A DNA stretch of 25,896 nucleotides from a virus. Both the position numbers and the translations under genes were made by a program. The notes below the pieces were generated by a model. It was not told where the DNA came from, did not search any database, and saw only the letters and a program-made list of their open reading frames with translations. The number at the start of each line of letters is the position of its first letter. Within the stretch, counting starts at the first letter, position 1. Shown in pieces: positions 1-25,896 of the stretch. The DNA lies in IMG/VR virus record IMGVR_UViG_3300042731_002945, positions 1 to 25,896 of that record, one strand, 5' to 3'.

Positions 1-2
1 CC

Positions 3-2060
3 CATGTCAATCGGGTGAAGAATCAATTCACTCGCAAGAAGTTTGTCAATCCCACGACTGGCAAACTCGATATGCGGTATAACCCTTTGTGTCTCCATGG
101 CAGCACAGAGATTCAGCTCCTTGACGGTAGCGTGAGGACCATTGAGGAGATGGCTGAGGCGCATGCCAAGGGTGAGGAGCAATGGGTTTGGTCGACTGAT
201 TTGAAGGATGGCGGAAGGCTTCGTCCAGGCAAGGTTGAATGGGCCGGAAAGACGAGGCAGAACGCCAAGCTTGTAAGGGTAACATTGGACAGTGGCAAGT
301 CTGTCACGGTGACACCTGACCACAAGATGATTCGTCGTGACGGGTCCAAGGTCCAGGCTCAGAGTCTTCGCCCTGGTGATTCCTTGATGCCGTTCCGTAG
401 ACGAATTAGCTCCAAGGCCAAGGGAGAGGTGCTCGAGGGGTATGAGCTAATTTATTGCCCCAAAACAAGGAAATCCCTCTATGGGCATCGGGTCATTGCT
501 GCTGACCTTGGACTCAAAAAGAAGGGCGAGCTTGTTCATCATGAAGACTTCAACCCTCTGAATAATGCCCCATGGAATCTCAAGGGCATGTTCTACAAGG
601 ACCATCTTGAGCTTCATCGCAAGCTTGGTTTTAGTGCGGGCGAGGCCATCAAGAAGGCCAGGGCTCAGGACCCAGAGCTTGATATGAGGCTTCGTGAGGC
701 TGCTAGTCGAAATATAACTCGGTACAACCAAAGCACAGAGAGACGTGAAAAGCTGGCTGAATGGAACCGCGAGAGGGACCAGGGTCGATTTATTCGGGAG
801 TACAACAGCTCAGAGCAGCATACCAGGGACAACGAGATTCGTAGCCAGGCAATGAGTGAGCTTTGGGCCGATCCAGATCGACGCGAGAGAGCCAGCAGGA
901 ACATGAGGATCAAGTTCCCGTTGGCTTTTGTCGAGGGTGTCAAAGAACTGGTGCGTCAGAACCCCAGTGCCAGCATGGATGACATTTCCGTGGCAGCTTT
1001 TGATGTGCTTCGTGATGTCCTCCAAGAGGCCAATACCAGAAAAGTCGTATCCATTCATCGTCACATGCTTCACAAGATGGTGAAGGAAGAGGGATATGAT
1101 GACTTTGACTCGTTCAAGAAGGCGGCTATTGGAGACAACCATAAGGTAGTGTCTATTGAATGGCTCGAAGAACGGGCTGACACGTTCACATTGACCGTTG
1201 GAAAGACTCACACGTTTGCCGTTCAAGCAGGCGTTTTTGTTTGCAATTCGCATGACGAGGATTTCTTCATACCTGTTCGTGACGGCAAGAGAACCACAGA
1301 GGTCGATGTCATCCAGGGGCCGGACTACACCGAGACTGATAGCCTCGAATACCACCGTGACAAGCTGGTGGCATCGCTGAAGATTCCGAAGATGTACTTT
1401 GGCTATGGCGGCGAGGCAGTTCAGGGCGAGTTGTCCACCCAGGACATTCGGTTTGCCCGTGCCGTCATGAGAATTCAGCGGTGCCTCAGAGGGGGGTATC
1501 GCAAGGCGTGTCGGGTCCACCTCATTGCGACGGGGAAAGAGCCTGACAGGCATGATTATCAGGTCCACATGACCATTCCATCGTCCATTCTGGAGCTGGC
1601 CAGGATGGAGGTGATGAACACGACCGCAGATCTCTCTCAGAGGATGGGTGAGATGGTCAGCACCAAGTGGCTCTTGGTTCACCTCTTCAAGTTCACTGAG
1701 GAGGAAGCCGTGAGGGTCATGGAAGAGAAGAACGAGGAGAGTCTAAAGGCCGGCGCGATAGACGCTCAGGTCCAAAAGCTTCAGATGCAGTCCATGGACA
1801 CTGAGACGGCTTCTGGCGGTGCCCCTTCATTGACGGAGGCGGACAAGCTGGAGAGGCGTTTGTCACAGATGATCAAGGCTGTTCCGAAAGGGGATTGGCG
1901 GCGGGAGTTTGACAAGGGGAACAGGGCAGCCGAGAAGCGAGCTGAAGCCAAAATTGATCGGCTGCTCAGGGAAAACGTGATGGTCAACAAGCGTATGCGC
2001 GAGCTTGGTGGATTGCTGGTTGACCTTCGCAAAACGATGCGAGCGGAGGCAAGCCCTTAG
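3..2060 (+). CDS. Portal vertex protein (T4 gp20-like), 5'-partial, interrupted by an intein
   Basis: This is the portal subunit, which forms the dodecameric ring at the unique head vertex through which DNA enters and leaves. The reading frame is open to the left edge; a GTG at 15 lies inside it but nothing suggests it is the true start, so the N-terminal part of the protein is outside the window. The N-extein (KKFVNPTTGKLDMRYNPL) and C-extein (SHDEDFFIPVRDGKR) join across an intein at 90-1247. The C-extein carries gp20-family features: the E-D-F-[FW]-[IL]-P-x-R-[DE]-G stretch, the 'LEYHRDKLVASLKIPK' helix and an S-T-Q-D-I-R-F-x-R segment like the T4 'RDELKFTKFI' region. The last ~100 residues are charged and helical. 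Position just upstream of core, protease and capsid genes agrees with T4 gene order. The portal assignment is strong; the length of the missing N-terminus is unknown. Confidence 0.9.
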   Translation, partial: HVNRVKNQFTRKKFVNPTTGKLDMRYNPLCLHGSTEIQLLDGSVRTIEEMAEAHAKGEEQWVWSTDLKDGGRLRPGKVEWAGKTRQNAKLVRVTLDSGKSVTVTPDHKMIRRDGSKVQAQSLRPGDSLMPFRRRISSKAKGEVLEGYELIYCPKTRKSLYGHRVIAADLGLKKKGELVHHEDFNPLNNAPWNLKGMFYKDHLELHRKLGFSAGEAIKKARAQDPELDMRLREAASRNITRYNQSTERREKLAEWNRERDQGRFIREYNSSEQHTRDNEIRSQAMSELWADPDRRERASRNMRIKFPLAFVEGVKELVRQNPSASMDDISVAAFDVLRDVLQEANTRKVVSIHRHMLHKMVKEEGYDDFDSFKKAAIGDNHKVVSIEWLEERADTFTLTVGKTHTFAVQAGVFVCNSHDEDFFIPVRDGKRTTEVDVIQGPDYTETDSLEYHRDKLVASLKIPKMYFGYGGEAVQGELSTQDIRFARAVMRIQRCLRGGYRKACRVHLIATGKEPDRHDYQVHMTIPSSILELARMEVMNTTADLSQRMGEMVSTKWLLVHLFKFTEEEAVRVMEEKNEESLKAGAIDAQVQKLQMQSMDTETASGGAPSLTEADKLERRLSQMIKAVPKGDWRREFDKGNRAAEKRAEAKIDRLLRENVMVNKRMRELGGLLVDLRKTMRAEASP
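90..1247 (+). other. In-frame intein with HNH homing endonuclease (386 aa) inside the portal gene
   Basis: A protein-splicing element. It begins with Cys1 (TGT at 90-92, CLHGSTEIQLLDG, block A) and ends V-F-V-C-N followed by Ser as the first C-extein residue (TCG at 1248). Block B is present as T-P-D-H (Thr75, His78) in 'VTVTPDHKM'. Blocks F and G are 'HKVVSIEWLEE' and 'GKTHTFAVQAGVFVCN'. Between the splicing halves lies an HNH nuclease: His150-His151, Asn158/159 and His172 in the order expected for HNH_3-type homing enzymes, followed by basic helical segments with NUMOD-like character ('MSELWADPDRRERASRN', residues ~275-295). The catalytic residues look intact, so homing may still work. The penultimate residue is Cys, not the usual His. 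Removing the element restores a continuous gp20-like sequence. The insertion lies in a conserved part of the portal, as is usual for phage inteins. Confidence 0.92.
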
Positions 2061-2081
2061 TATCCTATGCGATAACGAGGC

Positions 2082-2111
2082 TTGACACGCGAGCACTTAT
2101 AGCCGTAGGCT
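2082..2111 (+). promoter_or_regulatory. Possible sigma70-type promoter before the core-protein genes
   Basis: The 88-base gap between the portal stop and the next gene holds a perfect TTGACA (2082-2087). With an 18-base spacer the -10 position reads TAGGCT (2106-2111), only half matching the consensus. A further AT-rich CATATAGA follows at about 2118. This is one of the larger gaps in the window, so a promoter is plausible, but the -10 element is weak. Confidence 0.3.
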
Positions 2112-2148
2112 GCTTTTCATATAGAGAAGGGTCTACAACCTGGGCACC

Positions 2149-3093
2149 ATGACATCACGAAAGTTAGTAGATGGTGAATTCCTCTCGAAGTTGCTTGGCG
2201 GCAGCTACGAGGTGGTAATGGGGCAGGTTGATGAGGCCGTGTCCTCGCAGCCTGAGCTTTTTGGCGGCGAGGATGGCGATGATGTTCGCACCATCGGCAC
2301 CTTTTCCAACCATGCGATTGTCCTCAATGACAACGGCGAGTTCTTCCGTACCAGCTTCTCGGTAAGCGAGGAGACGGGGGCGCTAGAGCTTGGAGAGGTC
2401 GAGCGGATCGATGTACCGGTACGCGAGACATCGGAGCTAAGCGCCGAGGTGAGGACTGAATCCATGCGGGCGGTAAGGGCTCTTCTGGACGAGGATGATG
2501 ATGAGGCGGACAACCGCCTTGGGTCATTGTTCGAGCTGGTCCAGTCTGGAGTCAAGCTGACCGCCGAGGGGGTCGAGGACGATCTGCTCGAGATGGGTGA
2601 GGATGATCCCGATTGGCTCGTGGCTGTGCGTGAGAACGAACAGGGGATGACCCGGTTTGTTGGTGCCGAGGCCAATCAGGAGCTACCCAAGCCAAGATTC
2701 GAGACATTTATCGCCGAAGGTGACAATGGTGATGATCGTCATCGACGGGTGATTGGAGCTTCTCTGAGGGCACTCCGCGAGTCGCTGTTGAGGATGCAGG
2801 ACAGCATTGCAGTTGCTCGCAGGTCCGATGGCGAGTATCGTATTCCCAAAGAGGACGAGGACAACACGATGGTCGTTGAGGACTTCGTGGAGTTCACGCG
2901 AGAATTTGGAGCAGACCTCGATGCTACTGTTGGGCTGGTCGAGGATGCCATTTCGGTATCTGAAGACGGAACGCTCAAGAGCCTTGCTAGGGTTCATGAT
3001 GGAGTGGCGGCGAGGGTGAAGGAAATGGGTCTTGCGGCAGCATTCTCTGAGAAGTTTGCTCGTCGTTTTGATCAGCCTCAAGCAGGCAGGTAG
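2149..3093 (+). CDS. Acidic protein in the gp67/gp68 position, possible prohead core component
   Basis: A 314-aa acidic protein that I do not recognise by sequence. It has an N-terminal globular-looking part (residues ~1-90, with 'IGTFSNHAIVLNDNGEFFRTSF'-type strands), an acidic stretch (EDDDEADNR at ~115), and a helical C-terminal half ('RRVIGASLRALRESLLRMQDS'). No signal peptide, membrane segment or cysteine is evident. It lies between the portal and the protease, where T4 has its small prohead-core genes 67 and 68, so a core or scaffold role is an inference from position and charge only. The ATG at 2149 is preceded by a weak CTGGG; no better start is seen. It contains several L/I-x-E tripeptides that a gp21-type protease could cut. 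Confidence 0.6.
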   Translation: MTSRKLVDGEFLSKLLGGSYEVVMGQVDEAVSSQPELFGGEDGDDVRTIGTFSNHAIVLNDNGEFFRTSFSVSEETGALELGEVERIDVPVRETSELSAEVRTESMRAVRALLDEDDDEADNRLGSLFELVQSGVKLTAEGVEDDLLEMGEDDPDWLVAVRENEQGMTRFVGAEANQELPKPRFETFIAEGDNGDDRHRRVIGASLRALRESLLRMQDSIAVARRSDGEYRIPKEDEDNTMVVEDFVEFTREFGADLDATVGLVEDAISVSEDGTLKSLARVHDGVAARVKEMGLAAAFSEKFARRFDQPQAGR

Positions 3094-3107
3094 GGAGGTC
3101 TAGGGGA

Positions 3108-4100
3108 ATGTTCAATCGGGAAAACATCAAGGTTCGCCCACTGAGCGAGGAGCTTGAGGGCATCGGTCTCGATCCTGACAAGGTGATGGACGACATCGAG
3201 CGCAACGCTGGGTTGCTCGAGCAGTATGCCGGAAGCCCGCCGTCGTCTGAGGCCGTGAGGCCGCGCCTGGTCGAGGAGACCGAGGACAACACGGATACGG
3301 ATACGGACACCGATGACGAGGAGTTCGTGGAGTGGGACGGCGAGGACATTGATGACGACGAGGAGCTTGAGTTTCTCGGCGAGAAGATTGTCCGGAAGAA
3401 AAAGGGGTATCGTGAAGACCCCAAGACCGGCAAGATGGTGAAGGTCAGCATCCAGCAGAAGCGCAAGGAAAAGCGCAAGAGGATGAAGAAGCGCGGCAAG
3501 CTTCGTACAGCAGCCAAGATGTACCAGAAGCGGTTCAAGACCAAGATCAAGCGGCGCCGTAAGCGCCTCGCCAGAAGCGGGAAGCAGAAGAAGGGCTTCA
3601 TCGCTCGCATGGAAGGCACCGTGGGAGATCAGCTCCGACAGCTCCGAGAAGATCTGGAGCAGAGCGACATCAACACGGGCGAGCCGAGTCCCTTCGAGGA
3701 AGCGGCCATCAATGCTGGTTGGCTGGCATTGCTCCTGGGTGAGTGCTTCGAGGCCATGGGTGATGCCGAGGCCGGAACGATGCTCTACACCATGAGCGAT
3801 ACGGCTGCGGATCTCTCCGAGGCCATCGAGGTGGCTGGCGGTGAGCTGGATGAGGACTTGGAGGCCAAGCTCACGTCCTTGCTCGAAGGCGTCACCAAGG
3901 CGCTTGCCACCCACGAGGAGATTGGCTCTCCCAGTCTCTTCGAGTCCATCCAAATGGGGGTCGAGAACGGCTTGTATGAGGATGATGACGACGAGGATGA
4001 CGAAGACCTCACCGAAGACGTGGATGGCGACGATCTCGACCTGTTCGAGGATGAGGACGAGGACGAGGACGACGAAATCGACTTCGAGGACGACGAGTAG
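3108..4100 (+). CDS. Charge-segregated protein (acid-base-acid), possible prohead core protein
   Basis: A 330-aa protein with strongly separated charge blocks: an acidic block at about residues 55-90 (TDTDTDTDDEE; ETEDNTD), a very basic block at about 93-165 (KRKEKRKRMKKRGK; KTKIKRRRKRLARSGKQKK), a helical middle part and a long Asp/Glu tail at about 285-330. Such a layout suits an internal prohead protein that meets both DNA and basic partners. It sits just downstream of the 314-aa protein and before the protease, in the gp67/gp68-like position. The start ATG at 3108 has a good GGAGG/AGGGGA leader. Residues 11-19 read PLSEELEGI, resembling the N-terminal tag found on small proteins downstream but not at the extreme N-terminus. 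The function is inferred from position and composition; no family was recognised. Confidence 0.6.
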   Translation: MFNRENIKVRPLSEELEGIGLDPDKVMDDIERNAGLLEQYAGSPPSSEAVRPRLVEETEDNTDTDTDTDDEEFVEWDGEDIDDDEELEFLGEKIVRKKKGYREDPKTGKMVKVSIQQKRKEKRKRMKKRGKLRTAAKMYQKRFKTKIKRRRKRLARSGKQKKGFIARMEGTVGDQLRQLREDLEQSDINTGEPSPFEEAAINAGWLALLLGECFEAMGDAEAGTMLYTMSDTAADLSEAIEVAGGELDEDLEAKLTSLLEGVTKALATHEEIGSPSLFESIQMGVENGLYEDDDDEDDEDLTEDVDGDDLDLFEDEDEDEDDEIDFEDDE

Positions 4101-4105
4101 GGGTT

Positions 4106-4327
4106 GTGGCGTGGATTCCCGTCGATTGGCTCATCGAAGCCAGTAGGCTGCGAACGAGGAGCGGTCGGCGGGAAACCTTGGGGTTTGGAGGAACGACTCG
4201 AGACAAGATCGGATTCGAGAAAAAGGGCAAGCGGAAGATAGTTTCCAAACGGAAGCGGCCAAAGCGGAAGCTTGGGGATCTTTTATCACGCGGGCCTCAC
4301 CGATCTCGTCTCATACGTTCAGGGTGA
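4106..4327 (+). CDS. Small very basic protein with N-terminal capsid-targeting-like tag (MAWIPVDWLIE/A)
   Basis: A 73-aa protein rich in Arg and Lys (GKRKIVSKRKRPKRK), so probably a nucleic-acid-binding internal head protein. The N-terminus MAWIPVDWLIEA closely matches that of the gene at 9033 (MAWISIDSLIEA), although the rest of the two proteins differs. The shared block ends in L-I-E before Ala, which fits the cleavage rule of T4 gp21-type prohead proteases ([L/I]-x-E). I chose GTG at 4106 because the match to the 9033 start runs from the first residue, although the Shine-Dalgarno run (TAGGGG) is unusually close. Its stop overlaps the region just before the protease start, so it sits immediately before its presumed processing enzyme. 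That it is real is supported mostly by the tag similarity. Confidence 0.6.
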   Translation: MAWIPVDWLIEASRLRTRSGRRETLGFGGTTRDKIGFEKKGKRKIVSKRKRPKRKLGDLLSRGPHRSRLIRSG

Positions 4328-4332
4328 AACAG

Positions 4333-5922
4333 ATGGCAGCTCTACTCATCGACACCATGCCTTTGACCTTCCAACTGGAAGAGTCCAAAGAACCCGGAAA
4401 GCTGGGCAAGGTCATTGCTCGCGGGCCATATGCTCGTAGTGATAAGGCCACCGAGAACAAGCGTCTCTACAAGCGTCACTTGTGGGAGCGTGAGATTGCT
4501 CGGATGTCTGAGGACATGGCGTCACGACGGACTTTTGGTGAGCTTGATCATCCTGCCGATGGGCGCACCAAGCTTCAGCGTGTAAGTCATCTGCTTACCG
4601 GGCTCAAGGTCGAGGGCAACGAGGTCATCGGTGAGTCGGAGATCCTGGACACCCCGAACGGTCGCATTCTCAAGACCATCATGGAGGCCCAGGCCCAGGT
4701 TGGCGTAAGCAGCCGGGGCTATGGTTCTACCAAGACGCTCCCTGACGGAACCATGGAGGTGCAGGAGGATTTCAGGCTCGACACCTTTGATTTCGTCGCT
4801 GACCCTGCGACCCGCTCAGCGTATCCGCAGGTGTTCCATGAGGAGCTTGAGCGGATACCGGAGGATGACATGGGGTTGACCGTAGAGGATCTGAGGACCA
4901 ACTATCCTGGTCTCGTAGAGGAGATTACCTCAACAGTGCTGGCCGAGAATGAGCGGCGTGTTGAGGAGCGGCTGACTGAGAAGTTCTCATCTGAGCTTCG
5001 GCGGAAGATGGAGCAGATCGGTGAGGCCGTCGAGGAGCGTGTCAGGAGTGAGTACCTGAGCGATCCCGAGGTGGCCGGTGCCAAGCAGGTCTTGGAGCGC
5101 GTCGCTTCGTTGGTCACGAGCTTCGCCAACCCCGTTGTTCATCAGCAAGAGCTTGCCTCGAAGGATGACGCCATCAAGGATCTCGAGGGCAAGCTGGCCG
5201 AGCGAGAGCTGGAGATTCAGAAGCTCCAGAAGGAGCACGGAGAAATCTCGACCGTTGCCAAGGAGGCCGCATATCGGCTTCATATGGAGCGAAAGATTGC
5301 TGGCGACCCGGCGAGAAATGCCATCGTCAAGCTCATGGGTGACATGGGCCAGTACGAGGACATCGAGGCATTGGACTCTCGCATTGAGGCGGTTCAGAAA
5401 GAGCTGTCTGCGGCTCGAGACGAGCATATCGGCGAAGAGGACGAGGCCAAGGGCGAGCTGGCCGACAAGCTCAAGGGGCTTGAGGATCGCCTTGACCAGG
5501 CAGAGAAGCGGGCCGACGATGCTGAGCAGAAGGTTTCTGAGGCCAATGAGCGGACCCGGAAGGCCATCGAGATTGCCGAGGCCGTGCAGGTTCAGTCGTT
5601 CATTGAGGGCATCGTGTCGTCGCATACTGACGGTGACGAGCTTGAGGAGCTTCTCGAGGGCGTCAGGTCTGTTGATGAGGCGACTCGAATCGTCCGGACC
5701 TTTGAATCCAACTCATCGAGCCGCAGGGCTCGTGATGAAGATGAAGCAGAGAGAATTCGTGCCCGGGTAGGGCGCGGTAAGCAGCGGTCTCTCGAGGAAG
5801 ATACCTTTGGGAGGTCGCGTCGTAAACCAAGCAATGGCCAGCAGGGCGCTACGCTGGATGATTTCGGGCTCACAGAAGACGAGTTCGATGAGCTTGCAGG
5901 GACGGGAAATCTGACCTCGTAG
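4333..5922 (+). CDS. Prohead maturation protease (S80, gp21-like) fused to a coiled-coil scaffold region
   Basis: Residues ~1-180 form a serine protease of the phage prohead type: His73 in FGELDHPADG, Ser126/127 in GVSSRGYGS, then DTFDFVADPATRSAYP, which is the usual end of the T4 gp21/S80 domain. From about residue 190 to 470 the protein is Glu/Lys/Ala-rich and predicted by eye to be a long coiled coil (IKDLEGKLAERELEIQK; LEDRLDQAEKRADDAEQK), as in scaffold proteins. T4 makes protease (gp21) and scaffold (gp22) from separate genes; here they are one 529-aa chain. Expected roles are to shape the prohead and then cleave core, capsid and tagged internal proteins after L/I-x-E. I prefer ATG 4333 (AGGG eight bases upstream) over GTG 4324, which overlaps the preceding stop. 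The major capsid gene follows. Confidence 0.88.
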   Translation: MAALLIDTMPLTFQLEESKEPGKLGKVIARGPYARSDKATENKRLYKRHLWEREIARMSEDMASRRTFGELDHPADGRTKLQRVSHLLTGLKVEGNEVIGESEILDTPNGRILKTIMEAQAQVGVSSRGYGSTKTLPDGTMEVQEDFRLDTFDFVADPATRSAYPQVFHEELERIPEDDMGLTVEDLRTNYPGLVEEITSTVLAENERRVEERLTEKFSSELRRKMEQIGEAVEERVRSEYLSDPEVAGAKQVLERVASLVTSFANPVVHQQELASKDDAIKDLEGKLAERELEIQKLQKEHGEISTVAKEAAYRLHMERKIAGDPARNAIVKLMGDMGQYEDIEALDSRIEAVQKELSAARDEHIGEEDEAKGELADKLKGLEDRLDQAEKRADDAEQKVSEANERTRKAIEIAEAVQVQSFIEGIVSSHTDGDELEELLEGVRSVDEATRIVRTFESNSSSRRARDEDEAERIRARVGRGKQRSLEEDTFGRSRRKPSNGQQGATLDDFGLTEDEFDELAGTGNLTS

Positions 5923-5937
5923 CGCCGCAGGGTCAGT

Positions 5938-5955
5938 GACGGAGGGAGATAGGCC
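5938..5955 (+). promoter_or_regulatory. Strong ribosome-binding leader of the capsid gene
   Basis: The leader GGAGGGAGATAGG directly precedes the capsid ATG and is repeated with one change before the tail sheath gene (15097-15114). It offers an extended match to the anti-Shine-Dalgarno sequence at suitable spacing, as expected for the two most abundant virion proteins. Confidence 0.7.
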
Positions 5956-7452
5956 ATGGAGGCACGGAACATGAATCTGACCGAGGCTGGATCGCGGTCC
6001 ATCCGTGATGACAGTTACACTGGTCAGCTTGTCGAAAAGTGGGATCGCTTCTTGAAGGGAGTCTCCGAAGACTACACCAAGAAGTGTATGGCGATGCTCA
6101 TGGAGAACCAGTTTCTCGATATGCGTCGTCAACTCGCCGAGGATACCCTCAGCACCAACGCGGGTGTGTACACCAAGTACATCTTCCCCGTGTTGCGCCG
6201 GGTGTTCCCGAACCTGATCGCCAATGAGATCGTCTCGGTTCAGCCGATGACGGCTCCCGTCGGTGCCGTTTTCTATTTCGAGTACAAGCATGGTCGGTCC
6301 AAGGGCCAGACCACGGCGGGGACGAACCTGATCCAGAACTTCGACGATCAGTACAGCTCGGAGAAGATCGAGGACGAGCAGCTCACTCCGGTTCTGGCTG
6401 GTGGTGAGTGGTTCACCGGCAGCCCCGGCTCAGTCATCTTGCAGTACAACCCGGTTCGTCCCCTGGATGCGACCGTGGGGTACTCGCTGACGGTCGAGGA
6501 GTACAACCCGACCACTGACACGGTTGTTCAGTCTCACCAGGACAACGGAGCTGGAGGTTTCACTGGTGCCTTGACCGGTGCCATCAACTACGCCACGGGA
6601 CAGATCACGAATTTCACATTCGCCCTGGTCACCACGGCGGGCAACTATGTCCGTGCCACCTACTGGTACGACATGGAAGGCAACCGGAACATCCCGGATG
6701 TCTACATCGACATCGAGTTCGAGACCATTCGGGCGCAAACCCGGAAGCTCAAGGCTCGTTGGTCGAGCGAGGCCGCCGATGACCTTCGCGCCTTCCACGG
6801 CATCGACGCCGAGACCGAGCTGGTCAGCGGCATCAGCCAAGAGGTTGCGCTGGAAATCGACCGTGACATCCTGTCGCAGCTCTTCACCGCTTCGGCGGGG
6901 ATCATCGAGACGTTCGACTTCACGGTTCCGGCGGGCATCACCGAGATCGATCACATTCGGGCCATCATGACCCGTATGAGCGCGGTCAGCTTCCAGATTC
7001 ACAAGCAGACCCTTCGGGCGCCTGCCAACTGGTATGTGACCAGCCCCGAGATCTCGGCCAAGATGGTCCAGATGCAAACCCATGCGGACTATCGAGCCCC
7101 GTGGGTCAGTGGCGGTGGCAACACACAGGGTCCGTTCGACGGCATCATGGTGCCTCCGAGCTACGGCCCCATGACTTCGCATCAGGGCATCCTGAAGATG
7201 GGACCGCTGTCCAACAAGTGGATGGGCTATCAGGACCCGTTCTTCCAGTGGAACCAGATGATGCTCGGCCTTCGAGGTCGCAGCTATTTGGACGCTGGCT
7301 TCGTGTTCAGCCCCTACGTGCCTCTCCAGATGACTCCGACCTTCCTCGACCCGGAAGACCAGAGCTATCGCAAGGGCATGAGGACCCGTTACGCCACCAA
7401 GCGGCTGCGTGACGAGTGGTATGGGCGTGTAACGATAACGGGTGGCTTGTAG
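5956..7452 (+). CDS. Major capsid protein (T4 gp23-like)
   Basis: A 498-aa HK97-fold capsid subunit of the gp23 lineage. Recognisable segments are RRVFPNLIANEIVSVQPM (81-98; T4 has RRAIPNLIAFDICGVQPM), KLKARWSSEAADDLRAFHGID (264-284) and the C-terminal FVFSPYVPLQMTPTF with KGMRTRYATK. Residues ~155-240 form an insertion with D-N-G-A-G and I-N-Y-A-T-G motifs that also occur in the tail sheath protein here. gp23 is trimmed by the prohead protease after L-T-E; this protein has L/I-x-E sites at E10 (NLTE/AG), E50 (LME/N) and E62 (LAE/D), any of which could be the maturation site. The start ATG 5956 has an excellent leader. An intrinsic terminator follows at 7525. The identification is secure. Confidence 0.95.
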   Translation: MEARNMNLTEAGSRSIRDDSYTGQLVEKWDRFLKGVSEDYTKKCMAMLMENQFLDMRRQLAEDTLSTNAGVYTKYIFPVLRRVFPNLIANEIVSVQPMTAPVGAVFYFEYKHGRSKGQTTAGTNLIQNFDDQYSSEKIEDEQLTPVLAGGEWFTGSPGSVILQYNPVRPLDATVGYSLTVEEYNPTTDTVVQSHQDNGAGGFTGALTGAINYATGQITNFTFALVTTAGNYVRATYWYDMEGNRNIPDVYIDIEFETIRAQTRKLKARWSSEAADDLRAFHGIDAETELVSGISQEVALEIDRDILSQLFTASAGIIETFDFTVPAGITEIDHIRAIMTRMSAVSFQIHKQTLRAPANWYVTSPEISAKMVQMQTHADYRAPWVSGGGNTQGPFDGIMVPPSYGPMTSHQGILKMGPLSNKWMGYQDPFFQWNQMMLGLRGRSYLDAGFVFSPYVPLQMTPTFLDPEDQSYRKGMRTRYATKRLRDEWYGRVTITGGL

Positions 7453-7524
7453 GCTATACGATCCCCCCGGACGCTTCGGCTACCGGGTGCGGGGCTTTGA
7501 GCCTCAGCGTTTCTAGAATGGCGA

Positions 7525-7563
7525 CGGGAGGGTCGGCTGTGGCTGGCCCTCCCGTTTTCTTTT
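7525..7563 (+). terminator. Rho-independent terminator after the capsid gene
   Basis: A 10-bp stem, CGGGAGGGTC paired with GGCCCTCCCG (one G-U pair), with a 10-base loop, is followed by TTTTCTTTT. It lies in the 123-base gap after the capsid stop and separates the head module from the accessory genes. A smaller upstream hairpin (CCCGG...CCGGG, ~7465-7487) may also form. Confidence 0.88.
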
Positions 7564-7575
7564 GCTGGAGGAGTC

Positions 7576-7968
7576 ATGAAGTTCAAGAAAGCCCGTCCGG
7601 GCGTTCTCAGGCTAAATGTTGGTGGCGGAACGAAGCTCGTCAAGGATGACGAGATTCTCGAGGGCGCCTATTGGAAGAAGTTTGCCGATCTCGGCATGCT
7701 GGTCCTGGTTGAGGAAGAGGCGGCGGCACCGGTTCCAAAGCCGGTGACGAAGAAAGCTCCTGCCAAGGAGCCAGAGAAGGTGCCAGAAGAGCCCAAGAAG
7801 GCTGAGCCCAAGGCTGAGCCTGAGCCCGAGCCAAAGGCCCCTGAGCCCGAGTCCAAGGTCGAAGAAGGCACGATGACTAAATCGTTCGCCGACAAGATGG
7901 CCAAGGCCCAAGGGGACAAGGGAACGTCAGTTTCGACGAAATCGAAGACGAAACGGCGCAAAAAGTAG
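7576..7968 (+). CDS. Small structural-type protein with Pro/Glu/Lys-rich low-complexity linker
   Basis: A 130-aa protein with a short ordered N-terminal domain (MKFKKARPGVLRLNVGG... to about residue 52, including GAYWKKFADLGMLVLVEEE) followed by a long alternating Pro-Glu-Lys linker (KAEPKAEPEPEPKAPEPE) and a basic tail ending KSKTKRRKK. The start ATG at 7576 has a clear GGAGGAG leader, and the gene is the first after the terminator. A similar layout (short N-terminal domain, charged Pro-rich linker, basic KKGSKKRRG end) is seen in the gene at 14590, just before the sheath gene. Function is unknown; a minor virion or head-decoration protein is possible. Confidence 0.65.
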   Translation: MKFKKARPGVLRLNVGGGTKLVKDDEILEGAYWKKFADLGMLVLVEEEAAAPVPKPVTKKAPAKEPEKVPEEPKKAEPKAEPEPEPKAPEPESKVEEGTMTKSFADKMAKAQGDKGTSVSTKSKTKRRKK

Positions 7969-7992
7969 TGTAAGCTCGGACGAGGTGGTTTG

Positions 7993-8250
7993 ATGCGCCT
8001 TTCTGAGGAGCTATATGGTGCCATCTTCGAGATGAGTGCCCGTGATGTTCGTAAGAAACTTCGCCGCGCTGGCTGTATCGAGCTGCGCCAGAAGGGGAGT
8101 CATGTGCAGGTATCGTGCCCTCCAGATTTGAAGGGCACGGTTCCTGTTCATGGAAAAAAGGACATCAAGAAGGGTACACTGAAGGCCATCGAAAAGTCGT
8201 TGCAGATTGATCTCGACGGTGACGGGAAGCCGCGTGGAGGTGGTTCATGA
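7993..8250 (+). CDS. HicA-family mRNA interferase-like protein with N-terminal capsid-targeting-like tag
   Basis: Residues 14-75 match the HicA toxin family, whose members are small dsRBD-fold ribonucleases that cut mRNA: MSARDVRKKLRRAGC, then R-Q-K-G-S-H-V with the catalytic His37, then PVHGKKDIKKGTLKAI, the standard HicA C-terminal block. The first 13 residues (MRLSEELYGAIFE) are extra compared with typical HicA proteins and resemble the tags on neighbouring genes. An I-F-E tripeptide (11-13) ends exactly before Met14, where an ordinary HicA would start, so cleavage by the phage protease could release a native-looking HicA. Leu3-Ser4-Glu5 is another possible site. No HicB antitoxin is adjacent. 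I chose ATG 7993 (GAGGTGG leader) over the upstream TTG; the stop overlaps the next gene by ATGA. The family call is strong; packaging in the capsid is inference. Confidence 0.85.
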   Translation: MRLSEELYGAIFEMSARDVRKKLRRAGCIELRQKGSHVQVSCPPDLKGTVPVHGKKDIKKGTLKAIEKSLQIDLDGDGKPRGGGS

Positions 8251-9026
8251 CCGACCCTCTCAACAGAGAGGACGCCATCGACTGGGTCAAGAGGTCGCTT
8301 GGCTGTGGAGCTGTCATTCTCGAGGTGACCGAGCAGCATGCAGATGACTCATTTGATGACGCTTTGAGATGGTGGATTGCGCGCAAGGGGATCAAGCGCC
8401 ATGCTGTCCAGAATATTGTGTCTGGCGAGTCGTCTTATGCAATGCCGGATGACTGTGACGAGGTGTTGGCGGTTTGGTTTCCTGGAGTCCAGCTTGACGT
8501 CATAGCGGCCATCAATCCCTTTGCATTCATCGACGTTGAGATGTTGCCAGTGGCCTATCAGAGCCTCACGGGACTGCCTGGTGGATCATTCTACGGCACC
8601 CTGCACCAGATGATTGCCCATGCGTCGACGGCGCGGCGTGTCATTGGTGCAGAGCCAGCCTTTGAGTACGACAAGGACATCAACACCCTTCACATTTACC
8701 CCACCAATCACCAGAGCGGGACGGCCATTGCTCGGTATGCCAGTACGACGCTGGTTACCGAGGACCCGACACCGCCGGCCACAACGCCGGTGAACGACTT
8801 CAAGAAGCTGCGGTTTCGGGACAGGGACCTTATCCTTCGGTACGCCAGGGCGTGCCTGAAGGTGCGTCTCGGGCGCGTGCGTAGCAAGTATACTGAGTGG
8901 CCGTCTGCGGGCGGTCCCAAGACCATGGACGGCGAGACATTGGTCAGTGAGGGCCAGGGCGAGTGGGACACCCTGACCGAGGAGCTGATTGGTCTCAGCG
9001 ATCCCGTTCCGTTCGTGGTTGGGTGA
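8247..9026 (+). CDS. Putative neck / head-completion protein (gp13-like)
   Basis: A 259-aa protein. Its N-terminus (AIDWVKRSLGCGAVILEVTEQHADDSFDDALRWW, quoted in outline) resembles the R-x-L-G-x-x-V-x-x-x-E-[LV]-T pattern of neck proteins in T4-like phages, where the next helix leads into D-A-[LI]-x-W. The C-terminal part (FRDRDLILRYARACLKVRLGRVRSKY, then a Gly-rich TMDGETLVSEG) is also typical of head-tail connector proteins of large myoviruses. Its start overlaps the HicA stop by ATGA, so the two are probably translated together. The position between capsid and sheath genes fits. The specific gp13 equivalence comes from memory of sequence patterns and is uncertain. Confidence 0.5.
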   Translation: MTDPLNREDAIDWVKRSLGCGAVILEVTEQHADDSFDDALRWWIARKGIKRHAVQNIVSGESSYAMPDDCDEVLAVWFPGVQLDVIAAINPFAFIDVEMLPVAYQSLTGLPGGSFYGTLHQMIAHASTARRVIGAEPAFEYDKDINTLHIYPTNHQSGTAIARYASTTLVTEDPTPPATTPVNDFKKLRFRDRDLILRYARACLKVRLGRVRSKYTEWPSAGGPKTMDGETLVSEGQGEWDTLTEELIGLSDPVPFVVG

Positions 9027-9032
9027 CGCGGC

Positions 9033-9461
9033 ATGGCTTGGATTTCTATCGATAGTCTCATAGAGGCCAAAAAGAAGCGCAAGGCGGCGCGTGGTGGCCT
9101 CAGCAAGAAACCGCCACAACAGAAGCCAAGGCCCGGTGGCTCACAGGCCAAGGCCAAGGTTGATCGGGTGCCGGCTCAACTGATGCACTGTGTCAACGCG
9201 GTGAAGGCTGGAAGGCCAAGCAAGCCTGGTGGGAAGCCTCAGAAGAAACATAGCGTGCGAGCGGCCTGGAACATCTGCCGGTGGTCCTTGACGCGGCATG
9301 GGTACCTGAAGCCGCCCTATAAAAAGAATGCCAAGCTGTCGAGTCTCCGTCAGACACAGAAGGGTTCGAGGGCGTCGATGAAGCATGCCATGGAGCCCGA
9401 AGCACCGGCGAAGTATAAGCGATTCAAGGACCTGTTCAGGGACATTGAGCCCACGGTGTAG
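9033..9461 (+). CDS. Basic DNA-binding-type protein with tag MAWISIDSLIE/A
   Basis: A 142-aa, strongly basic protein. The N-terminal MAWISIDSLIEA repeats the start of the gene at 4106 almost exactly and ends in the protease-type site L-I-E before Ala-Lys-Lys-Lys. After a Lys/Pro/Gly-rich linker (residues ~13-48) comes a more conserved-looking domain, SVRAAWNICRWSLTRHGYLKPPYK (~80-103), and a helical tail ending KYKRFKDLFRDIE. No known enzyme family is recognised. Charge suggests nucleic-acid binding, and the tag suggests that it is carried inside the head. It lies six bases after the neck-like gene. The start ATG is fixed by the tag match. Confidence 0.7.
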   Translation: MAWISIDSLIEAKKKRKAARGGLSKKPPQQKPRPGGSQAKAKVDRVPAQLMHCVNAVKAGRPSKPGGKPQKKHSVRAAWNICRWSLTRHGYLKPPYKKNAKLSSLRQTQKGSRASMKHAMEPEAPAKYKRFKDLFRDIEPTV

Positions 9462-9470
9462 GAGGATGCG

Positions 9471-9677
9471 ATGAAGCTTTCTGCAAAATTGAGTGAGGCA
9501 ATTGGTGATGGCATGGGTCACGGAGGGGTATGTAAGTGCTTGGAGTGTGGTTATTCGCAGCCCCATAGAACAGGTGAGCCATGCGAGAAATTGGAATGTC
9601 CGAAATGTGGCTCAAAAATGGTTCGAGAGGGTCAGGGCGAGAGGCCCGGTAGAGGCATGGGCATTGGAAGGATCTAG
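9471..9677 (+). CDS. Tagged zinc-ribbon protein (MKLSAKLSE/A)
   Basis: A 68-aa protein. The N-terminal MKLSAKLSEAIGDG is a member of the tag family and carries the L-S-E/A cleavage-type site at residues 7-9. The remainder is a compact zinc ribbon: C-K-C-L-E-C-G-Y, then E-K-L-E-C-P-K-C-G-S-K-M, that is two Cys-x-x-Cys-Gly knuckles. It ends in a Gly/Arg-rich tail (GERPGRGMGIGRI). The leader TAGGAGG is good and ATG 9471 is clear. The ribbon could bind nucleic acid or a protein partner such as RNA polymerase; neither can be decided. A longer shifted reading frame at 9493 on the same strand overlaps it but lacks the Cys pattern and the tag. Confidence 0.75.
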   Translation: MKLSAKLSEAIGDGMGHGGVCKCLECGYSQPHRTGEPCEKLECPKCGSKMVREGQGERPGRGMGIGRI

Positions 9678-9680
9678 GCT

Positions 9681-10322
9681 ATGAGCAGAACCACCTTTCA
9701 CGGAAAAAGCGGACGTTTTACATCTCCACGGTCGGCTCATACCGTGACCAAGGGCGGCGAGCGGTTCAAGATGGTGCGGCAGCTTCGGCGTATTGGCGGC
9801 AAGGCCCCGGCGCCCGAGCCCGAAGCAGACGTGGCCGATACCGTAGAGGCGGCCAAGGCCAAGGAAGAGATGGCGATGTTTGTAGCGGCATCTCCGGGCT
9901 GGATTCCTCTTCATGACGTGATGGGCGCCGCGTTTGGCGAGGATTTGGATGAGTGGGCGCTGGCCCATGGAAAGACCGCGTACAACGTGCCGCCGCCATT
10001 CATAGCTGCCAGGGTTTTGAAGATCACGGCCAGCAAGGTCAAGAAGGCATTGGCCCAAAAGCGGTACATCGCGAGCGGGCGCGGGCGGGCGTGGACCATG
10101 AGGTACACTGATGACCTGTCGCCCGGGATCAGGATTGCCCATTACCGGCATGACAGCAAGGATAGGAGCAAGGACTATTGGTCTGCTAGCGCCTATCAGG
10201 GGGCAGATTCTTCCAAGCGGTGGAAGAGCTTTGAGGACAAGGATCTCAAGAGGGTTTTGGCCTTTGCAAACGAGCACGCTCAAGAGGCGGCTGACGCCAT
10301 GGCACAAGAAGGAGCGATCTGA
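9681..10322 (+). CDS. Unknown 213-aa protein
   Basis: I do not recognise this protein. The N-terminus (MSRTTFHGKSGRFTSPRSAH) is basic and lacks the tag. A linker rich in Ala/Pro/Glu (~45-65) is followed by a helical domain (GWIPLHDVMGAAFGEDLDEWALAHG, then ITASKVKKALAQKRYIASGRGRAW) that could be a winged-helix-like nucleic-acid-binding fold: 'ASKVKKAL...RYIASGRGRAWTM' has the look of a recognition helix and wing. The C-terminus is again helical. It starts four bases after the zinc-ribbon stop with GGAAGGA upstream. Co-transcription with the tagged small genes suggests a related accessory role, but nothing here shows its function. Confidence 0.6.
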   Translation: MSRTTFHGKSGRFTSPRSAHTVTKGGERFKMVRQLRRIGGKAPAPEPEADVADTVEAAKAKEEMAMFVAASPGWIPLHDVMGAAFGEDLDEWALAHGKTAYNVPPPFIAARVLKITASKVKKALAQKRYIASGRGRAWTMRYTDDLSPGIRIAHYRHDSKDRSKDYWSASAYQGADSSKRWKSFEDKDLKRVLAFANEHAQEAADAMAQEGAI

Positions 10323-10324
10323 TC

Positions 10325-10639
10325 ATGAGGCTGTCAAACGAGCTAAAAGAATCGGTCGATAGGGTGAGTCAGGTTTTCCAGCTAAGGAAGCAGATCAAGA
10401 ACCTGTGGGAGGTTATTAATCTCGCCAGGGATTTCAGCGGTGAGGCATTGGCATATAGGCAGTTGTTGATACGGTCCTTGGAGAAAAATCATGACTTGGG
10501 CGAGCTTCTGTCGCCGTCTGTTAGAAACCAATTGTCCAAACATGAAAGAGAAATGGACAGGGTTTATGCAAAGTTCGACAAGGAGCTAAAAAAAGCCCCT
10601 AAGCCATTCAAAGACAAGTCTTGGACTGATCTACTTTAG
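10325..10639 (+). CDS. Tagged helical protein (MRLSNELKE/S)
   Basis: A 104-aa protein whose first ten residues MRLSNELKES match the tag consensus, with L-K-E/S as the cleavage-type site at residues 7-9. The remainder is almost wholly helical (QVFQLRKQIKNLWEVINLA; HEREMDRVYAKFDKELKK) and slightly basic. No family is recognised. The start ATG 10325 is two bases after the stop of the preceding gene; the tag fixes it. The AT content is somewhat higher than in neighbouring structural genes. It is probably an internal virion protein if the tag hypothesis is right. Confidence 0.68.
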   Translation: MRLSNELKESVDRVSQVFQLRKQIKNLWEVINLARDFSGEALAYRQLLIRSLEKNHDLGELLSPSVRNQLSKHEREMDRVYAKFDKELKKAPKPFKDKSWTDLL

Positions 10640-10652
10640 AAGGAACGATGTG

Positions 10653-10718
10653 ATGAATATCGAGCGAGTCAATGAGCTGTCCAGTTTGAGAAGAGATGTC
10701 TCTGGCAAGGGGAGATAG
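10653..10718 (+). CDS. Possible 21-codon micro-ORF
   Basis: Between 10639 and 10719 an ATG frame encodes MNIERVNELSSLRRDVSGKG plus one Arg, preceded by GAAGGA at 10639-10644 and ending directly at the next gene's ATG. It could be a leader peptide, a decayed tag gene or chance. The AAGGGGAGAT leader of the next gene lies inside it. Confidence 0.25.
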   Translation: MNIERVNELSSLRRDVSGKGR

Positions 10719-11282
10719 ATGGGCTTCTGTGGCGATGATTGCAAGCCCAAAAGGCGCATATTCCCGGGCGGCGAGTGCGGCGAGGGATGTGGAGACGAGC
10801 GCCAGGTTTGGGACTCTATCGCTACCGAGCCGGCGAGGCTGGCTGGCGAGCCCGTCAAATTCTACTCCATCCGGCGGGCCAAGAACCGCGATCCCCTCTA
10901 CAAAGAACCATCGGCTGAAGGCCAGGAATGGGCCTATGAGGGGCCGTTTGAGGTCTGGGCATCCATAGACTTCCCGCAGTCAGAAAACATTACCCAGGAG
11001 GCCACAGAGGTCGGGGAGCGCAGTGAGGCTGACGCCATAGCCTGGGTATCCCGCAAGGAGTTCGAGGACCGTGAGGCGCCGTATCCAAAGCGGGGGGACA
11101 TTTTGGAGTTCTGGGCTCAACCTCCGTGGGGGTACGAGCCAGAAAATACTCAGTGGGATGTGACCAAAGCGACCCGTGACGGCAACGTGTTCACGACGGC
11201 GGCCTTTGTGATGTACAAGGTTGAGCTAAAGCAGCGGAGCAAGTTCGTACCGTTCCGCAAGACGGAGCATAGCAGGATATGA
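10719..11282 (+). CDS. Putative neck protein (gp14-like)
   Basis: A 187-aa protein. The N-terminal 30 residues contain five cysteines (CGDDCKPKRR; GECGEGCGD) that could bind a metal. The core has an oxidoreductase-free, beta-rich look: YEGPFEVWASIDFP, then R-x-E-A-P-Y-P-K-R-G-D-I-L-E-F-W, which resembles the 'YPxxGDII' segment of T4 gp14-type neck proteins, followed by strands ending FVMYKVELKQRSKFVPFRK. It sits between a gp13-like and a gp15-like gene, in agreement with T4 order 13-14-15. ATG 10719 has AAGGGGAG upstream. The Cys cluster is not part of what I know of gp14. Neck assignment is tentative. Confidence 0.45.
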   Translation: MGFCGDDCKPKRRIFPGGECGEGCGDERQVWDSIATEPARLAGEPVKFYSIRRAKNRDPLYKEPSAEGQEWAYEGPFEVWASIDFPQSENITQEATEVGERSEADAIAWVSRKEFEDREAPYPKRGDILEFWAQPPWGYEPENTQWDVTKATRDGNVFTTAAFVMYKVELKQRSKFVPFRKTEHSRI

Positions 11283-11539
11283 GACTGTCAGATGAACTGA
11301 ATGAATCTTTGTCCGAGGGGAAGTATCCGAGACTCGAGGCAGAGACCGATGATCGCATTGATAGGCTCCTCAAACACCTTATGAGTGCAGAAGAGAAGCT
11401 GAAGGCTGCCAAGCGTGAGAAGTGGCAGGCAGAACAGCAAATAGGGACGCTTGAGGCTAGGATAAAGCACTACAAGGAGTCTATCGATAAGCTGCGTGCG
11501 GCCAAGAAAAAACTTGCTAAGGCGTCGACTCGAGGTTGA
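11279..11539 (+). CDS. Tagged coiled-coil protein (MRLSDELNE/S)
   Basis: An 86-aa protein with tag MRLSDELNES and the cleavage-type site L-N-E/S at residues 7-9. From about residue 28 to the end it is a continuous heptad-like helix (RLLKHLMSAEEKLKAAKREK; IGTLEARIKHYKESIDKL) ending in a basic Lys/Ala-rich stretch. It starts inside the stop of the preceding gene (ATGA overlap), implying translational coupling. No family is recognised. A small DNA- or protein-binding internal head protein would fit the composition and the tag. Confidence 0.7.
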   Translation: MRLSDELNESLSEGKYPRLEAETDDRIDRLLKHLMSAEEKLKAAKREKWQAEQQIGTLEARIKHYKESIDKLRAAKKKLAKASTRG

Positions 11540-11540
11540 A

Positions 11541-11972
11541 ATGAGACTGTCTCAGGAGCTTGAAGAGGCCACTAGGAGATCCCGAGTATTTGGTGATGCG
11601 TGGGGCTTGGTTGTGACGAAGGCGATGGCGCCAGAGTTGGCCAAGGGGGGTCTTGCATCATTGAAGCCGTCGGTTGTCTATCACGTCCGTACTCCGAAGC
11701 CGCATGATGAGTCATTGGGAGTTGTCGCAAAGAAGGGCAAGCGTTGGTATTACGCTTTGTCGCCGCAGTTTAGGCCAAAGCCGAGCCGTGATGCCAAGGG
11801 TGCCCTTCGAGGACTCATTGGCGCTCATATTTACGGGGTGATGAAGGCGGTGCAGGGGAGCCCGGAGAAATGGGGCAATACGGTGGACGACGCTCTGAAG
11901 AACTTGGAGTGTCCCATACTTCAGAAGCTTGCTCATACCTTTGGGTTCGTGAAGGAGTATGGAAGCCTGTGA
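11541..11972 (+). CDS. Tagged basic protein (MRLSQELEE/A)
   Basis: A 143-aa protein beginning MRLSQELEEA with L-E-E/A as the cleavage-type site. I place the start at ATG 11541, not at a start 45 bases upstream, because the tag begins there and it follows the previous stop by one base. The body shows strands (SVVYHVRTPKPHDESLGVVAKKGKRWYYAL) and a helix-rich C-terminal part (GLIGAHIYGVMKAV; DALKNLECPILQKLA). It is net basic. No family is recognised. Its first eleven bases after the start (ATGAGACTGTC) are nearly identical to the starts of the 11279 and 11969 genes. Confidence 0.7.
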   Translation: MRLSQELEEATRRSRVFGDAWGLVVTKAMAPELAKGGLASLKPSVVYHVRTPKPHDESLGVVAKKGKRWYYALSPQFRPKPSRDAKGALRGLIGAHIYGVMKAVQGSPEKWGNTVDDALKNLECPILQKLAHTFGFVKEYGSL

Positions 11973-12364
11973 GACTGTCTCGGCAGCTCGAGGAGGCACT
12001 GAAGGTGCCCACCCCTTACGACATGCACGTCAAGCACGGCATGCCGCTGACGCCGACCTTTATCACCAAGGGGCGCAAGGGAGTAGAGGCCAAGGGACCA
12101 CACCTGTTTTGCTCTAGGACACCTGACGGGAAGTGGAAGATTGATGGACGGCTCAAGGGTAGCCGCCGAAGCGTGAAGGTGCTCGAGAAGAAGAGGATGG
12201 CCTATCAGATGGCCCGGAAGCTTCTCAATCACCTGCGTGATTATGGTGATGATTTCGTGGTGAATGATGGGAAACGGACCTGGAGGGTCAAGGCCGGTGA
12301 CACGTTGGCCTTTACTGATGCCCAGAAGGGCATTGAAAGATGGTTCAAGAGAGGTGGATCATGA
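11969..12364 (+). CDS. Tagged basic protein (VRLSRQLEE/A, GTG start)
   Basis: A 131-aa protein read from GTG 11969, which overlaps the preceding TGA stop (GTGA). The frame is open further upstream, but the tag RLSRQLEEA begins here and the longer version would overlap the previous gene by about 100 bases. L-E-E/A is the cleavage-type site. The body is basic: FITKGRKGVEAKGPHLF, WKIDGRLKGSRRSVKVLEKKR, then a helical region and VNDGKRTWRVKAGDTL. No family is recognised. It belongs to a run of five coupled short genes (11279-12752). Confidence 0.68.
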   Translation: MRLSRQLEEALKVPTPYDMHVKHGMPLTPTFITKGRKGVEAKGPHLFCSRTPDGKWKIDGRLKGSRRSVKVLEKKRMAYQMARKLLNHLRDYGDDFVVNDGKRTWRVKAGDTLAFTDAQKGIERWFKRGGS

Positions 12365-12405
12365 GTCTTGCGAAAGAAATACTGGGCGAGCTGGGTGCGC
12401 TGTGA
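12361..12405 (+). CDS. Orphan 14-residue tag-like peptide
   Basis: A 14-codon frame, MSLAKEILGELGAL, too short for ordinary gene finding. Its ATG overlaps the stop of the gene before (ATGA) and its TGA overlaps the GTG start of the gene after (GTGA), so it is placed like a translated link in a coupled chain. Its pattern, x-L-[AS]-x-E-[IL]-x-[GE], is that of the tags, with L-G-E at residues 8-10. It may be a free tag, a coupling peptide or a remnant of a tagged gene. Existence as a stable peptide is unproven. Confidence 0.4.
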   Translation: MSLAKEILGELGAL

Positions 12406-12752
12406 AACTTTCGGAGCAGCTACATGAGGCCATTGGCTCTAGGCGCCTTGATGAGGCTGCTGAGCGCGTTGTTTTGTCAGTTGGCCAGATGGTCTCGGTG
12501 AGGAACAAGCGTGGTGTGACGGTCATAAAGAGGGGCCGCATTGCCAATGTAGACTTGCCCACGGGAACCATCCGGGTGGAGGACATCGATTCAGGCACGA
12601 CGCTAGAGGTTGATGTCAATCCTGAGAAGTACACTGTCTGGGTATTGCCGCCCCCAGACGCCAAGGTGGACAGGATGTCCAGGATCAAGACCCTGTATGT
12701 CCGTGGCGGTGGTCTCAGGCCGAGCGCGTATCAAGGGGGGAAGTGGCCGTGA
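12402..12752 (+). CDS. Tagged beta-rich protein (VKLSEQLHE/A, GTG start)
   Basis: A 116-aa protein starting at GTG 12402, inside the stop of the 14-residue ORF. The frame continues upstream to 12264 but would overlap the previous gene by 100 bases; the tag KLSEQLHEAI marks the true start. L-H-E/A is the cleavage-type site. The body, SVGQMVSVRNKRGVTVIKRG then TIRVEDIDSGTTLEVDVN, looks like a small beta-barrel (SH3- or KOW-like) that could bind nucleic acid. The last part ends RGGGLRPSAYQGGKWP. No named family is recognised. Confidence 0.72.
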   Translation: MKLSEQLHEAIGSRRLDEAAERVVLSVGQMVSVRNKRGVTVIKRGRIANVDLPTGTIRVEDIDSGTTLEVDVNPEKYTVWVLPPPDAKVDRMSRIKTLYVRGGGLRPSAYQGGKWP

Positions 12753-13084
12753 GCGAGATGGCCAAAAGGCTGATGGAGATGGGCTTCTCGTTCATCTGTG
12801 CCAACTGTACCAAGATGCACACCGGCATCATGCGCGGCGAGCAGCATTGCGGCTATGCCTTGAGGGGAAGGGTGTGTGGTGGTCCGATATCTGGAGAGGC
12901 ATTCCAACAATATGAGGGGCCGCTGACCAAGCAGACCATTGCCGAGGTCTGTTTTCGTTGTGGCGCCGATGCTACTGAGCTGATCGAGGTCAAGGGCAAG
13001 GGATTTGTGGGAGCCTGTGAGCAGCACATTGGCATGCTGAAGACCATGAAGCCAGTGGTTCCAAGGGCTGGCAAAACCGCATGA
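12749..13084 (+). CDS. Cys-rich zinc-finger-like protein with tag-like N-terminus
   Basis: A 111-aa protein. I prefer GTG 12749, which overlaps the previous stop (GTGA) with AAGGGGGG eight bases upstream, over GTG 12743. It begins MSEMAKRLMEMG, a looser tag with L-M-E/M at residues 8-10. Cysteines occur as C-A-N-C, a single Cys in QHCGYAL and in RVCGGP, then C-F-R-C-G and a final A-C-E-Q-H, compatible with two zinc-binding sites. No catalytic motif is seen. The end overlaps the next gene by ATGA. It is likely part of the accessory set, perhaps nucleic-acid binding. Confidence 0.65.
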   Translation: MSEMAKRLMEMGFSFICANCTKMHTGIMRGEQHCGYALRGRVCGGPISGEAFQQYEGPLTKQTIAEVCFRCGADATELIEVKGKGFVGACEQHIGMLKTMKPVVPRAGKTA

Positions 13085-13884
13085 ATTTTACGGTCAAGCA
13101 GAGCCCTAAGAACAAGCCGGTGATGAAGCTCGTTGATGATCTTCCGGAGCGAGTAGAGGCTATCATCAAAACGTTCCCCCAGCTCGTGGCCTTTGATGTT
13201 CTAAAAATCATTCAGTCCGGGGCGCCGAGGGACATCGAGGGCTACCCTGACATGCTTAGGGTGAGAGACCTTCCAAGCATTCAGGGATGGGAGCTAACGG
13301 CAATTCTTCCGCCCGGTTGGGCGTCGTCTCAAAGGCTACGTTCCGTTGACGTGAAACGAACAGTGTTGTACGTTCGTCCCAAGGTGACGGGCGGGAAGGT
13401 CGTGGAGCCGGCTACGGTTGTTTTGGAGCGTAGCAACCCCTGGACCATGGATACGTTGCCATACGAACCGAGCAGGTTCGAGGCGAGCATGTTGTCAAGG
13501 CGGGTTACAGAGCAAGAGGCCAGGGTCATTGAGAGTAGGAGGCGAGAAGAGCTTCCTGATATTCGCCGTGAGCTGAAGGATCTCGGTGTGACGCTGAGGC
13601 CGGCTGGCAAGGTGGTCTTGAGCCGGCGCGTGACCCGTGACATTGCTTTTGAGGTTCTGCGCTACGAGTTCGGTATTCCGCCAATGCCAGGGCGTTCTCA
13701 TTGGCGCCCTGCCATCAGAATGGTGCCCAACACAATTACCAAGAAGGCCCTGAAATCACTCGAGCGATGGATATCGAGCCCACAGGATGCAGGATTCAAG
13801 ACGGCTGAGGATCTGCCGTATGAGAAAGCATCGGTGGCCAAGAGGCTGCGTAGGTTCCAAGACTTGGTGGCGGCGGGGTTGTAG
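13081..13884 (+). CDS. Unknown virion-type protein before the gp15-like gene
   Basis: A 267-aa protein without tag. It has an alpha-helical N-terminal part (LVDDLPERVEAIIKTFPQLV), a beta-rich centre (RTVLYVRPKVTGGKVVEPATVVLE) and a basic helical C-terminal half (ARVIESRRREELPDIRREL; EKASVAKRLRRFQDLVAAGL). The start overlaps the preceding stop by ATGA and its own stop is immediately followed by the next ATG, so it is translated with the tail-completion gene. By position it could be a head-tail joining or tail-completion protein; no sequence family is recognised. Confidence 0.55.
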   Translation: MNFTVKQSPKNKPVMKLVDDLPERVEAIIKTFPQLVAFDVLKIIQSGAPRDIEGYPDMLRVRDLPSIQGWELTAILPPGWASSQRLRSVDVKRTVLYVRPKVTGGKVVEPATVVLERSNPWTMDTLPYEPSRFEASMLSRRVTEQEARVIESRRREELPDIRRELKDLGVTLRPAGKVVLSRRVTRDIAFEVLRYEFGIPPMPGRSHWRPAIRMVPNTITKKALKSLERWISSPQDAGFKTAEDLPYEKASVAKRLRRFQDLVAAGL

Positions 13885-14580
13885 ATGAGCGCAAGGACCG
13901 GGACCGTTTTTCTCCGTGACTTTGATGAGGGATTGGTTCGCACCATGGGTGCTGAGCTGATCGAGATCGAGCTTGACGGAGAGACGGTGCAGGACTACGC
14001 CATCGCCATCGAGGGGGTCAACGGCCCGGACCTCTATGGCGGGTATATCCCCATCATCTGGCAAAACCCAGAAGACGTGTATCAAGAGGGGCTTTTGCCT
14101 CATGTCAATATCTCTCGTAGCTCGGTAACGCCGGCAATGAACCGATGGTTTCCGGGCGGCTACGAGTACAGGACGCCGGCGGCGACATCGCACACAGTAA
14201 CGGCTGGCAATGGTGTCGAGGGACCATCGGCTTTGGAGTTCAAGCCGTGGGCCTATCCCTACGACATCACGTATGAGGTTCATATCCGGGCGAGGCTCAG
14301 GGCTCAGGCCGACACCATGTTGAGGAAGATCGGCAAAAAATTCTGGGCCTATGGGCAGATCTACCTGATTGATTCCGAGGGAGCGGAGCGAGGGTATTAT
14401 GCCTTCCAGGAATCCCTTGATACACTTGATGAAGTGGCAGATGTCGCTGACCGAATGATCGGCTGGACGATATCATTGCGATGTGAGGGCGAGCTTGATT
14501 TCAACGACCCATATATCGCTAAGACTTCACCAAATGTCGAGGTCAGTGTAGAATCCAAATCGCCAACGGTAGAAGGGTGA
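13885..14580 (+). CDS. Putative tail terminator / sheath-stabiliser protein (gp15-like)
   Basis: A 231-aa protein. The segment LPHVNISRSSVTPAMNRWF, then FKPWAYPYDITYEVHIRAR, and near the end RMIGWTISLRCEGELDF correspond in order to features of T4 gp15 (LPRINL..., SPIKMIYELSIFTRY, RRIEWSLTFEVNG), the hexameric ring that caps the tail and joins it to the neck. It starts directly after the previous stop and lies one gene upstream of the sheath gene, near where T4 has gene 15 relative to 18. The similarity is by pattern only, so moderate confidence. Confidence 0.5.
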   Translation: MSARTGTVFLRDFDEGLVRTMGAELIEIELDGETVQDYAIAIEGVNGPDLYGGYIPIIWQNPEDVYQEGLLPHVNISRSSVTPAMNRWFPGGYEYRTPAATSHTVTAGNGVEGPSALEFKPWAYPYDITYEVHIRARLRAQADTMLRKIGKKFWAYGQIYLIDSEGAERGYYAFQESLDTLDEVADVADRMIGWTISLRCEGELDFNDPYIAKTSPNVEVSVESKSPTVEG

Positions 14581-14589
14581 AGGTGAGGC

Positions 14590-15087
14590 ATGGCTTGGTG
14601 GGTCTACTTGGGCAAGGTTACGACCTCTGTCGATGGGGGGATTTCAGCCATTATAGATGAGAGGGGCGACAAGCCAGTCATAGTGAAGAGAGATCACGGG
14701 CCGGCGGTTCTTGTCCCGAGGCTGAAATTCGAGGCGCCAATGTCGGTTGTGGCCCATTTGACGCGGCTCAAGCTCGTCAGGCCACTCAAGCCCCACATGA
14801 TTCCCAAAGAGGAAAAGCCGGATATCAAGCCAGAGTCCAAACCAGTGAAAAAGGATGCTCCGAAGGTTGCCGTTCTACCGGCGCCCCCGGAGCCCAAAAA
14901 AATCGAGGACAAGCCGAAGGAAGCCCCTTCGGATGACAGTGCGCCTGTGGTAGCATCGATCCCTGTCGAAGAGGAGAAGAACCTTCCTCAAGACGACGAT
15001 GACACGGGCGAGGAGATGGAGAAGGCGCAGCAGGAGAAGCAGCAGGAGAAGGGAGGCAAGAAAGGTTCAAAGAAACGTCGAGGCTAG
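14590..15087 (+). CDS. Small protein with charged Pro-rich linker, before the sheath gene
   Basis: A 165-aa protein: an ordered N-terminal part (MAWWVYLGKVTTSVDGG to about residue 75, with PVIVKRDHGPAVLVPRLKF strands) followed by a long Lys/Glu/Pro-rich tail (IPKEEKPDIKPESKPVKKD) and a basic end (KGGKKGSKKRRG). Its design parallels the 130-aa gene after the capsid gene (7576). The MAW start recalls the 4106 and 9033 tags, but no L/I-x-E site follows within the first 20 residues, so I do not count it as tagged. Leader GGTGAGG. Function unknown; possibly a minor virion protein. Confidence 0.65.
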   Translation: MAWWVYLGKVTTSVDGGISAIIDERGDKPVIVKRDHGPAVLVPRLKFEAPMSVVAHLTRLKLVRPLKPHMIPKEEKPDIKPESKPVKKDAPKVAVLPAPPEPKKIEDKPKEAPSDDSAPVVASIPVEEEKNLPQDDDDTGEEMEKAQQEKQQEKGGKKGSKKRRG

Positions 15088-15096
15088 CCCCGCGAC

Positions 15097-15114
15097 GACG
15101 GAGGGAGATAGGTC
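15097..15114 (+). promoter_or_regulatory. Strong ribosome-binding leader of the sheath gene
   Basis: GGAGGGAGATAGG precedes the sheath ATG and is the same as in front of the capsid gene; the two 22-base start regions differ at one base. Stretches upstream of this block do not match, so the element is specific to translation start. Confidence 0.7.
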
Positions 15115-17763
15115 ATGGCAGAACGATTTCACCCCGGGGTGTACGTTGAGGAGCGGCGCGGCGGGCTGGCCCCGATTCAGGGGGTCTCCACGTCGAACAT
15201 GGGTATCGTGGGCTTCACGCTCAAGGGACCTGTGGATGTTGCCACATTGGAGACGAGCTTTCCTGCTTTCGAGCGAGAGTTTGGAGGCTTTACGTCTCTC
15301 AGTCAGGTGCCAACCCACACATACGCATTCTTTGCCAATGGTGGACGGCGAGGATACATCGTCCGAGCCGTGCCGTCGGATGCGGTGGCGGCAACCGGAG
15401 AGATTGCGAATCCCATCTGTGAGGAGACGGTTGGAACCGGTGACGGAACCACCAAGGACTTCACCTCTGGCGGCACGGCGCTGACGCCATTGTCCGGGCT
15501 TCCGGTTCAGGCAGTAACGCCGTCGCCTGGTGGCGTGGCGATCACCTACTACGAGGCCGGTACTCCAGTTACCACGCAAGCATGTACCCCGGTTCCGGCT
15601 CCTGATGGTGTGGCTGGTGTTTCTGCTGGCGGCAACAATGCCCTGATCAGCCGAATCGTGACCGTGGCGGTGGCTGGAGTGTCTCCGGGTATCGTGCCTG
15701 GTACGGTGGTCATCAATACGCTCGTGAGCGCGGCTCCCGTGCTCTACGGAGACGGGGCTGGATATGCCCCGGCGGCCCCCCAGGAAGGTATTGGGAACCT
15801 GTACGACGTGGCTGGCATCCAGCGTGGATACATCGACTATGACACGGGGATTTTCAACCTGTCGTTCGATATCGCCACGCCACTCGTGCCCGATGCGGCA
15901 GGGGCGTTCACGGCGGACTACACTCCGCTTACGACCGTGCCGGTCACCATTTACGATGACGGTGCAGGGGCCTTGGCCTCGACGACCACCACGCTCGACG
16001 GCGGTGGACCGAACACCATCGACTACACAACGGGCGCCATCGAGTTCAAGATTGCTGTGGGCTCGCCAGCGCCGGCCAACAAGCAGCCCATCAACGTCTG
16101 CTATTCCCAGGTGCTCTGGGATTACTCGGCGTCTTCTCAGGGAGAATGGGGCAACGATCTCAGCGTGGATGTACGGGGTGATGACGACTTCTTCACCAGG
16201 ACCACGGCTGTGTTTTCGAGATATGACGTCCTCGTCTATCTCGATGGTGAGCTGGATGCGGTCTATGAGGACGTGAGCTTTACCGATACGTCCGATACTC
16301 GATATGTCGGCGACGTCATCAACAATGTTGGTACCGGATCGTCACTCATTGAGTTTGACGAGCCGTCAAATGCCGATGTTGGGCCTCGTCGGTTGAGCGG
16401 TTACGCTCGCTCTGTGGGGTGCGCGGCTGGTAACGGCGGCATCCCGGTGGCGACTCCGACACTGGATTATGGGTCGACCGATGGTACGGCGGTAGCCGGC
16501 GGTGTGGGCTCGGCGGTTATCCCCGTTGGTGTTCGCACCCTCCCATTGGATGCTCCAGTCCAGCCCGGTTCGGTATCCATCACCTATACCGACAAGAACG
16601 GTACTGCCAGGACCATCACGGATGACGGCAGCGGGTATCTGATTGGTGATGTGGATGGTACGGCGCCGTCCAACTTGAACGTCATTGACTACACCACCGG
16701 TCATTTCTCGTTCCGTGTAGTGGCTGGCCAGGAGCTTGCCGAGCCCGAGACGAGCCATGGTGCTGGCCCTGCGGTTGTGGTTGCCGGTTCCGTTGCGACG
16801 GCGGCCTACTACAAACAGCCCGATCTTTCCATCGTGGAGAACGCGGCTGCCGGTGGTAGTGACGGAGCTTCTCCTGGGGTGTTGACTCGTAACGAGCTGA
16901 CTGACCCGGCGCTCCTCACCGACCGCGACGGCATGTACGCCCTGTTGGTTCCGAATGAGCTGATGAACGTGACCATCCCCGATGCGGCTGGGAACGTTAC
17001 CATGTCGACGGACCAAATCACCGAGGCCGAGCGCAACGGGATGTGGTTTGTCATTCTCGCGACTCCTCCAGGGCTCACTCCGCAGCAGGCGCAAGATTAC
17101 CGTGTGAACACATTGGGGGCCAACAGCAGCTATGCGGCGCTGTACTACCCCTACATCACGATCACGGACCCCGTGACGGACCTCCCGGCGAATATACCGC
17201 CCGGCGGTCACATCGCGGGCATCTACGCCAGGGTCGACAACACCAAGTCGGTTGGCAAGGCGCCGGCTGGTGTCGAGGACGGGAAGATCAACTTCTCCAT
17301 TGGTCTCGAGCGGACCCTTGAGTTCGCCGAAATCGACATCCTGTACCCCAAGCAGATCAACGCCCTGATTGACACGGCTCAAACCGGGCGGTGCGTCTGG
17401 GGGGCCAGGACGCTTGAGAATCCGCCAAGCGATTTCCGCTTCATTCATGTGCGGAGGCTCTTCAACTTCTTGAAGGCGTCGATCTTCAACAGCACCCACG
17501 GATTCGTGTTCGAGAGCGTGGGGGCTGGTCTCCGGAAGCGGATCAAGCTGTCCGTCGAGAGCTTCCTGCTGACCCTGTATGGCCAGGGGCTCTTCAAGGG
17601 CGATTCGCCGCAGGCGGCCTTCTCGGTTATCTGTGACGAGAGCAACAATCCTGAAGAGGTCGAGAATAGCGGAACAGTTATCTGCGACATTTACGTCGCG
17701 GCTAACGTGCCCGGAGAGTTCATCGTCTTCAGGATTCAGCAAAAGTTCACGGCTGCTGAATAG
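15115..17763 (+). CDS. Tail sheath protein (gp18-like), large, with inserted repeat modules
   Basis: An 882-aa contractile-sheath subunit. The N-terminus FHPGVYVEERRGGLAPI, then STSNMGIVGFTLKGPVD, and the C-terminal INFSIGLERTLEFAEIDIL, RRLFNFLKASIFNSTHGFVFE and the closing ICDIYVAANVPGEFIVFRIQQK are standard for the myovirus sheath family. T4 gp18 is 659 aa; the extra length lies mostly in residues ~100-335 and ~440-570, where three modules share D-[GD]-G-[AS]-G followed by I-D-Y-[DT]-T-G (240-245, 302-307, 524-529) and end in an aromatic strand. These likely decorate the outer surface of the tail. One module of this kind also occurs in the capsid protein. Secure identification. Confidence 0.95.
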   Translation: MAERFHPGVYVEERRGGLAPIQGVSTSNMGIVGFTLKGPVDVATLETSFPAFEREFGGFTSLSQVPTHTYAFFANGGRRGYIVRAVPSDAVAATGEIANPICEETVGTGDGTTKDFTSGGTALTPLSGLPVQAVTPSPGGVAITYYEAGTPVTTQACTPVPAPDGVAGVSAGGNNALISRIVTVAVAGVSPGIVPGTVVINTLVSAAPVLYGDGAGYAPAAPQEGIGNLYDVAGIQRGYIDYDTGIFNLSFDIATPLVPDAAGAFTADYTPLTTVPVTIYDDGAGALASTTTTLDGGGPNTIDYTTGAIEFKIAVGSPAPANKQPINVCYSQVLWDYSASSQGEWGNDLSVDVRGDDDFFTRTTAVFSRYDVLVYLDGELDAVYEDVSFTDTSDTRYVGDVINNVGTGSSLIEFDEPSNADVGPRRLSGYARSVGCAAGNGGIPVATPTLDYGSTDGTAVAGGVGSAVIPVGVRTLPLDAPVQPGSVSITYTDKNGTARTITDDGSGYLIGDVDGTAPSNLNVIDYTTGHFSFRVVAGQELAEPETSHGAGPAVVVAGSVATAAYYKQPDLSIVENAAAGGSDGASPGVLTRNELTDPALLTDRDGMYALLVPNELMNVTIPDAAGNVTMSTDQITEAERNGMWFVILATPPGLTPQQAQDYRVNTLGANSSYAALYYPYITITDPVTDLPANIPPGGHIAGIYARVDNTKSVGKAPAGVEDGKINFSIGLERTLEFAEIDILYPKQINALIDTAQTGRCVWGARTLENPPSDFRFIHVRRLFNFLKASIFNSTHGFVFESVGAGLRKRIKLSVESFLLTLYGQGLFKGDSPQAAFSVICDESNNPEEVENSGTVICDIYVAANVPGEFIVFRIQQKFTAAE

Positions 17764-17785
17764 GTTGACAGATTGAGGTGTTGAA

Positions 17786-18184
17786 ATGAAGAAGCTGGCA
17801 GAGGAGATTCGGGGTATTCTGAAGGCGTCTATTGATGGTGATGACGGCCATCTTCAAGAAGAAGAGCCAGAGCCGGAAGAGGGGTCTTTGTGCGAAGACA
17901 CTGGAACTCCCTGCTGGCAGCTTCAGGAGGCAGCTCAGTTCATTGCCGAGGACATGTCCGAGGTTATGGGCGTGGACCCGGAGGTGCTCTCTGTGGCGCT
18001 CACAGAGGCCATGAAGTGCGATAGCAAGTGCGGCGAGAAGTACCGCACCAAAGATGGCGGTTTCAAGGGAGGCCGGGGCGAGGCGTTCAAGACCTGTGAG
18101 GAGTACGCCAAGGCGTGTTGCTCGGGGGTCAAGGACGCTGGAGCTTTTTGTGCTTATTTGGGAAGACGAGCGGGTAAAATTTAG
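17786..18184 (+). CDS. Cys-rich protein with tag-like N-terminus
   Basis: A 132-aa acidic protein starting MKKLAEEIRGILKAS, a looser form of the tag (L-A-E at residues 4-6; Gly, not Glu, at the usual cut position). After an acidic linker (LQEEEPEPEEGS) there are nine cysteines, including C-E-D-T-G-T-P-C, K-C-D-S-K-C-G and T-C-x5-A-C-C, which could form a metal site or disulphides. The final stretch is GAFCAYLGRRAGKI. No family is recognised. Leader GAGGTG, ATG 17786. It stands between sheath and tube genes and ends in a predicted terminator. Confidence 0.62.
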   Translation: MKKLAEEIRGILKASIDGDDGHLQEEEPEPEEGSLCEDTGTPCWQLQEAAQFIAEDMSEVMGVDPEVLSVALTEAMKCDSKCGEKYRTKDGGFKGGRGEAFKTCEEYAKACCSGVKDAGAFCAYLGRRAGKI

Positions 18185-18213
18185 GGAACCAAGGGGCATT
18201 TGGTGTCCCTTTT
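18183..18213 (+). terminator. Probable Rho-independent terminator
   Basis: AGGGAACCAA pairs with TTGGTGTCCCT (ten pairs, one bulged G) around a seven-base loop and is followed by a TTTT run. It overlaps the stop of the Cys-rich gene and lies before the 18229 gene. The short T tract makes it weaker than the one at 7525. Confidence 0.6.
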
Positions 18214-18228
18214 CGAGGGTGAGGAAAA

Positions 18229-18633
18229 ATGGACGCAGCAATCACGAATGCAGGAACCGAAGCCAAGTTCATTCCGGGGCCGAACATCAACCTGGACCCG
18301 GGCGAGACCAAGACTTGGTCTGATATCGGGTTGGCGGACCTGGATGGAAACGAGGTCATCAAGGCCGGTGTTGTCGCTGGAACCTTGACGGTGGCAGTGA
18401 CGCCGGGACCGAGCGATGCCGCGCTGGCGACCCAGGGAAATATCGTTTCTGACGGCTTGCCGATGTATGACTACGCAGATCTTCCGGTTCCTTTCCGGGG
18501 CCGCGTTGCGTTCGTCATGAATGGTCGTAAGGCTGGTGAGCTTGCTGGGGCTGGTACTGGTGTTCCGTGCTATTACGACACCACAGTCGGTGATTGGGCC
18601 ACGTTCTCTGGCGACATAGCGGTCACCATCTAG
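18229..18633 (+). CDS. Small beta-rich virion-type protein
   Basis: A 134-aa protein rich in Gly, Val, Thr and Asp, with no cysteine cluster or membrane segment. It contains LPVPFRGRVAFVMNGRKAGE and GTGVPCYYDTTVGDWATFSGD, a pattern I associate with small capsid- or tail-decoration proteins of large phages (variable N-terminal strands, then a G-x-G-x-P-x-Y-Y-D turn). Leader GGTGAGGAAAA, ATG 18229. It is the first gene after the terminator at 18183 and precedes two more small genes before the tube gene. Function not established. Confidence 0.6.
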   Translation: MDAAITNAGTEAKFIPGPNINLDPGETKTWSDIGLADLDGNEVIKAGVVAGTLTVAVTPGPSDAALATQGNIVSDGLPMYDYADLPVPFRGRVAFVMNGRKAGELAGAGTGVPCYYDTTVGDWATFSGDIAVTI

Positions 18634-18645
18634 TAGGGGGTCGAC

Positions 18646-19056
18646 GTGGCTACAGCGCCGGGGATTATAGACCAGGGGATATCTGCTGGTGGGCAGTGGA
18701 ACGGAACGGTCCCACCTGGAGCACCAGTGGACAATCTTGGTATTCGGACGTTTCCACCAGCGGCAACCGGTGGTCGTGTTGACCTACCATGGGCTGCTTC
18801 GGGTTCGTCTTTCGAGACCTATGTGATTGACAAGATCATGGTCGATTTCGGACTTTCTGGTACGAATTCGGTTGAGATTGTCGACGCGGGTAGTCGTAAG
18901 TTTGTGTTGGCTTCACCCGGTGCTGGCCTGTATCTTTTCACTGGGCCGCTTGAGCTGGCGTGGGATGAGCACATCGAGCTTACCTCTTTGGTAAGTGCGA
19001 ATGCCATGCACGCCCGCATACACGCGAGACCAGGGAGAATGAGGCCGACGAGCTAG
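18646..19056 (+). CDS. Small beta-rich virion-type protein (GTG start)
   Basis: A 136-aa protein from GTG 18646 (leader TAGGGGG). Composition is Gly/Ala/Thr/Pro-rich in the first 50 residues, followed by alternating strands (YVIDKIMVDFGLSGTNSVEIVD; FVLASPGAGLYLFTGPLELAW) typical of beta-sandwich virion proteins, and a short basic end (HARIHARPGRMRP). No family is recognised. It sits twelve bases after the 18229 gene and is probably co-translated with it; the pair may act together as surface or fibre-attachment proteins, which is a guess from composition. Confidence 0.58.
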   Translation: MATAPGIIDQGISAGGQWNGTVPPGAPVDNLGIRTFPPAATGGRVDLPWAASGSSFETYVIDKIMVDFGLSGTNSVEIVDAGSRKFVLASPGAGLYLFTGPLELAWDEHIELTSLVSANAMHARIHARPGRMRPTS

Positions 19057-19066
19057 GAGGTGAGCT

Positions 19067-19615
19067 GTGGGTCGTCTGTCAGAGCAACTAGGGTCGGCGA
19101 TTCGTCCAGGACCCCCTGACTGTGAGGGGCTGATCGTCAAGGTGGCCAATCTCAGCAATGAGAACTACCCTGGAATGGATGTTCAGGGTGTGCTCCCTGT
19201 GCTTGTTGTTGGCCATCAAGACCTCAGTGAGCATGAGTGGGCCTCGTGGGTCAAGATGCAAGCTATGGCGCCCTATGGGATTGCTTATGCGTCCCGACTG
19301 GCCGAAGAGGGTGTTGACCTCAAGGACATGATGCCGACAACGGCTCTTGGCCGACACATGAGGAAGCCTGGAGGGGGCTCGAATTATTCTCGTTTTGAGT
19401 ATCTTGATCGAGCGGGATACATATTGACCTTGGTCGAGAAGTGGCCCTCGCTCTATAATCTGATATCAGAGGAGATGAAGGAGCAACGGATGACCCTCGT
19501 GGAGTTCGTGAGGCGAGTCCAAGAGCTACCTTCTCCGCAAGAGGTTGGGCAGGGGCGACACTCAACACTGGGTGACCTTATCAGTCGTTTGGTCACCGTC
19601 ACCCCTGATTTTTAG
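19067..19615 (+). CDS. Protein of unknown function with tag-like start (VGRLSEQLGSAI)
   Basis: A 182-aa protein. GTG 19067 has a full AGGAGG leader (19055-19060). The N-terminus GRLSEQLGSAIRPG is close to the tag of the 12402 gene (KLSEQLHEAIGS) but has Gly-Ser where that has His-Glu; L-S-E at residues 4-6 is a possible alternative cut. The body is alpha/beta: GLIVKVANLSNENYPGMDVQ, VLPVLVVGHQDLSEHEW, then helices (YILTLVEKWPSLYNLISEEMKEQ). No family is recognised. It lies directly before the tube gene. Confidence 0.62.
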   Translation: MGRLSEQLGSAIRPGPPDCEGLIVKVANLSNENYPGMDVQGVLPVLVVGHQDLSEHEWASWVKMQAMAPYGIAYASRLAEEGVDLKDMMPTTALGRHMRKPGGGSNYSRFEYLDRAGYILTLVEKWPSLYNLISEEMKEQRMTLVEFVRRVQELPSPQEVGQGRHSTLGDLISRLVTVTPDF

Positions 19616-19642
19616 GAGAGGGAGAGGGAGTAGGAGAAGGCA
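19613..19642 (+). promoter_or_regulatory. Extended purine-rich leader of the tail tube gene
   Basis: The 27 bases between the previous stop and the tube ATG are almost wholly purine, with several overlapping GGAG/GAGG motifs (GGAGAGGGAGAGGGAG, then AGGAGAAGG). It gives multiple Shine-Dalgarno registers and an unstructured start, consistent with strong expression of the tube protein. Confidence 0.55.
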
Positions 19643-20251
19643 ATGCCAAGACCAGCAGCATCAGATCCGCTTCATGCGTTCCGCTTTCACGCCAAGGTGA
19701 CGTCTGGGCCAGACCTTTCTGGAACTGACAACGGATCAGCGAACAGTGCCACCGATCTGCTTCAGCCAGAGGGCAATGACGCTGGAACAGGGTATATCAT
19801 CGGTGACGGAACCGAGGCAGGATTCAACAGCATCACGATGCCAGAGATCACCGTGGAGCATGCGGAGTATCGTGAAGGTATTCGCGTCTACACGATGAAA
19901 TTCCCGGGCGTGCCGACCATCGCCGAGATCACCCTCAACAGGGGCGTGGCCCGCAATGACACGGCGTTCTTCAACTGGGTGCTCGCCGCCATCGAGGGCA
20001 ACGAATACCGGGCAGATCTCGTGATTTATCACATCCAGCGTCCGGCGAACGAGCATGTGGCCGACACGTCCAGGGGTAACGAGCTTGACGCTGAGGCGGC
20101 AGTGAGCAAGGAGTATCGACTCTACAATTGCTCGCCAGCTCGTGTGAAGATCGCAGGTGACCTCGATGCCAGCACGAGCGATGTCAGTCTCGCAGAGCTG
20201 GACGTGGCTCTCGAACGATTCGACATTGTGCGGCCTGTAAACTCGGCGTAG
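19643..20251 (+). CDS. Tail tube protein (gp19-like)
   Basis: A 202-aa protein of the T4 gp19 tube family, which stacks as hexamer rings to form the inner tail tube. Supporting segments are DPLHAFRFHAKV at the start, ITMPEITVEHAEYREGI (the F-x-x-V-x-x-P-x-x-x-x-E-x-x-x-Y-[RK]-x-G pattern), PTIAEITLNRGVARNDTAFFNW and, near the end, LYNCSPARVKIAGDLDASTSDVSL (quoted in outline), typical of the family. It is downstream of the sheath gene as in T4 (18-19). The ~40-residue loop at residues 17-60 is longer than in a minimal tube protein. Secure at family level. Confidence 0.88.
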   Translation: MPRPAASDPLHAFRFHAKVTSGPDLSGTDNGSANSATDLLQPEGNDAGTGYIIGDGTEAGFNSITMPEITVEHAEYREGIRVYTMKFPGVPTIAEITLNRGVARNDTAFFNWVLAAIEGNEYRADLVIYHIQRPANEHVADTSRGNELDAEAAVSKEYRLYNCSPARVKIAGDLDASTSDVSLAELDVALERFDIVRPVNSA

Positions 20252-20341
20252 GGGCTGAGGAGCGATATCGTGCGGCCCATCTCGCCATAGCCCTGGCTAG
20301 TGGAGCCGGTGTGGGGCATCATGGGCCTTGGAGGGTCGTAG

Positions 20342-20977
20342 ATGCCTCGGCTAAGATATTTAGACATGCTCCAAGTATTCCCGTTCTGGTGCTTTGATGC
20401 CAGCGGGTTTGCGGGCAACCCTCTTTTCTCGATATTTGATCCATCTTTTGGCTTCTCGGCGTGTACCACGCCAGAGGTCAATGTGGAGCTGCGCGAGGTA
20501 CAGCCTGGGAATTGGGAGTACAAGCGACGGGCAGTCAAGACGGCTGATGTAAGCCCCATCGTTTTGTCGAGGGGGGCGAGGTTCTACGATAGCGATTTCT
20601 GGATTTGGATTCACAACGCCATCAGGGGTAAGCAGCCATTGAGACGCAACCTTGTCTTGGTGCATTTCATGGGTTACAGGCCGCTGGCTGCTACCAATCC
20701 CCCGGACACTTCTGGGAACATGCCTGATGAGAATGCTGTGACAAGCCTTGTAACGCGAATCCCAGCCAGGGGATGGTTCCTTCAGGGGTGCTTGCCGACG
20801 AGGTATAAGTCAGGAGGAGACTTTGACGCGGCATCGAGTGATGTCGCTATCATGGAGCTTGAATTTCAACCGGAGTTTGTGGAAGAGATGACGGTTGCAA
20901 CTGTCTCGCCCGTGTTGGCGAGGACGTTCTCGCTCACGGCGGCATCTCTCGAGGCCGCCGGGGTGTCAGGGTTCTAG
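20342..20977 (+). CDS. Second, divergent tail-tube-like protein
   Basis: A 211-aa paralogue of the preceding tube protein: TPEVNVELREVQPGNWEYK matches MPEITVEHAEYREGIRVYT, SPIVLSRGARFYDSDFWIWI matches AEITLNRGVARNDTAFFNWV, and GCLPTRYKSGGDFDAASSDVAIMELE matches the C-terminal part (all in outline). The N-terminus is different and hydrophobic (LDMLQVFPFWCFDASGF). In myoviruses a second tube-like protein often caps or initiates the tube (baseplate hub or tube terminator), so it may be a minor tube-end protein. It starts 90 bases after the tube gene with a GGAGGG leader; that gap holds no ORF. Confidence 0.75.
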   Translation: MPRLRYLDMLQVFPFWCFDASGFAGNPLFSIFDPSFGFSACTTPEVNVELREVQPGNWEYKRRAVKTADVSPIVLSRGARFYDSDFWIWIHNAIRGKQPLRRNLVLVHFMGYRPLAATNPPDTSGNMPDENAVTSLVTRIPARGWFLQGCLPTRYKSGGDFDAASSDVAIMELEFQPEFVEEMTVATVSPVLARTFSLTAASLEAAGVSGF

Positions 20978-20986
20978 TGGGTCGCG

Positions 20987-21403
20987 GTGCAAAAGGTCAA
21001 TGCCGCTTCTGTTCCCCGATCTGAGCGAATCCTTGGCCGAGCCAATTGCTTGGCTACGGACATTGTGGGGGACTGTGTTCGTATTACGGCAGCCAAGGTC
21101 TCGAACCGTTTTCAGGTAACCAAGGTTGACCCAACAAATCCAGGCGAGGATCAGGCGGTCGGGATCATCGTCAAAAAATATGATTCAACGACGTGCGTTG
21201 TACAGTTTCATGGTCCCATGCGTGGTGTGTATACTGGGCTTACGCCTGGAAAGCGGTACTGGATTGATTCCAATGCCAGGTTGACCTTGGTGGTTGGGGC
21301 TCCAGCGATTGGGGGTGTGTTCTACTTGCAAATGATGGGTGTGGCAACTGACGATGAAGAGATATTGGTTGATCCACACATGCCAATGAAGAGGAGAGGA
21401 TAG
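20987..21403 (+). CDS. Small beta-rich virion protein sharing a domain with the 22001 fibre C-terminus
   Basis: A 138-aa protein read from GTG 20987. The later part (AVGIIVKKYDST, then RGVYTGLTPGKRYWIDSN, then YLQMMGVATDDEEILVD) aligns with the last ~100 residues of the 22001 protein (VIGVMEDTVTAT, GVLTGATRGDSYFLAAAG, VLVGYARSDTDLDVII), so both carry the same beta domain, seen also in DUF2190-like capsid or fibre proteins. The leader is weak (GGGTCGCG). A role as a fibre-attachment or decoration protein is inferred. Confidence 0.6.
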   Translation: MQKVNAASVPRSERILGRANCLATDIVGDCVRITAAKVSNRFQVTKVDPTNPGEDQAVGIIVKKYDSTTCVVQFHGPMRGVYTGLTPGKRYWIDSNARLTLVVGAPAIGGVFYLQMMGVATDDEEILVDPHMPMKRRG

Positions 21404-21404
21404 A

Positions 21405-21944
21405 ATGACGAAGGAGAAGAAGATGAAGGCGAAGGCGAAAGCGAAGGCGAAGCCGAAGAAAGATAATAGCGACGTGGGCAATGCTGGTGCTGATCCGGAA
21501 GCATTGTTGAAGGAGCTGCACCAGGAGGAGCCAAAGCCAGAAGAGCCAATTCTGGAGGATCAAACATTAGAGGCTTCTGGTTCAAAGAGCGGCAGGGTTG
21601 ACGAGCTTGGGAAATGGTACATGGATGAAATTGATTTTCTCAAGTGGGCGAATTCCACTCTTCGGGTATCCAATCTCAATCTTCACGCAGACAAGCTTCG
21701 CACCAAAATCGAAAATCTGAGATTGGATTACGAGGCAAATAGAGTGAAGTTCCTCAACCAGGCGGACGCCTTTGAGAAGGCTGCCAAGAAACGACGAGAT
21801 GAAGACCATGCCAAGCTCATGGAGGAGATGGGAAATAAGTATGGTGTTGATTTCAGTGATGCAAACATTGTTCTCGATGACAACACGGGAGAAATAAAGT
21901 TGATTGACCCTTCTAAGGGTTATCCACTGCCCAAGAATGGGTAA
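21405..21944 (+). CDS. Coiled-coil protein with Lys-Ala repeat start
   Basis: A 179-aa protein beginning two bases after the previous stop. The first 20 residues are a Lys/Ala repeat (KAKAKAKAKPKK), followed by an acidic Pro/Glu-rich linker (LHQEEPKPEEPILEDQ) and a helical part (residues ~60-150: WYMDEIDFLKWANSTL; LRTKIENLRLDYEANRVKF). It ends with DANIVLDDNTGEIKLIDPSKG. The last segment resembles parts of tail-assembly chaperone-like or fibre-adjacent proteins, but no family is recognised. The leader GAGGAGAGGA is good. By position it may help tail or fibre assembly. Confidence 0.6.
   Translation: MTKEKKMKAKAKAKAKPKKDNSDVGNAGADPEALLKELHQEEPKPEEPILEDQTLEASGSKSGRVDELGKWYMDEIDFLKWANSTLRVSNLNLHADKLRTKIENLRLDYEANRVKFLNQADAFEKAAKKRRDEDHAKLMEEMGNKYGVDFSDANIVLDDNTGEIKLIDPSKGYPLPKNG
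21426..21452 (+). repeat. Short tandem AAGGCG repeat within the coiled-coil gene
   Basis: About four and a half copies of AAGGCG (one AAAGCG) encode Lys-Ala dipeptides near the start of the 21405 gene. It is a possible slippage site. Confidence 0.7.
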
Positions 21945-22000
21945 TAATTAGTCGGTCGGGGGCGCGGCTGACGGGATAGTGGGAAAGGAGATAGAGGGAA

Positions 22001-23233
22001 ATGGCCGACGTACAACCATTATTTATTGGGAGTGATGGGCTTCCGACCGAGATGCAGGACACCGATTCATTGGATCTCGGCGCTCTCGACATGAGCGGCG
22101 ACATCACAATGAACTCGAATGAAGTGACAGGATTACCTGCCACCCCATCAGGATCAACGGCGGCGACGTCTAAGGCGTATGTCGATGCGATTGCGTCTGG
22201 ACTCCATTTGAAGGAGACGGCGCGACTAGCTACGACAGCGGCGCTCTCAACGTGGAGTGCTAGCGGTTCTGGAGTTGGGAAGACTCTCCAGGCACCAGAC
22301 AATAGCACGTCATACAATGATTTCGACGGGATAACTGCGGCGCTCAATGACCGTGTCTTGGTCAAAGACGGTGGTCCCAACGCCACGCCAGCCATTGACA
22401 ATGGTATTTACTACGTGTCGCAGCTTGGCGATGGCGCGACCCAGCCGTGCATCTTGACTCGTGCCACGGACTTCGACACGACTGCCGAGGCCAAGGCTGG
22501 GTCCTTCTTGTGGGTTGCCGAGGGCAATACTCAGGCTGATACCCAGTGGGGCGTGACCACGGACGATCCGATCACTGTGGACACCACGCCAATCAACTGG
22601 ACACAAATCAGTGGTCCGGGGACCTATGTCGGCGGCAACGGTATCGACATCACGACCAACACCATTTCGGTGGACCCTGCTACGGGAGCTGTCATCCAGC
22701 CTGGTCTCCAATTCGGTACAGGGGCAGACGCCGGGAAGCTGGCGGTATTGCCTGATGGAACTAAGGGTATCGAGGTTGGTGCTGCTGGTGTCGCAGTCAA
22801 GGTTGACGGAAGCACCATCAGCTTTGATGGATCTGGCCAACTCGAGGTCTTGGCTGCGACCATTGCCGAGGATCTCAAGGAGGAAGTCGTTGCCTTTGAG
22901 AACGTCAGTGCTGGCGATCCCGTTCACTGGGGCGGTGCCGACGATCAGGTGCGGGAATCCCAGGCTGGAACGTCTGGTAGAGAAACCGTTATCGGAGTCA
23001 TGGAGGACACTGTCACGGCGACCAACAGCGGTACCATGGTGAAGCGTGGGACGTGCCTGGGAGTGCTGACTGGAGCAACCAGAGGCGATTCGTATTTCTT
23101 GGCGGCTGCTGGTGGCTTGTCTGCTCCCAACACTCCCCCAACGGGCACAGGAAATGTTGTTGTGCTTGTTGGCTATGCTCGGTCTGATACCGATCTGGAT
23201 GTCATCATTCAGGTCATGGGTCGCAGGGCATAG
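22001..23233 (+). CDS. Tail fibre / head-fibre-like protein
   Basis: A 410-aa protein typical of phage fibres. Its N-terminal part has DMSGDITMNSNEVTGLPATP and SKAYVDAIASGLHLKETARL, a pattern common in trimeric phage fibre and spike proteins, followed by repeated strands with conserved small residues (DRVLVKDGGPNATPAIDNGIYY; YVGGNGIDITTNTISVDPATG). The last ~100 residues form a beta domain shared with the 20987 protein. Leader AAGGAGAT. It is probably a host-recognition or attachment component; whether of the tail or the head cannot be told. Confidence 0.72.
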   Translation: MADVQPLFIGSDGLPTEMQDTDSLDLGALDMSGDITMNSNEVTGLPATPSGSTAATSKAYVDAIASGLHLKETARLATTAALSTWSASGSGVGKTLQAPDNSTSYNDFDGITAALNDRVLVKDGGPNATPAIDNGIYYVSQLGDGATQPCILTRATDFDTTAEAKAGSFLWVAEGNTQADTQWGVTTDDPITVDTTPINWTQISGPGTYVGGNGIDITTNTISVDPATGAVIQPGLQFGTGADAGKLAVLPDGTKGIEVGAAGVAVKVDGSTISFDGSGQLEVLAATIAEDLKEEVVAFENVSAGDPVHWGGADDQVRESQAGTSGRETVIGVMEDTVTATNSGTMVKRGTCLGVLTGATRGDSYFLAAAGGLSAPNTPPTGTGNVVVLVGYARSDTDLDVIIQVMGRRA

Positions 23234-23247
23234 TGGCATAGTGTTGG

Positions 23248-23823
23248 ATGGTTGATCGAGTCAGACCTCTAAAGCTAGAGAACCCTAATAGTGGGGGTAC
23301 TCAGACCGATCTATATCCAACGGCTGCAAATCCAAACCAAGATCATCTCGACGTTCGGGGGGTCGTCATACAGAACGACTCCTCGAACGACGAGGTGGTG
23401 CGGATTACTCGAGACGCATCTGATAGAGCTACTTTTGAGGACAGTGAGAACACGACTCCACTGACACTAACCGATCTTGCTGCGGGAACTGGTGGATTAA
23501 CACCTGATAGTCATAAAGTATTGAGACAGCTCATTCATTTTATTGAAGAAGGACCAGCTGAAGGATTTGTATCGGGAGCGTACAAAGAGACGCTTCCATC
23601 TGGAAATCCATTTCCGACATCAATCATTTGGTGGGAGTCAAGCTCGAAGCTGAAGAAAATTGTCGAGAGATTGGTTACGTGGACCGGAGCTTCTCCGACT
23701 ACTGATCAGTGGAAGATCTATGATACTGATGGGACTACTGTGTTGTGGGTCGTTACCGATACCATCTCGTATTCTGGGCCATTTGAGACTACGAGAACGA
23801 GAGCAATAGCAGCGGGGCCATAA
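23248..23823 (+). CDS. Conserved-type virion protein upstream of the fibre
   Basis: A 191-aa protein. Its start, MVDRVRPLKLENPNSGGTQT, and the following NPNQDHLDVRGVVIQND resemble a protein I know from phage fibre regions as a conserved hypothetical, often just before tail-fibre genes. The C-terminal half shows strands suited to a beta-rich attachment domain (IIWWESSSKLKKIVERLVTW; WKIYDTDGTTVLWVVTD). The TAA stop overlaps the next ATG by one base (TAATG), so it is likely co-translated with the fibre. It may join the fibre to the baseplate; this is inference. Confidence 0.6.
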   Translation: MVDRVRPLKLENPNSGGTQTDLYPTAANPNQDHLDVRGVVIQNDSSNDEVVRITRDASDRATFEDSENTTPLTLTDLAAGTGGLTPDSHKVLRQLIHFIEEGPAEGFVSGAYKETLPSGNPFPTSIIWWESSSKLKKIVERLVTWTGASPTTDQWKIYDTDGTTVLWVVTDTISYSGPFETTRTRAIAAGP

Positions 23824-25196
23824 TGGGACTGTCACCAGCAGCAATTCTCTATGATGCCAACGGCAACCCCATTTCGATTATCAATGATAGTGGAACTTAT
23901 CGCATATCTGGCGTCACCAAGGTGCTGAATGCTGGCGGGAGCCAGGTAAATCCGGCGACGGAGGATACGCTGGCAACCCGAGCTTCCGAAGCGACCTTGG
24001 CCACGAGGGCATCGGAGGCAACGCTTGCTACCCGTGCGACAGCCGCAGCTCAGACTGACGGTAGCCAGAAGGGTCAAGTTGTAGATAGCACGGGAGACGG
24101 ACTGGAGATTGACGCTTCTGGGCGTGCGGCTATTCAGAACCAGCCGAATATGGATGTAGCGCTCAGTACGAGAGCTACTGAAGCCACTCTACTTCAGGCA
24201 GATGGGCGACTCACGACAATCGATTCTGTGCTTGATTTGATCAAGGACACTGATGGAATAAAGAAGATAACCGATCCGCTTCCAGCGGGGTCGAATAATA
24301 TAGGTGATGTTGATGTAGTTTCTTCAGCTCTTCCAGCAGGTGCTGCAACTGAAGCTACCCTGTTACAGGCTGACGGCAGGCTCACAACCATTGATGCCGT
24401 TCTCGACTCCATCAAGGACACCGATGGCATCAAGAAGATCACGGATCAGCTTCCGGCTGGAACGAATGAGATTGGAAAGGTTGCACAAGGGACAAAGGCA
24501 GCAGCGGCTGATGCCTGGCCAGAGTATCTAGTAGACTCCGCTGGGAATGTTGTTGGCGTCGTCCTAGATGGATCTGTCTACCGACTCCAAGCCGATGCGA
24601 AGGTGGCTAAGGGTGCGTCTGATCTTGTCCATCTTGACGTCATTGACACGACAACAGGAAAGGGACGACTCGAAACAACGCTGCTTACACCAACAGGCGA
24701 TCCTGTTTCGTTTCCATCCGTCTCTGAGTCGATCAAGAACGACTTTGTGAAGAACGGTACGAGCACTTCGTTGCTTGTGGATGGCAGTACTACGCCGGTT
24801 GTATTTGAGTATCTTTCTGATCCAACTAACGATATCTCTCTTCAGGAGATCAAATTCACGATAGCTTCAAATTCAATCACGTTTGGAACTGACTACTTTG
24901 GAGGCACGTCTGGGCCACTGAGTAATGGTCTTCTTCTTGAGGCTGTAGTCGCGAGTGGAACCATTGTTCTTTACAACTTCTTGCAGAACGAGTCATTCGT
25001 GAACTTCGCTAGCCCTGGTGGTTTCCTGTGGGTGGTCTCGTCCAAAGACATGATGACGTCTGCCTACCAGATCGGTGGTGGTCTTGTGCTTCGTGCCGGG
25101 TCTGCTGATAAGGTGCGTGTGACTGTTCGTGACGACCTTTCCAGCGCTGGAGTTTACTTCCGCTGCTACGTAAAGGGTAACGTCAGCGCGAATTAG
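23823..25196 (+). CDS. Repeat-bearing tail fibre protein
   Basis: A 457-aa protein. After a short beta-rich head it contains 2.5 copies of the nonapeptide LATRASEAT (residues ~50-72) and, further on, two 46-residue repeats (ATEATLLQADGR...LPAG...) that agree in 40 of 46 positions. Such heptad-like and tandem segments usually form the trimeric shaft of a fibre. The C-terminal ~200 residues are non-repetitive strands (FEYLSDPTNDISLQEIKFTI; GGGLVLRAGSADKVRVTVRD) and probably form the tip or a carbohydrate-binding domain. Its start overlaps the preceding stop by one base. Confidence 0.72.
   Translation: MGLSPAAILYDANGNPISIINDSGTYRISGVTKVLNAGGSQVNPATEDTLATRASEATLATRASEATLATRATAAAQTDGSQKGQVVDSTGDGLEIDASGRAAIQNQPNMDVALSTRATEATLLQADGRLTTIDSVLDLIKDTDGIKKITDPLPAGSNNIGDVDVVSSALPAGAATEATLLQADGRLTTIDAVLDSIKDTDGIKKITDQLPAGTNEIGKVAQGTKAAAADAWPEYLVDSAGNVVGVVLDGSVYRLQADAKVAKGASDLVHLDVIDTTTGKGRLETTLLTPTGDPVSFPSVSESIKNDFVKNGTSTSLLVDGSTTPVVFEYLSDPTNDISLQEIKFTIASNSITFGTDYFGGTSGPLSNGLLLEAVVASGTIVLYNFLQNESFVNFASPGGFLWVVSSKDMMTSAYQIGGGLVLRAGSADKVRVTVRDDLSSAGVYFRCYVKGNVSAN
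23970..24038 (+). repeat. 2.5 tandem copies of a 27-base unit encoding LATRASEAT
   Basis: Two full units and a five-codon part unit, at 23970, 23997 and 24024. The amino acids are identical between units but codons differ at several positions (for example CGA, AGG and CGT for Arg). Confidence 0.85.
24175..24482 (+). repeat. Two 138-base repeats in the fibre shaft
   Basis: Copies at 24175-24312 and 24345-24482 encode 46 residues each, matching in 40. The nucleotide sequences differ at many synonymous positions, so the duplication is not recent. The spacer encodes DVVSSALPAGA. Confidence 0.85.
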
Positions 25197-25205
25197 GAGG
25201 GTGAT

Positions 25206-25896
25206 GTGCCGACATCAGTATTTGTGACAGGTGGTCAGGTTGGGATGATCGCCACCCTGGAGCCTGGTTTGGTGCAGGCCGATGATGACCTGAGCATTGC
25301 CATCCTCCGCTTCAACTACGAACTCGACGGGATTAGAAGTACCTTCGACGGGGCTATCAACCAAGCGGTCACTGACGATGCCTGGAACTACGTGTTTTTG
25401 GACTGGGACGGATCGCTAAACATCAACACTACGGGCTTTCCAACAACGACACACGTTCGCCTTGCGCGGGTTCGTACTGTTGATGGAGGCATTGTCGCTA
25501 TTGATGACGAGCGCGTTATTCTGACCGCAGGGATTGATAAGACCATCCACCAGGACACAGCCGAGGGCCAGGACAGCACGACCTCGACTGATTGGCAGCA
25601 GAAGCTTCGATTGTCACTCACTGACATTCCTGATGGAACCTACATCGTTCAGTGGTACTGCGAGCTTCGGCACTCGAACAACACAGCCACTGAACGATCC
25701 GAGATGCGGGTTGAGGTCAACGACATGACTGAGATTGGCTACTCGATTTGGCCCTATAATCTTTTCGAGGACTCAGGTGGATTTGCTGTGAATACACTCT
25801 CAGCTGGAAGCTACACCATTGACCTAGACTTTCGCCAGCAAGGCGGGGGAACCGCCTATATTCGCAGGGCTCGTCTCCTGTTCTGGAGGATTGCAT
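25206..25896 (+). CDS. Partial virion protein of the fibre region (3' end outside the window)
   Basis: An open frame of 230 codons running off the right edge, starting at GTG 25206 with a strong GGAGGG leader just after the fibre stop; an ATG at 25204 in another frame stops after seven codons. The encoded protein begins MPTSVFVTGGQVGMIATLEPG and shows an all-beta pattern (LSIAILRFNYELDG; HVRLARVRTVDGGIVAIDDE; GTYIVQWYCELRHS; YTIDLDFRQQGGG) typical of virion surface proteins following phage fibre genes, perhaps a lectin-like or jelly-roll domain. Full length and function are unknown. Confidence 0.7.
   Translation, partial: MPTSVFVTGGQVGMIATLEPGLVQADDDLSIAILRFNYELDGIRSTFDGAINQAVTDDAWNYVFLDWDGSLNINTTGFPTTTHVRLARVRTVDGGIVAIDDERVILTAGIDKTIHQDTAEGQDSTTSTDWQQKLRLSLTDIPDGTYIVQWYCELRHSNNTATERSEMRVEVNDMTEIGYSIWPYNLFEDSGGFAVNTLSAGSYTIDLDFRQQGGGTAYIRRARLLFWRIA

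Follow-up and report, generated by a model that had tools for sequence, protein, structure and literature searches.

N-terminal leaders shared by unrelated small proteins of a T4-like virus resemble capsid-targeting propeptides

In bacteriophage T4 the prohead protease gp21 cleaves after L/I-x-E, and a capsid-targeting sequence (CTS) of 10 residues is enough to package foreign proteins (PMC9026906). The T4 vertex protein gp24 likewise loses its first 10 residues to the prohead protease (PMC9958956). Head proteins of SPN3US and phiKZ are cleaved N-terminally behind a short motif whose last residue is E, and several of them are ejected (PMC10052503); these systems differ from the one described here in their A-x-E motif, their diverged protease and their propeptides, which are mostly 111-254 aa long (two are of 20-24), and a common short tag family is not described for them in that work. 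In phage P1 the N-terminal 30 residues of DarB suffice to bring a reporter into the capsid (PMC9024508), although P1 is unrelated and DarB is one very large protein.

We have analyzed a stretch of viral DNA of 25,896 nucleotides (IMG/VR record IMGVR_UViG_3300042731_002945), referred to here as the window, which comes from an uncultured virus distantly related to T4. The features on which the analysis turns are as follows, with a slash at the end of each leader.

3108..4100, + strand: prohead core/scaffold-like protein, judged by its position ahead of the protease gene and its acidic and basic blocks
4106..4327, + strand: small basic protein directly before the protease gene, sister tag MAWIPVDWLIE/A
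4324..5922, + strand: prohead protease of the T4 gp21 family (Peptidase_S77, PF03420), fused to a C-terminal coiled-coil-like part
5956..7452, + strand: major capsid protein of the gp23 type (phrog_138, E=8e-62), candidate N-terminal cleavage site NLTE/A
7993..8250, + strand: tag-like leader MRLSEELYG/A without L-x-E on a predicted HicA-family mRNA-interferase fold (PF07927)
9033..9461, + strand: basic conserved protein of 142 aa, sister tag MAWISIDSLIE/A
9471..9677, + strand: strictly tagged protein of 68 aa, MKLSAKLSE/A, zinc-ribbon-like body with two CxxC pairs
9681..10322, + strand: untagged protein whose halves are two separate tagged proteins in the relative G007
10325..10639, + strand: strictly tagged protein of 104 aa, MRLSNELKE/S, body without known family
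11279..11539, + strand: strictly tagged protein of 86 aa, MRLSDELNE/S, coiled-coil-like body
11541..11972, + strand: strictly tagged protein of 143 aa, MRLSQELEE/A
11969..12364, + strand: strictly tagged protein of 131 aa, VRLSRQLEE/A, then a VPTP box (LKVPTPYDMHVKHGMPL)
12402..12752, + strand: strictly tagged protein of 116 aa, VKLSEQLHE/A, body modelled by AlphaFold as a small Tudor/SH3-like barrel
19067..19615, + strand: tag-like leader GRLSEQLGS/A without L-x-E, kept in relatives

The strict tag has the pattern M/V-[RK]-L-S-x-x-L-x-E followed by A or S. The six copies reported in the initial annotation are all in frame at their starts (9471, 10325, 11279, 11541, 11969 and 12402), and the window contains no further match. 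These tags are real: the chance expectation in 35 genes is about 1e-4 or less. A null model with independent columns, drawn from 663 predicted N-termini, puts the rate at 2.5e-6 per gene, or 9e-5 in 35 genes, and an estimate from body composition gives 2.6e-5. Six non-homologous N-terminal pairs score at least 28, against a mean of 0.1 (maximum 1) for internal windows. The bodies behind the tags are as dissimilar as first reported, with no significant similarity in mutual comparisons (best E 0.05-10). Synonymous sites of the tag codons differ between tagged genes, so it is the amino-acid sequence of the tag that is conserved, and a repeated DNA element is ruled out as its source. The window thereby has a feature that characterizes a T4-type CTS, an N-terminal leader of ~10 residues common to otherwise unrelated proteins.

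Family searches say little about the strictly tagged bodies. The 9471 body has weak zinc-ribbon matches under the cut-off, 10325 a single sub-threshold match and 11279 weak sub-threshold matches only, while 11541 gave no family. The AlphaFold model of 12402 is a barrel with pLDDT of about 80 across residues 31-80; its Foldseek matches to Tudor/SH3-like barrels are all weak and point to no function.

The sister form, MAWIxxDxLIE/A, holds up in other genomes, where orthologues of both 4106 and 9033 keep the pattern. Leaders of the 4106 orthologues are MNWWIPVDLVFE/A, MNLIPVDLLME/V, MWIPVRWLLE/A and MRWVPLEWLFE/A, and a leader of the [WF][IV]PxDxLxE type is present on 9033 in six genomes; the structure model of 9033 was unusable (pLDDT 51). 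In all six strict tags and in both sister tags the [L/I]-x-E end is followed by a small residue. The 4106 product may be a core protein instead of cargo, since it is a small basic protein encoded immediately ahead of the protease.

The looser tags proposed earlier proved to be of two sorts. The start at 12749 is no tag, because its sequence (RLMEMGFSFICANC) falls in a body conserved in orthologues (relatives RFMKQGYSFVCSCC and KLMKAGYAFPCACC). Those at 7993, 17786 (MKKLAEEIRGIL) and 19067 are tag-like and conserved, but without L-x-E; their missing cleavage glutamate counts against a capsid-targeting role, and membership of 19067 in the tag set is doubtful. Orthologues of 7993 begin MRLSDELYA/A (L008) and MRPSEELQA (G011). 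The 7993 protein matches PF07927 well above the cut-off (E=2.3e-15, 56.9 bits, cut-off 27) and is predicted to have the HicA toxin fold.

A gp21-like protease is encoded in the same gene block as the tagged genes, in agreement with the initial annotation. It matches PF03420 (E=1.2e-15), phrog_207 (E=6e-45) and PDB 5JBL (E=2e-8), and its GELDHP and GVSSRG motifs correspond to GELNHP and GVSSRG of T4, the two catalytic motifs (His, Ser). Its assignment to class S80 (phiKZ type) was mistaken: among prohead-protease families, Pfam gave a match to Peptidase_S77 alone. The protease has a candidate N-terminal site of its own, QLEE/S, and LxE/S or A recurs in every genome whose protease N-terminus was read. 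The portal has L[FW]E/G at its N-terminus, and most genomes have LTE, LNE, LSE or LAE at the N-terminus of the capsid protein, in which L8 and E10 are invariant across five orthologues. The capsid protein of the more distant G017 does not retain an N-terminal L-x-E, which counts against the capsid-targeting reading. Single cases of L-x-E prove nothing, because the motif is short and common. Nevertheless, [LI]xE plus a small residue occurs within residues 4-26 of 36% of the capsid-to-sheath genes versus 15% elsewhere (p 8e-6), and within residues 41-63 of the same capsid-to-sheath genes in 6%.

Relatives carry several tag families at equivalent positions, and the set of tagged genes differs among them. 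Orthologues of 12402 bear three kinds of tag (MKLSEQLHE/A, MSLAKQLHE/A, MKSYSEQLRE/A, MKPWSKQLSE/A and MDVQRINAVLREAIVALQE/S); L7, E9 and A10 are invariant in six orthologues and the tag is replaced in G006. A zincin-like body of about 400 residues is common to G006 37662 and G017 3700 (E 4e-49), with MRLSDVLLE/A plus YKVPTP on the former and MDLQHFLAE/Q on the latter. Other tags of G017, which lies in a Phycisphaerae MAG, are MDLQEYLAE/S, MDLREYLAE/S and MDIRSFLSE/S. The halves of the untagged 9681 protein match G007 35402 (E 1e-42) and G007 37042 (E 6e-24). Among 16 cargo proteins of relatives searched with Pfam, one family exceeded the cut-off, GNAT (PF00583).

The closest parallel is with T4 IPI-IPIII and Alt. 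There, too, unrelated small proteins begin with a short leader that closes with [L/I]-x-E before a small residue, the genome encodes an S77 gp21 protease, and the cargo set changes between relatives. The proven IPII/IPIII CTS, MKTYQEFIAE/A, is closely resembled by MDLQEYLAE/S and MDLQHFLAE/Q of G017, whereas the window tag MRLSxELxE is another sequence. The targeting residues of T4 IPIII are Y and F at positions 4 and 7; aligned at the cut, the window tags have L at the first of these and E, Q or K at the second, and in G017 tags such as MDLQEYLAE both are occupied by hydrophobic and aromatic residues. This absence of an aromatic residue from type-A tags at T4 position 7 counts against a CTS. 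The gp24 propeptide, MAKINELLRE/S, resembles the 10325 tag MRLSNELKE/S, but gp24 is a shell protein and the window leaders sit on small non-shell proteins. Compared with T4, this clade has several tag families and more tagged genes, clustered between the capsid and neck genes, and an additional YxVPTP box. Cargo bodies showed no similarity to known internal proteins.

We consider it probable that the tags act as propeptides that target internal proteins to the capsid and are removed by the gp21 homologue, and that these proteins are probably ejected. The first 9-28 residues would bind the prohead core while the head assembles and bring the protein fused to them into the prohead as it grows. 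Cleavage after [L/I/F]-x-E by the gp21-type (S77) protease would follow, freeing the mature protein in the head beside the DNA, and part of the cargo would probably be ejected with the genome and act early in the new host. Bodies could gain, lose or swap tags, split, fuse or join the core protein itself; cargo would be freely exchanged, because entry requires the leader only. Tags, swaps, protease family and motifs, and L-x-E sites are directly established; core binding, cleavage, packaging and ejection we infer. The earlier proposal, that T4-like targeting propeptides are removed after [L/I]-x-E by a protease like gp21, thus has strong comparative support in tag swaps, near-T4 tags and the L-x-E of head precursors; its class S80 and its 12749 tag needed correction, and three of its looser leaders lack the glutamate.

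Adjacent genes sharing a start might be one fast-diverging paralogous family, with drifted bodies and a start that is a remnant without targeting role, and some tagged genes of relatives are truly paralogous (G007 36585 and 37042, 59% identical). This is nonetheless highly improbable: the bodies appear as different folds (HicA, small barrel and GNAT; zincin-like and coiled-coil-like by sequence), unrelated tag families occur on orthologous bodies, and 9681 is untagged here, yet its halves are tagged separately in G007. Hardly more credible is that the tag docks proteins outside the portal, neck or tail, with no capsid entry and L-x-E as incidental helix composition. Tagged genes do lie among neck genes in the capsid-to-sheath interval and some leaders lack E (7993, 19067), but those of G006 (37-44 kb) and G017 (3.7-24 kb) also lie far from the neck genes, the tag residues that do not vary among 12402 orthologues are L, E and A, a near-T4 CTS tag is found on an orthologous body, and the protease, the portal and most capsid precursors have the same site.

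More serious, though still unlikely, is a capsid-targeting leader on core components of the assembling head that escape cleavage or are broken down and leave the head, so that the host receives little cargo or none. In T4, gp21 cuts up the core proteins gp67, gp68 and gp22, which are for the most part lost, and a T4 CTS with Asp at position 10 still targets but is no longer processed (PMC9026906); moreover, 4106 directly precedes the protease gene, as gp67/gp68 do in T4. Disposable scaffolding would, however, hardly be expected to comprise a toxin fold and predicted enzymes (HicA PF07927, GNAT PF00583, zincin-like), and the gene set is variable among relatives.

The window tag sequences, cargo set and second motif were found nowhere else in the comparisons made. 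The 9033 and 12402 proteins had no match in 50,697 phage records, nor did a 60-aa sequence based on the type-B leader (MDIxxVN); aligning five type-B leaders and scanning IMG/VR with the alignment yielded no contigs beyond those already known. Tags were not seen in a distant IMG/VR contig (G009), in which gene calling was poor. Repeated tags are missing from the corresponding region of three T4-like phages that are in culture and have related capsid genes, an observation that counts against the capsid-targeting reading. The tag principle is already known in T-even phages; what appears to be new is the sequence of the labels, together with a cargo set that differs from T4's and is larger.

If the capsid-targeting reading is correct, N-termini before L-x-E would give a sequence-only listing of proteins carried in by T4-like phages of uncultured hosts, the proteins likeliest to counter first-response defences or begin host takeover. 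Capsid targeting would then work as a modular code in which several leaders can stand in for one another; this would supply new tags for delivering proteins and a route to ask what the prohead core recognises.

The YxVPTP box is a second mobile motif, placed after tags. The G007 orthologue of 11969 has both the tag and the box of 11969, a VP box recurs in relatives, and in the G007 copy of 9033 the box is inserted behind the tag. We tentatively suggest, with rather less than even confidence, a two-part cargo address in which a cleavable prohead leader is joined to a YxVPTP box that remains at the N-terminus of the mature protein and does separate work there, such as gripping the core or DNA, or threading at ejection. 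Throughout the clade, such an address might serve to load the head with a rapidly changing armoury (HicA-like RNase, acetyltransferase, zincin-like proteins), with entire cargo domains also incorporated in the core protein. Orthologues of 3108 in G013 and G014 carry additional cargo-like domains and a VPTP box.

The window covers the head and tail gene block of a T4-like myophage, and its 25,896 bases constitute a virus record without a larger assembly. Its genes are as follows.

15-2060, portal gene with an intein
starts 2149 and 3108, two core-like genes
start 4106, small basic gene
4324-5922, gp21-type protease carrying a fused coiled-coil-like tail
5956-7452, capsid protein
start 8247, neck gene
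9033-13084, run of small genes
15115-17763, tail sheath, with further genes between the small-gene run and it
elsewhere in the window, tube-like genes and tail/fibre genes

For the capsid protein, the best match among phage records (~34% identity) is to an uncultured phage of 595 kb. The portal intein (roughly 385 residues) begins C-LHGSTEIQLLDG, finishes FVCN then S and has an HNH-like stretch; it is seemingly missing in relative G006, shorter in locus L008, and contig G007 has related inteins nearby. The tail-fibre-like protein at 23823-25196 contains two copies of an internal repeat, LLQADGRLTTIDxVLDxIKDTDGIKKITDxLPAG.

Six genes (9471, 10325, 11279, 11541, 11969 and 12402) begin with the strict tag M/V-[RK]-L-S-x-x-L-x-E then A/S, all at the starts given by the initial annotation; chance alone would yield 3e-5 to 9e-5 such tags among 35 genes. 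N-terminal resemblance links 6 pairs of non-homologous genes, against a maximum of 1 in any of 100 internal-window and 100 shuffled control sets, all of which the observed value exceeded. Sequence comparison bears out that the tagged bodies are unrelated to one another. The Leu, Ser and Glu that the tags share are encoded by different codons from copy to copy, so it is the peptide that is under selection. The sister tags proposed at 4106 and 9033 are real. Among the looser tags proposed, 7993, 17786 and 19067 have tag-like starts but lack the cleavage Glu, an absence that does not by itself exclude targeting of 7993 and 19067; 12749 is ruled out, its "tag" being the beginning of a conserved body.

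The protease had been described as gp21-like and S80. Alignment to the T4 gp21 crystal structure upholds the gp21 type; the Pfam family is S77, not S80. It has the motifs GEL-x-HP and GVSSRG, as in T4 (GISSRG in G017). Its own N-terminus carries LEE|S, LQE|S, LAE|S or LTE|A (bar, candidate cut) in every genome where it was read, portals begin with L[FW]E then G, and capsid proteins have LTE, LNE, LSE or LAE within ~10 residues of the start, except in G017, where no such site was found near the N-terminus. Near N-termini, [LI]xE plus a small residue occurs in 36% of capsid-to-sheath genes versus 15% elsewhere (p 8e-6), and in 6% deeper inside the same genes.

IMG/VR scans with the capsid protein and protease gave about 20 loci. 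A GTDB genome scan added a 183-kb phage contig carrying this head module (L053, JAJDDX010000500.1), binned in a Phycisphaerae MAG, which is a weak, merely possible pointer to the host. The longer relatives read were G004, G006, G007, G011, G013, G014, G015 and G017 (near-identical in this region: G004/G007, G014/G015). Their genes came from a simple purpose-made caller, which may misplace starts by some codons; those that mattered were checked. The small-gene set between capsid and sheath differs from relative to relative. In G007, a homing-endonuclease-like reading frame (FGWWVTGLVDGEGCFYASL; 42651-43199, reversed coordinates) is inserted directly ahead of the sheath gene. The tag families are listed here.

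A, MxLSxxLxE then A: window, G006, G007, G011
B, MDIxxVNxVLxxAIxxFQE: on nine called genes of G006 and seven of G007
C, MxWIPxDxLxE: orthologues of 4106 and 9033
F, MDLxxYLAE then S: four genes in G017
further starts of MYNDKKLMEGID type: G013/G014

Orthologous bodies exchange these leaders. Type A leaders precede the 12402 body in the window as well as in G007 and G011; in G006 the leader is type B, and in G013/G014 it is T4-like, MKSYSEQLRE or MKPWSKQLSE, then A. Over six orthologues the tag keeps just three positions unchanged, L7, E9 and A10. A zincin-like body is shared by G006 37662 (MRLSDVLLE|A-AMAGSYKVPTP) and G017 3700 (MDLQHFLAE|Q) with E 4e-49, the alignment beginning downstream of both leaders. 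Untagged window gene 9681 corresponds in its N-terminal half to G007 35402, whose leader ends IDE then A, and in its C-terminal half to G007 36585/37042, with type B leaders. A 1304-aa type-F-tagged G017 protein contains a domain also found in the G013 core protein. Such swaps are the behaviour of interchangeable targeting leaders, and paralogy accounts for them poorly.

A second motif, [YF]x[VI]P[TSA]P (the VPTP box), lies a few residues downstream of leaders in G006 and G007, followed in several genes by xxMHRRxGMPL or a variant. It falls inside the first 50 residues in 19/22 occurrences (background 25%, p 3e-9). Window gene 11969 has it (LKVPTPYDMHVKHGMPL); in G013/G014 core proteins it is internal, downstream of ELVE. 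Cleavage as predicted would leave the box on the mature protein. We met no description of it, although the literature was not searched for the box specifically. Insertions of domains resembling cargo, along with a YxPPTP box beside L-x-E sites, enlarge the core/scaffold-like protein of G013 (4291-6015, L043) and G014 (10934-13333, L046) to 574-799 aa, so that it looks like a scaffold polyprotein.

The principle is already known from the T4 capsid-targeting sequence (CTS). In the T4 record IPII and IPIII begin MKTYQEFIAE then A, and gp24 begins MAKINELLRE then S; gp21 cuts after L/I-x-E (PMC9026906), removing ten residues from gp24 (PMC9958956). For packaging, ten IPIII residues are enough; positions 4 and 7 are important for targeting and 8 and 10 for processing, and Asp at position 10 blocks processing, not targeting (PMC9026906). 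Counting back from the cut, both targeting places fit in the G017 tags, whereas one fits in the window tags. Capsid targeting and cleavage of the tags appear quite likely. The tag sequences and cargo set are new, the evidence for swapping is clear, and the VPTP box is a second motif alongside the tags.

Recognised bodies are a minority of the cargo.

window 7993, HicA
window 9471, zinc-ribbon-like protein
window 12402, small barrel
G017 6442, GNAT
G006, G011 and G017, zincin-like proteins (HELGH, HEMGH, HEYTH, read from sequence; below Pfam cut-offs)

Early-acting roles would be plausible for a HicA-like toxin, an acetyltransferase and proteases. Delivery into the host, suggested by the T4 precedent, is less certain than targeting and cleavage. 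CTS-bearing internal proteins vary among T-evens, and IPI acts against a restriction enzyme (PMC3012670, PMC9391042). The HicA-family gene (7993-8250) stands alone directly after the capsid block, with no antitoxin recognised among neighbouring genes, and L008 and G011 have kept it too.

In the cultured T4-like phages SP-15, immuto and Mel-JY01, the three used as controls, no tag recurs across this region, although L-x-E does stand close to the start of some head proteins. The 595-kb phage LR756511 (L030, 495000-544000) has, close to its capsid gene, several proteins with MxFKEWF-type starts (MDFKEWY, MEFREWF, MNFKQWF) or the start MLTWTEFLEA, which suggests possible further dialects of the same targeting signal.

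What the first reader, a model, noticed from the sequence alone, without database searches (positions are those of the whole stretch)
7993..8250. HicA-type toxin carrying a removable-looking tag, with no HicB partner
Seen: HicA motifs (RQKGSH with His37; VHGKKDIKKGTLK) preceded by 13 extra residues of tag type, MRLSEELYGAIFE. The I-F-E ends exactly before Met14 (ATG at 8032), where a normal HicA starts, as if a tag had been added in front of an intact toxin gene. Known: HicA proteins cut mRNA and usually need HicB to be held in check. Inferred: packaging in the head could keep the toxin away from the producing cell and deliver it at infection to shut off host translation. An alternative is a phage-borne RNA-binding protein that has lost nuclease activity.
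Basis: partly seen in the sequence, partly recalled or inferred. Interest (0 to 1): 0.88.

Follow-up and report, generated by a model that had tools for sequence, protein, structure and literature searches.

The report
Phage toxin with head-packaging tag
A virus of bacteria carries an RNA-cutting toxin gene without its usual antidote, and the toxin begins with the same short removable tag that this virus puts on several other proteins, which suggests it is packed inside the virus head and delivered into the next cell.

Summary
Window 7993-8250 encodes an 85-residue protein: a 13-residue N-terminal tag, then a HicA toxin domain (PF07927, 2.2e-15) with the catalytic G-S-H motif intact and no HicB found. 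The phage is T4-like, with a gp21-type prohead protease and gp23-type capsid protein.

The tag is not chance. Seven other, unrelated proteins in the window start alike. Five distinct phage HicAs from three lineages all have such an extension, ending in [I/L/M]-x-E directly before a conserved Met; T4 gp21 cuts after L/I-x-E. Most telling: in a distant 185-kb phage, HicA carries that phage's own, different tag (rank 1 of 296 N-termini; this window's tag profile scores it negative). Untagged phage HicAs have a HicB in 6 of 7 records, tagged ones in 0 of 9.

Best reading: a capsid-targeting sequence packs HicA into the prohead, the protease removes it, and HicA enters the next host with the DNA. 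Packaging, cleavage, RNase activity and host shut-off are untested. Other tagged proteins in related phages include one with a RelA/SpoT domain, hinting at a wider injected set. New variant: known tag logic, known toxin fold, a combination I did not find in print.

The parts
7993..8250 (+). Tagged HicA gene, 85 residues
   Evidence: PF07927 2.2e-15, phrog_353 3.5e-17; sequence
7982..7988 (+). Shine-Dalgarno-like GAGGTGG, 4 nt before the ATG
   Evidence: Sequence
7993..8031 (+). N-terminal tag MRLSEELYGAIFE; predicted cleavage after E13 (I-F-E)
   Evidence: 7 similar N-termini in the window; rank 1 of 29 with a leave-out profile; ends in [IL]xE|M in relatives
8032..8247 (+). Predicted mature HicA, residues 14-85
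   Evidence: HicA fold in the model and in Foldseek matches
8101..8103 (+). Codon of His37, predicted catalytic
   Evidence: Aligned with His of G-S-H in 4p78; invariant in 23 of 23
8149..8151 (+). Codon of His53, invariant
   Evidence: 23 of 23 aligned HicAs
4324..5922 (+). gp21-type prohead protease, the presumed tag-cutting enzyme
   Evidence: phrog_207 6.4e-45; 2.2e-50
5956..7452 (+). Major capsid protein, gp23 type; conserved L-x-E at residues 60-62 before the mature core
   Evidence: phrog_138 8.3e-62; alignment of six
4106..4327 (+). Small basic protein before the protease (where T4 has gene 68), N-terminus MAWIPVDWLIE|A, GTG start
   Evidence: Sequence; counterparts with similar N-termini in G004, G009, G012, G013
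9033..9461 (+). Tag-like N-terminus MAWISIDSLIE|A
9471..9677 (+). Tagged protein MKLSAKLSE|A, Cys-rich
10325..10639 (+). Tagged protein MRLSNELKE|S
11279..11539 (+). Tagged protein MRLSDELNE|SLSE|G
11541..11972 (+). Tagged protein MRLSQELEE|A
11969..12364 (+). Tagged protein MRLSRQLEE|A, GTG start
12402..12752 (+). Tagged protein MKLSEQLHE|A, GTG start
17786..18184 (+). Weaker tag member MKKLAEEIRGIL, no cleavage motif at 8-15
19067..19615 (+). Tag member MGRLSEQLGSAI without cleavage motif at 8-15, among tail genes

Best explanation
The gene encodes a HicA-type RNase made as a head-packaged internal protein. Shown here by sequence: an intact HicA domain with its catalytic motif; a 13-residue N-terminal tag shared with unrelated proteins of the same phage; a tag that ends in the [I/L]-x-E motif of T4-type prohead proteases directly before the normal HicA start; such a protease in the same phage; no HicB found. 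Inferred: the tag draws the new protein into the prohead core, the protease cuts after E13, and mature HicA (residues 14-85) stays in the head with the DNA, enters the next cell at infection and cuts RNA there, disabling host gene expression or an RNA-dependent host defence before phage genes are fully on. Confinement in proheads would take HicB's place in protecting the producing cell.
For: HicA profile, fold and catalytic motif. Extension in 5 of 5 distinct HicAs of this phage group, ending [ILM]xE|M. The tag is shared by unrelated bodies: no within-genome similarity among 40 tagged proteins. HicA carries the local tag: rank 1 of 29 (window), 1 of 74 (G009), 1 of 296 (G012), 6 of 302 (G013); window and G012 profiles reject each other's HicA. 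Cleavage motif enriched in tags: 31 of 50, 13 of 13, 9 of 12 against shuffled means 10.1, 2.9, 2.9. T4-type protease and capsid protein, L-x-E kept in the capsid protein in 6 of 6. Tagged bodies are basic, as T4 internal proteins are. HicB in 0 of 9 tagged records against 6 of 7 untagged records. T4 precedent for delivery of enzymes by such tags.
Against: No virion, cleavage or activity data. The tags do not resemble T4 CTSs in sequence. 19 of 50 tagged N-termini in the window clade lack a motif at 8-15, and one tagged protein lies among tail genes. The G013 tag is a weak match with Met at P3. In L011-L013 the Shine-Dalgarno before the tag start looks weak. Most records are fragments, so a distant HicB cannot be excluded.
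Confidence: 0.6

Rival explanations
1. Packaged and trimmed as above, but used as a basic nucleic-acid-binding internal protein (DNA packing, shielding, or inhibition of a host nuclease or defence factor), with little or no RNase role.
For: Domain pI 9.3-10.6 and tagged bodies basic in general; T4 IPI is an inhibitor, not an enzyme; IPIII is needed to infect one E. coli strain.
Against: G-S-H and His53 are kept in all five distinct phage HicAs and in 23 of 23 aligned; phage HicAs differ by up to about half their residues, so a dead site would be expected to drift.
Confidence: 0.22
2. The tag serves another purpose, such as tail or neck assembly, chaperone recruitment or turnover, and HicA is a late-acting toxin or regulator in the producing cell.
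For: Tagged proteins also lie among tail genes (17786, 19067), some without a cleavage motif; tags do not resemble T4 CTSs.
Against: L/I-x-E enrichment, the similar N-terminus of the small protein before the protease, basic bodies and the T4-type protease. In phage Adephagia, a mutant lacking the HicB-like gene grows poorly (review section), so a free HicA in the producing cell would be costly.
Confidence: 0.13
3. The extension is not part of the working protein: translation starts at Met14 and the upstream codons are a start-site artefact.
For: Met14 is kept in 5 of 5 phage HicAs, and T4 gp21 has a second start.
Against: Good Shine-Dalgarno before 7993 and none at usual spacing before 8032; tag codons change more often silently (pS 0.63-0.86, pN 0.19-0.34); the N-termini match those of unrelated genes.
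Confidence: 0.05

Closest known systems
T4 internal head proteins IPI, IPII, IPIII and Alt, with capsid-targeting sequences (CTS)
   Same: Short N-terminal propeptide ending in L/I-x-E, one propeptide type on unrelated bodies, basic bodies, gp21-type protease, accessory and variable gene set.
   Different: Tag sequences are not similar to T4 CTSs; the cargo here is a HicA toxin domain; packaging is not shown.
HicA toxins of HicAB toxin-antitoxin modules (PF07927)
   Different: No HicB found, plus an N-terminal tag; the untagged viral homologues fetched here have a HicB in 6 of 7 records.
Phage HicAB modules such as Adephagia gp90/gp91
   Same: HicA-like toxin encoded by a phage (review section).
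   Different: Adephagia is temperate and carries the HicB-like partner.
HicA genetic-context classes 1-14 (PMC10865869)
   Same: HicA domains in varied gene and fusion contexts (passages).
   Different: The passages I read describe no capsid-tagged HicA; the paper was not read in full.
Propeptides of head and ejection proteins in giant phages SPN3US and phiKZ
   Same: Removed by a gp21-related protease C-terminal to Glu (passages).
   Different: Motif A-X-E or S/A/G-X-E, and many propeptides over 100 residues.

Membership tests
HicA toxin family (PF07927) | Profile match above the curated cut-off | tested here: met
   56.9 bits against 27
HicA toxin family (PF07927) | HicA fold (alpha-beta-beta-beta-alpha) | tested here: met
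   Model elements H16-25 E29-34 E37-42 E46-51 H60-70; the five best Foldseek hits are HicA chains or homologue 1whz
HicA toxin family (PF07927) | Catalytic histidine in the G-S-H position | tested here: met
   His37 aligned with the His of 4p78; 23 of 23; role from a review
HicA toxin family (PF07927) | RNase activity and growth inhibition | not testable with these tools
   Needs a bench test
HicAB toxin-antitoxin module | Adjacent HicB antitoxin gene | tested here: not met
   No PF15919 or PF05534 match at E<=1 in the nine tagged-HicA records; no neighbour shared across the three lineages apart from a 29-residue capsid-like match
T4-type internal head protein with CTS | Short N-terminal propeptide of about 10-19 residues shared by unrelated proteins | tested here: met
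   13 residues; 7 similar N-termini in the window; bodies unrelated within a genome
T4-type internal head protein with CTS | Propeptide ends in L/I-x-E | tested here: met
   I-F-E before Met14; L-Y-E, I-F-E and L-L-E in relatives; L062 has M at P3
T4-type internal head protein with CTS | Phage encodes a gp21-type protease and gp23-type capsid protein | tested here: met
T4-type internal head protein with CTS | Sequence resemblance to the T4 CTSs | tested here: not met
   T4 IP, Alt, gp22, gp24 and gp67 N-termini score below zero with all four tag profiles; gp68 scores 2.5 with one and below zero with three
T4-type internal head protein with CTS | Trimmed protein present in virions and ejected into the host | not testable with these tools
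   Needs virion proteomics of an isolate

The most novel reading that the evidence does not exclude
T4-like phages of several lineages use a swappable capsid-targeting module to turn toxin domains into injected effectors. HicA, a RelA/SpoT-domain protein, HExxH peptidase-like proteins and others are each fused to the local phage's tag, packed in the head, released by the prohead protease and delivered together at infection, with packaging in place of an antitoxin.
Probability: 0.45. Interest if true: 0.88.

Novelty: new variant of a known kind. Interest (0 to 1): 0.76.

Why it matters
If right, a toxin-antitoxin toxin has become a virion-delivered effector, with confinement in the capsid standing in for the antitoxin. 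It also gives a sequence rule, a lineage-specific N-terminal tag ending in L/I-x-E, for listing the likely injected proteins of uncultivated T4-like phages, most of which have no recognisable domain. That makes the old question of what T4-type phages inject besides DNA testable across environmental phages.

Tried and rejected
Rejected: chance resemblance of the N-terminus; gene duplication as the source of the shared tags (no within-genome similarity among 40 bodies); a DNA-level element such as a promoter (wobble bases vary between tags); loss of the catalytic site; a HicB elsewhere in the records held.

Led nowhere: PADLOC and NCBIfam gave no match to the window protein; PHROGs gave no convincing function for the other tagged window proteins; a model of the tagged G012 protein at 48318, which I suspected of being ADP-ribosyltransferase-like, was too poor to use (mean pLDDT 45), so no claim is made; isolate phages gave only 5 distant HicA matches.

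Limits: gene calls come from a home-made caller. In G009, G010 and G011 it chose an internal start and I replaced the HicA N-terminus by the upstream-ATG form seen (done). The tag thresholds were set; the lists for pI and the profile training sets were picked by hand; the internal-tag pattern was written after seeing examples. G001 was analysed as locus L002 (11,535 of 12,631 bases). In one search the observed 9 of 12 for G013 was reached by at least one of 2000 shuffles.

Full report
WHAT IS THERE. The window is one 25,896-base environmental virus record with head and tail genes of a T4-like myovirus: portal, head maturation protease (phrog_207), major capsid protein (phrog_138), adaptor and sheath, and two tube-like proteins. 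Between the capsid protein and the adaptor lies the gene at 7993-8250. Residues 16-71 of its 85-residue product match PF07927 HicA_toxin (2.2e-15, 56.9 bits, cut-off 27). A model built on 23 relatives gives the HicA fold in residues 16-70 (mean pLDDT 80, about 91 over residues 21-50), and the five best Foldseek matches are HicA chains or the homologue 1whz. His37 lies in G-S-H and aligns with the His of 4p78, which a review lists as catalytic His28. G-S-H, Pro51 and His53 are invariant in 23 of 23 aligned HicAs.

THE EXTENSION. The first 13 residues, MRLSEELYGAIFE, precede Met14. They have a good Shine-Dalgarno and change more often silently than not between relatives (window against L010: pS 0.63, pN 0.19; short stretch, rough). 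Scans of viral contigs gave five distinct HicA sequences with such an extension, in nine records: the window (identical in two more), L010, L011 (identical in L012 and L013), L014 and L062. They end IFE|M, LYE|M, IFE|M and LLE|M; L062 has MFE and then a second stretch ending MAE|M. The untagged viral HicAs (L015-L017, L063-L066) begin at about Met14.

A SHARED MODULE WITH LINEAGE-SPECIFIC FORMS. In the window, 7 other N-termini resemble that of HicA; shuffling gives 0.0 on average. The bodies of 40 tagged proteins from three genomes show no within-genome similarity; the only hits are three cross-genome pairs, one of them HicA. In the 185-kb record G012, HicA lies about 67 kb from the protease and capsid genes, among proteins with a different tag of the form M-x-L-I-x-x-I-D-x-L-L-E. 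HicA there has 11 similar N-termini (shuffled mean 0.4; the most for any gene in any shuffle was 5). With HicA left out of the profile it ranks 1 of 29 in the window, 1 of 74 in G009, 1 of 296 in G012 and 6 of 302 in G013. The G012 profile scores the window HicA at -5.9 bits and the window profile scores the G012 HicA at -6.9. So the same domain wears the local tag. Even between the window and its relative G009 the gene sits on different sides of one neighbour.

WHY A CAPSID-TARGETING SEQUENCE. [quoted passage not shown] the first 10 residues of IPIII suffice, and fusions carried GFP, EcoRI and staphylococcal nuclease into heads (PMC9026906, passages and its section 2.6). The T4 sequences show the pattern. 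Here [ILM]-x-E with E at residues 8-15 occurs in 31 of 50 tagged N-termini of the window clade (2000 shuffles: mean 10.1, maximum 19; untagged 64 of 363), 13 of 13 in G012 (mean 2.9, maximum 8; untagged 37 of 287) and 9 of 12 in G013 (mean 2.9, maximum 9; untagged 36 of 297). In the window clade and G013 the usual site is L-x-E followed by A or S at residue 9; several tags without Glu at 9, HicA among them, have a site at 13. A gp21-type protease is present in 7 of 7 records searched and a gp23-type capsid protein in 6 of 6. The capsid protein keeps L-x-E before its mature core in 6 of 6, with x varying. The small protein encoded just before the protease, where T4 has gene 68, starts with a tag-like sequence in the window, G004, G009, G012 and G013; in G006 the called start lacks it. 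Tagged bodies are basic: median pI 9.9, 9.8 and 9.0 against 5.0, 5.2 and 6.1 for other genes in the window, G012 and G013.

NO ANTITOXIN FOUND. PF15919 and PF05534 give nothing at E<=1 in the nine tagged-HicA records. By contrast PF15919 is found in 6 of 7 records with untagged viral HicA, by coordinates next to HicA each time. Many tagged records are fragments, but no neighbour is shared across the three lineages apart from a 29-residue capsid-like match.

OTHER CARGO. In G013 HicA is followed by further tagged genes, and another tagged protein there has a RelA_SpoT domain (PF04607 1.8e-9, 38.3 bits, cut-off 27). G012 has a tagged DnaJ-domain protein (6.3e-7). HExxH-like motifs are visible by eye in tagged proteins of G013, G006 and G009; Pfam gave no match above cut-off for those scanned. 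Most tagged proteins scanned have no recognisable domain. Tag-like stretches also occur inside a few long tagged proteins: 4 in 10,337 residues against 3 in 116,997 residues of untagged proteins, with a pattern chosen after seeing examples.

AGAINST. Nothing shows the protein in a virion. T4 CTSs are not recognised by these profiles. Nineteen of 50 tagged N-termini in the window clade lack a site at 8-15, and the tagged protein at 19067 sits among tail genes. The G013 HicA tag is a weak member of its set. HicA is absent from G003-G007, so it is accessory; in G004 and G006 I saw no HicA in the slot. A packaged binder without nuclease activity remains possible.

LITERATURE. Searches combining HicA with virion, capsid and internal-protein terms (20 of 133 listed), HicA with orphan terms (20 of 225 listed), HicA with CTS and prohead-protease terms (20 of 49 listed, none with HicA), and CTS with toxin-antitoxin (2 papers) showed no paper describing a CTS-tagged HicA. 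Most were seen as listings only. PMC10865869 was read in passages, PMC11594946 in passages and two sections, PMC9391042, PMC5694885, PMC10052503 and PMC3012670 in passages. The library lacks most subscription papers, so this is weak evidence of novelty.

VERDICT. The packaging reading is well supported by comparison and unproven by experiment. Toxin delivery is the most likely function but rests on inference.

Noticed in passing
G013:104884-105885 (L102:4884-5885): A tagged protein (MRLSEQLAE|AT...) of 333 residues with a RelA_SpoT domain above the Pfam cut-off: a second toxin-like enzyme class behind the same kind of tag.
   Followed up: partly
G012:45987-46250 (L027:5987-6250): An 87-residue protein two genes from HicA contains a 29-residue stretch like the capsid protein segment RVFPNLIANEIVSVQPM (48% identity, 1e-7). 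T4 gp23 has its PNLI segment at residue 104; the Gol region that triggers Lit is a 29-residue stretch of gp23 (exact position not checked). A capsid-peptide mimic or decoy is a possibility.
   Followed up: partly
G006:106925-108877, G006:108879-110318, G013:164183-165595, G013:30004-32979: Long tagged proteins contain tag-like stretches inside or at the end (such as GLSSQLVEALLSE|REAK), as if several cargo units were made as one chain and cut apart.
   Followed up: partly
G004:7564-12251; G006:46113-49768 and 104097-106889: Arrays of small genes that share a longer N-terminal form (MDIExVNxVLxxAIxxxQE...) on different bodies, in phages that lack HicA.
   Followed up: partly
G012:48318-48902 and G006:106925-108877 (C-terminal part): A domain shared by two distant phages (38% identity), behind an N-terminal tag in one and an internal tag in the other; fold unresolved.
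   Followed up: partly
window 15-2060: The portal gene is interrupted by an in-frame insert with an HNH endonuclease match (residues about 140-204) and Cys-rich boundaries by eye, probably an intein.
   Followed up: no
window 19067-19615: A tag-bearing protein without a cleavage motif at residues 8-15, conserved in all large relatives between sheath and tube genes (51% identical in G013): the one tagged protein that fits head packaging least.
   Followed up: partly
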